The notes under the pieces: generated by a model
Databases searched by the model: none
Seen by the model: the letters and a program-made list of their open reading frames with translations, nothing else
What the model was told of the DNA's origin: nothing
From: an uncultured delta proteobacterium
Lineage (GTDB): Bacteria; Desulfobacterota; Desulfobulbia; Desulfobulbales; Desulfocapsaceae
Reading direction: 5' to 3'
Length of the DNA: 64,000 nucleotides
Assembly (NCBI GenBank): GCA_903901335.1
Contig: CAIUQR010000061.1
Location: forward strand, 124,001-188,000
Program-made: the position numbers and the translations under genes
Shown: piece by piece, positions 1 through 64,000 of the stretch
Numbering within the stretch: position 1 is the first letter of the stretch
Layout of the letters: every line of letters begins with the position of its first letter

Positions 1-207
1 GCCCTGCTTGCCGAAAAACCGGGTTGGGTGTTTACCAGACAGCAGATCATCGATGCGGTCAGAGGGTACGAGTTTCTCGTCACCCCGCGGGCTATTGATG
101 TCCAGGTATTTGGCCTGCGCAAGAAAATGGGGTGGGCCTACGGTATGATAGAAACGGTCCGGGGCCTCGGCTATCGGTTCAAGTCGGACTGGATTCGAGA
201 AAATTAG
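1..207 (+). CDS. phoB: Phosphate-type response regulator, C-terminal end (partial)
   Basis: Only the last 68 codons are in the window. They encode the winged-helix DNA-binding domain of an OmpR/PhoB response regulator: the recognition-helix stretch RAIDVQVFGLRKKM and the C-terminal wing ETVRGLGYRF are clear. The receiver domain lies upstream of the window. The TAG stop forms part of the ribosome-binding site (taggagg) of the histidine kinase gene that starts 10 bp later, so the two are one operon. The partner kinase is PhoR-like, so this is most likely PhoB, activator of the phosphate-starvation regulon. KdpE or another OmpR-class regulator cannot be excluded from the fragment alone. Confidence 0.85.
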   Translation, partial: ALLAEKPGWVFTRQQIIDAVRGYEFLVTPRAIDVQVFGLRKKMGWAYGMIETVRGLGYRFKSDWIREN

Positions 208-217
208 GAGGATCATA

Positions 218-2044
218 ATGCGACAGAAGAAACTTATCTGGCAGATCTTCCCTGCCAACCTGCTGATTATCCTGGTTACGATGGGGGGCTTTACCTGGTA
301 TGGCGCAATCGCCCTGAAGGATTTCTATCTCCATGAACTGGATACGGATCTGGCAGACAGGGCACATCTGGTCAGAACAACCGTTAATGAATATATGGGC
401 GAGGAGTCGTATTCCAAACTGAAAAAATTCTGCGTAATTTCAGGAAAAGAATCGGCAACCCGGATTACGGTTATTGATCCTGCGGGGAAGGTCCTGGCCG
501 ATTCCGATGAAGATGCCGAAACCATGGAAAACCATCGTGACAGGCCTGAGATCATCGAGGCGATGCACGGCAATGTTGGGAAATCATTACGGTTCAGCAG
601 AACATTACGCACTAGAATGTTCTACGTGGCCATTCCGTTGCCGGGGAGTGCAGGCAAAGAAGAGCCGGCTGAGATCATCGGTGTCCTCAGGATGTCCGTA
701 CCGGCGACGGCAATAGATGCCACCCTGCAGTCCATCCGGATGAAAATCGGCATAGGCTTGGCAGTAGTCATCCTCTTTGCGGCTGCAGTCGCCCTCCTGG
801 TTTCCCGGAATATCAGCCGGCCCCTTGAGCAGATGAAGCGGGGCGCCGAGAGGCTGTCACAGGGGGATTTCAGCCGGAGGATGTCGGGCCTGCAAAACAA
901 ATCAGCATCCCTGGAGGTGGCGGCGCTCGCTTTTTCTATGGATAGAATGGCCGAGCAGCTGGAAGAGAGGTTCAAGACGATTGTCAGCCAGAGAAATGAA
1001 CTGGAGACTGTCTTTTCCTGTATGGTTGAATCGGTTCTGACCGTTGATCGTAATGAGCGTGTCATTAATCTGAACAAGGCTGCTGCACACCTTTTTGAGA
1101 TCGACAGGGAAAAGGCAAAAGGAAAGCTGGTACAGGAGATTGTCAGAAATGTCCCACTGCAGAAGCAGATTGCGAATATCCTCGAGACCGGAGAACCCAG
1201 GGAGGATGAGATCGTCCTGCAGAATGCGGATGGAGAGAGATTTTTACAGACCAACCTTGTTGTGCTCCATGACGGTAAAAATCAAAGCGGGGATGTGCTG
1301 GTGGTGATGAACGATGTGACCAAGCTCAGGCATCTGGAGAACATGCGTCGCGATTTTGTTGCCAATGTCTCCCATGAACTGCGAACTCCCATCACCTCGA
1401 TCAGGGGATATGTCGAGACGCTGCTCGACGAAAAACTGGAGGATCGTGAAAACGGCGTCAAGTTTCTGGAGATTGTCCTCAGGCAGTCGGACAGGCTCAA
1501 TGCGATCATAGAAGACCTTCTCTCCCTTTCCCGGATCGAACAGGAAGCAGAAAGCAGGGAAATACCCTTGACGGAAGGCTGCCTCAGGCCGGTCCTTGAA
1601 GCGGCGATCCAGACCTGCCGGATCAAGGCCGACCAGCAGGATATTCACATTTCCCTGGATTGCCCCGGCGAAATATGGGGAGTCATGAATGATACCCTGC
1701 TCGAACAGGCCGTGGTCAATCTCCTGGTGAACGGAATTACATACGGTGGAAAGGGTTCAACAGTTGCAGTAAGTGCGGAAATTTCGGGACAGGACAAGAA
1801 CAAGGTCCTGATCCGGGTGAGGGACACAGGCATCGGGATAGGCAGGGAGCATTTGCCGCGGCTTTTTGAACGGTTCTATCGAAGCGATAAGGCCCGCAGC
1901 CGCAAGGTCGGCGGCACCGGTCTTGGGCTTGCGATCGTCAAACATATCGTCCAGGCCCATGGCGGAAGTGTGGAGGTGCAGAGCAGGGAAGGGCACGGAG
2001 CGACCTTTACGCTCAGCATATCCGGGATGGTCAGAGCGTCTTGA
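218..2044 (+). CDS. phoR: PhoR-like membrane sensor histidine kinase
   Basis: This 608-residue membrane kinase should phosphorylate the response regulator encoded just upstream. The N-terminus has a transmembrane helix (about residues 8-32), a periplasmic sensor segment to about 173, and a second helix (about 174-195). A HAMP linker follows (about 196-250), then a PAS domain (about 262-370), a HisKA domain with the phospho-acceptor in FVANVSHELRTP (His about 386), and a HATPase_c domain with DTGIGI and GGTGLGLAIVK. The PAS plus HisKA layout and pairing with a PhoB-type regulator support PhoR. A strong Shine-Dalgarno (taggagg) sits 5-10 bp before the ATG. In this lineage PhoR proteins have a real periplasmic loop, unlike E. 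coli, so direct ligand sensing is possible. Confidence 0.9.
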   Translation: MRQKKLIWQIFPANLLIILVTMGGFTWYGAIALKDFYLHELDTDLADRAHLVRTTVNEYMGEESYSKLKKFCVISGKESATRITVIDPAGKVLADSDEDAETMENHRDRPEIIEAMHGNVGKSLRFSRTLRTRMFYVAIPLPGSAGKEEPAEIIGVLRMSVPATAIDATLQSIRMKIGIGLAVVILFAAAVALLVSRNISRPLEQMKRGAERLSQGDFSRRMSGLQNKSASLEVAALAFSMDRMAEQLEERFKTIVSQRNELETVFSCMVESVLTVDRNERVINLNKAAAHLFEIDREKAKGKLVQEIVRNVPLQKQIANILETGEPREDEIVLQNADGERFLQTNLVVLHDGKNQSGDVLVVMNDVTKLRHLENMRRDFVANVSHELRTPITSIRGYVETLLDEKLEDRENGVKFLEIVLRQSDRLNAIIEDLLSLSRIEQEAESREIPLTEGCLRPVLEAAIQTCRIKADQQDIHISLDCPGEIWGVMNDTLLEQAVVNLLVNGITYGGKGSTVAVSAEISGQDKNKVLIRVRDTGIGIGREHLPRLFERFYRSDKARSRKVGGTGLGLAIVKHIVQAHGGSVEVQSREGHGATFTLSISGMVRAS

Positions 2045-2085
2045 TAGGAGATGGTGGTGGAATAATATTTTCTGATATCTAACGG

Positions 2086-2787
2086 TTATATAACTCCGAG
2101 AAACATTGCCAGAGATCCAAGCAAGGAGTGGGAGAGTGAAATTCCCCAGATATTTGGCCATCTTCTGAAGATAACTCCCCAGACCATTCCACTTACGAAT
2201 GTAATAAGCAGGAGTGACGGTTGTCTATAGATTACATGAAGAAAACAGAAGGGTAGGGTTGACAGTACTACTATCCATCTGGAATCGAGTACTCGCATTC
2301 TTTTCATTTCTGCGAATAGAATCCCCCTGAAAACGACTTCCTGGACAGGTCCGAGGAGGAAAATATATGCTGCATAAGCAAAAGGAAGATAAGTTACATT
2401 TCTTGGCCTTAAGAGCCCCGCCTTACATGTTGTATACAAGCAGACAGCGCCGACCGCACAGAACAGAAGATTCCAATGCAGTGAATTGCTGAGGTTGTCA
2501 GTTCTGAAGCCTAACTCATAAAAACTATAGCGCCTGAGAAAGCAATAGAACAAAAATCCCATCAGAATAAAAAAGAATACATAAAAACGGTATTTGAATG
2601 GAATAATTTCCAGCCAGATTAAGGTCGTGGGCACAAAAAAGGTAAAAAGCAAAAAGAAGAGGAATCTGAACACACCGGTTTGGCCGGATGAACACTCCCT
2701 TCCCTTGCGGTTGTTGCTGAAATCCCGGGCTTCGCCCAAGATTGAAATTGCATGTAAAGAAACGTTTTCTGGATTAATCCGACTCAT
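2086..2787 (-). CDS. CPBP-family intramembrane protease (CAAX-like)
   Basis: This 233-residue polytopic protein of the CPBP/Abi (CAAX amino-terminal protease) family has about six hydrophobic segments from residue 40 on. The three family motifs are present near the C-terminal half: motif 1 as QEVVFRG, motif 2 as FCFLH, and motif 3 as SHSLLG. In motif 1 the usual first Glu of EExxxR is Gln, a substitution also known in some exosortase-associated members; the second Glu and both His are kept, so activity is plausible. It converges on phoR with a 40-bp gap and has no partner gene on its strand. The substrate is unknown. A CPBP fold is well supported; a function in protein maturation or immunity is not. 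Confidence 0.75.
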   Translation of the reverse strand: MSRINPENVSLHAISILGEARDFSNNRKGRECSSGQTGVFRFLFFLLFTFFVPTTLIWLEIIPFKYRFYVFFFILMGFLFYCFLRRYSFYELGFRTDNLSNSLHWNLLFCAVGAVCLYTTCKAGLLRPRNVTYLPFAYAAYIFLLGPVQEVVFRGILFAEMKRMRVLDSRWIVVLSTLPFCFLHVIYRQPSLLLITFVSGMVWGVIFRRWPNIWGISLSHSLLGSLAMFLGVI

Positions 2788-3169
2788 TAGAACGTCCCGA
2801 ATTCCGTACTATGAAGAGTTCTCTTAGCTTTTGCTCAAAAAACTCCTGACACTTTAACACATTCCCCGCAAAAACAAAGAGGCTTAAAATAGAAAGCTGT
2901 CGCTTTCTGAATTTTCCTCTCTGCCTCTCTGCGGTTCTTTCACCCGTAGCATACTCTCCAAACAAGCAGGACACTCCTTCCCAACGAAAAACACGTCACA
3001 ATAATTCTCTGATTCAAATCTCACAGAGATTAAATGTCTTCCAAACAACCACACGATATTATTCTACTGTGAAACGAGAGCAGTTCCAGAACCGTACAAA
3101 ATCCTTGGCAATAACGGAAGATCCATTATTGCCGCATACACTTATCCGATTTATTATCAGGCACATACC
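2788..3169. other. Intergenic region, no gene seen
   Basis: This 382-bp AT-rich gap separates the divergent CPBP protease and EAL/GGDEF genes. It should hold both promoters, but no confident -35/-10 pair, hairpin or repeat array was found. A 66-codon minus-strand ORF that runs into the protease start lacks a ribosome-binding site and any recognisable motif. Confidence 0.5.
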
Positions 3170-5044
3170 ATGTCCGTAATCCAATTTCTCCACTCTGCTT
3201 CCCCAACAACAGCCGACATCACCTCTCCCGTAGTAAAAAATCAGGCAAAAGAGGGTCTCATTCAGAATCTCATTGAGAGCAACCTTACTTCCCATTTTCA
3301 ACCCATCGTCAGCCTTGATCAGGGCAAGATCTTCGCCTATGAAGCGCTCTGTCGCACTGTCTGCCCGAATCCATTTGACAGCATTGAAGAAATATTTCGG
3401 CAAGCCAAGATCTACAACAAGGTCCTCGAGCTCGACATGCGCTGCCGGGAAAACGGTATCTCCCTTTCTTGCGCCCAGGGAATCAAGGAAAAAGAGGTCT
3501 TTCTCTTTCTCAATATCTGTCCGACCAGCCTGCTCTGTCCTAATCACACTGCAGGTACAACCGGTATTCTGGCCAATCGGCATGATATACCGATACAAAA
3601 TATCGTCCTTGAAATCACTGAACAGGAGGCCGTTTCCAATTATACCCTTTTTCGGAAAGCAGTGGACCACTACCGGAGCAAGGGTTTCCGCATCGCTATT
3701 GACGATTTCGGCGCGGGATACGGTGGCTTGAAGATGCTCTCTGTCCTGGAACCGGATTTTGTGAAGATCGACCGGCATTTTTTTAAAGATACGCCGAAAA
3801 GAAATATCAACTACAACCTGATCGATTCAATCGCCACCGTCTGTCATCGGATCGGTATAGATGTTATTGCCGAAGGGATTGAAAACGAAAACGATTTCAG
3901 GATCTGCAGGGAGATCGGCATAGATTTGGGACAAGGCTACCTGCTTGCCAGGCCGGCCGCCGATCTGATCAACGACACCCATCTGAAGATACCGATGAAA
4001 CATACCGTGAGAGAGTCGGGTACAGTTCTGTTCGACGAGGTGATCTGTATCGGTGATATCGCCTCCTATATCTCACCTCTTTCCTCAACCGACCGTCCGC
4101 TGGAAGTACTTGACAGGTTTAATGCCAACCCTGGGTTGCTCTGCCTGCCGGTAATGAAAGACGGCCAGCTTTGCGGTCTGATAAGCCGTTGGCGGTTCAT
4201 GGAAAATCAGATGGTCGGCCGATTCGGGTATGGTTTGAGTCTGAATTATTACAAAACAGTCGAAGACATCCTGGGCGAGGACTTTCTGCAGGTGCCTCAT
4301 TATTTATCGGTTGAAGAGGTAGCCCGCAAGATTCATCTCAGGCAGCAGATTTCTGTCTATGACGATGTCTGTGTCACCCGTAGCGGTAAGTATATCGGAA
4401 CCGTCTCTGTCAGTGCAGTTCTGAATGCCGTTACCGAGAACAGCATGATGCTGGCGCGGGGAGCCAATCCTCTTACCGGCCTGCCCGGCAACGAATTTAT
4501 TCAACGGCAGATCGCCAAGATGCTCTCTCAGTCCATCCATTTCGATGTCTGTTATATAGATCTGGACTGTTTCAAACCCTTTAACGACCGGCACGGTTTT
4601 GAAATGGGGGACCGAGTAATCAAGGCGGTGGGAGATATCATGCTTGAGGCTCTTAAAAAATGGGAAATAAACTCCATAGGTTTTGCGGGACATATCGGAG
4701 GAGATGACTTCATCCTGATCACCCGCCCGAAGAATTCCACTACGGCCTGTGAATATATCATTGATCAGTTCACAAAAAGGCTCAGCCGATTTCACACCCC
4801 GGAGGAGTGCAAGCAAGGGTCATACCTGAGTTTCGACCGTTTAGGGAACACCCAGGAATTCGGATTGCTCTCCCTTTCTATCGGCATTGTCAGCACGGAA
4901 ATTCACCATATCAACTCGTTTGCCGAAGTTTCATCTATTGCCAGTGACCTGAAGAAAAGGGCTAAAGAAACGCCGGGATCGGCAATCATCCGTGACCGTA
5001 GGAGTACCAAGCCGCTCAAACAGGTGGGTGAGGAGGAGAAATAA
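3170..5044 (+). CDS. EAL-CBS-GGDEF cyclic-di-GMP turnover protein
   Basis: This 624-residue cytoplasmic signalling protein has an N-terminal EAL phosphodiesterase domain (about 30-265), a CBS-type pair (about 280-430) and a C-terminal GGDEF domain (about 440-600). The EAL domain keeps the catalytic set: YEALCR, FLNICP (Asn), EITEQE, IDDFGAGYG, KIDRHF, IAEGIE and GQGYLLARP, so it is probably an active c-di-GMP phosphodiesterase. The cyclase signature reads GGDDF instead of GG(D/E)EF, so cyclase activity is uncertain and GTP binding may instead regulate the EAL domain. The CBS pair could bind adenine nucleotides. No transmembrane segment is seen. It lies 70 bp upstream of a bacteriohemerythrin and may share its transcript. 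Confidence 0.85.
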   Translation: MSVIQFLHSASPTTADITSPVVKNQAKEGLIQNLIESNLTSHFQPIVSLDQGKIFAYEALCRTVCPNPFDSIEEIFRQAKIYNKVLELDMRCRENGISLSCAQGIKEKEVFLFLNICPTSLLCPNHTAGTTGILANRHDIPIQNIVLEITEQEAVSNYTLFRKAVDHYRSKGFRIAIDDFGAGYGGLKMLSVLEPDFVKIDRHFFKDTPKRNINYNLIDSIATVCHRIGIDVIAEGIENENDFRICREIGIDLGQGYLLARPAADLINDTHLKIPMKHTVRESGTVLFDEVICIGDIASYISPLSSTDRPLEVLDRFNANPGLLCLPVMKDGQLCGLISRWRFMENQMVGRFGYGLSLNYYKTVEDILGEDFLQVPHYLSVEEVARKIHLRQQISVYDDVCVTRSGKYIGTVSVSAVLNAVTENSMMLARGANPLTGLPGNEFIQRQIAKMLSQSIHFDVCYIDLDCFKPFNDRHGFEMGDRVIKAVGDIMLEALKKWEINSIGFAGHIGGDDFILITRPKNSTTACEYIIDQFTKRLSRFHTPEECKQGSYLSFDRLGNTQEFGLLSLSIGIVSTEIHHINSFAEVSSIASDLKKRAKETPGSAIIRDRRSTKPLKQVGEEEK

Positions 5045-5114
5045 ACAACCATGGCATTGTGAGGATGAGTTCAAAAGTTTTCTGGATCTGCCATCAACCA
5101 TAAGGAGCTTTATC

Positions 5115-5600
5115 ATGTCCCCCATCGACTGGGATCAATCGTTCAGCGTCGGCCATCCTATGGTTGACGACCAGCACAGAGAATTTCTGACTCTCATGAA
5201 CACAATGGAGAACTTAGATTTTACCGATTCCGGTACCTGCAATCAGTATCATCGTCTGAATATTCTGAAAACACTTCTGAAATATACCGAAAAACATTTC
5301 AGGCTTGAGAATAAACTGATGCAAGAATTCAGATACCCAGATGCATACAATCATTGGCGAAGTCACAAAAATTTTGACTTAAAGATTTATACCCTCTACA
5401 GAAAAGTGCTGGCAGGAGAATTGGTTTTCGATATCAGCATCTTCATGATGTTCCGGGATAAGTTTAGAAATCACATCCTCAAGGAGGACAAATTGATGTT
5501 CCAGAGCATCTTTTCCCATGAACCACAACCGGAATTTCTGGATATGGAACTTGCTCTGGCAACATCAGAAGAAAATTTTACGCCAAATTTCCAACCATGA
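5115..5600 (+). CDS. Bacteriohemerythrin
   Basis: A 161-residue single-domain hemerythrin, a four-helix bundle that binds O2 at a non-haem di-iron site. All seven ligands can be placed: His21 in VDDQH, His61 and Glu65 in HFRLE, His80 and His84 in HWRSH, and His120 and Asp125 in HILKED. The start was set at the ATG preceded by taaggag at 8-13 bp; a longer reading frame starting at 4992 inside the preceding gene lacks a ribosome-binding site and adds a stretch unlike hemerythrins. In an anaerobe it probably binds O2 for detoxification, delivery or sensing. Its position 70 bp after a c-di-GMP enzyme raises a link between O2 and that second messenger, which is inference. Confidence 0.92.
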   Translation: MSPIDWDQSFSVGHPMVDDQHREFLTLMNTMENLDFTDSGTCNQYHRLNILKTLLKYTEKHFRLENKLMQEFRYPDAYNHWRSHKNFDLKIYTLYRKVLAGELVFDISIFMMFRDKFRNHILKEDKLMFQSIFSHEPQPEFLDMELALATSEENFTPNFQP

Positions 5601-5745
5601 TCCTGTTCAGCTCTCATTTTTCGAGGCCTGAAAACACCGGTGCCACTAACCGTTTTCTCTCCAGACTACCACAACATTTCTGCAAACAAAGAACTGTTAC
5701 AAGACAAATTCATTATAATAATTTTTTAATTGAAGGAGATATCCG

Positions 5746-6096
5746 ATGAAAAGAGGGAAAAGTATTGCATTTGACAGAACCAATAAAATAATTGTTTTCA
5801 ATGGTGCTGTTATCATAGATCTCCGACTGGTCGCTGGGAAGGCCAAAGCCAGGCTATATTCAAAATCAGAGGATGACACCATTGGCTATGATACTGATTT
5901 TTCGATTCTGAACACAGAAAAACCATTTTATTTCGGCTTCTTGTCGCTCAATACCGAAGGATTTGTCACTGCCGCAGTTGAGAACCGATTGGAAATTGAA
6001 GGAATGCTGATCAACGAAGGCCTCAAGGACGCATATAAGCATATCTGGATAAGCGGCCATAAACGCCCAGGAAACCTCACTTGTCGGCGATTATGA
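5746..6096 (+). CDS. Small hypothetical protein
   Basis: This 116-codon gene has a strong Shine-Dalgarno (aaggagatatcc) just before its ATG and a TATAAT-like box about 30 bp upstream, so it is probably expressed. The product is soluble, mixed alpha/beta, rich in Lys and Asp, with no signal peptide, membrane segment or Cys pair. I do not recognise its family. It stands alone between the hemerythrin and ornithine-lipid genes, with more than 140 bp on each side. The good translation signals are the main support for its being a gene. Confidence 0.55.
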   Translation: MKRGKSIAFDRTNKIIVFNGAVIIDLRLVAGKAKARLYSKSEDDTIGYDTDFSILNTEKPFYFGFLSLNTEGFVTAAVENRLEIEGMLINEGLKDAYKHIWISGHKRPGNLTCRRL

Positions 6097-6394
6097 AAAC
6101 TCCTGTAGCAGTCCGATATAATTTTGCAAAGGCAGAGATAGAGGACAGGCTGATCCTAAGAGGATTGATTTTAATATCCTAAGCGACTGTGACCCTCGAA
6201 CGGACAAGACACATGTTCCCTGCGGGATACCTAATCGAGTTTTGCTTCAATCCTATTCTTTTCCTAACCCAGAGGGCTCATCTTGATGATCAGCCATGTG
6301 TGACGGGGATGATTCACTCCGGGCTCATTGGTGGAAAATCATCAGCATGGCATACTGTATCAATCAGGCAGAATAATTTACTAAACGAGGCTCC
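6097..6394. other. Intergenic region upstream of the OlsF-like gene
   Basis: About 300 bp without a convincing gene. A plus-strand ORF (6189-6641) overlaps the following gene out of frame and looks spurious. No clear Pho box (two CTGTCAT-like direct repeats) was found upstream of the lipid synthase gene, although regulation by PhoB would make biological sense. Confidence 0.4.
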
Positions 6395-8113
6395 ATGTTT
6401 GCCGTTGACCAGGTCATTGCCCAATACTATCCGGCCCTCAATAACAGCAGGATCTGCACACCGGTTATCAAGCTGCTGCTGCGACGTATCCTCCATGAAC
6501 AGGCCTTTATTCGTTTTGCCGAGCACTACTCCCATCTGCATGGCATCGAGTTCGTTGAGCAGTCTCTGGATTATTTCAATTTCAGCTATGCTGTATCCGA
6601 CCTGGAGCGGGAAAACATCCCCGCCTCCGGAAAGGTTGTGATCATCGCCAATCACCCGATCGGCTCACTTGACGGCCTGGCCCTGCTGAAACTGGTGCAT
6701 GGAGTACGCTCCGATGTCAAGATCGTCGGCAATGACCTGCTGCTGTCGATCACCCCTCTCAAACCCTGTCTGCTTCCCGTATCTAACATGAGCGGCACCA
6801 ACATGAAGCGGCATATTCTACCGATCAGCACCGCCCTCGATAACGAGGAAGCGGTTATCATGTTCAAGGCAGGCGAGGTCTCACGGCTCGGCCCCGGCGG
6901 CATCAGGGACGGACGATGGCACAAAGGATTTTTGAAGATTGCTGAACGGGCCAAGGCCCCCATCCTGCCGATTCATGTCGCCGGTCGGAACTCGGCACCT
7001 TTTTATCTCGCTTCGATCCTGATGAAGCCTCTGTCGACCCTGATGCTCGTCGGTGAGATGTTTCGCCAGCGGGATAAACAGATCAGGATGACTATCGGTG
7101 AGATCATCCCCTATGAGTCCTACCGGAACATCACTATTCACAGGAAAGACAGGATAGCCCTGTTCAAGAGGCATGTGTACAGGATCGGCTTCGGGAAAAG
7201 GCCGCTTCTGGCTACTGAATCGGCCGTCGCTAAACCTGAACGCCGTACCGACTTGAAACAGGCGGTCCGCCAGGGCGAACGTCTCGGCAAAACACCAGAT
7301 GGCAAGGTCATCTATCTCTTTGAGCCCTCCGGCTCGTCGCCGGTCATGCGCGAGATCGGCCGCTTGCGTGAATTAACCTTTCGTGCTGTCGGTGAAGGCA
7401 CAGGAAGGCGCCGGGATATGGACCATTTTGACTGGCACTATCAGCATCTCATCCTTTGGGATGAAGATGATCTGGAAATTGCCGGGGCCTACCGTTTTGT
7501 CGATGCCGGCAGGATCATCAGGGAGAAAGGACCGGAGGGTCTCTACTCCGGCAGTCTGTTTGAACTCGATCCGAAGATATGCCCTTTCCTGGAAAATGGA
7601 CTGGAACTCGGCCGCAGTTTCGTGCAGCAAAGGTATTGGGGGAGACGCAGCCTTGATTATCTGTGGTATGGGATCGGTGCCTTCCTCGCCAAAAATCCGC
7701 ACTACCGATATCTTTTCGGCCCCGTCAGCATCAGCAATGCCATGCCCCAGACGGCCAAGGAACTCCTGGTCTATTTTTACAAGCTCTATTTCACCGGCAA
7801 CTCCAGAGCCTCCTGTTCCCGGAATCCGTTCAGTTTTTCCCAGTCTCTCTCAAGCTTAAAAGATGTGTTCGCCGGAGATGACTACTGCGCCGATTTTAAA
7901 AAGCTGAAATCATTGCTGAACAATCTGGGCACGTCTGTTCCTCCTCTCTATAAACAATATACGGAACTCTGCGAGCCCGGAGGTGTCGTCTTTCTTGATT
8001 TCAATATTGATCCGGCCTTCAACAATTGCGTGGACGGCCTGGTCATTGTCGATATACATATGCTCAAGGAGCAGAAACGAAAACGCTATATGGAGGAGAC
8101 TATTCTCGATTGA
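6395..8113 (+). CDS. olsF: Bifunctional ornithine-lipid synthase (OlsF-like)
   Basis: A 572-residue fusion of two acyltransferases. The N-terminal half (about 1-270) is a PlsC/hemolysin-type O-acyltransferase with the block ANHPIGSLDG, a substrate loop FKAGEVSRLGPGGI and the LPIHVAGRNS segment. The C-terminal half (about 300-560) is an OlsB-like N-acyltransferase of the GNAT fold (AGAYRFVDA, ELGRSFV). In characterised OlsF enzymes the C-terminal domain N-acylates ornithine with a 3-hydroxy fatty acid and the N-terminal domain adds the second acyl chain, making phosphorus-free ornithine lipids at the membrane. The ATG has only a weak ribosome-binding site. Its position between phoBR and a PhoH-type gene fits a phosphate-limitation role, but control by PhoB is inferred. 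Confidence 0.8.
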   Translation: MFAVDQVIAQYYPALNNSRICTPVIKLLLRRILHEQAFIRFAEHYSHLHGIEFVEQSLDYFNFSYAVSDLERENIPASGKVVIIANHPIGSLDGLALLKLVHGVRSDVKIVGNDLLLSITPLKPCLLPVSNMSGTNMKRHILPISTALDNEEAVIMFKAGEVSRLGPGGIRDGRWHKGFLKIAERAKAPILPIHVAGRNSAPFYLASILMKPLSTLMLVGEMFRQRDKQIRMTIGEIIPYESYRNITIHRKDRIALFKRHVYRIGFGKRPLLATESAVAKPERRTDLKQAVRQGERLGKTPDGKVIYLFEPSGSSPVMREIGRLRELTFRAVGEGTGRRRDMDHFDWHYQHLILWDEDDLEIAGAYRFVDAGRIIREKGPEGLYSGSLFELDPKICPFLENGLELGRSFVQQRYWGRRSLDYLWYGIGAFLAKNPHYRYLFGPVSISNAMPQTAKELLVYFYKLYFTGNSRASCSRNPFSFSQSLSSLKDVFAGDDYCADFKKLKSLLNNLGTSVPPLYKQYTELCEPGGVVFLDFNIDPAFNNCVDGLVIVDIHMLKEQKRKRYMEETILD

Positions 8114-8193
8114 CACAAAACAAGGTCTGTTAATGATCTGAACGGGCAATACTTGCCATTCCCCCACACTCTGCGACAGGATCACCCGTACCG

Positions 8194-9533
8194 ATGACAA
8201 AAAAGATCTTCATCCTCGACACCAACGTTATTTTGCATGACAGCTCCTGTATCAACAACTTTGAAGAGCACGATATCATCATTCCGATAACGGTTCTGGA
8301 GGAACTGGATAATTTCAAGAAGGGCAGCCAGATCATAAACTACCATGCTCGGCAATTTGTCAGGGATCTGGACCGCCTGGCGACTGACAAGCTGTTTAAC
8401 GGAGGCATGCGCATCGGCGAGGGGAAGGGGACGGTTGCAATACGTCTTGAAATGGCAACGCATCCCGACTTGTGCAATATCTTTCTCCATGGCGAGAGAG
8501 AAGACCATCGCATCCTCAATATTGCCTATCATATTGCCAAGAAACAAAAAAGCCGCACCGTTATCCTCGTCACCAAGGATGTCAATCTGCGCATGAAGGC
8601 CCGCTCCGTCAAACTGATGGCCGAAGACTATACCACCGATTATGTTTCTGATCCGGCGCACCTGTATTCCGGGTGCCGTTGCGAGGAAGATATCTCACCT
8701 CTATTGATCGAGAAACTCTGCAACCAGGACGGAGTTCTCTCTCTTGAAGAATACCGTCCCCACACCCCCCCGCGTCCTAACGAGTATATGATCCTCAGGA
8801 ACGGTAAAAAATCCGCCCTGGCAACCTATGTCGAGGGAGATTCAGGCATTGAGTCCGTCATCAAACGGGTAAAAAAGGAAAGTGTCTACGGTATAACTCC
8901 ATTAAATGCGGAACAATCGTTCGCCGTGCATGCTCTTCTCAACTCCAAGGTTAAGCTGGTAACGATTTCAGGAAAGGCCGGGACTGGAAAAACCCTGCTG
9001 GCGTTGGCAGCGGCACTCGAATGCCGCACCCATTTCCGGCAGATCCTGCTGACACGGCCTGTAGTTCCCCTTTCCAATAAGGATATCGGTTACCTTCCCG
9101 GGGGGATATCCAATCGAAGATCAAACCGTATATGCAGCCGCTCTACGATAACTTAGGCGTTATCAGGAGTCAGTTTCCCGAAAAAAGCGAGATGTTCCAG
9201 CGATTGCAGAAAATGCTCGAACAGGAGAAACTGGCCATTGAACCGCTCGCCTACATCCGCGGCAGGAGTCTCGGCAAGATGTTTATGATTGTCGATGAGG
9301 CCCAGAATCTCACACCACATGAGGTCAAAACCATCATCACCCGGGCAGGCGAAGGGACGAAAATCGTCTTTACCGGTGACATCAATCAGATAGACCATCC
9401 TTACCTGGGAATCCATTCCAACGGACTCACCACACTGATAGACAAGATGCAGGGCCAGAAACTTTATGCCCATATTGACCTACGCAAAGGGGAACGATCA
9501 GAGCTTGCGGAACTGGCAAGCGATATCCTCTGA
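8194..9533 (+). pseudogene. PIN-PhoH ATPase/RNase (PhoH2 type), frameshifted
   Basis: The gene reads as one PhoH2-type protein only if a frameshift is corrected. Frame 1 (8194-9156) gives an N-terminal PIN nuclease domain (FILDTNVILHD, VLEELD, acidic residues through about 130) and the start of the PhoH ATPase, including Walker A SGKAGTGKT and [17 protein letters not shown]. The frame then leaves the family at a run of six G (9100-9105) and stops at 9156. Another frame picks up exactly there ([17 protein letters not shown]) and runs to 9533 with Walker [12 protein letters not shown] and the sensor FTGDINQID. Four or seven G would restore the frame. PhoH2 proteins are RNA helicase/RNase enzymes. 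A recent mutation, programmed slippage or an assembly error are all possible. Confidence 0.85.
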
Positions 9534-9599
9534 GGCTCATTGAATTTTTATTGAATACTAACAGAACCATAATCAAACCCCTGTATCATCCATTGCATT

Positions 9600-11939
9600 A
9601 TGGAACGCCGTAAATATAAAATTTTAGAAAAAAAACATGATATTGAATCCGAAGCCACTGCCTTCGCCAGGCATCTCCGCCATCTAGACCTGCAACCCTT
9701 TGCCGGGGAAGATACCAGCGTCGGGATGGAATATGAACTCCAGGTAGCTGTTGAGGGTGACCCGAAAGATGTTGACCTGCCGCTATCGATTTCCGAATCC
9801 GGATTTTTCCGCAACATCGTCAAACGCGCATCTCGTGGCGATCTCCCGCCGGAAAGCATTGACTCTCTGCGCCAGTTTCTCTACCACAACGACACCGGGG
9901 TCTGGGAAAACAGTTGGGTCAGGCTGAAAGAAGATCGCCTGAACGACTCGGCTAAAAGGCTCCTCAACCATGATCTGCTTGCCGACAAGAATTATCCGGA
10001 CGGCCCGAACCGCAGCGATTCCGAGCGTTTTTTCTTCACCGTAAAAGATGAAAGATGGCTGCGGCTGCCAATCAGCTATCTGCTGAAACTGGCCCTGGCC
10101 GACGCCGTCGACTCTTCGGCACCGATCGCCATCTTCAAGACCGGCCGAGATCTTCTGTCCCATTTTACGAGTGATAATACCTCGCCGGAGATCCTCTCCT
10201 TTACGCTCCCGATGGCAACAGACGGACAGGTCGGCACATTGGCGGCCCGGGAGACGGCAAGGACCTTTCTCTTCTGTCAGATCCTTGTGCAATACGCCAA
10301 TACCAAACTGGGACTTCTCGAATCAGGCCAGAAATGCCTGCTCTATAACGCCCCGCATGCCCCGCATCGCCAGAAAAAACTCAACGAAATCGTGCCGGAT
10401 GGGTTCTACCGGCACCTCTTCATGAGTCCCTGTCTCTCCGGCTGGGATCGGGGGGAAGAAAAACACCGGTATATGGATCTCTGTCATCGGACCCTCTCGC
10501 GCAGTCAGCTCAACACCATCAGCAAGCTGAAGGATGCGGGGATCATCACCAATAATCTGGTGGTACTGCCCAACACTTCCAATACCTGTCTGGCCAATAA
10601 CGGCACCCATGTGTCGCTGGGGAGTCAACAGCTCACCTCGTTTGCCGAAGGTGAGCTGTCAGGCTTTACCCCGGCCGTTGAAAAACATATGGGCGACCTG
10701 GTGATCAAGATCGTCGAGCACTTCCTGCCGCTCTTTGTCAATACCTATACCGCCGCACCTTATCGTCTTGACTTTGCCGATTTTCATCCGGAACGGGTCC
10801 TCGGCTTTCTGCCGCACGAGCTTGATTACACGCACCTGCGCATGCTCTGGCGACGGTGGAAGAAAAAGGCCGACCTGCGCTTTCTCGGTCATTCCTTCAC
10901 CCCCTTCGGTCCCCGTTCGATTGATCAGCTATTTGCCCGGTGCCTGCGACTGCATGGCGATTTAGTTCCCGATTTCCGCCTTATCGATTATCTGGTGACC
11001 TTGCTTTCCACCGAGACCGGCCCGGCCCTTAACGGGCAGACCGGCAACCAGATCCGACTCAAGCAGGAGCTGGCCGAGCTCGGCGTCTTCGATCAGCGCA
11101 TGGCCATGTACCTGCTCTATCGTCAGCGGGAATACTGCACAATCGGCTATTCCGGATTCGAGGGGCGCAGCTATTCGCTCTTTCATAACCTGCTCGACGA
11201 TATGACCGGGGCCGTCAATCTCCAGAATCTGATCACGGCTCTTGCCTACCGTTATATCATCGAGGAACGGGTACGGCACCGGGATATCCCCGACCGGCCA
11301 TCGGTTGAGAGCGAACGGCGGCAGATCTTTTTTGCCGGGGCCATCGGCATTCCAACATTTTTCGTCAAGGCCGATACCCCGAACCGTTTTTTACGAAAGA
11401 TCCTTACCCACGTCAAAAACCAGCGGAACAGCAGACGGTACAAGGGATATATTCGAGTGGAGCTCCAGGAGTACCGGATGGCACTCCTGGAAGTCATCAC
11501 CAGTGACGGCCGGTCCTTAATCGAAACGATGGGCCTGTCCGGGACAATTGAGGATCTCAGGTTTCGGCTCACTGAAGGCGGTACAAGCGCCCTGGACAAA
11601 CTGATCAGCGGCACCATGCAGGCAGGCAACAGCAGGAAAAATCCTCTCCGGATGACTGCTGATACCTTCAACGGGATGACCGAACACTATTATCGCACCG
11701 ACCTGAAGAGACTGCATACACAGGAAGGGCTCCTTGTCCTCGCTGAAGACTGTGAGCGTCTGGAAAGACGCGATGATCCGCATCTCAGGCAGATCATGGC
11801 GGGGCTTAACCGTTCTGCCGCAGGCTTTATCAGCGAGAAAACCGGATCACTGCTGGATGAGACGGCAGCCCCTGATGTCCTGCAGCATCTTCTGCAGATC
11901 GGCCTGACTATCATCCACCACGACCGCCTGAAAAACTGA
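9600..11939 (+). CDS. Large conserved-looking protein of unknown function, first gene of a lipid-linked operon
   Basis: A 779-residue soluble protein with no signal peptide or membrane helix. I do not recognise it securely. The N-terminal GMEYELQV (about residues 42-49) and later N-G-T-H-V-S-L and YRLDFADFHPE blocks recall glutamate-cysteine-ligase-type carboxylate-amine ligases, in which a Glu-x-Glu binds Mg-ATP, but this is a weak resemblance. Other distinctive blocks are WENSWVRL, LPISYLLKLALAD and ELDYTHLRMLWRRW. Its TGA stop overlaps the ATG of the next gene (tgatg), so it is translationally coupled to a phosphatidylserine-decarboxylase-like enzyme. Start chosen at the first ATG in frame; no clear Shine-Dalgarno precedes it. 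The context suggests a role in making or modifying a membrane lipid. Confidence 0.7.
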   Translation: MERRKYKILEKKHDIESEATAFARHLRHLDLQPFAGEDTSVGMEYELQVAVEGDPKDVDLPLSISESGFFRNIVKRASRGDLPPESIDSLRQFLYHNDTGVWENSWVRLKEDRLNDSAKRLLNHDLLADKNYPDGPNRSDSERFFFTVKDERWLRLPISYLLKLALADAVDSSAPIAIFKTGRDLLSHFTSDNTSPEILSFTLPMATDGQVGTLAARETARTFLFCQILVQYANTKLGLLESGQKCLLYNAPHAPHRQKKLNEIVPDGFYRHLFMSPCLSGWDRGEEKHRYMDLCHRTLSRSQLNTISKLKDAGIITNNLVVLPNTSNTCLANNGTHVSLGSQQLTSFAEGELSGFTPAVEKHMGDLVIKIVEHFLPLFVNTYTAAPYRLDFADFHPERVLGFLPHELDYTHLRMLWRRWKKKADLRFLGHSFTPFGPRSIDQLFARCLRLHGDLVPDFRLIDYLVTLLSTETGPALNGQTGNQIRLKQELAELGVFDQRMAMYLLYRQREYCTIGYSGFEGRSYSLFHNLLDDMTGAVNLQNLITALAYRYIIEERVRHRDIPDRPSVESERRQIFFAGAIGIPTFFVKADTPNRFLRKILTHVKNQRNSRRYKGYIRVELQEYRMALLEVITSDGRSLIETMGLSGTIEDLRFRLTEGGTSALDKLISGTMQAGNSRKNPLRMTADTFNGMTEHYYRTDLKRLHTQEGLLVLAEDCERLERRDDPHLRQIMAGLNRSAAGFISEKTGSLLDETAAPDVLQHLLQIGLTIIHHDRLKN

Positions 11940-12961
11940 TGAGCACAACGCCTGGCACCATCCACCAGTATATCGACCGGGAGACGAGCCTGGTTGTCAC
12001 CGAAAGACTGATCGGAGACAGGACGGTTGACTTCCTCTACAACAGACTGCGGGAAAATACCCCGGCAGTGTTCCGGGCACTGACCTCGGCAAGGATGTCG
12101 GGCCTACTCGGCTTCTGTAACTACGACCTGCCTGTTGCAACCCGTGATCAGACCTGGAAGGTCTTCGAACGTCTCGGCATTGACTGGCGGGAATGCGTGC
12201 AACCTTTAAGCTCTTTTACGACCATGCGCCGGATCTTCGAACGGCAGATCAAATACTGGGAGCTTCGTCCTATGGACAATGATCCTGCCGCCATCGTCTC
12301 ACCGGCGGATGCCCGTCTTCTCCTCGGCTCATTTTCCGAGACTTCGTCGCTTTTTATCAAGGAAAAATTCTTTGATCTTAGAGAGTTGCTTGGCAGTGAT
12401 AGCCGCTGGTATCCAGCCTTCGATTCAGGGGATTTCGCCGTCTGCCGTCTTACTCCGGACAAGTACCACTACAACCATCTGCCGGTCTCGGGCACAGTGG
12501 CCGATATCTACGAAGTCGACGGCAGATACCATTCATGCAACCCTTTAGCATCCGTCGCAATAGCCTCAATCTATTCGAAAAACCGGCGGGTGATCACCAT
12601 CATCGATACCGATGTTAAAGGCGGTTCACAGGTCGGCCTGGTGGCCATGGTGGAGATAGTCGCCTTGATGATCGGGGATATCCAACAGGCCTATAGCCCA
12701 TGGCAATATATTCATCCCGAGCCCGTCCGTACTGGACTCTTTGTCGGTAAAGGCTGCCCGAAGAGCCTGTATCGCCCCGGCAGTTCAACGGATATTCTGA
12801 TCTTTGAACCGGGGAAGATCGGTTTCAGCCCGGATCTGACAACCAATTCCAGGCGGAGTGACGTGCAAAGCCGATTCACCGGTTTTACTGGCAGGCCTCT
12901 TGTCGAGACCGATATTAAAGTCCGCTCACCCCTGGCACGAAAAAAAAAAGGTAAAACATAG
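11939..12961 (+). CDS. Phosphatidylserine decarboxylase-like pyruvoyl enzyme
   Basis: A 340-residue protein with the features of the phosphatidylserine decarboxylase family, which cleave themselves to form a pyruvoyl cofactor. The triad is visible: Asp in VSPADARLL, His in the KYHYNHLPVSGTV block (family: YHRFHxPxxG), and the self-processing Ser in RPGSSTDILIFE (family: GST/GSS), where cleavage would fall between Gly and Ser. The segment GLVAMVEIVALMIGDI matches the membrane-facing VGaixVGsI strand. It starts within the stop codon of the upstream gene and is followed 10 bp later by an Lgt-like gene. Whether the substrate is phosphatidylserine or a related amino-acid lipid is open; a second, standard psd gene elsewhere would favour a specialised role. 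Confidence 0.8.
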   Translation: MSTTPGTIHQYIDRETSLVVTERLIGDRTVDFLYNRLRENTPAVFRALTSARMSGLLGFCNYDLPVATRDQTWKVFERLGIDWRECVQPLSSFTTMRRIFERQIKYWELRPMDNDPAAIVSPADARLLLGSFSETSSLFIKEKFFDLRELLGSDSRWYPAFDSGDFAVCRLTPDKYHYNHLPVSGTVADIYEVDGRYHSCNPLASVAIASIYSKNRRVITIIDTDVKGGSQVGLVAMVEIVALMIGDIQQAYSPWQYIHPEPVRTGLFVGKGCPKSLYRPGSSTDILIFEPGKIGFSPDLTTNSRRSDVQSRFTGFTGRPLVETDIKVRSPLARKKKGKT

Positions 12962-12971
12962 AGGAGGTGCC

Positions 12972-14024
12972 ATGCCGGACATGATCTTTCTTGTAGCGAT
13001 GACCTGCCTGCTTGGCCTGTTGCTGGCCTGGGGATTCAAACACCTGCCCGGAGAACGCTGGCAGATGCTGGCCGTGATCCCGAAGAGCAAAGGCAGCGAT
13101 GAGCGGTGGCAGGGTGTCAACCTTACCTATTACGGATTTTTTCTGGCCACCGGGCAGATCTTTGCCGTCGTCCTGCTCATGATCCTGCTGGGCGCCGCGG
13201 GTGTTTCGCTTGCCGGAACGCTGCTGGCCACCGCCCTGATTCTGGGTGTCTGCATCCCGGCATCTCGTATCGTAGCCATCCTGGTGGAAAAGAAACGTCA
13301 CACCTTCACCATCGGCGGGGCCTCCTTTGTCGGGATTGCGCTTGCCCCCTGGTGCGTCATACTGGCGGAAAAAATCATGAACACCTTTTCCGAATGCCGC
13401 CTGCCGATGCTGCCGGTTCTGACAGCCATGGCAGTTGCCTATACCCTGGGCGAGGGGTTGGGGCGGTTGGGATGCATCAGCTTCGGCTGCTGTTACGGTA
13501 AGACGCTCAGGGACTGCAGCCCGCTCATGCAGCGGGTCTTCTCGCGGACCGCCTTCATCTTTCAGGGGCCGATGAAAAAGGCGATCTATGAAGGAAGAAC
13601 GGGCGACCAGCCTTTGATACCCATTCAGGCCATGACCTGCATCCTCTACTGTCTTACTGCAATTGGCGGGAGCTTCCTTTTTCTGCGCGGCTGTTTCACC
13701 GCCGCCTTCCTCCTCAGCATCAGTGTGACTCAGGTCTGGCGCATTCTCTCAGAGACCCTGCGGGCTGATTTTCGAGGATTTTCCAAAATATCCGCCTACC
13801 AGAAAATGGGTGGACTGGCCGTGGTCTATGTCTTTTTAATCGTGCCCTTCCTTGATACCCCGCAACTGGCCACGCCGGTCATCGCCGAAGGCATCGGTCT
13901 GCTCTGGCATCCCGGGATCATCATCGGCCTGCAGGCCTTCTGGCTGGTCACCTTTGCGGTTTTCGGCCGCAGCACCGTTACCACCTCCACCCTTTCTTTT
14001 CAGCTTATCCGGGAACATCTCTAA
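12972..14024 (+). CDS. Lgt-like (prolipoprotein diacylglyceryl transferase family) membrane protein
   Basis: A 350-residue polytopic protein, about seven to nine membrane helices, with the Lgt-family signature in a divergent form: EGLGRLGCISFGCCYGK (about residues 160-176) in place of GRxGNFxNGExxG. The Asn that is essential in E. coli Lgt is Cys here, as in a broad Lgt-like subfamily with GRxGCFxxGCCYG. It is therefore probably a transferase acting on phospholipid head groups or lipid anchors rather than the housekeeping lipoprotein enzyme. The start at 12972 follows a perfect gaggagg at 6-12 bp; a longer frame starting at 12858 inside the upstream gene was rejected. It is third in the operon after the 779-residue protein and the decarboxylase-like enzyme. 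Confidence 0.75.
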   Translation: MPDMIFLVAMTCLLGLLLAWGFKHLPGERWQMLAVIPKSKGSDERWQGVNLTYYGFFLATGQIFAVVLLMILLGAAGVSLAGTLLATALILGVCIPASRIVAILVEKKRHTFTIGGASFVGIALAPWCVILAEKIMNTFSECRLPMLPVLTAMAVAYTLGEGLGRLGCISFGCCYGKTLRDCSPLMQRVFSRTAFIFQGPMKKAIYEGRTGDQPLIPIQAMTCILYCLTAIGGSFLFLRGCFTAAFLLSISVTQVWRILSETLRADFRGFSKISAYQKMGGLAVVYVFLIVPFLDTPQLATPVIAEGIGLLWHPGIIIGLQAFWLVTFAVFGRSTVTTSTLSFQLIREHL

Positions 14025-14036
14025 AGGAAAGCGGGG

Positions 14037-14924
14037 ATGCAGGAAATCGACACTCTCACTGAGACCCTGTTTGCCGATACTCCAAAAGGTCTGCTTTACC
14101 ATTACACCACCCTGAGCGGTCTGCTGGGAATAGTTCGAAGCCGTACGCTTTGGGCGAGCGATATCAGATATATGAATGACTCTGCAGAGCTGAAGCATTC
14201 GGCAGACCTCATCCGGCAGGAGGTTCAGGCACGCATTACCAGGGGACGCTGCAAGGCGGATTTGCTGGGCCAGTTTACGGACTGGATCTCTCATCGGATC
14301 ACCAACGGGCATATGCTCTTTGGCGCCTCATTCCGTTCGCATGGCAATCTGCTCAGCCAGTGGCGAGGCTACAGCGCCCATGGTAAAGGGGTAAGTCTTG
14401 GCTTTTCCGCAGACTATATATTGCAGTGTGCTCACAAGCAGCAGCTTCAGATCGGCAAATGCATCTACGAACCGGCCAGGCAGCGCCGACTGATCCGCCA
14501 GGTGATTGATGCCGTAGAAGCTCAGGTCGAAAAACACATCGCCTGCAGCACATCCCCGCAGCATTTAACGGCGATCTACCAGGGTGTTTTTGAGAATTTG
14601 GAAATCGATCTGTTGCGGATAGCAGCCGTCATCAAGCACCCTTCCTTTCGGGAGGAGAAAGAGTGGCGGATCGTCTCTCCTGTTTTTACCGATTGTTCGA
14701 ACACGCCGGTCCTTTTCCGGGAGGCAAATGCCATGCTTGTTCCCTATATGGAATTTGACCTTCAGCTTGAGGCCGGATACCCCCTGCAGCTCGACCACCT
14801 CTATCTGGGACCGACACCGAATATCAACATCTCAATGAATTCTCTTGAGATGTTTCTGGGACAAAACGGCATCGTGCCGTCGCGCGGCATTGATTACTGC
14901 CGGATCCCTTATCGGCAGGCCTGA
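14037..14924 (+). CDS. DUF2971 domain protein
   Basis: A 295-residue soluble protein of the DUF2971 family, recognised from YHYTTLSGLLGIV, LWASDIRYMNDSAEL, SFRSHGNLLSQWRGYS and KHPSFREEKEWRIV. The family has no settled biochemical role; the H-Y-T block followed by a late Glu-rich EEKEWR has been likened to ADP-ribosyltransferase-type folds, but I cannot confirm that here. It begins 12 bp after the Lgt-like stop with a ggaaagcgggg ribosome-binding site, so it is probably the fourth gene of the lipid-linked operon. DUF2971 genes often occur in defence or accessory islands, so it may equally be a passenger. Confidence 0.8.
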   Translation: MQEIDTLTETLFADTPKGLLYHYTTLSGLLGIVRSRTLWASDIRYMNDSAELKHSADLIRQEVQARITRGRCKADLLGQFTDWISHRITNGHMLFGASFRSHGNLLSQWRGYSAHGKGVSLGFSADYILQCAHKQQLQIGKCIYEPARQRRLIRQVIDAVEAQVEKHIACSTSPQHLTAIYQGVFENLEIDLLRIAAVIKHPSFREEKEWRIVSPVFTDCSNTPVLFREANAMLVPYMEFDLQLEAGYPLQLDHLYLGPTPNINISMNSLEMFLGQNGIVPSRGIDYCRIPYRQA

Positions 14925-14934
14925 AGAGAATTAT

Positions 14935-14960
14935 GCCCATCGGCTCTGAATCCGATGGGC
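14935..14960. terminator. Hairpin between convergent genes
   Basis: A perfect 9-bp stem (gcccatcgg / ccgatgggc) with an 8-nt loop lies between the DUF2971 stop and the end of the convergent phosphoesterase gene. On the plus strand it is followed by a purine-rich stretch before attattttt, so it is not a textbook intrinsic terminator. It could stop transcription from both sides. Confidence 0.5.
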
Positions 14961-14973
14961 AGAGGAAAAGGGA

Positions 14974-16689
14974 TTATTTTTCAACGAAAACCATTGCAAA
15001 CTTTGCATCATATCTGCAGGAGAATCCAAGACTGGTAAGGGCGTCGATTGAAACCTTACTGCCTTTGCTGTCCAGCATACCATCTGTAAACTGAAATTTT
15101 TTCTCTTTAATGGTAAGCGTCCTGGCGCTGGCATCGTAACTTCCTTCGGAAGATGAGGCGATGGATAGTATGTCTACATAGATTTTTCCGTCGATCTCTT
15201 CGGCCTTGCTTGAGCTTCCGGCAGCATAGTTTCCATAGACGACAAGTTTGAGGTCTGCACCGATTACCGGATTATCTTTTGCCGTATGGAATTTCGGAGG
15301 CAGAAGGTCGCCTGCGCTGGTATTTTTTTCAGGATGATCCTTGTCGATGACATAGGTGTCAACCAGAGTTCCATCCTGTTTGAAACACCTGATTGTCAGC
15401 CTTCGGCCATCGAGTTCAACGGTCTGATAATCAGGCTGATCCTGCGGATCGAAGAAGGCGGCATCCCAGACCTTTTTGGTCAGATCGGGATAATACTTTT
15501 CACCGCTCCGCCCGGTGACATAATAGACAGTCCCCTCAGACGAATTCTGCATGATCTCATCCTGGAAGATAGGGTAAGTCCTGGATGACGCATGATCATG
15601 GCCATTGAAGACCACATCTACATGATATGTATCAAAGACCGGACAGAATACTTTCTTTATCAAGGTATTGGTCCTGTTTCCCTTATTGTAGTATGGCGTT
15701 TTGTGGAACAGCACAAAGGTGAAGGCGGCATTCCTGTGGGCGGCAAGGTCCTTGTCCAGCCATGCCGCCTGTTCTTTTAAAAAAGCGTCTTCTTTTACCG
15801 GATCAGCCTTTCCGTCTGCATCTTCGCTTTCTTCCTGCGCCTGGCTGTCGAGCACTGCAAAGTGGCATCTTCCGTAATCGTAAGAATATACCTGGCCTTT
15901 TAAACCATCCGGCCCGTTCTGGAACAGGTTGAACTGGCCTACAAAATATTCGGGCTTTGCACTCTTTGAGTCGTTTCCATTATATGTCTCATGATTTCCC
16001 TCCACAACCAGAGCGGGCAGCGTGTCGATAACACCGTCAACAGCCTTGAACCAGTTGTTCCAGTGTTGATAGTACTGACCGGTTTCGACGAGGTCGCCGA
16101 CATTGATGGAAAATTTTGCATCCGTGTTGGCATGGTAGGCCTTCTGGACGGTCGTATGCCAATTATCATAGTTGGGAACCTCTCTCTTTCCGCTCTGGCT
16201 GTCTCCGAAGAGCAGGAATTTGAAGGTATTGGCTGACTTTTCATCCTGAGATTCGGTTGTAAAAACATGAAAGTTTGTCCACTCATTTTTGTCATTGCCG
16301 ATCTTGTAGATATATTTCGCGCCGGGTTTGAGTCCTGTGAGAGTGGTTGTAAAGATATTCATTGTTCCACTAGAAAGATCGGCTGCAGAAGTTTTGAAGG
16401 CCCTTGGCTGAACAGACGAGATCACCGACATCTTATCAGAATCGCTTTCCAGCGAAATGTATTCAACCTTGCAGCTTTTGACCGAGGAGTCCGTTCTCCA
16501 CGTTATGGTCATGGTTGTAGCAGGGTCTGCTGACCAGGTGAGGGTTATATGGTCGGGTTTGCTTAATGCATTGAGATCGGCATTGATTTGTGTCCCGTCG
16601 TAGGCACCTGCAAAGATGCTTCCAGGTAAAAGAGAAAGACAGGCCGAAATAACCGCCGTCAGAATCCGGTTTAAATCATTTGGTCTCAT
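14974..16689 (-). CDS. Secreted purple-acid-phosphatase-like metallophosphoesterase
   Basis: A 571-residue exported enzyme. The N-terminus is a Sec signal peptide ending near SIFA-GAYDG. A fibronectin-like PAP N-terminal domain follows (about 45-150), then a calcineurin-type metallophosphoesterase domain with the metal motifs FGDSQSG, VGDLVETG, GNHET and NGHDHAS (about 160-430). A C-terminal domain (about 475-571) resembles the copper-amine-oxidase-like stalk domain (EIDGKIYVDI, SYDASARTLTI). It probably releases phosphate from organic phosphates outside the cytoplasm. The ATG at 16689 is preceded by ggaggag; a GTG four codons upstream is less likely. It is divergent from a 5'-nucleotidase-like gene across a 254-bp shared promoter region. 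Confidence 0.85.
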   Translation of the reverse strand: MRPNDLNRILTAVISACLSLLPGSIFAGAYDGTQINADLNALSKPDHITLTWSADPATTMTITWRTDSSVKSCKVEYISLESDSDKMSVISSVQPRAFKTSAADLSSGTMNIFTTTLTGLKPGAKYIYKIGNDKNEWTNFHVFTTESQDEKSANTFKFLLFGDSQSGKREVPNYDNWHTTVQKAYHANTDAKFSINVGDLVETGQYYQHWNNWFKAVDGVIDTLPALVVEGNHETYNGNDSKSAKPEYFVGQFNLFQNGPDGLKGQVYSYDYGRCHFAVLDSQAQEESEDADGKADPVKEDAFLKEQAAWLDKDLAAHRNAAFTFVLFHKTPYYNKGNRTNTLIKKVFCPVFDTYHVDVVFNGHDHASSRTYPIFQDEIMQNSSEGTVYYVTGRSGEKYYPDLTKKVWDAAFFDPQDQPDYQTVELDGRRLTIRCFKQDGTLVDTYVIDKDHPEKNTSAGDLLPPKFHTAKDNPVIGADLKLVVYGNYAAGSSSKAEEIDGKIYVDILSIASSSEGSYDASARTLTIKEKKFQFTDGMLDSKGSKVSIDALTSLGFSCRYDAKFAMVFVEK

Positions 16690-16943
16690 AATCTCCTCCA
16701 CGTAATTAAATTTGTATTTTAAACTTCTGGAAGATAGCTGTCTGGTGTTAATTTCATGTTACGATTTAAAAATATTTTGATTAAGAAATTACCCGCTGTC
16801 CTTTGCCGTTCTCTCCCCTCATCATCTAACACAAATTTCAATAAATACTGACAGTAAACTAACACTATCCGGCGATAATACCCCCAAATCGGAGAGGGTG
16901 ACTTCTCTTGCTCATCACAGGGTACACACTGCCGGAGATTATT

Positions 16944-18584
16944 ATGGACTGCGACTCGCATTTAGCCTCAACCCGCTTTTCCTATCGTTTCAGATTGAAA
17001 TTTCTTCTTCTCGGCTTTCTTCTTCTCTTGTTTGCGCCATTGTCCGCCTGGGTCCGGGCTGAGAAGGATCTCTGTGGTGATTCGCATGGAGATCCACGGT
17101 GCAGGCAGCCATTCGGCAACGACTGTTCAGACATTCAGAAGATCACCTTTGTCCATGTTTCCGATGTCCACGCCCGATACAATCCCGACAAAAACGGGTC
17201 TTCTCCGGCGGGACGGATCCGAGGATATTACCAACAGGTGAAAAAGGAAAACCCCTTCACCCTTTTCACCAACGCCGGCGACGATTATGAAAAAGGCTCA
17301 ATTGCCGAAGAACTCTCCCGGGGACAATCAACAAGAGAAGTGGTGGAGGCCATGCAATATGACGTCCGCACCCTCGGCAATCATGATTTTGCCTGGGGGA
17401 TTGAGGAATTGTTGCGTTTCAGTCACGATCCGTCCGCCATCGTACTTGCCACTAATACCACGATGAGACCCGGATCTGAACAGTCCTCCCGCTCTGCGGC
17501 ACCGGGATGGACCGATTTTGCCATTCGGACCGTCGGATGCGTCAAGATCGGTTTCTTCGGCCTGCTTTCCAAGCCCTGGAATGAAAAAGATCAACAATAT
17601 GAAGGCCTGTTTTACCCGGAAATTCCAGAATTAAAGACCGATTTTCATTTTATCGACAGAGCCAAAGACATTATTGCCAGACACCGGCAGGAGGTGGATG
17701 TCCTGGTCCTTGTCAGCCATCTGGGTTTACCGGACGACATTGCTTTGGCGGAAAAGACAACCGGCATCGATCTGATCCTGGGTGGACACAGCCATACGAA
17801 AATGGAAGTGCCGCTGCGTGTGCATGACACGACTATTGTTCATGCCGGCGCCTTTGCCCAGACGATAGGCAGATACGACATCGAATATGACGTGAAACAG
17901 AAAAGCATCGTCGACAGCAGCTTTAAACTTGTGGCCAACAGCCCCGAAGACATACCGGAAGACCGGGCAACGTCCATCAGGATATCCGGGATTCTGAAGA
18001 AATATGAACAGGAAATGAACGAAACCATAACCGAGGTAAGTAAGGATCAGAACAGACAGGACATGGCTCTTATTGCTGCCCGTGCAGCCGTATCAACACT
18101 GAAGACCGATGCAGCGCTGATCAATATCGGGACGGTGGGGCCGGAATGGCTGCAGGGGCGACTTACCCGCCAGGATATTCTTAACAGTTTCACAGTGGAG
18201 CGACAACCAGCAGGCACTTCGGGACAGAGCAGTCTCTACGTAACGACGGTCAGGGGAACAGATCTGCTTTATGCTGCAGCAGCAAGAGCTGATTCCGTCT
18301 ACTATGGACCGTCATCATTAAATCCAACGGCCTCATACACCATCGCCATTCAGAAAGCGCAGGCCATCAATCAGCGGGAGTTTTTAGGCAGAACGATTGG
18401 CATGACTTCGCCCAAACCGGCAGCAGAAGTCTGGGAGACCGTTGCCGCCTATGCAAAGGACCGCAGGGTGGAGGGACTTTCCATTGATGAAGGACTCCAT
18501 AACCGGGAAAACCGCAATCTGATAGCACTCCTGCAAGGTAGGAATTACGATACGCATTTAGGTGAAAGTGCAGTAATTCTCTGA
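16944..18584 (+). CDS. Secreted 5'-nucleotidase / cyclic phosphodiesterase family enzyme
   Basis: A 546-residue exported UshA-type metallophosphatase. A long signal peptide (hydrophobic run FLLLGFLLLLFAP, likely cut after WVRA) precedes the catalytic domain with HVSDVHARYN, NAGDDYEKG, TLGNHDF, VSHLGL and GGHSHTKM. The C-terminal domain (about 360-546) corresponds to the 5'-nucleotidase nucleotide-binding domain but is short and divergent. The expected role is phosphate release from nucleotides in the periplasm. Start chosen at the ATG with ggag 6 bp upstream; the in-frame TTG at 16908 has no ribosome-binding site. The divergent neighbour is another secreted phosphatase, consistent with coordinated phosphorus scavenging. 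Confidence 0.85.
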   Translation: MDCDSHLASTRFSYRFRLKFLLLGFLLLLFAPLSAWVRAEKDLCGDSHGDPRCRQPFGNDCSDIQKITFVHVSDVHARYNPDKNGSSPAGRIRGYYQQVKKENPFTLFTNAGDDYEKGSIAEELSRGQSTREVVEAMQYDVRTLGNHDFAWGIEELLRFSHDPSAIVLATNTTMRPGSEQSSRSAAPGWTDFAIRTVGCVKIGFFGLLSKPWNEKDQQYEGLFYPEIPELKTDFHFIDRAKDIIARHRQEVDVLVLVSHLGLPDDIALAEKTTGIDLILGGHSHTKMEVPLRVHDTTIVHAGAFAQTIGRYDIEYDVKQKSIVDSSFKLVANSPEDIPEDRATSIRISGILKKYEQEMNETITEVSKDQNRQDMALIAARAAVSTLKTDAALINIGTVGPEWLQGRLTRQDILNSFTVERQPAGTSGQSSLYVTTVRGTDLLYAAAARADSVYYGPSSLNPTASYTIAIQKAQAINQREFLGRTIGMTSPKPAAEVWETVAAYAKDRRVEGLSIDEGLHNRENRNLIALLQGRNYDTHLGESAVIL

Positions 18585-18622
18585 TCCCGGACCAAACAAT
18601 AAAGCCAATCTGCTTGCCGGAA

Positions 18623-19528
18623 TTATGCAGTATTGTTTTTTGTTAAATACTGTGGATATAATTTTTCGGCACACTCAGAACACAACCCATGCGAGAACTC
18701 CGCTTCCGATCTATCTCTGATGTATGATTCAATCTGGAACCAGTTTCCTTTGGTATCCCGGATCCTTTTACAGGAAGAGCAGATAGGCAACATGCCGCTC
18801 AGAAGCTTCACTTTTGCGAGGGAGTCTTCCAGTCGCCCTATGAGTTTTTCACGCTCAAGGGAGGCCTGATTCCGTTCCGAAATATCCTTACAGACTGATA
18901 TAATTGCTGCTTCCCCACCCAGATCGATCAATTCAGCCGATCGGAGCATACAGCGAATCTCCCCGGATTTCATGCGAAATCTGACGTCGTGGTTACTGAG
19001 CCTCCCTTCCTTCTGGAGTATCGGGATCATCACCTTGCGCTCTTCCGGGTCAACCCAGATATTGAGTTCTGCGGAAGTATGGCCTTTGATCTCCTCCTTG
19101 CTGTATCCGGTCATCCGAAGAAAGGCGGTATTCACATCGATATATCGGCCATCGTACAGGCTGCTGATAATGACCCAGTCGGGATTGGCATGAAAGAGCT
19201 TGAAGAATTTTTCTTCCGAGGAGCGAAGATCTCCTTCTGTTTTCCGGCGAATTGTATTCTCATGTCCAATCTGTTCGAGCAGAAGATCACTCTTACGCAT
19301 GACCAGATAAGCAACAATCAGGGCAATAAGGGTGCTGAAAAGGATTGTGACAACGTGTGACTGCCAAACCGTAATCCTGGGAAACAACAACTGCTTCAGA
19401 GACTCATAGACAGTCATACAAGCCAACATCCAGACTGCTGTAATAAGCAACCGGAGCGTCACATGCCGTCTTGTCTTAGAATGTGGATTCTGAGCTGTAA
19501 CGGTATCTGAATCTGTTGGATTTTTCAT
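18623..19528 (-). CDS. Membrane PAS protein with C-terminal double Cys-pair module, no kinase domain
   Basis: A 301-residue protein: two membrane helices (about 24-46 and 58-78), a coiled linker, a PAS domain (about 105-225; ANPDWVIISS, GYSKEEIKG, CKDISERN) and a C-terminal module PICSSCKRIRDTKGNW ... SHGLCSECAEKLYPQY (about 245-295). There is no HisKA, HATPase, GGDEF or EAL domain, so it must pass its signal through the last module or a partner. That module, with CxxC, Trp, then SHGLCxEC and YPxY, is often found at the ends of deltaproteobacterial sensors and is probably metal-binding. A separate small gene at 21252-21530 encodes the same module alone. Confidence 0.8.
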   Translation of the reverse strand: MKNPTDSDTVTAQNPHSKTRRHVTLRLLITAVWMLACMTVYESLKQLLFPRITVWQSHVVTILFSTLIALIVAYLVMRKSDLLLEQIGHENTIRRKTEGDLRSSEEKFFKLFHANPDWVIISSLYDGRYIDVNTAFLRMTGYSKEEIKGHTSAELNIWVDPEERKVMIPILQKEGRLSNHDVRFRMKSGEIRCMLRSAELIDLGGEAAIISVCKDISERNQASLEREKLIGRLEDSLAKVKLLSGMLPICSSCKRIRDTKGNWFQIESYIRDRSEAEFSHGLCSECAEKLYPQYLTKNNTA

Positions 19529-19885
19529 TTGCGTAAAATTTCTGAAGGCAGTGAATTTTATAGTTCATTAATTCTATGCAGAATTGCCGATCCTTACAAG
19601 AAATTTAACCAAGGAGGATAAGGTTCCTTGCAGAATGTCGGTTACAAGATACAGGGGACATTGTCGCATCCCCCTCACAGAGATGGTTCTGCTCGTTTTT
19701 TTCACAATGACTGTTCAAACGCCGACAATGATCCAGACCAACAAACCAGGCAAAAAACAGCATCCCCACTGACAGATGGTCGGCCGTTCTCAAGGCGGGA
19801 TGGGAACGAAAATCTCATATTGTCCAAATCTTTCCCTAACAGGATCTCCTTATAATGAGCAAAATTATTCATTAAGGAGAAACGG
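19529..19885. other. Intergenic region upstream of the psiE-like gene
   Basis: This 357-bp gap lies between the divergent PAS-protein and psiE-like genes. A strong Shine-Dalgarno-like aaggagga (19611-19618) precedes a TTG and a 75-codon frame, but the peptide has no recognisable features and ends without a following gene. A TATAAT (19851-19856) just upstream of psiE may be its -10 box. Confidence 0.4.
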
Positions 19886-20329
19886 ATGCTGCAAGAAAAG
19901 AAAGCAAGGACGTTGGAATTGTTCCATATCATGGTGGGATATATCATCAATATCCTCATCGTCTATATCATTGTCGTCCTTATGGCAGGACTCCTGAAGG
20001 TGCTCTATCCTCTGAACGTACTATTCGATCAGTATCTCTTTAAACTTGATTTGTCCCATACCGTTACCGATATTCTGACCTTCCTGGTCATGATCGAACT
20101 GTTCCGCAGTTTTATCGAATACCTGAAGGTGAAACGCATCCGTTTGCATAGCATGATCGATCCGGCAATCATCTTCATCATCCGGGAATTAATTGTTATG
20201 CTCTACTCCCAAACCGCGCCGGTGGGCAGCACCCTGATTGGATTCGCTGTGTTATTGCTGGCTCTTGGGACCGTCAGAACCATGGCGGTGATCTTCAGTC
20301 CAAAGGAAGACTTTCCACCGAGAAGTTGA
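19886..20329 (+). CDS. psiE: PsiE-family phosphate-starvation-inducible membrane protein
   Basis: A 147-residue protein with four membrane helices (about 15-38, 55-75, 90-110 and 115-135). The PsiE-family pattern is seen in the conserved middle: ILTFLVMIELFRSFIEYLK, then RIRLHSMIDPAIIFIIREL. In E. coli psiE is induced on phosphate starvation through PhoB; its molecular function is unknown. A good ribosome-binding site (aaggag) lies 8 bp before the ATG, and a TATAAT about 30 bp upstream is a likely -10. Together with phoBR, the PhoH2-type gene and the phosphatases it adds to the phosphate theme of the first 21 kb. No clear Pho box was found. Confidence 0.8.
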   Translation: MLQEKKARTLELFHIMVGYIINILIVYIIVVLMAGLLKVLYPLNVLFDQYLFKLDLSHTVTDILTFLVMIELFRSFIEYLKVKRIRLHSMIDPAIIFIIRELIVMLYSQTAPVGSTLIGFAVLLLALGTVRTMAVIFSPKEDFPPRS

Positions 20330-20649
20330 GGAGTTTTCTGCAAAATTGAAAAAGGGGGTAAGCTGGTTTTTTGCCGATTCGGTCAGGAGATCATCACAGA
20401 GAGGAGAGGGCCGCATAATAGACACGACCTGAATCCAAAAGGCACGCCTCTCGAACATCGCCAGCAGGGTAGAGAAAAAAACAGAAGGGTTGAGGTTTGG
20501 TTAATGTAATTATTTTCTTAGAGCAATTTTAACACGACCATAACCCCGTAAAAATAAATGTGCGATAGTATCAGGGGCAACATGGAAGATAGGAGTGTAT
20601 AGCCCGAACAGAAGGACAAAAAAAACAGAAATTGAGAAGGAGAACAACA
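20330..20649. other. Intergenic region upstream of the dksA-like gene
   Basis: About 320 bp with no gene on either strand that has a start site or motif. A 126-codon minus-strand frame (20518-20898) is an antisense shadow of the dksA-like gene. No convincing terminator follows psiE. Confidence 0.4.
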
Positions 20650-21075
20650 ATGCTGGAATATCGTTTTGATGAATATCGTCCCACGGAAGATGAAGAATAT
20701 ATGTGCCCTAATCATCGTGAATATTTCAAACAAAAGCTCCTGGCACGGCGGCAAGAACTCATAGCGATATCGCAGCTCTTTCTCGTCGAACTCAAAGAAA
20801 ACGGTATCAAGGCGGCCGATACCCTTGATCAAAGCAGTCATCATGCCGAGATGTTTATTGATTTTTCCACCAGCGAGCGGCAGCAGAAGATTCTGCATGA
20901 CATCGACCTGGCCCTGGTCAGGATAGAAACAGGTGAATATGGCTATTGCGAAATCACCGGTGAAGAAATAGGTCTAAGAAGGCTAGAGGCCCAGCCTCTT
21001 GCCGCCCGCTGCGTCGAGGCCCAAAAAATATTTGAACGCTCCATGAATGTGAAGACGCGAGTGGCAAACTGGTAA
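20650..21075 (+). CDS. DksA/TraR-family transcription factor, zinc-independent type
   Basis: A 141-residue DksA-family protein that should bind the secondary channel of RNA polymerase and act with ppGpp. The coiled-coil tip appears as ADTLDQSS (family: DxxDxA), followed by the C-terminal region GEYGYCEITGEEIGLRRLEA and AARCVEAQ. The usual four zinc Cys are reduced to the pattern Cys-Thr-Cys-Ala (CEIT ... CVEA), the same pattern as Pseudomonas aeruginosa DksA2, which folds without zinc. The start is the ATG with aaggag 7 bp upstream; an in-frame ATG 18 bp earlier lies before that site. A Zn-free paralogue would be useful under metal limitation or in sulfidic conditions where zinc is scarce, which is inference. 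Confidence 0.88.
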   Translation: MLEYRFDEYRPTEDEEYMCPNHREYFKQKLLARRQELIAISQLFLVELKENGIKAADTLDQSSHHAEMFIDFSTSERQQKILHDIDLALVRIETGEYGYCEITGEEIGLRRLEAQPLAARCVEAQKIFERSMNVKTRVANW

Positions 21076-21251
21076 GCAGGCAGAGAGGTGAGAATTGCAT
21101 CAAAAGATGAAGTGTTCCGGCCAGTCAGCATCCCCTGGATACCCACAAAGCACGTCGGGTTCGTGTTTCCGTTGTAGAGGGAAAGGGCAGACTCACCTTT
21201 CTTGTTATGGCAATCCACTTCGCCTTTGCTGGACTACTTCATATAGAACTT

Positions 21252-21530
21252 TCAATCATAGACAAAACATCCGTATAGCACTTTGTTGTTCGGCATTACT
21301 ATTTCTTTGATAACAATTCTTCCTTCCTCACGAAGAGATAAATATTCGTCAGGATAATGGTCTCGAAAACACTCTGGACAAAGGCCATGACTTATTCGTG
21401 TTTCAGTAACAGTTTTATAATATTCATATTCTTTCTCCCAATATCCTGCCTCATTTTTATATTTATCGCAAAATGCGCAGATCAACCGCAAACCCTCAAG
21501 ATGTACTTTTTGTCCTATAAACTCGCTCAT
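21252..21530 (-). CDS. Small protein: free-standing CxxC...SHGLCxEC module
   Basis: A 92-residue soluble protein. The core is LICAFCDKYKNEAGYW ... SHGLCPECFRDHYPDEY, which matches the C-terminal module of the PAS protein at 18623-19528: a CxxC with basic residues after it, a conserved Trp and Glu-Tyr, then SHGLCxEC and a YP motif. The start at 21530 is preceded by ggaggag 6-12 bp upstream; a 27-codon-longer frame has no such site. The extra C-terminal 30 residues are beta-like. It is probably a small metal-binding signalling protein; I know of no named function. Two Cys pairs separated by about 35 residues would suit a zinc site. Confidence 0.65.
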   Translation of the reverse strand: MSEFIGQKVHLEGLRLICAFCDKYKNEAGYWEKEYEYYKTVTETRISHGLCPECFRDHYPDEYLSLREEGRIVIKEIVMPNNKVLYGCFVYD

Positions 21531-22139
21531 TACTTCTCCTCCGACCTGCTCTTCTGAAAATTCATTTATCATTCTGATAATATAGATTGAACAGTTACTC
21601 ATACTTGCCATTTCAATTTCAATTCAGTCTAAATGGTAAAAATTTATATCTGGTTATCTTCCGGTTAAAATCATATTGTAAAGATTCAGGATTATTCTGT
21701 AAATTACTGAAATATTTTGTTTTTAAAGATTTTCGTTCATACCTGCCATGAGTAAGACAACAGGGGACCCGTGTTTGCGTGCGGGCATTTCAAAATAGAA
21801 GCTGAAAGACCGTTTTTCGAAAATACCGTCTCATAAGGCTTCATCTTCCTAGTAAAAAACAAAGTCTATATCGAAACCGATTGTCTGTCCCTTGCGGGTT
21901 CGTAAATAAGGCGCCATTTATTTTTGATGTTTGTTTCAGCGCAACGAACTCCTCATCAAACAATAATTTTAACGAAACAAATCCATATCAATATTCCCGA
22001 ATCGACCGACCATGACCTGAGAACACAGGACAGAAACGTTTTTTAGATATTTTTTTGAGCCGATCAATACGTGTCCATAGCGGTACCAGATCGATCTGAT
22101 GATCAAACTCGATCAATTATTGTGATAAGGAAACCAATC
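21531..22139. other. Long AT-rich intergenic region
   Basis: About 610 bp between the divergent small Cys-module gene and the orphan membrane-protein gene. I see no gene, tRNA, repeat array or clear terminator. It is more AT-rich than its surroundings, and a GTG at 22071 in frame with the downstream gene has no ribosome-binding site. It may mark an insertion boundary. Confidence 0.45.
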
Positions 22140-23549
22140 ATGAAGAGCATGACTTCCGCCATATCTCCATCTTTAACTTCCTCTTCAGCCATCCTCACGA
22201 CGAGTCTTGCCTGGTCACTCTGCCTGGTGTTCAGTATGGTGACATTTCTTGCTCCCGCCTTGTGGAACGGTTTCCCGATCGTGTTTCATGACACAGCCGG
22301 ATATGTCGGCAGTGTGCTGGAAATGACGTTGATTCCTGGGCGCTCGTTCTTCTATGGCCTGTTTCTGTGGGTTGCGTCATTCGGCTGGTGGTCCTTCTGG
22401 GTACCGGTGCTCGCACAATCACTTTTTACCCTGTGGGTGATTCATCTTATGCTCCGCTGTCATGACCTGTCGGCAGGCTCCCTTGCTACCACGATCTTCT
22501 GCGTGGGATTGGGGATGTCAACCAGCGTTTCCTGGTATACCAGCCAATTGATGCCCGATGTTCTTGTCCCCCTGGTTGTGCTGGCTCTCTGGCTCCTGGG
22601 ATTCCGTTGGGAAAGACTTAGCCAAAGAGAGCGAACGGGGCTGGCTGCACTGGCTCTGCTGGGACTGTTGTCGCATATGTCCTGTATGGCACTGGGGATA
22701 GGGCTGGCTATAATTATACTGGTGACCTGGGGTGTCGGGCGCTGGCGGGTTTGGACTCCGTCGTTATGCAGTTTGTCCCCGGTCGGAGTAGTGGCAGCCA
22801 GCCTGATTCTGATGCCGATGGTGCATCTGGCCGTGATGGGCAAGGCAACATTTACTCCCGGCGGTCCGGTTTTTATTTTCGGCAGCCTGGTTCAGGATGG
22901 CATTGCCCAGCACTGGCTCGGAGATCACTGTCCCGCTCCCGGTATCAAGCTGTGCGGCCTGCAGGATCGCCTACCCAAGACAGCTGATGAATTCTTATGG
23001 GATGGCAGTTCGCCGTTTCTGGACCTGGGCGGTTGGGAGGGGGCTGCTGGTGAATTGAGTCATCTGGTGAAGGAGTGCTTCAAGGCCTATCCGGAGGCAA
23101 TTGTCCGGACTTCTCTTCGAGCCACTGTCCTGCAGATGGCAATGGTGGCAACCGGTGATGGCCTGGATGAGTTTCATGGTGCAACGCGTGGGGTTTTCGC
23201 AGCCTCCTTTCCTCGTGCCGTCAAGCCGTTCAATGCCGCTTACCAGCAGCAGGGACAGATCACAAAACCCTTGTTTGATGCCTTCAACCGGGTGCATGTT
23301 CCTGTTGCCTGCCTGTCAGTGATGGGCTTGATAATAGCTATCGGCTGGGGACTGCATTTCAAGCGGCATGATCTGGCTGGGCTGGCATCTTTTACCTTGC
23401 TCGCCTTGTTGGGAAATGCCTTCATCTGTGGTGCTCTCTCCAATCCCCACGACCGCTATCAAAGCCGCCTGATTTGGCTTGCACCCTTAGTTGTCGGCAT
23501 GATGGTTATGTGTTGGCGGCAACTTTGGACAGAGAAGCAAAATTGGTGA
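22140..23549 (+). CDS. Polytopic membrane protein of unknown function (GT-C-like layout)
   Basis: A 469-residue membrane protein with roughly ten to eleven hydrophobic helices and one large loop (about residues 240-330, with WLGDHCPAPG, LPKTADEFLWDG and a GGWEGAAGEL segment). The first extracytoplasmic loop has FHDTAGYVG, an acidic block at the place where GT-C glycosyltransferases carry their catalytic Asp, but I do not recognise the family. The start at 22140 has ataagga about 8 bp upstream; GTG at 22071 was rejected. It is flanked by a 600-bp gap and a convergent gene, so it stands alone. Codon use is rich in CTG and GGC compared with its AT-rich flank, which could mean acquisition. Confidence 0.65.
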   Translation: MKSMTSAISPSLTSSSAILTTSLAWSLCLVFSMVTFLAPALWNGFPIVFHDTAGYVGSVLEMTLIPGRSFFYGLFLWVASFGWWSFWVPVLAQSLFTLWVIHLMLRCHDLSAGSLATTIFCVGLGMSTSVSWYTSQLMPDVLVPLVVLALWLLGFRWERLSQRERTGLAALALLGLLSHMSCMALGIGLAIIILVTWGVGRWRVWTPSLCSLSPVGVVAASLILMPMVHLAVMGKATFTPGGPVFIFGSLVQDGIAQHWLGDHCPAPGIKLCGLQDRLPKTADEFLWDGSSPFLDLGGWEGAAGELSHLVKECFKAYPEAIVRTSLRATVLQMAMVATGDGLDEFHGATRGVFAASFPRAVKPFNAAYQQQGQITKPLFDAFNRVHVPVACLSVMGLIIAIGWGLHFKRHDLAGLASFTLLALLGNAFICGALSNPHDRYQSRLIWLAPLVVGMMVMCWRQLWTEKQNW

Positions 23550-23581
23550 AGAAGGGTGTCCCCAATGTTTCTTGTCCGTCT

Positions 23582-24175
23582 TCAGACTGACAGAAGGGAG
23601 TATTGGGAGACCAGAAGCGGCAGATCTTCGGGTGTGTAGCTGATGTGGGCAAAGAGAAAGTCTTCCAGATCCTGGCAGCGGCGGAAGTTTTTCCTGATGA
23701 GGGCATGGCGTGACGTATCGTTGTCACCATAGCGCTCGATGATATAGTCGAGGCGCGCATTCAGCGAGACCACCCGGTCGTGCAGGACCCTTTTGTCGGC
23801 GTAATGGACAATCTCTTTGGCCAGAAAAATCCCCTTTCTGTACCGTTCCACCGGAAATTCGGCCAGAATCACATGTTCCTGCACGATCTCGCCGATCTCG
23901 GGGTAGCCCAGATCGATACAGATGGCGCGGCCGAGCTTTGAATGGTCGCAGTGCTCTTTGAGGCACTGGGTTTTGGCGATATCATGAAGCAGAGCACCCG
24001 AGATGACCAGATCCTTTGGCGGCGGCAAATCTTCCATAGTTGCAGGTATCATTCCCGAGAGCAGACTTGCGGCCACCTGAGCAACCATGATGGAGTGCTC
24101 TTTAATATTGTCGAGCATTGCAAACTCGTCCATCAGGGACAGGCATCGGTCTATGGAAGGGATTGAGGAGGTCAT
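23582..24175 (-). CDS. HD-domain phosphohydrolase-like protein
   Basis: A 197-residue HD-domain protein: KEHSIMVAQVA (first His), LLHDIAKTQC (the His-Asp pair), HSKLGR, QEHVI and HYADKRV, giving a complete metal site. Family members hydrolyse nucleotides or other phosphates; the substrate here is unknown. Its ATG overlaps the hemE stop by 4 bp, so it is co-translated with the haem genes ahbD-like and hemE. A link to haem synthesis is implied by position only. Confidence 0.8.
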   Translation of the reverse strand: MTSSIPSIDRCLSLMDEFAMLDNIKEHSIMVAQVAASLLSGMIPATMEDLPPPKDLVISGALLHDIAKTQCLKEHCDHSKLGRAICIDLGYPEIGEIVQEHVILAEFPVERYRKGIFLAKEIVHYADKRVLHDRVVSLNARLDYIIERYGDNDTSRHALIRKNFRRCQDLEDFLFAHISYTPEDLPLLVSQYSLLSV

Positions 24176-25191
24176 CTGCCGCTCAGTTCATGGACCGCGT
24201 CCACCGCGCATTTTGCCTGATCGGGCGGGGTGAATTGATGGATCCCATGGCCGAGGTTGAAGATGTAACCATGGGCATCGGTTGCGGCATCCAGCATCCG
24301 CTTGATGCGCTGCCGGAGGGCATCCCTGGGAAGCATCAGCGCAAATGGGTCCAGATTCCCCTGTAAGGCCTTGTTGCCGACCCGCCTGATCGCATCGCGG
24401 ATGTTGATCCTCCAGTCAAGCCCCAGGACATCTGCTCCGGAGCGGATGGAGAGGTCGAGCAATGTCGCCCCGTTATTGGCAAAATAAATGATCGGGAGCG
24501 TGGTATCCTGCAGGCCGCCGATAATTGTCTGCACATACGGCAGCGCAAATTCTTCAAAGTCGCAGGGTGCCAGGATCCCGACCCAGGAGTCGAAGATCTG
24601 CAGGACTTGAGCACCGGCTTTCGCCTGGGCCTGCAGGTAGGCAAGGGTGCAGGCGGTGATCTTTTCCATCAGCCCGTGAAAGAGTTCGGGCTGGGTGAAC
24701 ATCATCTTCTTGGTCTCCCAGAAGGTTTTCGAGGAACCGCCTTCGATCAGGTAGGTCGCACAGGTAAACGGGGCACCGGCAAAACCGATCAGCGGAACCT
24801 GCAATTCCCGGCGCAGCAGACGGATCGTCTCCATCACAAAACCCATGGTTGCCTCCGGATCGGGGATGATCAGCCGGTCAAGGCCTGCCTGATCCCGAAT
24901 CGTGTCGTGAAAGACCGGGCCGCGGCCTTCGTGAAATTCCAGTCCCGCCCCCATGGCCTCCATCGGTATCAGGATATCCGAAAACAAAATGGCCGCATCC
25001 ATGTGCAGGCGGGTGACGGGTTGCAGGGTTACCTCGACACAGAGTTCGGGGGTCTTGCACAGGCTGAGAAAGGAGATATTTCCTCTGACCTTCTGGTATT
25101 CTGGCAGGTAGCGCCCTGCCTGGCGCATCATCCAGACGGGGACATAATCCGTTTTTTCACCGCGGCATGCTTTCAGAAAGGTATCATTCAT
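24172..25191 (-). CDS. hemE: Uroporphyrinogen decarboxylase
   Basis: A 339-residue cytosolic enzyme that decarboxylates the four acetate side chains of uroporphyrinogen III to give coproporphyrinogen III. Family marks are strong: WMMRQAGRYLPEYQ (substrate-binding Arg), the DILIPMEAMGAG block, GFAGAPFTCATYLIEGG, and the C-terminal GHGIHQFTPP. Length is normal. It sits between the AhbD-like gene (55 bp upstream) and the HD gene (4-bp overlap) in one operon. Its presence implies the coproporphyrin(ogen) route to haem rather than the siroheme-only route. Confidence 0.97.
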   Translation of the reverse strand: MNDTFLKACRGEKTDYVPVWMMRQAGRYLPEYQKVRGNISFLSLCKTPELCVEVTLQPVTRLHMDAAILFSDILIPMEAMGAGLEFHEGRGPVFHDTIRDQAGLDRLIIPDPEATMGFVMETIRLLRRELQVPLIGFAGAPFTCATYLIEGGSSKTFWETKKMMFTQPELFHGLMEKITACTLAYLQAQAKAGAQVLQIFDSWVGILAPCDFEEFALPYVQTIIGGLQDTTLPIIYFANNGATLLDLSIRSGADVLGLDWRINIRDAIRRVGNKALQGNLDPFALMLPRDALRQRIKRMLDAATDAHGYIFNLGHGIHQFTPPDQAKCAVDAVHELSGR

Positions 25192-25246
25192 AGGTGGCTG
25201 TTGTGCGTCCTAACGAGAAATTATTTGAATAACAGTTTGTTAGCCG

Positions 25247-26320
25247 TCATATTCCAGTGTTTTTCTGTGGTTTGACCGGCACATAACTGCAGAATGGTTC
25301 CTGGGCGAGGTAGTCGCCCGTCATCGCATAGGCCCTGGCCCGGCAGCCGCCGCAGACCTGCAGATATTCACAGCGGCCACAGTTCCCTTTATACCCTTTG
25401 AAGTCCCGGAGTTCCAGAAACAATTTTGAATTTTCCCAGATCTCTTTGAAAGAAGACCTGAAAATATTGCCTGCCGGTTTGGGGAAATAGCTGCAGGGGA
25501 GGATATCGCCGTCGACATTGATCAGGCAGATAAGCTGCCCGGCCAGACACCCCTTGGAGCCTCCGGTGGAGAATTTCAGATTTCGCCGTTTGAAAGAGCT
25601 GCCGTCCTCTTTGGCCTTCTGGCGGACGATCCGGTAATAGTGCGGGGCGCAGGTGGGACGCATCAGGAGTTCGGTCTCTTCTTTTTCTGTTTTGTAGTGC
25701 CATTCCAGAATCTCGTCATAGAGGCTTTCCGGGATCAGCTCTTCCATGATTTTCTCCCCCCGGCCGGTCGGCACAATCATGAACATATACCAGGCGGTGG
25801 CCCCAAGGCCTTTGACCAGTTTAAAGATCTCGGGGATCTCTGCCCGATTGCGGACCGTAAACGACGAGTTGATCAGGAAGGGGATACTGAGCTTGTTAAA
25901 GAGGCGGATGGCGTTCATGGTGCCGTCAAAGGCCCCCGCCTGATTCCGGAAGTTGTCATGGGTTGCGGCCCTGGCCCCGTCCAGGCTCAGGGATACCATT
26001 TTGATGCCGGTAGCCTTGATCTTATCGCAGACTACATCGGTGACCAGCGTCCCGTTGGTGGCAAGGCACATGCGGAGGCCCTTTTCCGTTCCGTACCGGG
26101 CGATATCGAAGACATCCTCGCGCAGCAAAGGTTCTCCGCCGGACAGAACTATGACCGGATTTGCAAACGATTTGATATCATTTAATATTTCAGTAGCCTG
26201 GACAAAGGTGAAATCGGGATGATCCTGCACTGTCAGCTCGGAAGAGGACCGGCAGTGCACACACTTCAGGTTGCAGCGGCGGGTGATTTCCCAGGCTATC
26301 CATTTCGGTTCAAATTCCAT
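25247..26320 (-). CDS. ahbD: AhbD-like radical SAM haem b synthase
   Basis: A 357-residue radical SAM/SPASM-type enzyme. The radical SAM cluster is [17 protein letters not shown], with [11 protein letters not shown] after it. The C-terminal half has the second-cluster Cys pattern: [24 protein letters not shown], then [21 protein letters not shown] and EPFCSYVP (positions about 265-345). This matches AhbD/NirJ2-type proteins, which decarboxylate Fe-coproporphyrin III to haem. CVHCR rather than CVHCY argues for AhbD over AhbC. The start at 26320 has ggag upstream; a 15-codon-longer frame is less likely. Adjacent hemE supports a haem role. Other SPASM peptide-maturase functions are less likely given the neighbours. 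Confidence 0.8.
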
Positions 26321-26463
26321 AGAGGTGCTCCGGTAATGCAAAATTCTCGGTAAAGGGTGTTTCAATCACTCACACCATAAGACACCATCTCCGTAGAATC
26401 AATCACCTGTTTCTTCCCGCAAATGTTGTTCTGTCCTGGGTTTGGCCCTGTCAAGGCAAGGTC

Positions 26464-27663
26464 TTATTCCGACCGCAAGGCCTCCAGCGGGTCGAGCAGG
26501 GCGGCCTGGCGGGCCGGCATGATCCCGGCGATGATGCCGATGGTCATGGAGAGAAGTTCAGCCAGGAGAATGAATGTCCAAGGGGTATGTACCGGCAGCA
26601 GCGGGACGAAGGCATGGATCAGCCATCCCAGGCTGAAACCGAGCAGCAGTCCGGCCGTGCCGCCAAGACCGGCAAGCAGGGTGCCCTCAAGGAGGAACAG
26701 AAAAAGGATGTGTTTACGGGTCGCACCGAGCGCCCGGAGCAGGCCGATCTCTCCGGTCCGTTCGCGAACGGCAATGGTCATGACCGTAAAGATGCCGACA
26801 CTGCCGACCAGCAGGGAGATCCCGCCGAGGGCGCCGACCGCCACAGTCAGCATGCCGAGTACCGAGCCTAAGACATCGAGCATCTGCTGCTGGGTGGTGA
26901 TGGTGAAATCCTCCTGGCCGTGACGATGCAGCAGCACCCTGCGGATTGCGGCAACCACCTCTTCGGCCTTGTTCCCTTCCCGGTAGAGGATGTCGATTTC
27001 CATCAGTCCCTCACGGTTGAAAAGGTCCAGAGCCCGAACCGCCGGCATATAGACGGTATCGTCCATATCAAAACCCAGGATCTGTCCTTTGGGTTCCATG
27101 ACACCAATGACCCGGCCGGGCAGATTGCCGATCTGGATGCGCTGTCCAAGCGGGTCCAGGCCGGGAAAGAGCTCCTGGCGGACCTTATGACCGAGTACCA
27201 CAAAGGGCCGGGCCAGCCGGGGATCATCCGGCGGCAGGAAACGGCCTCGGGCGATTCGCATCCTGAAGGCGGTGTCCATTTCCGGGCCGACCCCATAGAT
27301 GGTGATCCGCCGGGTCCGATTTCCTGCTTTAACCTCGGCATTTCCCTGCAGCATCGGTACCGCCACCTCAACCTGGGAAATCTGGCGCAGGGCGGCGCAA
27401 TCTTCCAGGGTCAGCAGGCGTTCGGAGCCGAAAACCCCGAGCGGCGTACCCATAGTGGTGACCTTGCCCGGATTGATGGCGATCAGGTTGGTGCCGAACT
27501 GGGTGAATTCGGCCAGCACGAATCGTTGCAACCCTTCACCCATGGAGGTCAGGAGGATGACGGCACTTATGCCCACGGCGATCCCCAGTCCGGTCAAAAA
27601 GGACTGCAGCCGTTTTGACCGGATAGAGGTGGTAATAAACTGGATCTGATCAAGGAGTTCCAT
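26464..27663 (-). CDS. MacB-type ABC transporter permease (second)
   Basis: A 399-residue FtsX/MacB-type permease: one N-terminal membrane helix (about 20-45), a periplasmic MacB-PCD domain (about 50-270), and three C-terminal helices (about 280-390) ending in the typical PARQAALLDPLEALRSE tail. The start was placed at MELLDQIQF, with gaggat about 10 bp upstream; the longer frame to 27879 runs into the upstream gene. It is the last gene of a fusion protein-ATPase-permease-permease exporter operon, 13 bp after the first permease. Substrate unknown; family members export peptides, lipids or macrolides. Confidence 0.88.
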   Translation of the reverse strand: MELLDQIQFITTSIRSKRLQSFLTGLGIAVGISAVILLTSMGEGLQRFVLAEFTQFGTNLIAINPGKVTTMGTPLGVFGSERLLTLEDCAALRQISQVEVAVPMLQGNAEVKAGNRTRRITIYGVGPEMDTAFRMRIARGRFLPPDDPRLARPFVVLGHKVRQELFPGLDPLGQRIQIGNLPGRVIGVMEPKGQILGFDMDDTVYMPAVRALDLFNREGLMEIDILYREGNKAEEVVAAIRRVLLHRHGQEDFTITTQQQMLDVLGSVLGMLTVAVGALGGISLLVGSVGIFTVMTIAVRERTGEIGLLRALGATRKHILFLFLLEGTLLAGLGGTAGLLLGFSLGWLIHAFVPLLPVHTPWTFILLAELLSMTIGIIAGIMPARQAALLDPLEALRSE

Positions 27664-27676
27664 CGATCGCTTATCC

Positions 27677-28885
27677 TCAGTGTCTGGCCAATGCCTGGAT
27701 CGGATCAAGCCGTGCCGCCCTGCGGGCAGGCAAAAGCGAAAAGACAAATCCGGTGCATAAAGCAGTACCCATCGCCGCGGCGACGGCCCAGAGCGGCGGG
27801 GTGGTCTGCAGGGTCGGGTAGAATTGGACAATGACCCAGGAACCGGCAAAGCCCAGCAACAATCCGATAATGCCGCCAATAGCCGAGAGCAGCAGGGCCT
27901 CGGTGACCAGCAGGACCATAACCTGAGTATTATTTGCCCCGAGCGCTTTACATAATCCTATTTCAGCCGTGCGCTGAGAAACGGACATCAGCATGACGTT
28001 CATGATCAGAATCCCGGCGACAACCAGGCTGATTGCGGCGATACCCCCGACGCTCAGGGTCAGGACCTTGAAGATCCGGTTAAAGGTCGTCAGTATCGAA
28101 TCCTGGGTGATGATGGTGACATCTTCCTCCCCGTAATGCCGCTTGGAGATGGTTCGCGAGATGTGTTTTTTCAATCGCTCAAGAGAGTGCTGGTCTTTCG
28201 CCTCGATCAGGATACGGAATACACCCTTGGTGTCAAAGAGCATCTGGGCAAAGGCAACCGGCACAATGACCAATTCCTGGGTGTCGAGGCCGAGTGAGCG
28301 GCCTTCCGAGCCAAGGATGCCGATGACCCGGCAGCGAAAGCCGCCGAGTTTGATCAGCTCGCCCAAGGCGGCGTTCTGACCGAAGAGTTCGCGATACACC
28401 TTGGCGCCAAGCACACAGACCGGCCGGGCGATTTCCGTATCCTCCTCCGGCAGGAAAGAGCCTTGTTCTAGCTTAAGGTGATGCACCTGCAGTAGAGGAG
28501 CGGTAGAACCGATCACCGGGACTTTTCGTTCCTTGCCATGCCAGACGGCACTCAGTTCACCAATATTTATCGGTGCGATTCGGTTCACCAGGTCACTTCT
28601 CTCCAAGGCCGTGGCATCTTCAAGCGTCAGATCCCGCGGGGTTTGCCCTACCAGGGTTGCCGGGGTATTGGAAGTGGTTTCAGCCCGTCCGGGGATGACG
28701 ATAACCAGATTGGTGCCAAGCGAGGAAAACTGATCGACGATATAGAGCCTGGCGCCGTTGCCGATGCCGGTGAGCAGTACCACGGCCGCGACGCCGATGC
28801 TCATGGCCAGCAGCATCAAGGCGGTCCGGACCTTGTTGCTGCCGAGGCTTATCAGGGCAAAGCCGATGGTGTCGAAAGGGCGCAT
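27677..28885 (-). CDS. MacB-type ABC transporter permease (first)
   Basis: A 402-residue permease with the same layout as its neighbour: N-terminal helix with SLGSNKVRTALMLLAMSIGV, a periplasmic domain (about 45-270) and three C-terminal helices with QRTAEIGLCKALGA and the ending LLPARRAARLDPIQALARH. The two permeases are clearly related but distinct, so the exporter is probably a heterodimer of permeases with one ATPase. It starts 4 bp after the ATPase gene ends. Confidence 0.9.
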   Translation of the reverse strand: MRPFDTIGFALISLGSNKVRTALMLLAMSIGVAAVVLLTGIGNGARLYIVDQFSSLGTNLVIVIPGRAETTSNTPATLVGQTPRDLTLEDATALERSDLVNRIAPINIGELSAVWHGKERKVPVIGSTAPLLQVHHLKLEQGSFLPEEDTEIARPVCVLGAKVYRELFGQNAALGELIKLGGFRCRVIGILGSEGRSLGLDTQELVIVPVAFAQMLFDTKGVFRILIEAKDQHSLERLKKHISRTISKRHYGEEDVTIITQDSILTTFNRIFKVLTLSVGGIAAISLVVAGILIMNVMLMSVSQRTAEIGLCKALGANNTQVMVLLVTEALLLSAIGGIIGLLLGFAGSWVIVQFYPTLQTTPPLWAVAAAMGTALCTGFVFSLLPARRAARLDPIQALARH

Positions 28886-28889
28886 ACTT

Positions 28890-29567
28890 TCAACCCATTC
28901 GGGTGTCGGATGCTATCCTGCCGTCCACCACCCGGATACACCGTCTTGCCCGTTCGCCGATCTCAGGATCATGCGTGACCACCACCAGGGTCTGGCCGTT
29001 TTTATTGAGTTGTTCCATCAGATCGATAATTTCAGCTCCCGAGGTCCGATCGAGGTTGCCGGTAGGCTCATCGGCCAGGAGTACAGCCGGCTGATTAATC
29101 ACGGCTCTGGCGATCGCTACCCGTTGACGTTGTCCGCCGGAGAGTTCGTCAGGTCGATGATGATGTCTGCCTCTCAGGCCGAACTCTTCAATCAGACGAG
29201 TACTGACACTGGTTCGTTCCTTTCTTGAGACGCCTGCCAGCAGAAGAGGCAACTCGATATTCTGTACCGCGGTCAAACGGGGGATAAGATGAAAAAATTG
29301 GAAAATAAAGCCGATCTTGCGGCTGCGCACTGCAGCGAGTTCTTCATCCTTAAGGCTGGTGACGTCACGGCCCTCCAGCAGATAGGTGCCGCTGTTCGGT
29401 GTATCAAGGAGGCCGATGATATTCAGCAGGGTGGATTTTCCGGAGCCGGACGGTCCCATGATCGAGAGGTATTCGCCGGGCATTATGTCGAGGGATACAT
29501 GGTCCATGGCCCGTACCTCCTGGCCGCCGACAGTGAAGATACGGCTGACATCATGCAGTTCAATCAT
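28890..29567 (-). CDS. ABC transporter ATP-binding protein (MacB/LolD type)
   Basis: A 225-residue ATPase that powers the exporter. Walker A is GPSGSGKSTLL, the Q-loop lies in FIFQFFHLIPRLTAVQN, the signature is LSGGQRQRVAIARA, Walker B is VLLADEPTGNLD, and the switch His is in VVTHDPEIG. The start overlaps the fusion-protein stop by 4 bp (atga). LolD cannot be separated from MacB-type ATPases by sequence alone, but a periplasmic adaptor encoded upstream favours a MacAB-like tripartite exporter. Confidence 0.92.
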   Translation of the reverse strand: MIELHDVSRIFTVGGQEVRAMDHVSLDIMPGEYLSIMGPSGSGKSTLLNIIGLLDTPNSGTYLLEGRDVTSLKDEELAAVRSRKIGFIFQFFHLIPRLTAVQNIELPLLLAGVSRKERTSVSTRLIEEFGLRGRHHHRPDELSGGQRQRVAIARAVINQPAVLLADEPTGNLDRTSGAEIIDLMEQLNKNGQTLVVVTHDPEIGERARRCIRVVDGRIASDTRMG

Positions 29568-30727
29568 TTCTTATCCGCTTTCTTCGTCGATTTGTCGATA
29601 ACAGCCTTGACGCCGTCGGCAAGCCCCTCGCGGTCGATTGTGGTGACGACCTTCTCCGACTTGACCAGGCCTGAGATGATTTGAGTAAACTTCCAGTTAC
29701 TGAGCCCGGGGGTGATCTTTCTGCGTTCTATATGGTTGTCGTCAGGGTGCAGGACATACACATACCCGCCCTCCAGAACAGATTCCGTCGGGATTTTTAC
29801 AACCTCTTGCCGGGAATCCAGAACGATTTCAATATCTGCACTATAACCGACAAGAAGAGTGCTGTTCTCCACCGGATCAAGAAAATCGGCCTCAATCTCG
29901 ACGGTGCGGGCCTGTTTTGCCTGCTCCAGAACATAGGGGGAAATGCTGCGTGTCCTGCCTCTTAAGGTACGCTTCGGAAAGGCATCAAGGGTGATGCGAG
30001 CCTCCATACCCGGCCGGATCTGAGCGGCGTCGATTTCATCGATCGGGGCGGCCACATAGAGTGTATCCATATTGATCAGATCGATGGCGGGCAGGGTGGC
30101 GATCCCCGGTGGGGAGGGGGTGATATATTCACCGACCTCCCCGTTTACTTCGGCCACTATCCCGGGAAACGGAGCGGTAAGAAGGGTCCGTTCGATCATG
30201 GCGGTGGCCGCATCCACCTTTGCCTGACTGACGAGCCGTTGCGCCTCGGCCGCCTGGCAGGCCGCTTTTTTAGCCTCAGCCGTGGCAACGGCATCCTCAA
30301 AGCTTGATTCCGAGGTTGAACTATGACGTTTGAGTTCGGTCAGCCGTCTGGCCTGGCGACCAGCATAATCAGCAAGCAGGCAGTTCTCGCGGGCAGTGGC
30401 TTCGGCCGCAACCACCTGTCCCTGGGCAAGCTTCAGTTCCGCCTGTAGATCCTTGTTCCATATGGTCAAGAGAATCTGACCCTGTTTGACAACATCGCCT
30501 TTTTGAACGTTCAGGATGGCGATCTGACCGCCGATTGCCGGCGCAAGCCTGGCACGGTGTCTGGCCTTGACCGAACCGGCACGGGTATTGGCCACAGTGG
30601 ATTCCACAGTCCCTGTTTCAGCCTCTTGAATGGCTACGGTGACCGGTTTAATCCGGGTCAGGTATCTGAAACCGAGAAAAATGCCGATACTAACAAACAG
30701 GACAATGAGCAGATATGAGCGTTTCAC
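29564..30727 (-). CDS. HlyD/MacA-family periplasmic adaptor (membrane fusion protein)
   Basis: A 387-residue adaptor with an N-terminal membrane anchor (about 4-22), a barrel-sandwich lipoyl half (GGQIAILNVQKGDVVKQGQ), a coiled-coil hairpin (about 100-170, rich in Ala, Glu and Gln), the second lipoyl half (TLLTAPFPGIVAEV) and a C-terminal beta-barrel. It would link the two inner-membrane permeases to an outer-membrane channel; no TolC-like gene is present in the window. It is the first gene of the four-gene exporter operon. Confidence 0.9.
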   Translation of the reverse strand: MKRSYLLIVLFVSIGIFLGFRYLTRIKPVTVAIQEAETGTVESTVANTRAGSVKARHRARLAPAIGGQIAILNVQKGDVVKQGQILLTIWNKDLQAELKLAQGQVVAAEATARENCLLADYAGRQARRLTELKRHSSTSESSFEDAVATAEAKKAACQAAEAQRLVSQAKVDAATAMIERTLLTAPFPGIVAEVNGEVGEYITPSPPGIATLPAIDLINMDTLYVAAPIDEIDAAQIRPGMEARITLDAFPKRTLRGRTRSISPYVLEQAKQARTVEIEADFLDPVENSTLLVGYSADIEIVLDSRQEVVKIPTESVLEGGYVYVLHPDDNHIERRKITPGLSNWKFTQIISGLVKSEKVVTTIDREGLADGVKAVIDKSTKKADKK

Positions 30728-30911
30728 GGATTTTTAAGAAAAAATGTTATGAAGAGAGTGCTCCGATCGGCAGTCCTGAAGATGCCTTAAGTCATCCGGA
30801 GTGGGTCCGCTTCATAATAATAAGAGGTTGATCTCGAATCGGACGATAACTGCAGGTTGCATTGTACATTGGTTTCTTCGTTTTTCGCAATCTATAAGAA
30901 AAAATATCCAA

Positions 30912-31982
30912 TCAGGAGGATTTGCCCGGCTGATTTTTGCCCGCGAGCTGACCGCAGGCGGCGGAGATATCCGACCCTCTGCTCGTACGGATAAAGACCG
31001 AGAAGTGTTTGTCGAGTAGAATTTTCTGAAAGGCGAGCACCCGTTCAGGCGTTGGGCTCCTGTAGGGTAAAAGCGGCGATTCGTTATAGGGCAGCAGGTT
31101 TATTTTACACGGAATCTTGTGCAGCTTTCGGGCAAGCTCATAGGCCTGTTCGTCCGAATCATTGATACCTTTCAGCAGGATATATTCAAACATGATTCGG
31201 CGTCTTTTCGGCATCGGATACGTCCGGCATGCCTCTAAAAGAACGTCGAGCGGGTAGCGTGTATTCACCGGCATGAGGAGATCGCGGGTCGCATCATCGA
31301 CGGCATGCAGGGAAATTGCCAGGTTGACTGTGGAATTTTCGCCCAGTTTCTTGAGCTTGGGGGCAATACCGCAGGTGGAAACTGTAACCTTTCTTTTTGT
31401 AAAATCAAGACCTTTTGGTTCAGTAAGTATCGACAGAGCAGTGAGGAGATTATCGAGATTATTCAGCGGCTCTCCCATACCCATGAAGACCAGGTTTGTT
31501 ACCTCCCGTGGACCGATAAGGTTCTCCGCGGGTTCAGCCAGGAGAAAATCACGGACCGCACAGACCTGGTTGACCATTTCGGCAGGTGTCAGGTTGCGGG
31601 CGAACCCCATCGTTCCGGTCAGGCAGAATGAACAGTTCATCGCACATCCAACCTGGGAGGAGAGACAGAGGGTGTTCCTGTCCTCTTCGGGGATCAGCAC
31701 CGATTCGACTATGCTTCCATCTTCGAGATGAAAACCGAATTTAATGCATCCATCCTGGGAACGCTCCAGTATCGGATCGGTGAAATTGGAAATAAAGGTC
31801 TTTTCCTTCAGTATTTCACGGAATTTTTTGGCGATGTCAGTCATCTGGTCGAATTCCGTGATACCGGGACGATAAAGCCAGGACATGATCTGCCGACCGC
31901 GAAAGGCCGGTTGTCCCAAGCCTTCTACAAAGCGGACAAGACCTTCAAGGGTATAATTTTTTAGATCAGTTTGTGGCGTCAT
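30912..31982 (-). CDS. rlmN: 23S rRNA (A2503-C2)/tRNA (A37) dual methyltransferase
   Basis: A 356-residue radical SAM methyltransferase. The cluster motif is CAMNCSFCLTG, followed by GMGEPLNNLDN and SLHAVDDATRD; the methyl-carrying C-terminal Cys is in SAACGQLAG. RlmN methylates C2 of A2503 in 23S rRNA and A37 in some tRNAs. The start overlaps the stop of the upstream radical SAM gene by 4 bp. Confidence 0.96.
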   Translation of the reverse strand: MTPQTDLKNYTLEGLVRFVEGLGQPAFRGRQIMSWLYRPGITEFDQMTDIAKKFREILKEKTFISNFTDPILERSQDGCIKFGFHLEDGSIVESVLIPEEDRNTLCLSSQVGCAMNCSFCLTGTMGFARNLTPAEMVNQVCAVRDFLLAEPAENLIGPREVTNLVFMGMGEPLNNLDNLLTALSILTEPKGLDFTKRKVTVSTCGIAPKLKKLGENSTVNLAISLHAVDDATRDLLMPVNTRYPLDVLLEACRTYPMPKRRRIMFEYILLKGINDSDEQAYELARKLHKIPCKINLLPYNESPLLPYRSPTPERVLAFQKILLDKHFSVFIRTSRGSDISAACGQLAGKNQPGKSS

Positions 31983-32848
31983 AATGCCCTCATTCTCTCA
32001 GGGACCAGAGAGGCACCACCTGACAGAGCCAAATGAATTGATTGGATGATTTTTTCTCTATCTCTTTGCAGACGACCGGAAAGCGGCAGGTAATTCGAGG
32101 CGTGGTTGGCGTAGAACTGCACTCGATCAAGGCTGATCGCCTGCACGAGAATGATCAACTCCTTCAGTATCCCCCGTGCATCCGGCAACTTGAAATCTCC
32201 TCGTTGTATCTGGTCGTACAGCGGGGTATTGGCAAGCGGCATAAGTGTCAGTGCGGCTATCTGTCTGGGGGCCATTAAAGAAAGCACCCGTCCTGTTGCT
32301 TCGGCATGTCGATCGGACAGATCGACACCACCAATCCCAAGTAGGACGGTGACCGAAAGGAAGATATCGATCTCGCTAACCTTTCCAGCTGCCTCAACCA
32401 TTGATTGCGCTGTTTCCCCTTTTTTTATAGTGAGAAGGACGTCATCATGGCCGCTTTCAAGCCCCATATAAATACGGTCGAGGCCTAGATCCTTTAATTC
32501 ATTGAGTTCTGACATACTTTTGGAACGGATGGCCTTGGCGTTGCCGTAGGTGGAGATTCGTTTGACCCATGGCAGGTTGTGTCTGATATTCTTAACAATA
32601 CTGATGAGCTTGCGTTGAGGGAGAATAAGGGCGTCACCATCGGCTAAAAAAACCCTTTTCTGACGGGTACAATATCTGGCGGCAAAGGCGATATCCGCTT
32701 CCAGGAGATGGGCTTCTTTGATCCGGAACTGGATACCTTTATAGGCTCCGCAAAAGGTGCAGCGGTTGTGGGAACATCCGACCGTCACCTGCAGGATGAT
32801 AGAGTCAGCCTCGCTTGGCGGTCGGATGATAGTGCCTTCATAAAACAT
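31979..32848 (-). CDS. Radical SAM protein with a Cx4Cx2C cluster motif
   Basis: A 289-residue radical SAM protein. The iron-sulfur motif is VGCSHNRCTFCGAY: the Cys spacing is Cx4Cx2C, one residue longer than the classical Cx3Cx2C. Family members with this CSHNxCxFC form are widespread in anaerobes and mostly unassigned. The rest of the barrel is normal (RISTYGNAKAI, RIYMGLESGHDDVL, GIGG). No second cluster domain is seen. It is co-translated with rlmN (4-bp overlap), which may hint at RNA or protein modification, but the reaction is unknown. Confidence 0.85.
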   Translation of the reverse strand: MFYEGTIIRPPSEADSIILQVTVGCSHNRCTFCGAYKGIQFRIKEAHLLEADIAFAARYCTRQKRVFLADGDALILPQRKLISIVKNIRHNLPWVKRISTYGNAKAIRSKSMSELNELKDLGLDRIYMGLESGHDDVLLTIKKGETAQSMVEAAGKVSEIDIFLSVTVLLGIGGVDLSDRHAEATGRVLSLMAPRQIAALTLMPLANTPLYDQIQRGDFKLPDARGILKELIILVQAISLDRVQFYANHASNYLPLSGRLQRDREKIIQSIHLALSGGASLVPERMRAL

Positions 32849-32933
32849 TAAGTAGAGTTTCTCGCATCGTTCAGGTTAGTTGCCGAGACTGCGGTCACCC
32901 GGGGTTGGTCACCACCCGAACGAGCGATCATTG

Positions 32934-34019
32934 TCATGCTGGGTTGTTTTCCTTGAATTCCCTCATGAAGTTGACAAGTTTGACCACACCCTCCCGCGGG
33001 AAAGCATTGTAGATCGAGGCCCGGCAGCCACCTATGGACCGATGCCCTTTCAATCCGTTCAAACCGGCTTTGGTTGCCTCGGCAATGAATTTTGCTTCCA
33101 GCTCGGGTGTCGCCAGATTAAAGGTGACGTTCATCAGGGACCGGGAGGCAGGTTCGGCATGCCCCCGGTAGTATGAGGATTCATCTATCGCGGCATAGAG
33201 CAGGGCTGCTTTTTCTTTATTGATCTCATCCATGGCTGCGATACCACCATTTTTCTTCAGCCATTTCAGCACTTCGCCGACAATATAGATTGCAAAACAC
33301 GGCGGAGTATTGAACATGGAGTCTTTTTCGGCATGGGTCTTATATTTCAGCATAGTGGGAATATTTGCCGGTGCCCGGTCGAGCAGGTCTTCCCTGATGA
33401 TGACGATGGTAACCCCCGCAGGTCCAAGATTCTTTTGGGCTCCGGCGAAGATCAGGCCGAATTTGCTGACCTCTACCTTCCGGGAGAGGATATCGGAAGA
33501 CATATCGCTGATAAGCATCTTGTCGGTTTCGGGAAACTCCTTGAACTGTGTGCCGTAAATCGTGTTATTGGAGACGAAATAGACATATTCAGAATCCTCA
33601 GCGATGGTATATTCACCATTTACCGGGACCCGGTTGAATTTTTTTTCTTCACTGGAAAAGGGGATCTCGACCTCACCGAAGAGCTTTGCCTCTTTGATGG
33701 CCTTTTTCGACCAGGTGCCGGTGTTCAGGTAGGAGGCCTTTTTCCCTGCATCCAGAAGATTCATCGGGACCATGAAAAACTGGCTTGAGGCCCCTCCCTG
33801 AAGGAACAACACCTTGTAATTTTTTGGAATTTCATACAACTCCCTGAGAAGCTGTTCGGTATCATCCGCGACTTTGATAAAATCCTTGGAACGATGACTC
33901 ATTTCGGCAATGCCGATGCCGCTCTTTTGAAAATTAACGATATCAATTGCAGCCTGTTCAAGCACTTCTAAGGGCAGGACAGCGGGGCCCGGACTGAAAT
34001 TATAAATTCGATCAGCCAT
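32934..34019 (-). CDS. serC: Phosphoserine aminotransferase
   Basis: A 361-residue PLP enzyme that makes 3-phosphoserine from 3-phosphohydroxypyruvate and glutamate for serine synthesis (and acts in PLP synthesis in some bacteria). Marks: YNFSPGPAVLP at the N-terminus, LQGGASSQF, the Schiff-base Lys in AGAQKNLGPAG, HRSIGGCRASIYNA at the C-terminus. Normal length. A ribosome-binding site (aaggag) precedes the ATG. The next gene on this strand is the radical SAM gene 85 bp on. Confidence 0.97.
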   Translation of the reverse strand: MADRIYNFSPGPAVLPLEVLEQAAIDIVNFQKSGIGIAEMSHRSKDFIKVADDTEQLLRELYEIPKNYKVLFLQGGASSQFFMVPMNLLDAGKKASYLNTGTWSKKAIKEAKLFGEVEIPFSSEEKKFNRVPVNGEYTIAEDSEYVYFVSNNTIYGTQFKEFPETDKMLISDMSSDILSRKVEVSKFGLIFAGAQKNLGPAGVTIVIIREDLLDRAPANIPTMLKYKTHAEKDSMFNTPPCFAIYIVGEVLKWLKKNGGIAAMDEINKEKAALLYAAIDESSYYRGHAEPASRSLMNVTFNLATPELEAKFIAEATKAGLNGLKGHRSIGGCRASIYNAFPREGVVKLVNFMREFKENNPA

Positions 34020-34119
34020 TGGTAAAGTCTCCTTAAGAAAAAATATGATTTAAAATAACGATATGTTATCGGTACCTGATAGAATTTTTCAGCATCAATA
34101 TGAAGCTGTAGTCAGTGTG

Positions 34120-34599
34120 TCACGGGGCAATACAGTTCTGACGGATGGCCTCATATAAAACAATGCCCGCAGTCATCGCAAGATTCAAACTGCGGATATG
34201 TGCATTCTGCATCGGCAGTGTATAGCATCTGTCGCTATATAACTCAAGAATATCAACAGGTAGTCCTTTCGTCTCCTTGCCGAAGATAAAGAAAGCACCA
34301 GGTTGTAAACAGGCCTTGAAGTACGGGACGGCAACCTTGGTTGTAAAAAAAAACAAGCGCGTCTCCTCCTGGGCCTGTAAAAACATGTCCAGATTATCCC
34401 AATGGACGATATTGACAAATCGCCAATAATCGAGTCCTGCGCGCTTCATATGTTTATCATCCGTTGAAAATCCAAGTGGATGGACAAGATGAAGAACCGT
34501 ATTGGTTGCTCCACACAGTCTGGCAATTGAGCCGGTGTTGGGAGGAATTTCAGGTTCTACCAGGACGATATTGAATGGTATCTGTTCAGTTATTGACAT
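34120..34599 (-). CDS. trmL: tRNA (cytidine/uridine-34 2'-O)-methyltransferase
   Basis: A 159-residue SPOUT methyltransferase with the trefoil-knot motifs VEPEIPPNTGSIARL, FGKETKGLP and RSLNLAMTAGIVLYEA. TrmL methylates the 2'-O of the wobble base of tRNA-Leu isoacceptors. It is divergent from lysC across a 229-bp region and 100 bp upstream of serC on the same strand. Confidence 0.93.
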   Translation of the reverse strand: MSITEQIPFNIVLVEPEIPPNTGSIARLCGATNTVLHLVHPLGFSTDDKHMKRAGLDYWRFVNIVHWDNLDMFLQAQEETRLFFFTTKVAVPYFKACLQPGAFFIFGKETKGLPVDILELYSDRCYTLPMQNAHIRSLNLAMTAGIVLYEAIRQNCIAP

Positions 34600-34653
34600 C
34601 AGTGATTATACTGCTTTTAAAAACCCGAAAACTTGTTTTATACCTTCACTGTT

Positions 34654-34665
34654 TTGTTTAAACAA
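34654..34665. repeat. 12-bp perfect palindrome between trmL and lysC
   Basis: ttgtttaaacaa reads the same on both strands. It lies in the divergent promoter region and could be an operator half-site pair. It is AT-rich, so chance occurrence is possible. Confidence 0.3.
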
Positions 34666-34759
34666 GAAAAAAGATCGAAAGAAGGGCTTTTCCACTGAAT
34701 ATAAGTTGCATTTTTACCATTTATAGATACATTCACGCAAAATACGGGTTTATTTTCTT

Positions 34760-34793
34760 CGGCAGATCGGGGCTTGGTCTGCCGTCTGTTTTT
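34760..34793 (+). terminator. Intrinsic-terminator-like hairpin in the lysC leader
   Basis: A perfect 7-bp stem cggcaga / tctgccg with an 11-nt loop is followed by tctgttttt on the plus strand, ending 35 bp before the aspartokinase ATG. No plus-strand gene precedes it, so it is not needed to end one. That places it as a possible attenuator of lysC. The upstream 7-mer aaacccg (34621-34627) can pair with cgggttt (34745-34751). Confidence 0.5.
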
Positions 34794-34828
34794 ATATTAC
34801 TTTTTGATGAAGGTGTGAGAGAGCAGCT

Positions 34829-36091
34829 ATGGCTATAATTGTACAGAAATTTGGTGGTACATCGGTCGGTAGCCCGCAGAAAATCAAAGCAGTTGCTGAT
34901 CGGGTTCTGCGCTATAAGAATGAAGGTCACAAGGTCGTTGTCGTCCTTTCAGCCATGTCGGGAGAAACCAACCGCCTGACGGATCTGGCCTTTCAGATGC
35001 AGGCACGGCCTGATACACGGGAAATGGATATGCTCTTATCCACAGGTGAGCAGGTGACGGTCGCCCTCTTTTCGATGGCCATTAAAGAAGCCGGACATAA
35101 CGCAATATCGTTTCTTGGCGATCAAGTCAAGATACTCACCGATTCCACCCACACAAAAGCACGGATTCAATCCATAGATACTGAAAAAATCTTCAAATAT
35201 CTCGATGAAGGTTGTGTCGTGACCGTTGCCGGTTTCCAGGGTGTTGATGGAGTAGGGGATATCACCACCCTTGGCCGAGGCGGTTCCGATACTACAGCGG
35301 TTGCGTTGGCTGCTGCGATGAAGGCGGATGTCTGTGAGATATTTACCGATGTGGAAGGGGTATACACAACGGATCCCAATATATGCGCCAAGGCGAGAAA
35401 AATCGACCGCATCTCTTATGACGAGATGCTCGAGCTGGCCAGTCTGGGGGCGAAGGTTCTGGATATTCGTTCGGTAGCCTTTGCTAAAAGATATAACGTT
35501 CCCCTTCATGTTCGGTCAACATTTACCGAAACTGAAGGTACCTGGGTTGTTGAGGAGGATAAAATAATGGAAGATGTCATTGTATCAGGAGTCACATATA
35601 ATAAAAACGAGGCAAGAGTCACTATCTGCGGAGTGCCGGATCAGCCCGGAATTGCTGCAAAGATCTTCAGCCCTATCTCGGATGCGGATATAAACGTCGA
35701 TATGATTATTCAGAATCAGGATACTGGAGCCGGGTTGACCGACATGACATTTACCGTCATGCGTATTGATTATGTCCGAACCATGGAACTCCTGAAAGGG
35801 GTTGCGAAGGAGATAGGGGCAAAAGGTATCTATGGCTCCGACAGTATCACCAAGATTTCCATCGTTGGTGTAGGGATGCGAAACCATTCAGGAATAGCCA
35901 CGACCATGTTTAATGTGCTTGCAAACGAGGGAATTAATATCTCCATGATCTCTACCTCTGAAATCAAAATTTCCTGCGTCATTGCAGAAAAATATACCGA
36001 ACTTGCCGTGCGGGCCCTCCATGATGCCTTTGTCTTGGAAAAACCGGACCTCCCGTCCGAGGCATACGAACTGGACAACCCTAAAAAATAA
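34829..36091 (+). CDS. lysC: Aspartate kinase
   Basis: A 420-residue aspartokinase, first enzyme of the lysine, threonine and methionine branch. The catalytic domain has KFGGTSVGSPQKI at the start, GRGGSDTTAVALAA and FTDVEGVYTTDP; two ACT domains at the C-terminus (about 265-405) bind the feedback inhibitor. An internal start for a separate beta subunit, as in some aspartokinases, is not evident. The ATG has gagagagc upstream. It is followed 6 bp later by a HhH protein gene. Confidence 0.96.
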   Translation: MAIIVQKFGGTSVGSPQKIKAVADRVLRYKNEGHKVVVVLSAMSGETNRLTDLAFQMQARPDTREMDMLLSTGEQVTVALFSMAIKEAGHNAISFLGDQVKILTDSTHTKARIQSIDTEKIFKYLDEGCVVTVAGFQGVDGVGDITTLGRGGSDTTAVALAAAMKADVCEIFTDVEGVYTTDPNICAKARKIDRISYDEMLELASLGAKVLDIRSVAFAKRYNVPLHVRSTFTETEGTWVVEEDKIMEDVIVSGVTYNKNEARVTICGVPDQPGIAAKIFSPISDADINVDMIIQNQDTGAGLTDMTFTVMRIDYVRTMELLKGVAKEIGAKGIYGSDSITKISIVGVGMRNHSGIATTMFNVLANEGINISMISTSEIKISCVIAEKYTELAVRALHDAFVLEKPDLPSEAYELDNPKK

Positions 36092-36097
36092 TCGTTC

Positions 36098-36565
36098 ATG
36101 CCCTCTGCCATATCTACCCAGGAGGTTGATTACAAACAGAAGCAGGATGATCGTCTGATCATCCTGCTGGGGACAGGTATATTCCTTTTTTTTATTTTTT
36201 GTTTCCAGCAGTTAAGTATCATCCAACTATCCTCCCAAAAAGATTTGCAGCTGCAATGGACAGGGAGTCTGATTGTTGTTGATAAAACAGGGCCTTTCCA
36301 GCAACAAGAAACAGAAAAAGATACGGTTCATGATACCTTGATCCCTGCGGCATTCACCCCCTTCTTCTTTGCCCCGTTGCCGATCAATGAGGCGGATCAG
36401 CAACTCCTTGAAACTGTTTCCGGTATTGGTCCGCGTCTGGCGGCAGAGATCATCAGGACCAGGGGAGAGCAGGGTCCCTTTCACAGCCCGGACGATCTGT
36501 TGCATGTTCGTGGGATCGGTACAAAGCGGATGCTCAAATTCGCCGGCCAGTTCTCCTACAGATAA
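36098..36565 (+). CDS. Membrane-anchored helix-hairpin-helix protein (ComEA-like)
   Basis: A 155-residue protein with one N-terminal membrane helix (about 20-43), a linker, and a C-terminal tandem helix-hairpin-helix DNA-binding domain (NEADQQLLETVSGIGPRLA ... LLHVRGIGTKRMLKF). This is the ComEA layout: it would bind double-stranded DNA outside the membrane, in uptake or surface attachment. No other competence gene is nearby. It sits 6 bp after lysC and 4 bp before miaA. Confidence 0.8.
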   Translation: MPSAISTQEVDYKQKQDDRLIILLGTGIFLFFIFCFQQLSIIQLSSQKDLQLQWTGSLIVVDKTGPFQQQETEKDTVHDTLIPAAFTPFFFAPLPINEADQQLLETVSGIGPRLAAEIIRTRGEQGPFHSPDDLLHVRGIGTKRMLKFAGQFSYR

Positions 36566-36569
36566 CGAC

Positions 36570-37517
36570 GTGACCCAGTTTCCAATCACACAACCTGTCC
36601 TGGTGATTGTGGGGCCGACGGCTATAGGCAAAACCGCTCTTTCGCTTGAGTTGGCCAGGGTCTTCAATTGCGAGATAGTCAATTTGGATTCCATGCAGGT
36701 GTATCGATATATGAACATCGGTACTGCCAAAGCGACAAACGAGGAGAGGAGCAGTGTTCCTCATCATCTGATTGATATTACCGATCCGGATCAAGAATAC
36801 GATGCCGAGCGGTTTGTCTCTGATTCCTGTAAGGCAATACACGATATCCATGCCGGAAAAAAGATACCCCTGCTTACCGGCGGAACGGGCCTCTATCTGC
36901 GTGCCCTTACCGAAGGCCTTTTTGCCGGTGGTAAACAGTATCCGGAACTTCGAGCCCGGCTCAAGGCCAGATTGGCCCTGGAAGGAAGCTCTGATTTACA
37001 TAAGGAACTTGTTTTATATGATCGTATTTCCGCAGAAAGAATCCATGAAAATGATACACACAGGTTGATCAGGGCACTGGAGATATACTATGGTTCCGGC
37101 ATTCCCTGGTCCAAACATCTTCTTCTCCAAACGGAAGAAAAAATATCACCTCGTTTTACAAATATCCTGCAGATTGGTCTGATCTGCGACAGAAAAGTCC
37201 TCTATGAACGCATTAATAATCGTTGCAGCAGTATGTTCCAAGCGGGTTTGGAACAAGAGGTAAGGGGGCTTCTGGAGGCAGGTTACAATGCTGAGTTGAA
37301 ATCGATGATGTCCATTGGTTATAGACATATGGTAAATTATATCAAAGGAATATGGAACCAGCAGGAAATGGAGAGATTACTTGCAAGAGACACCAGACGA
37401 TATGCAAAACGCCAGTTCACCTGGTTTCAAAACATAGACAACATCACCTGGTTCAATATCTCGGACACGACAAAGATAAGAAAGTACGTTGCCGGTTGGC
37501 TTGAAGAGCATAGATGA
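36570..37517 (+). CDS. miaA: tRNA dimethylallyltransferase
   Basis: A 315-residue enzyme that adds the dimethylallyl group to N6 of A37 in tRNAs that read UNN codons. Marks: P-loop GPTAIGKTALS, DSMQVYRYMNIGTAK, GGTGLYLRAL, and the C-terminal YAKRQFTWF. The start is set at a GTG 4 bp after the preceding stop (VTQFPITQ), because the next Met is inside the conserved domain and the longer frame overlaps the HhH gene. The partner modification enzyme MiaB is encoded 4 kb downstream. Confidence 0.93.
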   Translation: MTQFPITQPVLVIVGPTAIGKTALSLELARVFNCEIVNLDSMQVYRYMNIGTAKATNEERSSVPHHLIDITDPDQEYDAERFVSDSCKAIHDIHAGKKIPLLTGGTGLYLRALTEGLFAGGKQYPELRARLKARLALEGSSDLHKELVLYDRISAERIHENDTHRLIRALEIYYGSGIPWSKHLLLQTEEKISPRFTNILQIGLICDRKVLYERINNRCSSMFQAGLEQEVRGLLEAGYNAELKSMMSIGYRHMVNYIKGIWNQQEMERLLARDTRRYAKRQFTWFQNIDNITWFNISDTTKIRKYVAGWLEEHR

Positions 37518-37558
37518 AATTATTAGTATAATCAAAATGTAGAACAAATTAGGCGCTT

Positions 37559-39319
37559 ATGATTCAGGACACTGAGATCCGACACTGGCAGAGACCACTT
37601 CAATTTTCTCCAACAGCGGAGCAAAACCATCTTGCCCAAAAATTCAATGTTCATCCCTTAATCATCCATCTTCTTGAATTAAGAAATATCGCAGGAAGCA
37701 ATGAAATTGAAAGATTTCTCAATCCAAGCCTTGCCTTTCTTCCCGATCCCTTCTCAATGAAAGACATGGATACGGCGGTTTCCCTTGTTTCAAAAGCTAT
37801 TAAAGCCCATGCAGAAATAGTCATCTGGGGTGATTATGACGTTGATGGAATGACTGCTACGTGTTTACTCGTAAAATTTTTTAAAAAAATCGGGATACAT
37901 GCCAGATGGAATATTCCAGATCGTTTTTCTGAAGGATATGGACTGAACAGCAAAGGAATCGAAGCAATTCGGTCTGATATTCAAACCGATCTTCCGCTCC
38001 TCATTACCGTCGATTGCGGCATTTCAAATCATGCCGAGATACAAAGGGCGAAGGAACTCGGTTTTAACGTAATTATAACCGATCATCACGAACCACCTGA
38101 AATTTCAGTACATGCAGATGCGATCTTGAATGTTAAACAGGAATGCTGCACATTTATCACTCAAGATCTTGCTGGAGTAGGAACGGCATTTTATCTGGCG
38201 GCAGGTATACGATCACGATTAAATTCTGAAGGGTATTTCAGGGATGGCGAGGGTGCGCCAAACTTAAAGCAATTTCTAGATTATGTCTCTATCGGCACGA
38301 TTGCAGATATGGTTCCGCTTTCATGGATAAATAGAATCCTGGTCAAAGCAGGGTTTGAAGTACTCTCTGTATGTCCACGCAGAGGGATATCTGCATTGCT
38401 GAGATCCAGCAATATCGGTGCCGGCACAATTACATCCGACGACATCGCCTTTCAGGTTGCCCCAAAAATTAATGCGGCAGGGCGAATGGGGAAAGTAGAT
38501 ATTGCTATGGACCTTTTATTGTGTGACGATGAGAACAAAGCCAGTGAGCTTGCCGGCAAGCTCACTGAGCTCAACTCAAAACGAAAAAAGATCTGCAGAG
38601 ATATTCTCGAATCAACATTAGATATTGATCCAAATAGATTGATATTAAATAATAACTGTATTATTATTTCCGGAGATTTTCACCAGGGAGTCATTGGTAT
38701 AGTTGCCTCCCAACTGGCAAACAGATACAATTTTCCCGCCATTCTCTTTACGCACGACACTTCGAAATATGGAAAATCAGTTTTAAAAGGCTCCGGAAGG
38801 TCAATACCTGGTATCGATCTCTTTGCTGTTTTATGTCAATGCGATAGATTTTTACTTAAATATGGGGGACATAGCATGGCGGCAGGTATGTCCCTTTTTG
38901 AAGAAAACCTTGAAATCTTCAAAAATCGGTTTTCAGGAATTCTCAAAGAAGAAATGGTAAAAAAACAAAAAAGCGATCAATTCATAATAGATGCAGAATT
39001 TTCGATAGAGAACCTCTTTGAAGAGGGTGTGGTTGAGCAATTACAAACACTAGAGCCCTTTGGCATTGGCAATAGACGTCCTGTCTTTTCTGATGCAAAG
39101 GCGTTTATTTATGATTGTCGTTCCCTTGGGCACAACGGTGATCATCTCAGGCTTTCCTTCAGGTGTAAATATTCAAATCGACAGGGAATGGGATTTAATC
39201 TCGGTCATCGAAAAGAACTTTTACGGGAACAATCAGTTCATCATACTATTTATACACCGTCTTTAAACCGATACAGGAACACTGTTTCCTGGGAAGTCAG
39301 GCTCCTCGATATTTTTTAG
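37559..39319 (+). CDS. recJ: Single-strand-specific 5'-3' exonuclease RecJ
   Basis: A 586-residue DHH-family exonuclease used in recombination and mismatch repair. Motifs: IWGDYDVDGMTATCLL (motif I), VDCGISNHAEI (II), ITDHHEPPE (III, the DHH), APKINAAGRMG, and the DHHA1 motif GGHSMAAG. Length is usual. It is more AT-rich than its neighbours. It lies 41 bp after miaA on the same strand. Confidence 0.96.
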   Translation: MIQDTEIRHWQRPLQFSPTAEQNHLAQKFNVHPLIIHLLELRNIAGSNEIERFLNPSLAFLPDPFSMKDMDTAVSLVSKAIKAHAEIVIWGDYDVDGMTATCLLVKFFKKIGIHARWNIPDRFSEGYGLNSKGIEAIRSDIQTDLPLLITVDCGISNHAEIQRAKELGFNVIITDHHEPPEISVHADAILNVKQECCTFITQDLAGVGTAFYLAAGIRSRLNSEGYFRDGEGAPNLKQFLDYVSIGTIADMVPLSWINRILVKAGFEVLSVCPRRGISALLRSSNIGAGTITSDDIAFQVAPKINAAGRMGKVDIAMDLLLCDDENKASELAGKLTELNSKRKKICRDILESTLDIDPNRLILNNNCIIISGDFHQGVIGIVASQLANRYNFPAILFTHDTSKYGKSVLKGSGRSIPGIDLFAVLCQCDRFLLKYGGHSMAAGMSLFEENLEIFKNRFSGILKEEMVKKQKSDQFIIDAEFSIENLFEEGVVEQLQTLEPFGIGNRRPVFSDAKAFIYDCRSLGHNGDHLRLSFRCKYSNRQGMGFNLGHRKELLREQSVHHTIYTPSLNRYRNTVSWEVRLLDIF

Positions 39320-39670
39320 CTTTTTTCCAGTCTCACAACAAACGTCACAATAGAAGGCGAGAACCAGGTTGAAACCCTGGTTATGGAGTTGTATTTATAA
39401 TTAATTTTATTATTAAACATAATATACATTATGCGACATTGTTATTGTGCTCATATAACTTAGATTCAGAGGGGCTTTCTGTGTTTTGGAACAGAGACTT
39501 TCACATGGGCTTTCTCTTTTTGCTAAAAAATGGTAAAGAAACGGTCTTGATTGCAATTAATTTCACAAAGGCCCTTACCTTTCGGCAGATTTACATGCTA
39601 ACTTATTTTCGTAGAAACAATATGATGATAAAATTATCTAATTAAATATATAAACTAATGGTGCAAAACA
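39320..39670. other. Intergenic region upstream of purB
   Basis: About 350 AT-rich bases. A 7-bp hairpin (aaccagg 39362-39368 / cctggtt 39376-39382) soon after recJ may be a weak terminator, but no T-run follows. A 68-codon frame (39439-39645) has no ribosome-binding site or motif. No purine riboswitch was recognised. Confidence 0.4.
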
Positions 39671-41116
39671 ATGTCGAGGGAAATTTATCAGGAACCACTC
39701 GTTAGTCGCTATACAAGTCGTAAAATGCAGGAATTATTTTCTGAAAAGAAGAGATTTACGAACTGGCGTAAATGCTGGATTGCTTTAGCAGAAGCTCAAT
39801 ATGAATTAGGTTTGACGGACCTCATCACTACAGAAATGCTTGATGAGATGAGAGCAAATCAAGAAAATATCGATTACGATCTTGCTGCCGCGAAAGAAAA
39901 AGAGATTCGACATGATGTTATGGCCCATGTTTACGAATTCGGAACTAAGTGCCCTAAAGCAGAGGGAATTATTCACCTGGGAGCCACATCACAGTTTGTC
40001 GTCTGCAATACCGACCTGATTATTCAAAAAGAAGCTTTTTCCCTGGTGCGATCCAGCCTGCTGCAGGTAATTAAAAATCTGGCTGACTTTTGTCAAAAAT
40101 ACAAATCGCTGCCTACCCTTGGGTTTACTCATTATCAACCGGCCCAACCTACCACGGTTGGTAAAAGGAATGCGTTATATATCCAAGATCTTATCATGGA
40201 TCTTACCTATATCGACTTTTTCCTTGACCAGGTGAAAGCCAGGGGGGCTAAAGGCACGGTCGGAACGCAGGCAACATTTCTTGAACTTTTCAAAGGCGAT
40301 AACAAAAAAGTTCGGATGCTGGATGAATTGGTGAGCCGAAAACTGGGGTTTTCTGAGGCATTTGCGGTTACAGGACAGACTTATACCCGCAAACTTGACA
40401 TGAAACTGGCCGAAACCCTGGCAGGTATCGGCGCCTCAGCCCATAAATTTGCAGTAGACCTTCGCCTGCTCTCCAATTTAAAGGTTCAGGAAGAACCCTT
40501 CGAGAAAAATCAGACGGGTTCTTCTGCTATGGCTTATAAAAGAAATCCGATGAGATGTGAACGGATGACAGGCCTTGCACGAAAACTTATGGGTCTTCCG
40601 CAGGATTTTGCTGCGACCTATAGCAACCAATGGTTCGAGAGGACTCTTGATGACTCGGCAATCCGCAGGATGGACATCCCGCAGGCATTTCTGCTCACGG
40701 ATGCAATTCTTAAACTTTACATTAATATAACTTCTGATATGGTTGTATTTCCAAAACAAATAGAACGGCATCTCCTGGCTGAATTACCCTTTATGGCCAC
40801 GGAAAAAATCCTTATGGAAGCCGTTGCAAGAGGGAAAAGCAGACAGGAAATGCATGAAGTGATCAAAGAACATTCACTTGTTTCTGGGAGAATGGTAAAG
40901 GAAAATGGGCAGGAAAATGATTTACTCTTCAGACTTGCCGAAGACGGACGTATCCCCTTTTCTCTCGATCAGCTTCAGGCTTTGATTGGAGATTTTTCGC
41001 AATTTACTGGTCGGGCCTCTGCCCAAACAGTTGAATATCTTGACGAAATTGTCTATCCGCTGCTTGATAAGAATAAAGACAGGATGAGCGTGATAGATTC
41101 ATCCCTCTCTGTTTGA
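39671..41116 (+). CDS. purB: Adenylosuccinate lyase
   Basis: A 481-residue lyase acting twice in purine synthesis, releasing fumarate from SAICAR and from adenylosuccinate. The family signature is GSSAMAYKRNPMRCE (usually SSAMPYKRNP, so Pro is Ala here); TSQFVVCNTD and GFTHYQPAQPTT are the other active-site blocks. It is the longer PurB type found in eukaryotes and many deltaproteobacteria. The ATG lacks a strong Shine-Dalgarno. Confidence 0.95.
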   Translation: MSREIYQEPLVSRYTSRKMQELFSEKKRFTNWRKCWIALAEAQYELGLTDLITTEMLDEMRANQENIDYDLAAAKEKEIRHDVMAHVYEFGTKCPKAEGIIHLGATSQFVVCNTDLIIQKEAFSLVRSSLLQVIKNLADFCQKYKSLPTLGFTHYQPAQPTTVGKRNALYIQDLIMDLTYIDFFLDQVKARGAKGTVGTQATFLELFKGDNKKVRMLDELVSRKLGFSEAFAVTGQTYTRKLDMKLAETLAGIGASAHKFAVDLRLLSNLKVQEEPFEKNQTGSSAMAYKRNPMRCERMTGLARKLMGLPQDFAATYSNQWFERTLDDSAIRRMDIPQAFLLTDAILKLYINITSDMVVFPKQIERHLLAELPFMATEKILMEAVARGKSRQEMHEVIKEHSLVSGRMVKENGQENDLLFRLAEDGRIPFSLDQLQALIGDFSQFTGRASAQTVEYLDEIVYPLLDKNKDRMSVIDSSLSV

Positions 41117-41172
41117 CCAGAGCCGTCCACGGCTTATGCTCGCCGATTACCGTTGCCATAAAATTTTTTATA

Positions 41173-41418
41173 ATGTGTAATCAGATGGATAATGAACGAT
41201 TAAAAACACTTTATTTGCGAATATCGGTTGATCAGTACCATTTTCTGAAATTTATCTTGGAGGGATACGATGGACTTGCTGTCTTGTCCAAAAAAGAAAC
41301 CGATATTGTTCTTCTGCGTTATCCCCTTGAAATGCAAGAAGATCTTATGCAACTGCTTTCCTTGATAGGAAAAAGAATTTTCCGACCCGAATATCTCGAA
41401 AAAGAATCAATAAACTAA
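41173..41418 (+). CDS. DUF4911 small protein
   Basis: An 81-residue soluble protein matching the DUF4911 pattern: ISVDQYHFLKFILEGYDGLAVL, then IVLLRYPLEMQEDLMQLL. Function unknown; it is common next to miaB in deltaproteobacteria. The frame is open from 41113 but the first ATG is 41173; the ATG at 41185 is an alternative. Neither has a clear ribosome-binding site. It lies between purB and miaB, 26 bp before the latter. Confidence 0.75.
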   Translation: MCNQMDNERLKTLYLRISVDQYHFLKFILEGYDGLAVLSKKETDIVLLRYPLEMQEDLMQLLSLIGKRIFRPEYLEKESIN

Positions 41419-41444
41419 TTTATGATACTGATATAATGTGAAAT

Positions 41445-42818
41445 ATGGCAGATAAATCCTTTTATATTAAGACATTCGGATGTCAGATGAACGAGAGAGA
41501 TTCCGAAATAATGGCCCAGACTCTTACTGAGTGTGGTTATAAAGAGAGCCTGGAGATGAACTCTGCAGATCTGATTATAATTAATACGTGTTCAATCCGG
41601 GCAAAGGCCGAACAAAAAGTCATGAGTCTTCTCGGCATGCTCAGAAAAGAAAAAACGAATCGTCCCGAATTAAAAATCTGCGTAGCGGGTTGTGTCGCTC
41701 AACAGGAAGGCGAACAACTCATAAACCGTATGCCCCATGTGGATTATGTCGTAGGGACCCAACATATTTATAATATTCAACAATTATTCCATAACGATAT
41801 CAATGACAAACAGATTGCCACCTCTTTGTCTGACTCCTACCTTATCCCGAGATTTATCCCGGGATTTGATTCCGATCAGTCTGTCTTGGGAGCCTTGCCT
41901 GGAAGGAAGCCATTTAAAAAATTCGTTACGATTATGCAAGGCTGCAATAATTTTTGTACATATTGCGTTGTCCCATACACAAGAGGTCGGGAGATATCAC
42001 GTAATAAGAACGATATAATTGACGAAATTAAAGTATTGGTTGAGCATGGAATCAAGGAAATCACTCTTCTTGGTCAAAATGTCAACTCCTATGGTCTTGC
42101 CAATAAGGTAACAGAAAATGGATTGCCCTATTCTTTTCCCTCTCTCTTAAAAGACGTTGCCAGAATCCCCGGCCTGAAAAGATTGAGATTTACTACATCT
42201 CATCCCAAAGATTTTTCCGATGATCTCATACAATGTTTTCTGGAAATCGATATCCTCTGCCACCAGATACATCTGCCGGTTCAGGCCGGCTCCGATACCA
42301 TTTTGAAAAAGATGAGCAGAAAGTATACCATTGCAGATTATCTACAGAAGATTGTTGCCCTTCGTACCTCTTGTCCGGATATCGCCATTACCACCGATAT
42401 TATCGTCGGATTTCCGGGCGAAACCGACCGCGATTTTGAACAGACGCTACATCTGTTGGAGCAGGTCCGATTTGATGGATCTTTTTCTTTTAAATATTCA
42501 GACAGACCTGGTACAAAATCAAGTTTGCTTGAGGGGAAAATAACCGAAATAATAAAGACAGAAAGGCTCAGCCGATTTCAGACGAGACAAGACGAAATCA
42601 GTCTTGAAAAAAATAGCGCTTTTACTGGTAAGACCCTTTCTGTTATGGTCGAGTCCGTTAATGAAAACGGCTTTCAAGGACGCTCGCAATTCAATCATGT
42701 TGTCCATGTTGAATCATCTATAGTTGGTTATTCACCGGGTGAACTGATCGATGTTTTGATCGTTCATGCAGGGCAGCATTCTCTGCAAGGAAGATGTAAT
42801 TTACAACATGTGCTATAA
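41445..42818 (+). CDS. miaB: tRNA-2-methylthio-N6-dimethylallyladenosine synthase
   Basis: A 457-residue methylthiotransferase that completes ms2i6A37 after MiaA. It has the N-terminal cluster domain (TFGCQMNERDSE, NTCSIRAKAEQK, VAGCVAQQ), the radical SAM motif QGCNNFCTYCVVPYTRG, and a C-terminal TRAM domain. The three N-terminal Cys and the three radical SAM Cys are all present. It starts with ATG 26 bp after the DUF4911 gene. Confidence 0.96.
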   Translation: MADKSFYIKTFGCQMNERDSEIMAQTLTECGYKESLEMNSADLIIINTCSIRAKAEQKVMSLLGMLRKEKTNRPELKICVAGCVAQQEGEQLINRMPHVDYVVGTQHIYNIQQLFHNDINDKQIATSLSDSYLIPRFIPGFDSDQSVLGALPGRKPFKKFVTIMQGCNNFCTYCVVPYTRGREISRNKNDIIDEIKVLVEHGIKEITLLGQNVNSYGLANKVTENGLPYSFPSLLKDVARIPGLKRLRFTTSHPKDFSDDLIQCFLEIDILCHQIHLPVQAGSDTILKKMSRKYTIADYLQKIVALRTSCPDIAITTDIIVGFPGETDRDFEQTLHLLEQVRFDGSFSFKYSDRPGTKSSLLEGKITEIIKTERLSRFQTRQDEISLEKNSAFTGKTLSVMVESVNENGFQGRSQFNHVVHVESSIVGYSPGELIDVLIVHAGQHSLQGRCNLQHVL

Positions 42819-42833
42819 TTTTCGGAGACAGGT

Positions 42834-43643
42834 ATGAAAAAGATGTCCATTTTCAAGATACTCATCCCCCCTTCTTTTCTTCTTCTCGTTCTTTGTTTAT
42901 TCACTGGTTCTCTGCATGCGGAAACGAAGTTCGTTTCAGGGATTATTGTCGTCAACATCAGGGATTCTATTGAAAAACAGTCAAAAATTATCGGAACTGT
43001 TAAGACCGGAGATCAGGTTGAACTCCTTGAAGAAGGTAATAATTTTTCGCGCGTGAAGACCAAGGATCTTATCGAAGGATGGGTTCCATCCCATTATTTA
43101 CATGCGGAAATACCTACAGCTGAAACCATTATAAAATTGAAAGAAGAACTCATTGCATTAAAAAAGAAAAATGATCAACTTGCAGCCAATAAGACGAACA
43201 TTCCAACGGATAGCGGACTGCAGGAAGATCAAAGAAAAAAACTGAATCAATCTCTCGAATTGTTAAAGATCGAAAACAAACGTCTTCTTGAAGACAATCA
43301 AAAGTTTCTTCGCATAATCCAGGAAAAGGAGCAATCTGCGCAAACGCGGACATCGGAAAATAGTGAGGCGGACGCATTGAAGGAAAAGGTCGTTTCGTTA
43401 CAGAATAAATTGGATGTTCTGACAAATAATTCGAAAGATATCATTAATATAACCAATGAACGGGATAGCCTTTCCAGGGAGATTGAGATCGTGAAAACTG
43501 AATTAGCCAGTATGCAGAAATTCAATCAGAAGCTTGAGAATGACAAGATGTTCTCCTGGTTTTTTGCCGGCGCAGCAGTCTTTTTTGTCGGTCTCTTAAG
43601 CAGCAAGATATTTACCCGCAGAAAAAGCAAACTCACCTTTTAA
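42834..43643 (+). CDS. SH3-domain, coiled-coil, membrane-anchored protein (TIGR04211/YgiM type)
   Basis: A 269-residue envelope protein: signal peptide (cut near LHA-ETKF), a bacterial SH3 domain (about 38-90; VNIRDSIEKQSKIIGTVKTGD, GWVPSHYL), a long coiled coil (about 95-235) and one C-terminal membrane helix (WFFAGAAVFFVGLL, about 240-260) followed by basic residues. This is the layout of the YgiM/TIGR04211 family, thought to bind the cell wall or act in septation. It starts 15 bp after miaB and is followed by a small c-type-haem-like gene. Confidence 0.82.
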   Translation: MKKMSIFKILIPPSFLLLVLCLFTGSLHAETKFVSGIIVVNIRDSIEKQSKIIGTVKTGDQVELLEEGNNFSRVKTKDLIEGWVPSHYLHAEIPTAETIIKLKEELIALKKKNDQLAANKTNIPTDSGLQEDQRKKLNQSLELLKIENKRLLEDNQKFLRIIQEKEQSAQTRTSENSEADALKEKVVSLQNKLDVLTNNSKDIINITNERDSLSREIEIVKTELASMQKFNQKLENDKMFSWFFAGAAVFFVGLLSSKIFTRRKSKLTF

Positions 43644-43658
43644 GAGCCGCTACGAAAT

Positions 43659-43928
43659 ATGAAGAGAGAGGAAAGAAAAAATCAAGCTGCTTTCAATATT
43701 CTTTTCATATTGCTCTGTCTTGCAATTCTGCTCTTTCTTCTGAATGCCCCGAAAGAGACCACGTCAAAACTTCCAAACGATGCACAGCATGCCCGCTTTC
43801 AAGCAATGAAAAACAAAAAAGATGCGGAAAAACTCTGTGAGGAATGTCATTCCCCGCAGGGACAGGTCCCTCTGCAGGAAAATCACCCTCCCAAATTCCG
43901 ATGTCTGCTCTGTCACAAACCCCGATAG
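43659..43928 (+). CDS. Small membrane-anchored protein with two CxxCH motifs
   Basis: An 89-residue protein with an N-terminal membrane anchor or uncleaved signal (about 13-30) and two haem c motifs, CEECH (about residues 60-64) and CLLCH (about 82-86). It is probably a tiny diheme cytochrome exposed to the periplasm. The second motif lies six residues from the C-terminus. Axial ligands other than the motif His are limited (HPPK, QHARF). It is 15 bp after the SH3 protein gene and ends in front of convergent pepN. It may pass electrons to or from a larger cytochrome. Confidence 0.7.
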   Translation: MKREERKNQAAFNILFILLCLAILLFLLNAPKETTSKLPNDAQHARFQAMKNKKDAEKLCEECHSPQGQVPLQENHPPKFRCLLCHKPR

Positions 43929-43989
43929 CCCCCTCTGGATCCTCCAACCTGAATGCGTCTAATTTTTAGAACATTCCCTGCCTGTTCAA

Positions 43990-46629
43990 CTACATGCATT
44001 TTTTGACAATCTCATATAAATCGTCTGAAAGATTCTCGATGACTTCCAGCCGCTGAAGTTGTTCCCGCATCAATTTCTGTCGAGTGGTATCATATTTTCT
44101 CCAGTTGATGAATGGACTGACAAGCCGGGCCGCAATCTGTGCATTAATCGGGTCGATGGCAATAAGCTGTTCTGACAAAAACTGATACCCTGAACCGGTT
44201 AGATCATGAAAACGCACATGGTTTCCTGAACAGAAGGCGCCGATCAGTGAACGGACTTTATTCGGATTCTTCAGTGAAAACGCCGGATGACGCAGGAGCA
44301 TCTTCACCCTTTCGAGAGTATCCTCAAGAGAGGAAGTAGCCTGTATGATTAACCACTTATCCATAACCAGAGGATCGTTCTTCCATTTCTTATAAAAATC
44401 ATCAAGGACATCTTCCCGTTCCGGTCCAGGATAATTCGAGAGCGCAGCAAGGGCTGCGATCACATCCGTCATGTTCGATCCGGAATGATACTGTTTCAGG
44501 CAGAGATCAAGGCTGTCATTGTCAACCGGATCAGATACAAGCAAGTAAGAGAGGCAGATATTTTTCAGGCTTCTTCGCCCCATTGCTTCAGGGGTTATAC
44601 CATAACTCCCGCTATCACTGTTTTTTTCATAGACCATGATGAAGTCCTGCCGCAGACGTGCCACCAATTCCCGACGGACAAAGAGACGTGCCTGATGGAG
44701 GAGATCAGGGTCGATAACCTCCAGCTGTTGGGCAAGATAGGTTTCACTTGGCAGGGTTAAGGCCTGGGCGACCAAAGCCTTGTCGCCCTTCTCATCATTC
44801 AGGTTGGCACGGACCGCCTGGACGAAGATATCGTCCAGTGTTACCCTCTCGTTGTGTCTCATCTTTTCGACCAGTTCGAGGATGATGGTCGTCGATAAGC
44901 GGTCGGCGGCATCCCATCTGTTAAACAGATCGGAATCATGTGCCATCAGGAAGGCCAGCTCTTCCCTGCTTTGACTGGACTTCACCCTGACAGGTGCGGA
45001 GAAATCCCGGAGAAAGGAGAGGACGGGCTTCTCTTTCACATCTGAAAATGTGAAGGTCTGTTCCTGTTGCAAAAGTTGAACCACCCTCCCCTTCGGGTCG
45101 CTTGCCTCGTTCTGCCTGCAAAGAATATCATGGCCGTTAGCATCAAGTAACCCAATGGCTAAGGGCATGTGAAAAGGCTTCTTCTGTTCCTGTCCTGGGG
45201 TCGCCGGACAGGATTGACGGACGGTCAGATGGTAGAGATTGGCTGCCTCGTCCCAGGCGTCCGAAACCTCCAGCACGGGCGTTCCGGATTGACTGTACCA
45301 GAGCTTAAACTGCTCAAGATCGACACCGGAGGCATCTTGCATTGCGCAGACGAAATCATCACAGGTCACAGCCTGTCCGTCGTGACGCTTAAAATAGAGG
45401 TCCATACCCGCCCTGAATCGTTCCGGACTGAGTAGCGTGTGAATCATCCGGATGACCTCGGCCCCTTTGTTATAGACAGTGGCAGTATAGAAATTATTGA
45501 TTTCCACATAAGAGTCAGGTCTGACCGGATGAGCCATCGGACCAGCATCCTCCCGAAACTGAAAGTTTCTGAGGACATTGACATCATCGATGCGTTGAAC
45601 CGGTCTGGAGTTCATGTCGGCCGAAAATTCCTGATCGCGAAAGACGGTCAGGCCTTCCTTCAAGCTGAGTTGGAACCAGTCACGGCAGGTAACACGATTT
45701 CCGGTCCAGTTATGAAAATATTCATGGGCAACCACCCCTTCTATCCCAAGATAATCCTGGTCGGTCGCGGTGTCGGGAGATGCCAGTACGTATTTGGAAT
45801 TAAAGACATTCAGCCCTTTATTTTCCATCGCACCCATATTGAAATCATCGACTGCGACAATCATGAAGAGATCGAGGTCATATTCAAGGCCATAGATGTC
45901 CTCATCCCATTTCATCGCCTTTTGCAGAGAACGCATGGCATGGCCGCACTTGTCTTTATTTCTCTCTTCCACAAAAATCCGTAAAGTCACTGGTCGACCC
46001 GACTGAGTGATGAACGTATCCTCGATATGAACCAGATCGCCTGCAACCAGAGCGAAGAGATAACAGGGTTTTGGAAAAGGGTCGGTCCAGGTCGCAAAAT
46101 GCCACTTGTCTTCCAAGTCGCCGTGATCGGTGAGATTTCCGTTGGCAAGCATTACCGGACATGCATCCTTTTTTGCTTCTATCCGGGTAGTAAAGCGAGT
46201 CAGGATATCGGGCCGATCAATAAAATAGGTTATTCTGCGGAACCCTTCAGCCTCGCACTGAGTACAGTAATTGCCGTTGGAACGATAGAGTCCGCTCAGC
46301 GCACTGTTTTCATCGGGATTGATCTCTGTTACGATTTCCAGAGAAAAGGAATCCGGAACCGTATCAATCTCCAGGAAATCTTCGAGTTGCTGGTATCTGG
46401 TTATGCCGATTGGTTCTCCGTCGATCTTAATGCTTTTTAATTGCAGATTCTCTCCATCTAACCGCAATGGTTGCGGCTTTGCATCTCTATTTACCCGGAG
46501 GGAAGATCTGGCGGTGACAAGGGTCTTTTTGGCATCAAGACGAAAAGTAAGAACAATCTCGTCAATAAAAAATCCTGGTGGAATATATTCTTGCCTGTAT
46601 ATGGTTATCGGGTGTTTTTTGCTGTCCAT
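43990..46629 (-). CDS. pepN: Aminopeptidase N
   Basis: An 879-residue M1 metallopeptidase. The exopeptidase motif is GAMENKGL and the zinc site is HEYFHNWTGNRVT (HExxH, with the downstream Glu in SLKEGLTVFRD). It lacks a signal peptide, as expected for cytosolic PepN. The C-terminal helical domain is complete. It converges with the small cytochrome gene. Confidence 0.96.
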   Translation of the reverse strand: MDSKKHPITIYRQEYIPPGFFIDEIVLTFRLDAKKTLVTARSSLRVNRDAKPQPLRLDGENLQLKSIKIDGEPIGITRYQQLEDFLEIDTVPDSFSLEIVTEINPDENSALSGLYRSNGNYCTQCEAEGFRRITYFIDRPDILTRFTTRIEAKKDACPVMLANGNLTDHGDLEDKWHFATWTDPFPKPCYLFALVAGDLVHIEDTFITQSGRPVTLRIFVEERNKDKCGHAMRSLQKAMKWDEDIYGLEYDLDLFMIVAVDDFNMGAMENKGLNVFNSKYVLASPDTATDQDYLGIEGVVAHEYFHNWTGNRVTCRDWFQLSLKEGLTVFRDQEFSADMNSRPVQRIDDVNVLRNFQFREDAGPMAHPVRPDSYVEINNFYTATVYNKGAEVIRMIHTLLSPERFRAGMDLYFKRHDGQAVTCDDFVCAMQDASGVDLEQFKLWYSQSGTPVLEVSDAWDEAANLYHLTVRQSCPATPGQEQKKPFHMPLAIGLLDANGHDILCRQNEASDPKGRVVQLLQQEQTFTFSDVKEKPVLSFLRDFSAPVRVKSSQSREELAFLMAHDSDLFNRWDAADRLSTTIILELVEKMRHNERVTLDDIFVQAVRANLNDEKGDKALVAQALTLPSETYLAQQLEVIDPDLLHQARLFVRRELVARLRQDFIMVYEKNSDSGSYGITPEAMGRRSLKNICLSYLLVSDPVDNDSLDLCLKQYHSGSNMTDVIAALAALSNYPGPEREDVLDDFYKKWKNDPLVMDKWLIIQATSSLEDTLERVKMLLRHPAFSLKNPNKVRSLIGAFCSGNHVRFHDLTGSGYQFLSEQLIAIDPINAQIAARLVSPFINWRKYDTTRQKLMREQLQRLEVIENLSDDLYEIVKKCM

Positions 46630-46791
46630 TGCTCTTTCGATCCTGCTGACTGATTTTCATTGTTGCCAACCAGGTCATTCCCCGTTGACATCAAGAGTAA
46701 TTTCATTATATTCCATATTCACATAAGCGGTTAGCTGCAGCGCTCTGCGATGACCATACTATAACACAGAATACCCAAGAGAACTTGTCCG

Positions 46792-48024
46792 ATGATAACA
46801 ATTAATGAACATTATCTAAAACTGCAGGCTTCTTATCTCTTTTCCGATATAGCAAAACGTGTTGCCGCCTTTCAGGAAAAAAATCCATCGCAGTCTGTGA
46901 TAAAACTGGGGATTGGCGATGTAACACGGGCTCTGCCCAGGGCCTGTATCGAGGCCTTCCATAAGGCAGTTGATGAAATGGCCAACGATGTAAGCTTTCG
47001 GGGGTATGGACCGGAGCAAGGGTATGATTTTCTAAGAGAGACGATTGCTGAAAACGATTTCCGTGCCCGGGGCGCCGATATCTCTGCTGATGAGATTTTT
47101 ATCAGCGACGGAGCCAAATGTGACACCGGAAACATCCAGGAGCTCTTCTCCCAGGATATTAAAATTGCCATTCCGGATCCTGTTTATCCCGTCTATCTGG
47201 ATACAAACGTTATGGCAGGCCGCACCGGCACGTTCCAGGATGGACGATTTCAGGGACTTGTCTACCTTGATTCCACCAAAGAAAATAATTTTGTTCCGGC
47301 CTTGCCCGCAGAAGATGTCGATTTGATCTATCTGTGCTTTCCGAACAACCCGACCGGCTCCACAATCTCCAAGGAAGAGTTGAAGACCTGGGTCGATTAT
47401 GCCCGGAAAAACAAGGCGCTCATTCTTTTTGATGCCGCCTATGAGGCCTTCATTCATGATGACTCTCTGCCGAAATCGATCTTCGAGATCGATGGAGCCA
47501 GGGAGGTTGCAATCGAGTTCCGCAGTTATTCCAAGACAGCCGGTTTTACAGGGACACGCTGTGCATTTACAGTGGTTCCAAAGGAATGCGCCGCCTTTGA
47601 TGCTCAGGGAAACAGGCATTTTATCCATCCCTTATGGAACCGCAGACACTGTACAAAATTCAACGGGGTCTCCTATCCGGTGCAGCGTGCGGCGGAGGCC
47701 ATATACAGCGAGGAAGGAAAAGCGCAGACCAGGGAGTTAATCTCTTACTATATGAACAATGCGGAAGTTATCTGCCAGGGAATTAAAGAACTCGGATTCG
47801 ACTATGTCGGCGGTGAAAATTCCCCCTATGTCTGGATTGACGGCAAACGTGATTCCTGGGAATTTTTTGACATCCTTTTAAACAAGGCAGGCGTAGTCTG
47901 TACTCCCGGCGCCGGATTCGGCAGATGCGGGAATGGTTATATCCGCCTTTCCGCCTTCAACTCCCATGAAAATGTAGTTACGGCCATGCAGCGGATTCGC
48001 CAGGTGTTGGGGGCTAATGTCTGA
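46792..48024 (+). CDS. dapL: LL-diaminopimelate aminotransferase
   Basis: A 410-residue PLP enzyme that turns tetrahydrodipicolinate directly into LL-2,6-diaminopimelate, bypassing DapD/C/E. DapL marks: [30 protein letters not shown], the [11 protein letters not shown] block, FPNNPTGS, and the PLP Lys in [14 protein letters not shown]. Typical of plants, Chlamydia, Desulfobacterota and methanogens. It is divergent from pepN. Together with lysC it supplies lysine and cell-wall precursors. Confidence 0.96.
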
Positions 48025-48047
48025 GCTGTTAAACCATTCCATTAATT

Positions 48048-48483
48048 ATGAAGAAAAATACATTCAAGACAATCGCTTTCCAAGGAATGGCTGGCAGCCC
48101 GATTTCTGGTCTTCTCACGCGACAACCATGTTCCAGAGGTAGAAAAAGGGGTGCAATATCTCACCAGTTTTATCTTTGAGGTAAGAAACATACCGGCAGC
48201 ACTGTATAAGGCACTGGGCGGGTTTGCTACAAACGGTGTACAAATGGTGAAACTCGAGAGTTATGTTGACAAACACTTTAATGTTGCTCGTTTCTTCGCT
48301 GACGTCGAAGGGCATATTAACGAGAGCTCACTGCAGCTTGCTTTTGAGGAACTCCGTTTTTTTACAAAGCGAGTTATTCACCTTGGTACCTATCCTGCTC
48401 ATTTTTTCAGAAGTTCGGTAAAAGATTCCGGTGACATGCAAACAAAGTATTCCAAGAGTGCATGCAAAACGAAATGTATGTGA
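48048..48483 (+). pseudogene. Prephenate dehydratase remnant: catalytic core deleted, ACT domain left
   Basis: The frame opening at ATG 48048 reads KNTFKTIAFQGMAGS, the very start of a stand-alone prephenate dehydratase. Near 48090-48100 the similarity jumps, in another frame, to the end of the same protein: ARFLVFSRDNHVPEVEKG, then the ACT domain (FEVRNIPAALYKALGGFA, MVKLESYV, LGTYPAHFFR) to 48483. About 150-170 catalytic residues are missing. The GTG at 48151 could still give a 110-residue stand-alone ACT protein. An intact bifunctional pheA lies at 61580-62674, so this copy is redundant. I read it as a decayed second gene, with a retained ACT regulator as the alternative. Confidence 0.75.
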
Positions 48484-48499
48484 GTACCATAAGAGTGAG

Positions 48500-49441
48500 T
48501 CAGGATCTGTCGATCAGTTCCGCCGGTTTGAATTGCACCTTCTTTTCTTCCCCTTTCATTTCCTCGAAGGTGACATCCCAACGTTCTTTCATCCATTGAA
48601 TAACCCCTTCCACAAGACGTTCAGGAGCCGATGCTCCGGCCGTCACTCCTATCCTTTTCACCCCTTCCAGCCAGGCCGGGTCGATATCGTTTTTGTCATC
48701 AATAAGATAACAGGGCATACCGGATTTAATTCCGACCTCTCGCAGGCGATTGGAATTTGAGCTGTTTTTTGATCCGACAACAAGAAGGAGATCCGCGGTT
48801 TCAGCCAGTTCTTTGACGGCATTCTGGCGGTTCTGGGTGGCATAGCAGATATTTGAGACAGGCCCTTTTATCAATGGAAACCTGTCAAAGAGGATTTTTC
48901 TGATTGCGAAGATATCATCCTCACACCAGGTAGTCTGGGTCACAAATGCGACCAGCCGTTGATCAGCAGCCTGCACCTGCCACGCCTCTTCCGGACTGGC
49001 TACGATATGGACCTTTCCTTTGACGCGTCCGGCTGTCCCTTCAACTTCGGGATGACGATGATGACCGATGATTATCACGTCATAATCCAAATTATGGTAT
49101 TTCTCCACCATTCTATGAACACTGCTGACCAGCGGACAGGTGGCATCTATTGTACGTAATCCAAGCTTTCTGGCCTTTTCCTCTACACTTACAGAGACCC
49201 CATGAGCACTGAAAATACAGATTTTCCCGCTGGGAATATCAGTCAAACCCTCGACAAATATTGCCCCCAGCTTTTCCAGTTCCTGGAGTACATGTTTATT
49301 ATGCACAATCTCATGCAGGACATAGACAGGGGCGCCATGTTCCTGCAAAATTAATTTTACGGTTTCAATCGCCCTAACAACCCCGGCACAAAATCCTCTC
49401 GGTGATGCAAGTATGATATGTTTTTTTTCTTTTAATGACAT
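48500..49441 (-). CDS. ispH: 4-hydroxy-3-methylbut-2-enyl diphosphate reductase
   Basis: A 313-residue iron-sulfur enzyme, last step of the MEP pathway, giving IPP and DMAPP. The three cluster Cys lie in ASPRGFCAGVVRA, DATCPLVS and ICYATQNRQ, and the His residues in VLHEIVHN and FSAHGVSV are present. DMAPP is the substrate of MiaA in this window. It is alone on its strand; the dctD-like gene upstream ends 67 bp before. Confidence 0.96.
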   Translation of the reverse strand: MSLKEKKHIILASPRGFCAGVVRAIETVKLILQEHGAPVYVLHEIVHNKHVLQELEKLGAIFVEGLTDIPSGKICIFSAHGVSVSVEEKARKLGLRTIDATCPLVSSVHRMVEKYHNLDYDVIIIGHHRHPEVEGTAGRVKGKVHIVASPEEAWQVQAADQRLVAFVTQTTWCEDDIFAIRKILFDRFPLIKGPVSNICYATQNRQNAVKELAETADLLLVVGSKNSSNSNRLREVGIKSGMPCYLIDDKNDIDPAWLEGVKRIGVTAGASAPERLVEGVIQWMKERWDVTFEEMKGEEKKVQFKPAELIDRS

Positions 49442-49508
49442 TGCTTCTTGGTCCTGCGCCGATAAACGTCAATTGTAAGGACTGATAATTGTTTGCTTTA
49501 CTTGAGTA

Positions 49509-50864
49509 TTATTTATAATCACTTTTATCCAGGCCATACTTTCGCATTTTGTCATACAATGTTTTCCGGGGAATATCCAGGACATCCATCACATTTTTAA
49601 TGCTGCCGTTACTGGCCAGCAGTGCCTGCTCGATAAGACCTCTCTCGAAACAGTCCACCTGATGGGAAAGGCTGCTGTCCTGACCTTTTTCAGCACCTGA
49701 CAGGAGATGATCAAGCGACCAGCCACACTGGTTACCCAACAGAACATATCTCTCGGCCAGATTTCGTAATTCGCGAACATTCCCCGGCCACGAATACGAC
49801 ATCAGAGAATTCATCTGTGTTGCCGTGGGAAGCGGCACCTCCTGCTGGTACCTGTGGCCTGCGACAAGGAGAAAATGATGAAAGAGAAGAGGAATATCTT
49901 CCAGACGCGCTCGTAAGGGAGGGATCTTCAGACAGACCACATTCAGGCGATAATAAAGGTCCTCCCTGAATGATCCTGTTTCAGATGCCTGCAGAAGATC
50001 TATCTTGGAGGCCGCAACAACCCGTATATCTAAATGAATCTGCTTATTGGAACCCAGTCTTTCAAGTGAGCGTTCCTGAAGAACCCGAAGGAGATGCACT
50101 TGTGTTCGCAGGGGCATGGATTCAATTTCGTCTAAAAGCAGAGTCCCGCCGTTTGCATGTTCAAATTTCCCGATTCTCGTCTTCTTTGCATCGGTAAAAG
50201 CTCCGGCTTCATGACCGAAAAGTTCACTTTCTATCAGATTTTCTGGAACAGCGCCGCAGCATACAGCGACAAAATTCTTTGTTCTCCGTTGACTGTGCTC
50301 ATGCAGGGAACGGGCAACAAGCTCTTTCCCGGTGCCGGTTTCACCCATGACCAGGATGTCCGCCCCCGAATTGGCAATTCTGGCGATGGTGGCTCGCAGT
50401 TGCACCATCGAAGGTGTCCTGCCGATGATCCGTGGTCCCGGTGCACTATGGGCCTTGAGTTCCTGACGCAGAATCCTGTTTTCCAGGGTCAAGACCCGTT
50501 TTTCCAGGGCACGCTGCACTGTTTTCACAAGGCGTTCCGCCGAATATGGTTTCTCTATGAAATCATAGGCACCATCCCGCATTGCCTGAACGGCGGTGGA
50601 GATGTCTCCATGCCCGGTAATGAGTATAACCGGCAGGTCATGGTCTATCTTCTGGGCCTGAAGCAGGAATTCCAGACCACTCATGCGGGGCAGACGGATA
50701 TCGCAGATCACCACCCCCGGCCAATCCATTGAGAGTTGCGACAATACATTTTCCGCGCAATCGTAACAGACCACATCCAGATCTGCCAGTTCCAGGGTCT
50801 GTTTATTGGCCTGACGGATATGCATTTCATCATCGATAAACACTACTTTTTTCCGAGCTTCCAT
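49509..50864 (-). CDS. Sigma54-dependent response regulator (DctD-like)
   Basis: A 451-residue NtrC-family activator: receiver (about 6-120; phospho-acceptor in VVICDIRLPRMSG), AAA+ domain (about 145-375; Walker A GETGTGKELVA, Walker B GGTLLLDEIE), and a Fis-type HTH (about 405-445). The sigma54-contact loop is GAFTDA rather than GAFTGA. Ten bp downstream of a DctB-like kinase gene it forms a two-component pair, probably for C4-dicarboxylates or another carboxylate. A sigma54 target promoter was not found nearby, so its regulon lies elsewhere. Confidence 0.88.
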   Translation of the reverse strand: MEARKKVVFIDDEMHIRQANKQTLELADLDVVCYDCAENVLSQLSMDWPGVVICDIRLPRMSGLEFLLQAQKIDHDLPVILITGHGDISTAVQAMRDGAYDFIEKPYSAERLVKTVQRALEKRVLTLENRILRQELKAHSAPGPRIIGRTPSMVQLRATIARIANSGADILVMGETGTGKELVARSLHEHSQRRTKNFVAVCCGAVPENLIESELFGHEAGAFTDAKKTRIGKFEHANGGTLLLDEIESMPLRTQVHLLRVLQERSLERLGSNKQIHLDIRVVAASKIDLLQASETGSFREDLYYRLNVVCLKIPPLRARLEDIPLLFHHFLLVAGHRYQQEVPLPTATQMNSLMSYSWPGNVRELRNLAERYVLLGNQCGWSLDHLLSGAEKGQDSSLSHQVDCFERGLIEQALLASNGSIKNVMDVLDIPRKTLYDKMRKYGLDKSDYK

Positions 50865-50873
50865 AGTGTTGAA

Positions 50874-52721
50874 CTACGCTTCCTCTAAAATGAGATTAAA
50901 TTTTGCACCGCAGGTCGATTCAACTACATGAATTTCTCCATTCATCTCGCGGAGAATCCGTTCGGTGATGGTGAGTCCAAGGCCGAGCCCCTGACCGGAT
51001 TTTTTGGTCGTATAGAATGGCTCAAAGATATGAGGCAAATGCTCCGGTGAGATGCCGGTGCCACTGTCTTGAACGGTAATTGAGACTGTTCCCTCATTGC
51101 TAAAAGATGAGATTTTGATCTCTTGGACAGGAGAATTCTCCACAGCCTGCAAGGAATTTCCAATTAAATTGACCAAAACCTGTTGTAATAATACATAATT
51201 CGCCCGAACTTCAATATTTGCAGGGTGAGTCTCCACTTCAATATTGACATTTGATTTACGAATGATGGGAGTGAGTATTTCAAGTGCCCCATCTATTACG
51301 CCATAGAGAGGCACATTGGTCATCTGACCGCTGGTTTTCCGCGAAAACAGCTTTAACTGCACACCGATCTGGGCCATTCTTTCAGTCAGCTCACTGATCT
51401 GCTCAAGATTCCACTTGGTCTCTTCAAGTCTGCCTTTCTGCAGAAAGAGTTTGCCGTTATCGGAATAACTCCTGATCGCGGCTAAGGGTTGGTTCAACTC
51501 ATGGTTGATACTGGCAGACATCTGACCGAGAGCGGCCATTTTGGCGGTGTGGATGAGTTCTGATCGAGTATGCTGCAGGGCTACCTCTGTACGTTTGCGA
51601 TCTTCGATTTCCTTGCGCAAAAGGGTATTGGTTTCGGTCAATTTATGGGTACGCTCAGCTACACGTGTCTCTAATTTGGTGTTGGCCTCCTGCAGTACCT
51701 TCAATGCCTGTTCTTCAAAACGTTTCAGATCAATGACCCTCTGACGACGCTGTTTTACAACAAGAACAAACAAACAACCCAGGGTGAAAATGAAACCCAA
51801 TATCATAAAAACCAGAAAGATAAATCTCTCCACGCGCCAGGTATCCGTCAATATCTGCACATTCCAACCGGCATTCTCCATATGGCGGCTCTGCAGCAGA
51901 TATGTCCTGGCTTTGAAGTCACCAGGCATTTTAATCCGGACTATACGGCCGATATCACTCACCTCTTCATCGACCACATTCAGCGGTTCCAGGGTTGCAT
52001 TCGGATAACGACCACTGTCTACTACATGTTGGTATGCGTCTTTTGACAATGGGGTCAAGGAATGAAATCGCCATTCTTTTTTGGTGGTCAAAAAGATCAC
52101 TCCGTCGGGGTCTGTTACCAGAAAGGTCTCGTCCATATGACCCCAATTATTCTCAACCGAATCAATGTTGATTTTTATGACCAGCGCACCGAGAATAGTA
52201 TCATACTGCCGCACCGGATAGGCAAAATAATACCCTCTCAGATTCGAGGCAGTGCCAATTGCAAAGTATCTCCCCAGGCGACCGCTCATCGCCTCTTTAA
52301 AATACGGTCTGTAACTGAAATTCCGGCCGACGAAAGGATGTTCCTCCTTCCAGTTGCTGGCCGCAATGGTCAGTCCTTCGCTATCCATCAGGTAGGTATC
52401 CGAGGCATCACTGATATTATTGATTGTTTCGAGATATCTGTTCAAGGCGTCAATTCTTTCCGGACTTGCCGGGTCGTTGAGCAGGTTGGCCATCATCTTG
52501 TCGTTGGCAAGCAATTCGGGAAGACTTTCATATTTCTCCAATACACCCTGGAGATAGGTTGTATAAAGGTCGAGACGAGATATTCCTTCCTCTGAGAGAT
52601 TTTTTAATCTTTGGTAATACAACCACTTGTGGGAAAACCATAAACCCAGGATGACAAGAGTAAAGATGACGAAAAGAGTGAGGATAAATTTAATACGAGG
52701 GAATAACTTCATCGAAGTCAT
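50874..52721 (-). CDS. DctB-like sensor histidine kinase with periplasmic Cache domain
   Basis: A 615-residue membrane kinase. Two helices (about 11-30 and 299-322) flank a large double-Cache sensor domain (about 35-295; FSYRPYFKEAMSG, YYFAYPV). A coiled coil follows (about 328-390), then HisKA with the phospho-His in SINHELNQPLAAIRSY and HATPase_c (DSGTGISPEHLP, GQGLGLGLTIT). This is the DctB arrangement; the ligand is likely a small carboxylate. Its start overlaps the hisHF stop by 4 bp, an unusual neighbour for a sensor. Confidence 0.88.
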   Translation of the reverse strand: MTSMKLFPRIKFILTLFVIFTLVILGLWFSHKWLYYQRLKNLSEEGISRLDLYTTYLQGVLEKYESLPELLANDKMMANLLNDPASPERIDALNRYLETINNISDASDTYLMDSEGLTIAASNWKEEHPFVGRNFSYRPYFKEAMSGRLGRYFAIGTASNLRGYYFAYPVRQYDTILGALVIKINIDSVENNWGHMDETFLVTDPDGVIFLTTKKEWRFHSLTPLSKDAYQHVVDSGRYPNATLEPLNVVDEEVSDIGRIVRIKMPGDFKARTYLLQSRHMENAGWNVQILTDTWRVERFIFLVFMILGFIFTLGCLFVLVVKQRRQRVIDLKRFEEQALKVLQEANTKLETRVAERTHKLTETNTLLRKEIEDRKRTEVALQHTRSELIHTAKMAALGQMSASINHELNQPLAAIRSYSDNGKLFLQKGRLEETKWNLEQISELTERMAQIGVQLKLFSRKTSGQMTNVPLYGVIDGALEILTPIIRKSNVNIEVETHPANIEVRANYVLLQQVLVNLIGNSLQAVENSPVQEIKISSFSNEGTVSITVQDSGTGISPEHLPHIFEPFYTTKKSGQGLGLGLTITERILREMNGEIHVVESTCGAKFNLILEEA

Positions 52722-54310
52722 CGGGTTTCAATACCTTGCTTCTGCATTACATCTTTGACCTCTGCAATAGAGACTTCCTTTCTATGAAAGATTCCGGCGG
52801 CAAGGGCCGCCTCGACATCTGTTTCTGTAAATACCTCGATAAAATGTGCACTTACGCCCGCCCCGCTCGAAGCGATGACGGGAATGGAGACAGCGCTTCG
52901 CACATGTTTGATCAACTCAATGTCGAAACCACTTTTCGTGCCGTCTTTATCGATACAGTTCAACAAGATTTCTCCGGCACCAAGTTCGGCACAGGCCTGG
53001 ACCAGCTCAATGACATCAATATCGCGCCCTTCCCTGCCGCCCTTAACAGTGCACTGGTACCAGCAGTAGTCTTCACCCTTGGGCCCTGGATATCCTGTCC
53101 TGATGGTATTTCTTTTGGTATCTTCAGGTCCGTTTACATAGACCCGCCTTGGATCGACAGAGATGACCACAGCCTGGGCACCGTAGACGAGAGATATCTG
53201 TTCGATGGAGCTTTTACCTGTCTTCCTGCCGTCTTGACGAAACTGTTCGGCGGCGTAGACTGCATCACTGCCGATTGAAATCTTATCGGCTCCCGATCTG
53301 AAATAGGCTGAAGCGACATCAAGAGCAGAATAGGAGATCCCGTTGGAGTCAGTGAATTCCCGTATACCACCACCGATGGTCAGCGGTACGAAGACATTTT
53401 CCGAAGTACGTTTCAGGACCTCGAGCATCGGTTGATCCTGCATCGGGAAATCACGGAATCCGGTGATATTCAGAAAGGTGATTTCATCGGCCCCCTCTTC
53501 ATAATATCTCCCGGCAAGATCGACCGGCATGCCGAGGTTACGAACGGCGCCCTTTTCCCTGACATCGTACTGGTCACCTTTTGTAACGACAAGATCCCCC
53601 TCGTCGTTGGTCCGCACATCCAGACAGGCAATAATCCGCTTCGCAATCCGGGTCGGTTTCTCATTTTGCAGGGAAATATTTAAAACCGTCAGTTCATCCT
53701 CTGATCGTTTCTTTAAAAAATTATTGAGAATATTTAAACCAGCCTTGCCGCTTTTCTCCGGATGGAACTGGAAGGCCGTCACATTTCCTTTGGCAACGCC
53801 TGAGATATACTCATTGCCATAATCGGTAGTGGATAGAATCCAGCCCTTGTTCTCGTCGGTAATTGTCGCGTAAAAAGAATGGACGAAGTACAGTTTCTCC
53901 CCGTCATACCCGGAAAATATATTGGAATTCTTCTGTATTTTTATGCTGTTCCAGCCTATCTGCGGCACGGATTGGTGACGTGTCGAAAATCGCTTGATCT
54001 GACCCGGAATAATCCCCAGGCCTGCAACACCCGGGGCCTCTTCACTCCCTTCAAACAGGGCCTGCAGGGCGACACAGATACCTAGCAGCGGTCTGTTATC
54101 CTGAATCCGCTGGAGAAGAGGTTCGATGAATCCATTTTGCTGCAGACGTTCCATGACCACGCCGAAATTACCGACTCCTGGAAAGATCAGCTTTTCTGCG
54201 TTCAAGATATCATCGGGACTCACCACATCACGGACCTCGAACCCAAGTTTCCTGATCGCATTACGAACGCTCCGGACATTACCTGCCCCATAGTCAAGAA
54301 GTGTAATCAT
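52718..54310 (-). CDS. hisHF: Fused imidazole glycerol phosphate synthase HisH-HisF (eukaryotic HIS7 type)
   Basis: A 530-residue fusion. Residues about 1-205 are the glutamine amidotransferase HisH with the nucleophile in LGICVALQ and the His-Glu pair in FQFHPEKSG. The remainder is the cyclase HisF (RIIACLDVRTNDEGDLVV, LTIGGGIREF, SGADKISIGSDAVYAA, GEILLNCIDKDGT). Extra loops in HisF, such as KGDQYDVRE and the YPGPKGEDYCWYQC insert, are those of fungal and plant HIS7 enzymes, not of normal bacterial HisF. It makes imidazole glycerol phosphate and AICAR. Start at the ATG of MITLLDYGAGN; a TTG 12 codons upstream is less likely. No other his gene is present. Confidence 0.94.
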   Translation of the reverse strand: MITLLDYGAGNVRSVRNAIRKLGFEVRDVVSPDDILNAEKLIFPGVGNFGVVMERLQQNGFIEPLLQRIQDNRPLLGICVALQALFEGSEEAPGVAGLGIIPGQIKRFSTRHQSVPQIGWNSIKIQKNSNIFSGYDGEKLYFVHSFYATITDENKGWILSTTDYGNEYISGVAKGNVTAFQFHPEKSGKAGLNILNNFLKKRSEDELTVLNISLQNEKPTRIAKRIIACLDVRTNDEGDLVVTKGDQYDVREKGAVRNLGMPVDLAGRYYEEGADEITFLNITGFRDFPMQDQPMLEVLKRTSENVFVPLTIGGGIREFTDSNGISYSALDVASAYFRSGADKISIGSDAVYAAEQFRQDGRKTGKSSIEQISLVYGAQAVVISVDPRRVYVNGPEDTKRNTIRTGYPGPKGEDYCWYQCTVKGGREGRDIDVIELVQACAELGAGEILLNCIDKDGTKSGFDIELIKHVRSAVSIPVIASSGAGVSAHFIEVFTETDVEAALAAGIFHRKEVSIAEVKDVMQKQGIETR

Positions 54311-54327
54311 CTTATTTTTTGCAACCC

Positions 54328-54927
54328 TCAAGAATATGTAGAACAATCAATTACTTTATAATATTTACCGTGCACACAGCTGCGGCAGAGAATCCTGCCT
54401 TCCTCTTGTACCTCGCGACAATCCTGTACCCAGTCGCCGCACTTCTCGCATTGCACGCGACGCAGAGGGCGTCCGGGCATATTTTCAGGGGCCAGATCTA
54501 TCTGCACATGTTCGATCTTGAAGAGTTCCTGTTGCGGCATGATCCGGTAGGCTTCCAGCTGCCGTTCATATTTTCCTTCCAGTGTCGGAAAATAGTTTTT
54601 CGATAGTTCACGCGATTCTTCCCTGGCGGTAACTCTTACGGCCCTGCCTGTTTCAAGATTAACAAAGGTGGCTGCCATGACACCATAGTCCAGCCACCGC
54701 AAGGATCTCTTGCCCAGGCTGCATCCGGTAACAGACTGAATCGCATCGGTTGCGCATCGGTCTATTTCCACAAGGACATAGAGTTTCTTTCTATCTGCTC
54801 CCCTCGGATCACTAATGCCGATCATCTCCAGGGCGATCATGCTCATGCGCACACCGATAACCTGCCCTGCACAGAGATGGCCATGAATCTTGGTCGATTC
54901 TTCAAGCAGATTCTCGAATGATTCCAT
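54328..54927 (-). CDS. FmdE-family protein with C-terminal Cys-pair domain
   Basis: A 199-residue protein. The N-terminal FmdE domain has KIHGHLCAGQVIGVRM and IDRCATDAIQSVTGCSLG; the C-terminal part (about 158-190) has two Cys pairs, CEKCGDWV and CRSCVHGKYY, likely a zinc ribbon. FmdE was named from formylmethanofuran dehydrogenase operons, but most bacterial members have no proven role and may bind metals or cofactors. It is embedded after cobO and 17 bp before hisHF, so a link to cobalamin or metal supply is possible. Confidence 0.85.
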   Translation of the reverse strand: MESFENLLEESTKIHGHLCAGQVIGVRMSMIALEMIGISDPRGADRKKLYVLVEIDRCATDAIQSVTGCSLGKRSLRWLDYGVMAATFVNLETGRAVRVTAREESRELSKNYFPTLEGKYERQLEAYRIMPQQELFKIEHVQIDLAPENMPGRPLRRVQCEKCGDWVQDCREVQEEGRILCRSCVHGKYYKVIDCSTYS

Positions 54928-54950
54928 TACTGTCCTCTCAAGTTTTCCCG

Positions 54951-55472
54951 CTAATACTCAAAACCTTTCTGCGCCTTGATCCCGGAGGCAAAGGGATGTT
55001 TGACCGCTTTCATCTCGGTGACCAAATCAGCAGCCTGGAGAAGACCGGGTGATGCGTATCTGCCGGTAATGACGAGATGCAATGCCTCGGGCTTCCGGGA
55101 AAAAACCCCGAGGATTTCTTCCTCTGATATCATAGCATAACGAATGAGATATGTCAGTTCATCCAGCACAATCATGTCATATGTACTTTCTTTAATCATC
55201 CGGGTTGCAAATGCCCATGCCTCTCTGGCCGCTTGCCGGTCTTTTTCAAGGTCCTCCGACTTCCAGGTGAACCCTTTCCCCATGACATGAAAATCAAGCA
55301 ATCCAGGAAAATTATTGGCTAATTTCGCTTCACCTGACGTCCAGCCCCCTTTGATAAACTGGATAAAACAGACCTTCTTGCCGTGTCCAAGTGCCCTGAA
55401 TGTTAAACCCAGGGCCGCGGTGGTCTTGCCCTTCCCGTCACCTGTAAATACTGAAAGCAGCCCCTTGGTCAT
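54951..55472 (-). CDS. cobO: Cob(I)yrinic acid a,c-diamide adenosyltransferase
   Basis: A 173-residue CobA/BtuR-type adenosyltransferase: TGDGKGKTTAALGLTFRA (P-loop), QFIKGGWTSGE, and DELTYLIRYAMI. It adds the 5'-deoxyadenosyl group to the corrin cobalt from ATP. The start overlaps the cobM stop by 4 bp. Confidence 0.94.
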   Translation of the reverse strand: MTKGLLSVFTGDGKGKTTAALGLTFRALGHGKKVCFIQFIKGGWTSGEAKLANNFPGLLDFHVMGKGFTWKSEDLEKDRQAAREAWAFATRMIKESTYDMIVLDELTYLIRYAMISEEEILGVFSRKPEALHLVITGRYASPGLLQAADLVTEMKAVKHPFASGIKAQKGFEY

Positions 55473-56242
55473 GTAAGAGCCTGCCTTGTTCCGTGCGAGA
55501 AATTTTTGTCATAGAGTTTTGAGACAGCAGCCAGATGCGTATCGGCGAAGACCTCACCGACACAGATTATGGCCGTCTTTTTAATGCCGGCCTCATTGAC
55601 AAGGTGGCCTATATCTTCAAGGGTCCCGCGAACGATCTTTTCGCAGTCCCATGTTGCCTTTTCCACAACCGCCACAGGCGTACCCGGCCGATATCCACCG
55701 GCCAGGAGTTCTGCAACCACCGTATCGATCATGCCGACCGAGAGAAAGATGAGCATGGTAGTCTGGTGGCCGGCAAGAAGTCGCATCCTTTCACGTTCAG
55801 GGACCGGAGTCCTTCCCCCTTGCCGTGTGATAATAACTGTTTGAGCGACCTCGGGAAGGGTCAACTCCGCCAGCAGAGCCGCAGCGGCTCCGGATGCTGC
55901 ACTCACCCCCGGGACGACGGCGTAGGGGATATCCAGTTCATCAAGCCGTTGCATCTGTTCCTTGATCGCCCCGAAAAAGGCAGGATCGCCGGTATGGAGC
56001 CGTACCACCCTTTCGCCTCTCTTCCAGGCCGAAGACATGACATCAATGATCTCATCCAGATTCATTCCGGCAGAGTCATACAGGTCCGCCTTGCAATTGC
56101 TGAGCAATTTGACGTTTACCAGACTACCTGCGTAGACAATGCAATCGGCCTCGTCGAGCAACCGCCTACCCTTGATAGTGATCAGTTCAATATCACCGGG
56201 GCCGGCGCCGACAAAATGGATCTTTCTCTGTTCATGCCTCAT
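55469..56242 (-). CDS. cobM: Cobalt-precorrin-4 C11-methyltransferase
   Basis: A 257-residue SAM-dependent methyltransferase (CobM/CbiF). The N-terminus KIHFVGAGPGDIELIT and the block VRLHTGDPAFFGAI are the family SAM-binding loops; IITRQGGRTPVP is specific to this type. The next gene's product and CbiD act on neighbouring steps, supporting the anaerobic (early cobalt) pathway. It starts within 4 bp of the cobL end. Confidence 0.94.
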   Translation of the reverse strand: MRHEQRKIHFVGAGPGDIELITIKGRRLLDEADCIVYAGSLVNVKLLSNCKADLYDSAGMNLDEIIDVMSSAWKRGERVVRLHTGDPAFFGAIKEQMQRLDELDIPYAVVPGVSAASGAAAALLAELTLPEVAQTVIITRQGGRTPVPERERMRLLAGHQTTMLIFLSVGMIDTVVAELLAGGYRPGTPVAVVEKATWDCEKIVRGTLEDIGHLVNEAGIKKTAIICVGEVFADTHLAAVSKLYDKNFSHGTRQALT

Positions 56243-57495
56243 ACTACACCTTCCTGTAGACTGATCCGGGGTTTATGGCCGGAAATTATGGTGATAGGAT
56301 TCAATTCCGTGAATTGATTTTCCGGGTAATTACATCTGCGGACACTGACAGTGGCAATGGATACCGTCAGTCCCATCCGATGCAGGATCTCCGGCGCAGC
56401 AAGACTGGTCTTCTCGATTACACCGTTTACAACAATAGTACCGCCGGGCTTTAATCTCTCTACACATTTTCGAAGAATATCCTCCAGTCTGTTGCCGCTG
56501 CCACCGACAAATATTCGGTCCGGATCCGGCTGACTGTTCAATATCTCCGGGGCATTGCCATGGATCACCTGTATATTGAATGCGTTGAACGTGTTTCTAT
56601 TGGCCAGGATATTCTCAATCTGTTCGGCCTTTGATTCCACAGCAATGATCCGTAACAGCGGAAACATCCTGGCAGCCTCAAGGCCCACAGATCCGGAACC
56701 GGCCCCGATATCCCAAAAAACGCCGGCGTCAGGGAGACGAAGTGCGTGGAGGGTCGCTGCCCGAACTTCATTCTTCGTGATCAACCCTCGGCTATGGATA
56801 ATCTCTTCCTCCCGCAATCCAAAACGAGGCCGGAGGCTGAGAGTCTCATCGACCTTACGGGTGATGATCATCACACTTAATCGACTGAAATCTTTTTGAG
56901 TAATCTCCTGAAGCCTCGCAGTGGTCAGCTGTTCATTGTCTTCGCCTAAATTTTCCGCGATATGTACAGTGTAGCAGTCTGCCTCTTTCTCTCCGATGCT
57001 CTCCAGAAGCAGGGCGGCAATGACCGCAGGAGAATTTTTTGCATCGGTCAATAAAAACACCTTGGTCAAGGTTCCAATCTGCGAGACTACATGTTCCATT
57101 CCGCGGCCATGGACACTGTGGAAGTGCGCATCGTCCCACGGTATTTTGAAACGGGCAAATGCCATCTGCATCGAAGAGACAGCAGGATAAATCTGCAGGG
57201 TTTCCTCCCCAAATCTCCGGCATAAGGTCCTGCCGATCCCGAAAAAGAGAGGATCCCCGCCGGCAATGACCCCGACATCTGATACAGTCAAGGCCTCTTC
57301 TATCCGCGATAAGGCCTCAGAAACGGGAGAAATCGGCAAGAATTTGGATTCCGGATGAGCAGCTAAGATCGGCCTGAGGAGAGTAATAAACCTTTCCGCT
57401 CCCAGAATGGTTGGGCAACACTTGAGGATGTTAATTTTTTCAGGAGTCAGGCCCGTGCCGTCAACACCTATTAGATGGATTGTATGCTTCATCAT
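56239..57495 (-). CDS. cobL: Bifunctional precorrin-6B methyltransferase/decarboxylase (CbiE-CbiT fusion)
   Basis: A 418-residue fusion. The CbiE part (about 1-210) has IGVDGTGLTPEK and GGDPLFFGIGRTL; the CbiT part (about 215-400) has the Rossmann loop FWDIGAGSGSVGLEAAR and FVGGSGNRLEDIL. It methylates C5 and C15 and removes the acetate carboxyl at C12. Two adjacent ATGs (57495 and 57492) are possible starts. It begins 12 bp after cbiD. Confidence 0.94.
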   Translation of the reverse strand: MMKHTIHLIGVDGTGLTPEKINILKCCPTILGAERFITLLRPILAAHPESKFLPISPVSEALSRIEEALTVSDVGVIAGGDPLFFGIGRTLCRRFGEETLQIYPAVSSMQMAFARFKIPWDDAHFHSVHGRGMEHVVSQIGTLTKVFLLTDAKNSPAVIAALLLESIGEKEADCYTVHIAENLGEDNEQLTTARLQEITQKDFSRLSVMIITRKVDETLSLRPRFGLREEEIIHSRGLITKNEVRAATLHALRLPDAGVFWDIGAGSGSVGLEAARMFPLLRIIAVESKAEQIENILANRNTFNAFNIQVIHGNAPEILNSQPDPDRIFVGGSGNRLEDILRKCVERLKPGGTIVVNGVIEKTSLAAPEILHRMGLTVSIATVSVRRCNYPENQFTELNPITIISGHKPRISLQEGVV

Positions 57496-57507
57496 TCCCG
57501 CCTTTCC

Positions 57508-58593
57508 TTACACAGAGACAACAATCCTGCCCGATGCATCCACCAGATGGACGGTTACCGGCAACGATGCTGTCTTTCTGCAGTAATCCCGTGCCATACT
57601 GCACACCATCCGGATAATATCCATGTTGCCGGAGGCAATCAGACGGGTGTAAATCTCTCGGGCGGTATTGGCACCAGCCAGGCTCCTGATTATTTCTCTG
57701 GAAATCCCTGATAGGCTGATAAACGCTATCGCCTGATCGACCTCCAACGCACCATGTCGAACATGAGTCTGGGGAATCTCCATCGCCGCTTTCAGGATCT
57801 TTGCCCACATGCCGGCAATATGAATCCGGGAAAAGCGATATCTTGCTGCCTCCTCGAGTGAAAACCTCAGATAGTCGCCCATCATCACCAGGGCTTCTTC
57901 GGCAAAGGAGAATTTCTCCTCAACTGCTCGTTCAGATGTCCGACCGGTTGAAAGAACAATTTCTTTGATACCAGCCTTGGTGGCAACGCTCATCGATGTG
58001 CTGATAGTTGCCGTCCAGGCCTCTGCAGATATTGGCCTGACGATTCCTGTCGTCCCCAGGATCGAAAGACCACCGATAATTCCCAGTCGTTTATTCAGGG
58101 TCTTTAAGGCCAGGACTTCCCCTTCAGGTATCGAGATTGTGACAACAAATCGGCTCGTCTGGTCGCAGCCACTTTCATTCAGTGCCTCACCCACTGCCTC
58201 AAGGATCATCTTGCGGGGAACAGGATTAATGGCAGGCTCTCCTACCGGAACGGCAAGTCCCGGCTTGGTAACCACTCCTACACCTTTTCCACCGACAAGG
58301 GAAATTCTCTCCAGGGATTTCATGTCAGGGTTAGAGCTGACGTAAGCCTCAATTGTAGCCCCGTTGGTCACATCCGGATCATCACCTGCATCTTTGACAA
58401 CTGAGGCCAGAGATGTTTTATTTGTGAAATCAATGAATTCACATCTGGATAGCGAGAACCGTACCCTGCTTCTGTCAGGAAAAGGGATTTCAACCTCCAA
58501 GACAAGTCCGCAGCCTAAATAAGCAAGCATTGCCCCTTTCGCTGCAGCAGCGGCACAGGCGCCTGTCGTATAACCCGATCGTAATTTCTTCAT
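57508..58593 (-). CDS. cbiD: Cobalt-precorrin-5B C1-methyltransferase
   Basis: A 361-residue CbiD: RSGYTTGACAAAAAKGAM at the start, DAGDDPDVTNGATIEA, and GIIGGLSILGTTGIVRP. CbiD marks the anaerobic cobalamin route. It is the first gene of the cob-fmdE-hisHF-dct run. Its ATG has no Shine-Dalgarno: the sequence immediately upstream is the T-tract of a strong hairpin (58597-58634). No cobalamin riboswitch was found upstream. Confidence 0.94.
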   Translation of the reverse strand: MKKLRSGYTTGACAAAAAKGAMLAYLGCGLVLEVEIPFPDRSRVRFSLSRCEFIDFTNKTSLASVVKDAGDDPDVTNGATIEAYVSSNPDMKSLERISLVGGKGVGVVTKPGLAVPVGEPAINPVPRKMILEAVGEALNESGCDQTSRFVVTISIPEGEVLALKTLNKRLGIIGGLSILGTTGIVRPISAEAWTATISTSMSVATKAGIKEIVLSTGRTSERAVEEKFSFAEEALVMMGDYLRFSLEEAARYRFSRIHIAGMWAKILKAAMEIPQTHVRHGALEVDQAIAFISLSGISREIIRSLAGANTAREIYTRLIASGNMDIIRMVCSMARDYCRKTASLPVTVHLVDASGRIVVSV

Positions 58594-58596
58594 AAA

Positions 58597-58634
58597 TAAA
58601 AAAAGGTCACTCCCTCTGGGGGAACGACCTTTTC
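58597..58634 (-). terminator. Intrinsic terminator downstream of tRNA-Pro, abutting the cbiD start
   Basis: On the minus strand the stem aaaaggtc / gacctttt (8 bp) plus an inner ccc/ggg-rich part is followed by a run of seven T and tattt, a textbook rho-independent terminator. It should end transcription from tRNA-Pro. The T-run lies 4-10 bp before the cbiD ATG. Confidence 0.85.
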
Positions 58635-58645
58635 GGAATCATCAC

Positions 58646-58674
58646 CATTATTTCAAGACAATCTACTTTGCCAA
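58646..58674 (-). promoter_or_regulatory. Possible promoter for the cbiD run
   Basis: Minus-strand ttggca (58669-58674) and ataatg (58646-58651) with a 17-bp spacer resemble a sigma70 promoter. A start about 7 bp on would put the terminator hairpin at the 5' end of the cbiD transcript. Confidence 0.35.
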
Positions 58675-58698
58675 ATCTTGCTTCCTTGTTGTTGAAAC

Positions 58699-58775
58699 TG
58701 GTCGGGACGAGAGGATTTGAACCTCCGACCCCAGCGTCCCGAACGCTGTGCTCTACCAGACTGAGCCACGTCCCG
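58699..58775 (-). tRNA. tRNA-Pro (anticodon CGG)
   Basis: A complete cloverleaf on the minus strand: acceptor cgggacg / cgtcccg, D stem gctc/gagc, anticodon stem cagcg/cgctg around the loop ttcggga (anticodon CGG, reads CCG), T stem ggagg/cctct around ttcaaat, discriminator A and an encoded CCA (58699-58701). It lies between HU and the cbiD run. Confidence 0.97.
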
Positions 58776-58848
58776 ACTACTATTTACTTATTCAACAAAG
58801 ACCGTATCGACCGTAGCGGTTTGCCTGGAATTCATGAACACTGGTGAA

Positions 58849-59121
58849 CTAATTGATTGCTTCTGATAATTTGCTTCCAGCTTTGAACCGAGCGACTTTC
58901 TTGGATGGAATTTTAATGGTAGCGCCGGTCTGCGGGTTTCTTCCTTGGCGTGCATCGCGTTTCGATACGGAAAATGTACCAAAACCAACAAGCGTGACTT
59001 TATCACCTTTTTTGAGAGTCTCAGCAATCGCCACCAGAGTGCCGTTTAAAGCCTTTTCGGCATCAGCTTTACTTATTTGAGCTGCTTCAGCAATGCATTC
59101 AACCAGTTCCTTCTTATTCAT
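58849..59121 (-). CDS. hup: HU-family histone-like DNA-binding protein
   Basis: A 90-residue HU/IHF-family protein: MNKKELVECIAEAAQISKADAEKAL-type helices, the GFGTFSVSKRDARQGRNPQTG arm with the conserved DNA-intercalating Pro, and KVARFKAGSKL at the end (motifs at about residues 47-85). It bends and packs DNA. A good ribosome-binding site (gggagg) precedes the ATG and a sigma70-type promoter lies about 85 bp upstream. Confidence 0.95.
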   Translation of the reverse strand: MNKKELVECIAEAAQISKADAEKALNGTLVAIAETLKKGDKVTLVGFGTFSVSKRDARQGRNPQTGATIKIPSKKVARFKAGSKLSEAIN

Positions 59122-59202
59122 GAATTCCTCCCTACTCTAACTTTCTTTGCTTAGTAACAGGCCAGGCCTTCGTGCACTGTTCCCTTTCTCCTAGTGTCTG
59201 AT

Positions 59203-59231
59203 GCTTTAACCAAACTACACAGAATTGTCAA
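59203..59231 (-). promoter_or_regulatory. Likely sigma70-type promoter of the HU gene
   Basis: On the minus strand a perfect -35 ttgaca (59226-59231) is followed after 17 bp by taaagc (59203-59208). The -10 is a weak match, but position and spacing suit the HU gene about 80 bp downstream. Confidence 0.5.
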
Positions 59232-59395
59232 AAGAAAAAAAGGAATTTTCCTCTTTTTTCATTTCCGCCTGATTTGGTCACAATCCTTTATAATCAGGCG
59301 ATTACAGCCTCAGAGCAACGTACAGTAATTCAATCGTGATATCAAATCAAGAATTAATATAATTATTTTTGCGTGCCCTCCATTTTGGAACCTGA

Positions 59396-60196
59396 TTATT
59401 CCCGGCCATGGAGGTCGAGAACCACACGGGAAAGACCGATTGATTGGAAATAGTGAAGAATTGATTTTCTGTTTTCCGGCAGTGTAATCCTCTCAAAATC
59501 GTCTGCGTTGACTTCAATGATAGTCCATTTTGCATCTGGACGAACCCGGCAACCATGAAATCCCCTGTTTTGGAGAAAATACTCGGCATTGCCAATACGT
59601 CTTAGGGCTTCGGCAGTAATCGGAACATTTAGAGCAATACGGGTAGCCAGACACGAATTCGAGGGCAGGTCATGATTTTCATGCCCAATACTTCGGGCCA
59701 GGTTCCGAATCTCGGATTTATGAAAACCGGCCGTAACCAAAGGAGTCTGAACTCCTAATTCTTTGATCGCCCGCAGACCGGGACGATGTTCATTCAGGTC
59801 ATCGGTATTGGTGCCGTCAAGGAGACAAAACTCACCTTCTTTTTTCATCTCCGTCTTAAAGATGGAGTATGTTCGTTTTTTACAGTAATAGCAACGGTCT
59901 CCATCATTGTTCACAAACTCATTCCAGAGCAAGGGCTGCAACTCGATCTGCCTCAGTTTGGCAGTACCCGAAAAATACCGCTCGAAGATGTGCAATGCAG
60001 ACTGAATCGAGTGCGCCGGGAGAAGGCAGGAAACACCATACAGGGCGACGACCCTGCCTTTTCCCAGGGCCTCACAGGCGGCATGCAACAGAAATGTTGA
60101 ATCAATACCGCCGGAAAAGGCTACTGCGACACCACTGAACGTACGAAGAATCTTTTGTAAATGATCATATTTTTCCTGGGTTCCAGTGGCAATCAT
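59396..60196 (-). CDS. larE: LarE-like ATP-dependent sacrificial sulfur transferase
   Basis: A 266-residue PP-loop ATPase of the LarE family: SGGIDSTFLLH (PP-loop), CYYCKKRTYSIF, GTNTDDLNEHRPG and NSCLATRI. LarE adenylates a substrate and transfers sulfur from one of its own Cys (lactate racemase cofactor synthesis) or from a cluster when three Cys are present; here Cys in CYYC and NSCLATR give three candidates. No larB or larC is in the window. Its ATG overlaps the stop of a DUF39 homocysteine-synthesis gene by 4 bp, so it more likely supplies sulfur to that enzyme than to lactate racemase. Confidence 0.82.
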   Translation of the reverse strand: MIATGTQEKYDHLQKILRTFSGVAVAFSGGIDSTFLLHAACEALGKGRVVALYGVSCLLPAHSIQSALHIFERYFSGTAKLRQIELQPLLWNEFVNNDGDRCYYCKKRTYSIFKTEMKKEGEFCLLDGTNTDDLNEHRPGLRAIKELGVQTPLVTAGFHKSEIRNLARSIGHENHDLPSNSCLATRIALNVPITAEALRRIGNAEYFLQNRGFHGCRVRPDAKWTIIEVNADDFERITLPENRKSILHYFQSIGLSRVVLDLHGRE

Positions 60197-61359
60197 TTCT
60201 CTCTTTCGGCATCAGGAAGGAGTTGTGCCGGAGGATTTAGAAGGAAGTTCCCCTTTTCAATCCATTCCTTCAGGGTCTCCGCAATTTCACGGGCCTTGAC
60301 GACACTGGAGAGAGGTGCAGTCTGTACCTGTTTTCCGTTGACTTCAATACTGCCGGACTTCAGCTGGGCGTAACTGACCTCTCCATAGGTCCGGGATATA
60401 CCATTGGTATAATCATACCCGTAATCAACGACCTGGGTGAAAATATCCTTATCGGCTACCCCGGTAAAGGCAGCCATTTCAGCATCCAGTATCGGTATTG
60501 GAATCCCCAGGCCGACTGCCATTGAGCTTCCATAACCAAGAATGGACAGCCCCCTGAGCCACTTGGCGGACATCTGCTTCAGATCTCCCTGAACCATGAT
60601 GGTTCCGGCAGGTTTCCGGGGTACCCCGCCTTTGGTTCTCGGTACATTGGGGTTATGCTGGGTTCCATGCCATGTCACATAGCCTATCCCCCCTCCGAGG
60701 AAGATTCTCGTCCCGATGCCGATGGTTCGATAATGAGGATCATTGAGGAGCGGACTGAGCTCGCCTGCACTGCAATAATTGGCATTCTGACACTTGGGTT
60801 TCAACATCCCCATATAGGTATAGACGGTTTTATCCGACAGGTTCACCGCACAGTTATAGTTCTGATAGCCGTTTCGCGGATTACAGAGCAATACATGAGG
60901 CAGATCGTCGAGTGTAACCTCCTTTTTCATCTTCTTTGCTGCATAACAATCGGTCCCGTAGGCCTTTGCCTCCAGGAAGACCTTTTTCCCCAGTAGCAAA
61001 TCCTCGAGAACATGGCCTCCGCCATATTTGAATTCTCCCGGATAGACCTTGTTCAACGGGTCGTCTTCAGCGGGCTCGGTGGCCCCGATAAAGGCATCGA
61101 CGGCAGCAAGTCCAGCGTAGGCCTGAACCTTATTGAACCAGACCCTGGATGCCTTGATGGTTGGGGTCATCTGCCCGAAGTTGATGAAGGCGCCCGATGA
61201 ACACATCGGCGCAAACGTGCCGGTGGTTACTACATCGACTTCGACTGCCGCCTGTTCCGCCCCTTTCGTCGCGACGATTTTCACCATTTCTTCAGCGGTG
61301 ACTACGACGGCTTCACCGGCTTTGATCTTTGCATTAATCTGTTCGTATGTCTTTGCCAT
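60193..61359 (-). CDS. DUF39 protein: L-aspartate semialdehyde sulfurtransferase (homocysteine synthesis)
   Basis: A 388-residue DUF39/COG1900 protein. In Methanosarcina the homologue MA1821 makes homocysteine from aspartate semialdehyde and sulfide using persulfide Cys. Two candidate Cys match in position: Cys53 in APMCSSGAF and Cys138 in GTDCYAA; further conserved Cys are in LLCNPRNG and KPKCQNANYCSAGE. The Gly-rich core (FLGGGIGYVTWHGTQHNP) is typical. The methanogen partner is an NIL/ferredoxin protein; here the partner is LarE-like. Lysine/threonine-pathway aspartokinase is also encoded in the window. This explains methionine synthesis in anaerobes without MetABC-type sulfur routes. Confidence 0.85.
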   Translation of the reverse strand: MAKTYEQINAKIKAGEAVVVTAEEMVKIVATKGAEQAAVEVDVVTTGTFAPMCSSGAFINFGQMTPTIKASRVWFNKVQAYAGLAAVDAFIGATEPAEDDPLNKVYPGEFKYGGGHVLEDLLLGKKVFLEAKAYGTDCYAAKKMKKEVTLDDLPHVLLCNPRNGYQNYNCAVNLSDKTVYTYMGMLKPKCQNANYCSAGELSPLLNDPHYRTIGIGTRIFLGGGIGYVTWHGTQHNPNVPRTKGGVPRKPAGTIMVQGDLKQMSAKWLRGLSILGYGSSMAVGLGIPIPILDAEMAAFTGVADKDIFTQVVDYGYDYTNGISRTYGEVSYAQLKSGSIEVNGKQVQTAPLSSVVKAREIAETLKEWIEKGNFLLNPPAQLLPDAEREK

Positions 61360-61488
61360 TATCTTTTATCCACGAAGACGAGGTTTATGTAAAAGTGACA
61401 CAATCAAGTCCCTCTGTATCTACCATATAATTCGACAGATTACCCCAGGGATCTGAAATTTCCAACTCTTATGCGCACCTTTTCAGGC

Positions 61489-61517
61489 TTGACAGAGTTT
61501 TTTCTTTCACCTACTAT
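61489..61517 (+). promoter_or_regulatory. Sigma70-type promoter of pheA
   Basis: A perfect -35 ttgaca (61489-61494) and -10 tactat (61512-61517) with a 17-bp spacer lie 63 bp before the pheA start codon. The expected start is near 61525. Confidence 0.65.
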
Positions 61518-61527
61518 TTCAGACCTG

Positions 61528-61545
61528 TCGGATAAAGGTATCCGA
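61528..61545. promoter_or_regulatory. Perfect inverted repeat at the pheA transcription start
   Basis: tcggata-aagg-tatccga, 7-bp arms, lies just after the predicted start of transcription. It could be an operator or a leader hairpin controlling pheA. No T-run follows, so it is not a terminator. Confidence 0.45.
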
Positions 61546-61579
61546 ATACCAAATATGAAAAAAATCTACAGGGCAGGGT

Positions 61580-62674
61580 ATGGAACAGAAACAGGCGATC
61601 GTCGCTGTACGTGAGGGCATAGACCGGATTGATGACCAGATAGTCTCGATGTTAAAGGAAAGGATCGGCTTTGCCAAGGAAATAGGCAAGCTGAAAGATG
61701 AAGGAAAACGTGCCAAATGGGACCCCCTTCGTGAACGTCAGATTTATGAACGGCTCTTTAAACTCAACGGGGGTGTCTTTCCGGAGAAGGCTCTGCATTC
61801 AATTTTCCATGAAATCATAACCAGCTGCCGTCTTTCCCAAAAAAAGGCGGAAGTCGCCTATCTCGGCCCCGAGGCCACCTTTTCCCATCTGGCCGGGGTC
61901 AAGTACTTCGGTCATTCCGCCGATTATAAGCCGATGGAATCCATCGATGATATTTTCTCGGATGTAGAGAAGGGGCGAGTTACCTACGGGATCGTCCCGG
62001 TGGAAAATTCCATCGAAGGTTCGGTCTCTTTCACCCTCGACTCCTTCATGAAGTACAAGGTTCAGATCTGCGGCGAGGTCCGGCTTGAGATCAGCCATAA
62101 TCTCGTCTGCAGATCCGGGAATATTGAAGACATCCAGACTGTAGCCTCACATCCGCAGCCCCTGGCCCAATGCCGGGAATGGCTCAGGAAACACCTGCCC
62201 ACCCTCCCTACTCTGCCTGTCTTTTCGACAAGTGCCGCCGCCCAGATGGCAGCCAACAACCCGAATATCGGCGCCATCGCCTCTTCGCTTGCAATCAAGA
62301 CCTACGAACTGCAGGTGGTGGTCAAAGGGATTGAAGATTATCGCGGCAATACCACCCGTTTTCTGGTGATCGGTAAAAAATCGCCGAGCGCCAGCGGCTC
62401 CGACCGGACCTCGCTGCTTCTGGGCCTGATGGACAGGCCGGGTGCACTGAACGAGGCCCTGACGATCCTTTCGGAGGAAAAGATCAACCTGGCCAAGATC
62501 GAATCGCGTCCGATCAAAGGCAAGCAATGGAAGTATCTCTTTTTCATCGATATGATGGGGCATATCGAAAACGAAAAGATCAGCAGAGGCTGCGAGAGGT
62601 TGCGGGGACTCTGCTCCTATTATGAATGGCTGGGGTCCTATCCATCCAGCGATGATTCACCCTCCGATTCGTGA
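61580..62674 (+). CDS. pheA: Chorismate mutase / prephenate dehydratase (P-protein)
   Basis: A 364-residue bifunctional enzyme for phenylalanine synthesis. The chorismate mutase part (about 1-85) has REGIDRIDDQIVSMLKER; prephenate dehydratase (about 90-275) has YLGPEATFSHLA, VPVENSIEGSV and GNTTRFLVIG (the catalytic TRF); the ACT domain (about 282-360) has DRPGALNEAL and IESRPIKG. All expected domains are present. It is cytosolic and likely feedback-inhibited by phenylalanine. Its 3' end overlaps convergent moaA by 18 bp. Confidence 0.97.
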   Translation: MEQKQAIVAVREGIDRIDDQIVSMLKERIGFAKEIGKLKDEGKRAKWDPLRERQIYERLFKLNGGVFPEKALHSIFHEIITSCRLSQKKAEVAYLGPEATFSHLAGVKYFGHSADYKPMESIDDIFSDVEKGRVTYGIVPVENSIEGSVSFTLDSFMKYKVQICGEVRLEISHNLVCRSGNIEDIQTVASHPQPLAQCREWLRKHLPTLPTLPVFSTSAAAQMAANNPNIGAIASSLAIKTYELQVVVKGIEDYRGNTTRFLVIGKKSPSASGSDRTSLLLGLMDRPGALNEALTILSEEKINLAKIESRPIKGKQWKYLFFIDMMGHIENEKISRGCERLRGLCSYYEWLGSYPSSDDSPSDS

Positions 62675-63721
62675 CATTCGTCCGAGACAGGGAGCCTGGG
62701 GAATTCCATCCAGGCTCCCTTGAATTGAGTGTCCTTTCTGCTTGTGCTGAATTGTGAGGCGTATCGCGCTTCGGATATCATCGTCGGTGCCGCCGCTCCG
62801 CAGGATCTCCCGGATATCGGTTTCCTGATCACTCAACAGGCAGGAGCGGAGCCGCCCTTCGGAGGTCAGGCGCAACCGGTTGCAGCTGTCACAGAAATGA
62901 TGGCTGATCGGACTGATAAAACCGATACTGCCTTGTCTGCCTCCTTTGTCCGTCAGACCGAAAACCCTGGCCGGGCCTTCAGATCGCTGCCCTTCTTTGG
63001 CGGTCAATTCCCCTGCCTGCGAAATAATCGACTGGATATCCGCGGCAGCCACAAAAAGCTTCTTGTCCCAGCCGTTTTGTTCACCTACGGGCATGAACTC
63101 GATAAATCGAACCTGGATCGGCCAAGAGAGGGCAAGCCGGGCAAAATCGAGAAATTCATCGTCATTGACCCCTCGCATCGCCACCACATTCAGTTTCACA
63201 TAAAAGCCTAGATCTCTTGCCGTCTCTATACCTTGCCAGACTTTATGAAAAAAATCCCTGCCTGTTATCCGGGCAAACTTCTTCGGCTGCAGGGAATCCA
63301 GAGAGATGTTCAGATGACGGATACCAGCCTGATAGAGCGATTCGGCTGATTCCCGCAGAAGAACACCATTGGTGGTCAGCCGTATCTGTTCCAGTCCTTC
63401 AATACTGCCAAGGTTCCGGATAAAATCAATGACCCCGCGTCTGACCAACGGTTCGCCACCGGTCAGACGGACCTTGCTCATTCCCATGGATACCGCAACC
63501 ATTACAAAATGCAAAAGTTCCTCATAGGTCAGCAGATCCTGATGCTGCAGGACCGCAACCGATTTCAGATGGGACACTGTCTCATCGCTGGTATCCGGCA
63601 GACAATACATACAACGCAGATTGCAGCGATCGGTTATCGACAGACGCAGATAGGAAATGGTGCGCGCAAACTGATCTACAAGTTGTTCCGAGGGCTTATT
63701 TTTTCTTGAATTCCTTTCCAT
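62657..63721 (-). CDS. moaA: GTP 3',8-cyclase (molybdenum cofactor step 1)
   Basis: A 354-residue radical SAM enzyme. Cluster I is SITDRCNLRCMYCLP; cluster II Cys are in CDSCNRLRLTSEGRLRSCL; the C-terminal Gly-Gly tail needed for activity is kept (MSRIGG). It converts GTP to the 3',8-cyclised product in Moco synthesis. The C-terminal segment before MSRIGG is longer than usual and is encoded by a 10-bp stem hairpin that also follows pheA. The start has ggaa upstream. Confidence 0.95.
   Translation of the reverse strand: MERNSRKNKPSEQLVDQFARTISYLRLSITDRCNLRCMYCLPDTSDETVSHLKSVAVLQHQDLLTYEELLHFVMVAVSMGMSKVRLTGGEPLVRRGVIDFIRNLGSIEGLEQIRLTTNGVLLRESAESLYQAGIRHLNISLDSLQPKKFARITGRDFFHKVWQGIETARDLGFYVKLNVVAMRGVNDDEFLDFARLALSWPIQVRFIEFMPVGEQNGWDKKLFVAAADIQSIISQAGELTAKEGQRSEGPARVFGLTDKGGRQGSIGFISPISHHFCDSCNRLRLTSEGRLRSCLLSDQETDIREILRSGGTDDDIRSAIRLTIQHKQKGHSIQGSLDGIPQAPCLGRMSRIGG
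62692..62721 (+). terminator. Hairpin after pheA, inside the moaA 3' end
   Basis: A perfect 10-bp stem gggagcctgg / ccaggctccc with a 10-nt loop begins 18 bp after the pheA stop. It likely ends pheA transcription though only a weak T-rich stretch follows. The same bases encode the C-terminal segment of MoaA on the other strand. Confidence 0.6.
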
Positions 63722-63910
63722 TGCCGGATTCTGAATATGATATACGTTTAAAAATCATGCGATTACAACATGATCCAAAAAATCTGCAGTTTCAATCCTC
63801 ATTGACTTTCGGACCAATGGCATTTATATTGGCTACCTCTTAGTAACCGTAACCATCTCCGAATAATACGCACTCTTCATACTCTCAAACACTATGACTT
63901 TGCAACATTC

Positions 63911-64000
63911 ATGCTCACTTTAGGGATTGAAAGCTCATGCGACGATACGGCAGCAGCTGTCCTGCAAGACAGTGACACGCTGCTCTCCAGCGTCATCAGC
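63911..64000 (+). CDS. tsaD: tRNA N6-threonylcarbamoyltransferase, N-terminal part (partial)
   Basis: The first 30 codons of a gene running off the window: MLTLGIESSCDDTAAAVL is the N-terminal signature of TsaD (Gcp/Kae1), the ASKHA-fold enzyme that, with TsaB and TsaE, makes t6A37 in ANN-reading tRNAs. Divergent from moaA across a 189-bp gap. A clear Shine-Dalgarno is not visible. Confidence 0.93.
   Translation, partial: MLTLGIESSCDDTAAAVLQDSDTLLSSVIS

Follow-up and report, generated by a model that had tools for sequence, protein, structure and literature searches.

Organisation of the locus

What is made by a row of closely spaced genes beside an ornithine-lipid synthase gene, and which of these genes belong together? 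The locus was analysed in its 64-kb window (the whole stretch of DNA under study), where the first-pass annotation had described a four-gene coupled unit that makes or attaches an unusual lipid head group or lipid anchor. The four genes are designated G1 to G4, and G1-G2-G3 are referred to as the trio. The features used below are as follows (window coordinates, strand, description):

218-2044, + strand: PhoR-like sensor kinase gene (PnpS/PhoR models)
6395-8113, + strand: OlsF, bifunctional ornithine lipid synthase (NF052615, 838.6 bits against a cut-off of 620)
8194-9533, + strand: PIN-PhoH (PhoH2-like) gene, broken by a frame shift
9546-9574, + strand: Pho-box-like 11-bp direct repeats, three units, upstream of G1 (overlapping PWM matches at 9546 and 9557)
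9600-11939, + strand: G1, 779 aa, intact ORF
11939-12961, + strand: G2, 340 aa, intact ORF (PF02666)
12972-14024, + strand: G3, 350 aa, intact ORF (PF01790), Lgt-like membrane protein with predicted membrane segments
14037-14924, + strand: G4, 295 aa, intact ORF (PF11185/DUF2971)
14974-16701, - strand: purple-acid-phosphatase-like metallophosphatase (PF16656, PF00149)
16836-16865, + strand: Pho-box-like 11-bp repeats upstream of the 5'-nucleotidase/UshA-like gene
16908-18584, + strand: 5'-nucleotidase/UshA-like metallophosphatase (PF00149; UshA/5'-nucleotidase models)

The four annotated ORFs were confirmed as intact and on the + strand, as were the overlap of the G1 stop and G2 start (tgatg, 11937-11941) and, exactly, the 12-bp gap between G3 and G4. 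The gaggagg site upstream of G3 was also found, at 4 bp from the ATG and not at the 6 bp originally given. The neighbouring gene that had been called an ornithine-lipid synthase was identified as OlsF by a curated model. On the contig, the gene order was pstS, pstC, pstA, phoU and phoB just upstream of the window, then phoR, OlsF, the PhoH2-like gene, the trio and the two metallophosphatases (pstS and phoU were identified by model; pstC, pstA and phoB were identified by eye from translations).

Conservation and distribution of the trio

In sulfate reducers and related bacteria, G1, G2 and G3 form an obligate unit, with a coupling far beyond chance. Their order and strand were identical in 52 of the 52 loci examined; that homologues of the core genes might rarely occur together had been proposed as a test of the unit, and the outcome was the opposite. 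The gaps within the trio were usually tiny or overlapping, and the flanking genes varied among loci. Inserted genes were seen in L079-L081 (a DksA/TraR gene between G2 and G3, the family being assigned on the L080 copy) and in L066 and L087 (glycosyltransferase or small-phosphatase-like genes within the trio).

G1 was present in 13/58 close relatives and in 45/395 genomes drawn from the phylum. The G3 subfamily was present in 45/395 phylum genomes, 44 of which were the G1 genomes. In the genome with G3 but without G1 (G173), G2 adjoins G3 and the contig terminates at the expected position of G1; in the genome with G1 but without G3 (G420), G1 is a 32-residue remnant. Close relatives of the locus belong to the Desulfobulbales: L016 (81% identical, labelled Desulfocapsaceae), L017 (Desulfobulbus) and L018 (Desulfoprunum).

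Of the proposed four-gene unit, the part comprising G1-G3 was upheld by the 52 loci and by this near-perfect co-occurrence across genomes, and the inclusion of the DUF2971 gene G4 was rejected. Of the loci read, only this one and that of a same-genus genome have G4 after the trio; G4 is a genus-level passenger gene. When the two closest genes per side were counted without preselection, no constant partner beyond the trio emerged. When defence systems were searched with PADLOC, no match was obtained for G1-G3 and only weak matches for G4. A phage or plasmid origin was also rejected, as no G1 was found in phages, plasmids or viral contigs.

Linkage to phosphate and lipid genes

The trio is linked to the Pho regulon. 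All linkage P values given here (PhoU, PstS, OlsF) assume uniform placement and, apart from one genus-collapsed test, independent genomes. PhoU was encoded within 15 kb of the trio in 13/54 trio genomes (1.9 expected, P 1e-7) and a PstS-like protein within 20 kb in 14/54 (1.8 expected, P 7e-9). In about two thirds of the trio genomes, neither PhoU nor PstS was found within 20 kb.

The earlier proposal that an unusual lipid unit lies next to an ornithine-lipid synthase gene was supported and strengthened, and the Pho context was added to it. An OlsF-like gene was located within 16 kb of the trio in six of the nine trio genomes having one (0.09 expected), and in 5/8 when the adjacency was collapsed to genera (P 3e-8). 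The presence of OlsF and that of the trio were weakly associated across the phylum (9/45 vs 36/350, p 0.08); the OlsF-trio signal is one of adjacency, not of shared presence. Other lipid genes found beside the trio were an LpxH/PlcP-like phosphoesterase with a GT4 glycosyltransferase (L024, L025 and L104), and lipid kinase, PAP2 and MGDG-synthase-like genes (L069). A PlcP-like gene was rejected as a constant partner of the trio (6/54 genomes).

Promoter motifs

De novo motif search in 53 trio promoters returned TTmAC repeating at 11 bp (log-likelihood 150, vs 94-123 in four shuffled sets). This motif resembles the PhoB box of D. vulgaris, a direct repeat of (c/t)GTnAC (PMC3333781). For comparison with pstS promoters, no motif signal emerged from a first scan based on PF12849 proteins in general, many of which lay on the opposite strand or differed from classical PstS. 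A second scan with promoters of GATFP-type PstS was positive: the trio-promoter matrix scored above background on 13 classical pstS promoters (p 4e-4), and the pstS-promoter matrix scored above background on the trio promoters (p 4e-7). With the pstS-only matrix, about 11% of trio promoters exceeded the 95th percentile of the background; many trio promoters therefore have a degenerate box or none. Pho-box-like repeats are present in the genome of the window and statistically across genomes, and are weak in many single promoters. When ~70 kb of the contig was scanned with the merged matrix, the two best matches were the pstS and G1 promoters, an illustration only, as both had been fed into that matrix; the G1 promoter was the top PWM match in the 64-kb window, and only the pstS promoter was higher in the ~70 kb.

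Our preferred reading, which we hold at slightly better than even chances, is that the trio would constitute a pathway under Pho control that produces, during phosphate shortage, a membrane lipid lacking phosphorus and probably of the amino type. The same genes may instead modify a phospholipid or build an anchor (envelope or lipoprotein) with no role in phosphate economy; G2 would then act on phosphatidylserine or a related compound, the substrate of G3 would be a non-standard lipoprotein, and the Pho neighbourhood would be incidental. G2 and G3 do derive from phospholipid and lipoprotein families, and Pst/PhoU are not nearby in two thirds of the trio genomes; the clustering with PhoU, PstS and OlsF and the pstS-like promoter motifs are nevertheless well above expectation. 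Together with the residues discussed below, this makes the incidental explanation improbable in our view.

G2, a phosphatidylserine-decarboxylase-like protein

G2 matched PF02666 (8e-35, 120.7 bits vs a cut-off of 22) and aligned with the E. coli Psd profile (E 8e-17). Residues D124, H177, H180 and S282 of G2 align with D90, H144, H147 and S254 of E. coli Psd, and G2 residues 281-284 are GSST. Judged by this alignment, G2 is genuinely related to E. coli Psd and is a putative pyruvoyl enzyme in which the catalytic Asp, His and the cleavage Ser are kept; the homology and these residues are shared with PSD and with the PsiD-type tryptophan decarboxylases. Unlike PSD, it has an N-terminal region outside the E. 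coli Psd alignment and is a second copy beside a housekeeping Psd, whose gene lies elsewhere in the same genome. G2 scored under every NCBIfam PSD equivalog cut-off (best 141.3 bits vs 371). Because ordinary Psd and Lgt genes sit elsewhere in the genome, G2 and G3 are specialised extra copies: two members of the trio are remodelled paralogues of lipid enzymes.

G3, an Lgt-derived membrane protein

G3 matched PF01790 (3.6e-8, 33.5 bits vs a cut-off of 24.9) and fell far below the NCBIfam lgt equivalog cut-off (20.8 bits vs 118.9). Its residues were mapped by alignment with E. coli Lgt and with the housekeeping Lgt of the same genome, and 12 sequences were compared. Like Lgt, G3 is a homologous membrane protein, and it retains the equivalents of Y26, G27, R143, G154, R239, E243 and R246 of E. 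coli Lgt (R239, E243 and R246 in 12/12 sequences; R143 in 11/12). Unlike Lgt, it is co-inherited with G1 and G2, carries GRLGCISFGCCYG in place of the signature GRxGNFxNGE, and has H103, N146, N149 and E151 replaced. The Cys previously noticed at the site of the essential Asn of Lgt proved to be conserved (C168, at the N146 position): Cys at the N146 and E151 positions and the lack of His at H103 were found in 12/12 sequences. The separate Lgt gene in the genome and the residue mapping bear out the earlier view that G3 is not the housekeeping Lgt.

In E. coli Lgt, R143 and R239 have been placed at the donor lipid and in catalysis, and activity is abolished by mutation of H103, R143 or E151 (PMC4728403). 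Because H103, N146 and E151 are lost, G3 should not act as a lipoprotein enzyme, a point that also counts against an anchor on a non-standard lipoprotein. G3 lacks three residues that E. coli Lgt cannot do without, so the reaction of G3 may not be diacylglyceryl transfer at all. A predicted structure of G3 built from three sequences had a pLDDT of 50 and gave no significant PDB match.

An Arg network that persists without H103, N146 and E151 would suit a changed acceptor such as water, as in a device for salvage during phosphate starvation: G3 would cleave the head group with its phosphate off phosphatidylglycerol, with water or a simple alcohol as acceptor, the diacylglycerol would pass to glycolipid synthases, and G1 and G2 would process the released head or another metabolite. 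The Pho and lipid-gene context is equally compatible with such a device. It offers, however, no obvious job for a PSD-type decarboxylase, yet G2 is in every locus, and in other bacteria the role is filled by PlcP-like phosphoesterases, which adjoin the trio in three genomes. We regard salvage as an unlikely function of the trio.

G1, an orphan protein

G1 is predicted to be soluble, with no hydrophobic segment. Identity to the protein of the window was mostly 47-53% across the phylum, and over 100 columns were invariant in 45 sequences, including the motifs GxExE, DNxSPE, NNGxH and ESERRQ. Searches with single sequences or profiles found no relatives in Pfam, NCBIfam or PDB, and none of the 45 members had a credible Pfam family, hence neither a BtaA nor a GH3 match. 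By these searches, G1 is classed as a member of an undescribed protein family. An AlphaFold2 model of G1 from four sequences had a pLDDT of 37.

The first-pass annotation had suggested that G1 may be a carboxylate-amine ligase. G1 would then be an enzyme of the glutamate-cysteine-ligase or amine-ligase type, and a lipid would receive an amino-acid amide through the unit. To the eye, the motifs GxExE, DNxSPExxSF and GxHxSLG follow one another as in GshA/GCS, and one of the 45 members had a stray match (0.043) to a guanido-kinase model; a guanido-kinase link for G1 gained no support, in a search that detected that family nowhere and so carries no weight either way. The suggestion was not sustained by any Pfam, NCBIfam or PDB profile match, and profile-profile comparison (hhalign) with GCS2/GshA gave a probability below 3%, with small template sets (two usable GCS2 sequences and one GshA). 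A ligase of this type appears quite unlikely.

Proposed pathway

For the preferred reading, a phosphorus-free lipid made under Pho control, the following steps can be envisaged, each held with clearly less confidence than the reading as a whole. Phosphate starvation would lead PhoB to turn the trio on, as the promoters and the linkage suggest. From its kept residues, G3 may take a diacylglyceryl group from phosphatidylglycerol, as Lgt does, freeing glycerol-1-phosphate for phosphate salvage; from its lost residues, the acceptor site would be altered and the acceptor would be a small molecule, not a lipoprotein cysteine. By the chemistry of its family, G2 would use a self-made pyruvoyl group to decarboxylate a head group of amino-acid type to an amine, either ahead of the transfer or following it. 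The constant presence of G1 suggests that it might make or activate the acceptor. These steps would yield a diacylglyceryl lipid whose head group bears an amine and no phosphorus, formed alongside ornithine lipids and glycolipids.

It is realistic, though less likely than not, that the product would represent a new lipid class. In such a lipid, a decarboxylated amino acid or a small peptide would be joined to diacylglyceryl as an ether or thioether. It would be made by a transferase of Lgt descent that moves diacylglyceryl to small molecules, together with the new family G1, and would be widespread in sediment sulfate reducers.

Comparison with known systems

Replacement of lipids under Pho control is known: in D. 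alaskensis, ornithine-lipid synthesis (OlsF/OlsBA) is induced by phosphate limitation, and ornithine lipids and glycolipids then replace >80-90% of the phospholipids (PMC5193443). OlsF/OlsBA resemble our reading of the trio in yielding a phosphorus-free amino lipid, and often adjoin it; they differ as acyltransferases that build an acyloxyacyl lipid without an Lgt-, PSD- or G1-like protein, and many trio genomes lack an OlsF-like gene. PlcP-Agt likewise convert a phospholipid to a phosphorus-free glycerolipid under phosphate limitation, and PlcP/Agt-like genes lie beside the trio in few genomes, but this phosphodiesterase and glycosyltransferase are unrelated proteins.

Betaine-lipid (DGTS) synthesis is carried out by BtaA/BtaB, a SAM-dependent transferase and a methyltransferase. 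It shares with our reading an amino head group on diacylglycerol; G1 matches no Pfam family, hence it is not BtaA. In Sinorhizobium, BtaA/BtaB are Pho-controlled, as cited in PMC5193443. A precedent for the trio is the GH3-dependent OlsH/OlsI ornithine-lipid pathway of planctomycetes, a ligase-based amino-lipid route found from genome context (PMC12493201), unlike which G1 has no GH3 match.

No published description joining the G1, G2 and G3 families was found in the open-access literature searched, and as far as that literature goes, the gene set, its Lgt-derived partner and the G1 family are undescribed.

Significance

If the preferred reading is true, the trio would be an unrecognised route by which anaerobic sediment bacteria swap out phospholipids during phosphate shortage. 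A large orphan enzyme family (G1) would gain a function, and Lgt would be seen to have moved from protein lipidation to lipid synthesis. A specific phosphorus-free lipid is predicted, which would be a target for mass spectrometry and a possible marker of phosphorus limitation in sediments. Should the product be a new lipid class, a further kind of phosphate-starvation lipid would stand beside betaine lipids, ornithine lipids and glycolipids.

Genes at the trio loci

The PIN-PhoH (PhoH2-like) gene located directly upstream of the trio (window 8194-9533) is split by a frame shift into two ORFs (8194-9156 and 9132-9533). The frame shift may be a real lesion or an assembly error, and an unbroken relative is present in locus L027. 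The DUF2971 gene (14037-14924) is tightly attached to the trio in this genus only, and its PADLOC candidate matches were weak (PDC-S31, E 0.015).

In locus L069, the region immediately 3' of the Lgt-like gene G3 (2384-4883) encodes a lipid kinase, a PAP2 phosphatase and an MGDG-synthase-like glycosyltransferase, which look like a glycolipid remodelling set. Between the phosphatidylserine-decarboxylase-like gene G2 and G3, locus L066 carries inserted genes (1010-5816) for a PHP-GT4 fusion and for another protein, ~735 aa long. All that was found of G1 in the phylum genome G420 is a 32-residue remnant containing a stop codon (G420:C1:3048051-3048146), a sign that this lineage has lost the trio.

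Pho-box-like repeats elsewhere in the window

Two 11-bp repeats, ACTGACAGTAA and ACTAACACTAT (16836-16865), lie 5' of a 5'-nucleotidase-like gene (16908-18584), a candidate additional member of the Pho regulon. In the region 20480-21075, tandem Pho-box-like 11-bp repeats (matches at 20517 and 20528) were also detected 5' of a small ORF (20632-21075), judged by eye to be DksA/TraR-like. DksA/TraR-type genes also occur within the trio in L079, L080 and L081, a hint that a DksA may be under Pho control.

Follow-up and report, generated by a model that had tools for sequence, protein, structure and literature searches.

A cysteine-rich module at the end of a sensor and as a free-standing protein

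The question raised by this locus is what a module of about 50 residues does when it occurs both at the end of a membrane sensor and as a small protein of its own. Two minus-strand genes of the window, i.e., the whole 64,000-nucleotide stretch of DNA that was analysed, encode such copies (Table 1). The copy in P0001 (C-terminal sequence LSGMLPICSSCKRIRDTKGNWFQIESYIRDRSEAEFSHGLCSECAEKLYPQ...) has the key residues C250, C253, H280, C283, and C286, and the copy in P0002 (LICAFCDKYKNEAGYWEKEYEYYKTVTETRISHGLCPECFRDHYP) has C18, C21, H48, C51, and C54, so that the spacing between the CxxC pairs is 29 residues in both. The domain order of P0001 is TM-PAS-coil-module: hydropathy exceeds 1.3 in 19-residue windows at residues 22-45 and 52-85, and the PAS region matches Pfam PAS_9 (E=3.9e-9) and NCBIfam sensory_box (E=1.3e-17). 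Neither Pfam nor NCBIfam yielded a second output domain besides the module, in agreement with a preliminary description of this DNA, which had characterized P0001 as a PAS protein with no other output.

Table 1. Positions in the window of the two module-bearing genes and their parts.
Feature	Residues	Coordinates	Strand	Basis
P0001, membrane PAS protein with module at C-terminus	301 aa	18623..19528	-	
Two predicted transmembrane stretches of P0001	about 22-85	19274..19465	-	19-residue hydropathy windows
PAS domain of P0001	about 106-218	18875..19213	-	
Putative coiled-coil signalling helix of P0001, from PAS to module	about 219-244	18797..18874	-	predicted helix, heptad pattern in relatives
Fused module of P0001	243-291	18656..18802	-	
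P0002, free-standing module protein	92 aa	21252..21530	-	
Free-standing module of P0002	11-60	21351..21500	-	
C-terminal tail of P0002	61-92	21255..21350	-	beta hairpin predicted

The preliminary description also suggested the module to be a real domain and named a failed profile-profile alignment of the two segments as the result that would count against this. No such failure occurred: the two proteins align by BLASTP (36% over 55 aa, E=2e-11), and a profile-profile comparison of 15 fused modules with 3 free-standing proteins gave a probability of 99.0% (E=3.2e-18).

P0002, which has a ribosome-binding-like GGAGGAGAAGTA directly upstream of its 92-aa start, is a less typical member. It is without a coiled coil, its tail is absent from the fused modules aligned with it, and of the 23 positions with a conservation of 85% or more across 268 fused modules it keeps 14. 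The four conserved charged positions are all among the 9 that differ (K to D, R to K, D to E, and E to Y), and the His is kept despite these changes. P0002 is therefore a diverged relative and not evidence for a canonical module working in trans. One could speculate that it has another partner, or that it forms pairs with fused modules and so dampens their action. The suggestion in the preliminary description of a signalling or metal-binding domain able to act in trans thus survives in part: the domain itself stands, its output position is borne out by the output swaps and heptad-spaced linkers described below, and metal binding is very probable from four Cys at fixed spacing, whereas the trans action of the free-standing copy is not supported. 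A shared operon of P0001 and P0002 is ruled out by two plus-strand genes in between, and the open frames around L210 (in L370), the relative of P0002 from a sister species, differ by eye. With 17 copies in a 4.83 Mb genome, chance alone would give about 0.15 module pairs no more than 2.7 kb apart, so the proximity of P0001 and P0002 is no evidence of a link.

Spread and conservation of the module

The source genome holds 17 module matches at E<=1e-4, P0001 and P0002 among them; one (contig C149) is a fragment with an internal stop. Within the phylum, the module was found in 66 of 148 genomes, and a profile built from three free-standing sequences had matches at E<=1e-6 in 178 of 395. Module-bearing bacteria span many phyla, with up to 19 module proteins in a single genome. 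Mobile spread is argued against by the plasmid and phage records: 72,556 plasmid records gave one match, a partial one of 44 residues at 52%, and 50,697 phage records gave none.

A set of 286 proteins was collected with a pattern that requires both CxxC pairs and allows H, M, F, or Y at the His position, taking as each protein's start the first start codon after a stop. Since the pattern demands both CxxC, Cys conservation in this set is partly by construction. The distance between the pairs is 29 residues in 284 of the 286, and the His of the SHG position is present in 285, the exception being an unrelated protein. The set includes the unrelated L100 (minus strand) and L014, which has a six-residue insert; ClpX sequences (L190-L209) were excluded, and relatives failing the pattern (the C155 protein, L017, and L220) fall outside it. 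Among the 268 fused modules, conservation extends to K+4 (98%), R+7 (97%), G+11 (98%), W+13 (99%), E+17 (95%), and Y+19 (97%).

The module occupies the output position

Domain position was analysed in 86 of 87 pattern hits (80 named loci, L100 being dropped), two of them cut at the start. In all 86 the module is the last domain, C-terminal to a sensor or receiver and with no other output, and the protein ends 7-47 residues past its last Cys. This is the place usually taken by an enzymatic or DNA-binding domain. The fusion count proposed in the preliminary description gave PAS_9 in 39 proteins and REC in 25, with HAMP, GAF, Cache, MASE, and binding-protein domains also ahead of the module; no kinase, cyclase, phosphodiesterase, or DNA-binding domain is found among the 25 families shown of 33 matched, the remaining 8 having at most one member each. 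The matches to HisKA_7TM, Diguanyl_cycl_sensor, and PDE8A_N are to sensor or N-terminal regions despite their output-like names. In the wider set of 286, six proteins have over 60 residues beyond the module; by eye, two of these continue into REC, one into REC followed by a kinase-like region, and a fourth (L054) resembles a frame run-on.

The module also changes places with established outputs. Residues 23-234 of P0001 are 63% identical (212 aa) to the N-terminus of a sister-species protein of about 1,080 aa which continues to HisKA, HATPase_c, and REC, i.e., a hybrid histidine kinase. A MASE3-like sensor-module protein of the source genome is 32% identical to the sensor part of a histidine kinase from another genome of the order, and on contig C141 the REC-module gene L042:6717-7355 is flanked by genes for a hybrid kinase and a REC-sigma54 activator, with 54% identity between the RECs. 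Several minus-strand proteins in these comparisons are one residue short at the C-terminus.

The phospho-acceptor Asp of REC is present in all 56 REC-module proteins. Separately, 54 of 56 same-strand neighbours of module genes were compared, leaving out L146:2244-4436, which is a module protein too, and the long L159:3234-8765; as raw counts without a control set, 11 of 54 include a histidine kinase domain and 10 of 54 a REC, and no conserved partner gene was found in these neighbourhoods.

Linkers to the module vary in steps of seven

Linker lengths between the input domain and the first Cys fall in multiples of seven, with weaker support for PAS when its commonest length is left out. Among the 116 proteins whose linker from the PAS end does not exceed 60 residues, 114 have a length of 9, 16, 23, 30, or 37, and the remaining two (41 and 48) are off phase; three further linkers of 69 residues are also off phase. 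The commonest length, 30 residues, accounts for 105 proteins, a class that may descend from few fusions. From the REC end, 41 of 56 proteins have 18, 25, 32, 39, 46, or 60 residues, a second class of 14 has 26, 33, or 40, and one protein has 42; the one-residue shift of the second class would, from sequence, correspond to a REC subtype. Another 20 REC matches, lying 74 to 695 residues from the module, are uninformative on the linker.

Periodicity was evaluated on proteins clustered at 50% identity against 100,000 jittered nulls. The period-7 statistic for REC exceeded all nulls with the commonest length in or out (p<=1e-5); that for PAS exceeded all nulls with all lengths included and gave p=0.006 without the commonest. 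For the 11 proteins with non-modal PAS linkers, two of them off phase, period 3.5 outscores period 7 (0.94 vs 0.66). The REC and PAS ends were set by HMMs built on members of the same set; error in a domain end would blur a seven-step pattern rather than create it. In both classes the residues ahead of the first Cys include L at -17, A at -14, and L at -13 (positions a, d, and e), then V at -10 and L at -7, which resembles the axxdexx coil pattern that PMC8041772 reports for Rec-GGDEF enzymes. Seven-step linker lengths are, per the portions available of PMC8041772 and PMC6798134, a signature of coiled-coil-driven dimeric outputs.

Searches for known families and folds

No convincing match to the module was obtained in Pfam, NCBIfam, PHROGs, or PDB sequences; the best rows, i.e., E6 (0.061), MrpA_fam (0.0092), R-spondin (0.19), phrog_38508 (0.0055), phrog_9035 (0.0068), and an engineered gp41 chain (0.0043), were chance-like. 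Structure models were of medium confidence (mean pLDDT 82 with pTM 0.47 for one, 72.5 with pTM 0.59 for the other), and fold searches with them gave chance-level rows only (Z of 2.7 with 51 residues aligned at rmsd 3.0 in the best; Foldseek E of 2 or worse); the weak rows for PerR, Fin, and a pre-60S ribosome chain were not taken as evidence. The secondary structure of the models would fit a treble clef (CxxC knuckle, beta hairpin, and CxxC at a helix start), but no fold match was significant. The ClpX zinc-binding domain (PF06689) was rejected as a match, with an hhalign probability of <=0.1% against 20 ClpX sequences and no hmmscan row at E<=1; CsfB/Gin was likewise absent from hmmscan at E<=1 and from the fold rows, a missing fold row excluding nothing. 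Searching the literature by conserved strings retrieved no paper, and searching by zinc or unnamed output domain retrieved no description of the module as judged from titles and the starts of abstracts, a scope outside which most subscription papers fall; the module is possibly named already in InterPro, CDD, COG, or PANTHER.

A probable zinc-bearing dimeric output domain and its alternatives

We consider it probable that the module is a Cys4, likely zinc-binding, dimeric output domain switched through a coiled coil, with docking onto another protein as the favoured action; this reading rests on the fused copies and not on P0002. The module would serve one- and two-component signalling proteins as a small output (effector) domain. 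Its four Cys (CxxC-29-CxxC) would coordinate a single metal ion, zinc being the most likely, and its fold would be treble-clef-like, as suggested by conservation and the medium-confidence models. A coiled coil, supported by sequence, would lead from a PAS, REC, or membrane sensor to the module, and by the linker rule seven-step linkers would keep the two in a fixed rotational phase, so that the modules are presented as a pair. By analogy with Rec-GGDEF, a ligand on PAS or phosphorylation of REC may then shift the register of the coil and rearrange the paired modules, which could dock on a partner. The large number of conserved polar residues (K, R, D, W, E, Y, and H) would suggest one conserved target or ligand.

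The resemblance of REC-module proteins to response regulators with a phosphorylatable REC, the conservation of K and R downstream of the first Cys pair, and the suggested DNA or RNA binding of HalOD2, which has two CXXC (as described in PMC5847659), would also suit a zinc domain binding nucleic acid in a transcription or RNA regulator. We think this unlikely, because many copies sit on proteins with membrane or periplasmic sensors (P0001, MASE, Cache, HAMP), which is unusual for DNA binding, and because D, E, and W are conserved too, not K and R alone. Less likely again is an enzyme or small-molecule binder with a site of His and K, R, D, W, and E beside the zinc: the near-invariant His and the K, R, G, W, E, and Y at 95-99% go beyond what a bare structural zinc finger needs, but the module has only about 50 residues, shows no convincing enzyme likeness in Pfam, NCBIfam, or PDB sequences, and in P0002 retains the His while K, R, D, and E are altered.

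Two further explanations would deny the module a target of its own or an output role. That it is a passive dimerisation cap stabilising the coiled coil has precedent in the dimerisation of small zinc domains such as CsfB and ClpX (as reported in the available text of PMC5890618); we regard it as very improbable, as it explains neither the strong conservation of polar residues nor REC-module proteins with nothing else. The opposite direction of signalling, with the module as a redox or metal sensor reporting back to PAS or REC, seems to us slightly less credible still. Redox switching is possible for Cys4 sites, and the fold rows, all of chance level, include a PerR zinc site; against it, most of these proteins would be left without any output, the swap pairs place the module in the position of kinases or a sigma54 activator, and the heptad phase is fixed between input domain and module.

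Returning to the dimeric output reading, a bolder version, which we put forward tentatively, is that the module is a widespread, unnamed output domain of a dozen or more phyla, in which PAS or phospho-REC shifts the register of the coil and thereby rearranges a zinc-finger dimer for binding to one conserved, general target. Such a target might be, for instance, RNA polymerase, a protease, or a second messenger, and free-standing forms such as P0002 might be regulators pairing with fused modules or competing against them. Sensors and response regulators ending in the module appear in Pfam and NCBIfam annotation without an output domain; if the module is that output, a testable role could be assigned to as many as 19 proteins of a genome, and looking for their target would become a well-defined task. 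The linker rule and the output swaps that occur in nature provide ready constructs for testing and engineering.

Comparison with known systems

As far as the parts available of PMC8041772 and PMC6798134 describe them, Rec-GGDEF enzymes, PAS/LOV diguanylate cyclases, and sensor histidine kinases (e.g., DgcR and YF1) share with the module proteins the kind of N-terminal inputs, including a phosphorylatable REC, the seven-step coiled-coil linkers, and the a-d-e hydrophobic heptad, whereas the end domain here is the Cys4 module and not GGDEF or a kinase. Archaeal HalOD2 and TackOD1 are, by their descriptions in PMC5847659, likewise REC-linked, with CXXC pairs and predicted metal binding. HalOD2, found in a few halobacteria, is described there with CXXC pairs 20-25 residues apart, in contrast to the 29 residues of the module, and TackOD1 with five CXXC and one HXXC, in contrast to two CxxC only; the module further differs from both in the SH before its second CxxC and in its occurrence in bacteria of many phyla. 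The treble-clef zinc dimers of ClpX and of the anti-sigma factor CsfB/Gin also have two CxxC pairs; in the predicted model of the module, the second pair sits in the opening turn of a helix. According to the sections available of PMC5890618, the ClpX zinc domain and CsfB bind other proteins as well as dimerising, and CsfB has 15 residues between its pairs (C14 to C30), roughly half the spacing seen here.

Two Related Cys4 Modules

The window encodes two copies of a Cys4 module of about 50 residues (CxxC...SHGxCxxC, CxxC pairs 29 residues apart), one fused to a membrane PAS protein (P0001, 301 aa) and one free-standing (P0002, 92 aa). The preliminary description of the window had proposed that the module is a real signalling or metal-binding domain able to act in trans. 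The two modules are indeed related, i.e., they align with each other both by BLASTP (36% over 55 aa, E=2e-11) and when fused and free-standing modules are compared profile to profile (probability 99%, E=3.2e-18). By these sequence comparisons, chance is excluded as the source of the likeness. The 92-aa start of P0002 is supported by the presence of a good ribosome-binding-like sequence. Of the metallophosphoesterase genes adjoining the P0001 gene, one is purple-acid-phosphatase-like and the other is partly similar to 5'-nucleotidase and SoxB models.

Module genes and neighboring features
Feature	Location	Strand	Description
Metallophosphoesterase gene	window 14974-16701	-	divergent pair with the next
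Metallophosphoesterase gene	window 16908-18584	+	divergent pair with the preceding
P0001 gene	window 18623-19528	-	two predicted membrane stretches, one PAS domain, helix, C-terminal CxxC...SHGxCxxC module
PsiE-family gene	window 19886-20329	+	between the two module genes, opposite strand
DksA-like gene	window 20632-21075	+	between the two module genes, opposite strand
P0002 gene	window 21252-21530	-	module at residues 11-60 without preceding helix, 32-residue tail
Last-Cys-less paralogue	L043:7984-8304	-	107 aa, CPEG
Last-Cys-less paralogue	L371:3189-3509	-	107 aa, CPEG
CheB-CheR-PAS-module gene	L042:14264-17581	-	C-terminal module in place of kinase; adjoins PAS-sigma54 activator gene

Among 286 collected sequences, which include one unrelated protein and one with an insert, the CxxC-to-CxxC spacing is 29 residues in 284 and the SHG position is His in 285. 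The sole homologous exception to this spacing is L014, a REC-module protein encoded on contig C83 of the genome, in which a six-residue insert lengthens the stretch between the CxxC pairs. With positions numbered from the first Cys, L-7, G-5, P-2, K+4, I+6, R+7, D+9, G+11, W+13, E+17, Y+19, F+28, P+34, Y+41, and P+42 are 91-100% conserved in 268 fused modules. In the model predicted for the C-terminal end of P0001 (mean pLDDT 82, pTM 0.47), a helix leads into a strand that reaches to the first Cys pair; a hairpin, a short helix, and another strand follow, and the second Cys pair opens the next helix. The predicted order of elements is treble-clef-like. Fold searches with models of the module returned nothing significant.

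Distribution of the Module

The module gave no convincing match to any model in Pfam, NCBIfam, or PHROGs, nor to the sequences of solved structures, and literature searches for its conserved strings and for unnamed or zinc output domains, over mostly open-access papers, found no paper on it. Output domains behind coiled coils are a well-known kind; the present family, which would belong to that kind, has no model in these three libraries. At E<=1e-4, 17 matches lie in the window's genome, and the module is present at least once in 79 of 97 genomes (its own and relatives), with a maximum of 19 per genome. In an even draw of genomes across the phylum, it was found in 66 of 148 at E<=1e-8. A scan of named species genomes confirmed at least 583 stretches as the module, and 80 named loci were retained among those listed. 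Their record titles name Thermodesulfobacteriota/Deltaproteobacteria, Nitrospirae, Spirochaetes, Acidobacteria, Chloroflexi, Verrucomicrobia, Myxococcales, Bacteroidetes, Ignavibacteriae, Sumerlaeota, Hydrogenedentota, Neomarinimicrobiota, KSB1, Fermentibacteria, and others, of which individual names may be wrong because nearly all are metagenome bins.

Probable Output Position and Output Swaps

The 80 named loci gave 86 proteins, two of these proteins being cut at the start, and the module stands last in them. The domains ahead of it are sensor, receiver, or binding-protein domains among the 25 families listed of the 33 matched; in three of the 86, under 60 residues precede the module. Three proteins (L071, L350, and L235) run on for 110 to 431 residues beyond the module, with something like a degenerate GGDEF domain in L071 and REC and kinase-like sequence in L235, both judged by eye. 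Also by eye, L181 and L186 have a receiver-like domain after the module, which here occupies the place that the kinase has in a hybrid histidine kinase.

Output swaps were also seen. The stretch of P0001 that comprises its membrane part and PAS (residues 23-234) shares 63% identity (133/212) with the start of a protein from another species of the genus; that protein goes on with additional PAS domains, HisKA, HATPase_c, and REC. Similarly, one MASE3-like sensor of this genome is joined to the module; a related sensor (32% identity), encoded by another genome of the order, is joined to a histidine kinase. On contig C141, genes for a hybrid kinase, a REC-module protein, and a REC-sigma54-activator follow one another on the same strand; by their coordinates, the start and stop codons of successive genes overlap, and the RECs of the latter two are 54% identical. 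The receivers of REC-module proteins are intact, with the phospho-acceptor Asp in 56/56, Thr or Ser in 55/56, and Lys in 53/56. Same-strand neighbors of module genes include a kinase domain in 11/54 and REC in 10/54 (raw counts, without a control set).

Free-Standing Copies

Free-standing copies are of two sorts. In L148, L149, and L174, the coil and nearly all canonical residues are kept, and only the sensor is missing. The other sort, comprising P0002, L210 (sister species), L214, L224, and in part L013, lacks a coil of this kind, and most of its members end in their own tail. Fused modules have 23 positions with at least 85% conservation; P0002 agrees with them at 14 and differs at 9, e.g., in having D, Y, K, E, and Y in place of K, I, R, D, and E. 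The proposal that a free-standing copy shows the canonical module acting in trans is thus not borne out, as P0002 combines these changes with its own tail and no coil. A further paralogue of P0002, 107 aa long, has lost the last Cys in two congeneric species; the two proteins share 61/107 residues, and a murA-like gene (by eye) lies beside both. It is a conserved copy whose putative metal site is broken. Given the changes in P0002 and the Cys loss in the paralogue, the free-standing genes of the genus are diverged relatives, which may themselves act in trans.

Linker Lengths and a Probable Coiled Coil

Among 127 PAS proteins, the PAS end lies 9 (2 proteins), 16 (1), 23 (3), 30 (105), or 37 (3) residues from the first Cys. 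The only other linkers of up to 60 residues are 41 and 48; three lie at 69, and eight proteins have another domain in between. Linkers of 41, 48, and 69 (L228, L327, L137, L234, and L084) share phase 6 mod 7 and are possibly a second coupling geometry; in four of them an added helix includes a stretch resembling VxERT or VxQRT, and L234 has a membrane-like stretch. From the REC end, the distance is 18, 25, 32, 39, 46, or 60 in 41 proteins. It is 26, 33, or 40 in 14 more, which, judging from their sequences, we take as a REC type with its end displaced by one residue; a single protein has 42. Another 20 REC hits are more distant, at 74 to 695 residues. Once the sequences were clustered at 50% identity, period 7 in REC linkers exceeded all 100,000 jittered nulls, with the commonest length included or left out. 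For PAS linkers without the commonest length, period 7 gave p=0.006, and period 3.5 scores higher there.

Position, swaps, linker rule, intact receivers, and kinase and REC neighbors together argue, at the level of sequence, that the module is an output, and its output position was upheld. We propose that input domain, coiled coil, and module would form a dimer in which input changes the register of the coil, and the changed register would lead the paired, putatively zinc-binding domains to open or close a docking surface.

According to PMC8041772 and PMC6798134, Rec-GGDEF cyclases and photoreceptor kinases follow a seven-step linker rule, the mark of a continuous coiled coil, and the linker lengths of the module proteins obey this same rule. 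The helix ahead of the module shows the same pattern in PAS and REC proteins: L-17, A-14, and L-13 occupy a, d, and e of a single heptad, with L-21 and I-20 on one side of it, V-10 and L-7 on the other, and mostly polar residues at -24 and -6. This one heptad is thus similar to the switchable axxdexx pattern found in the cyclases.
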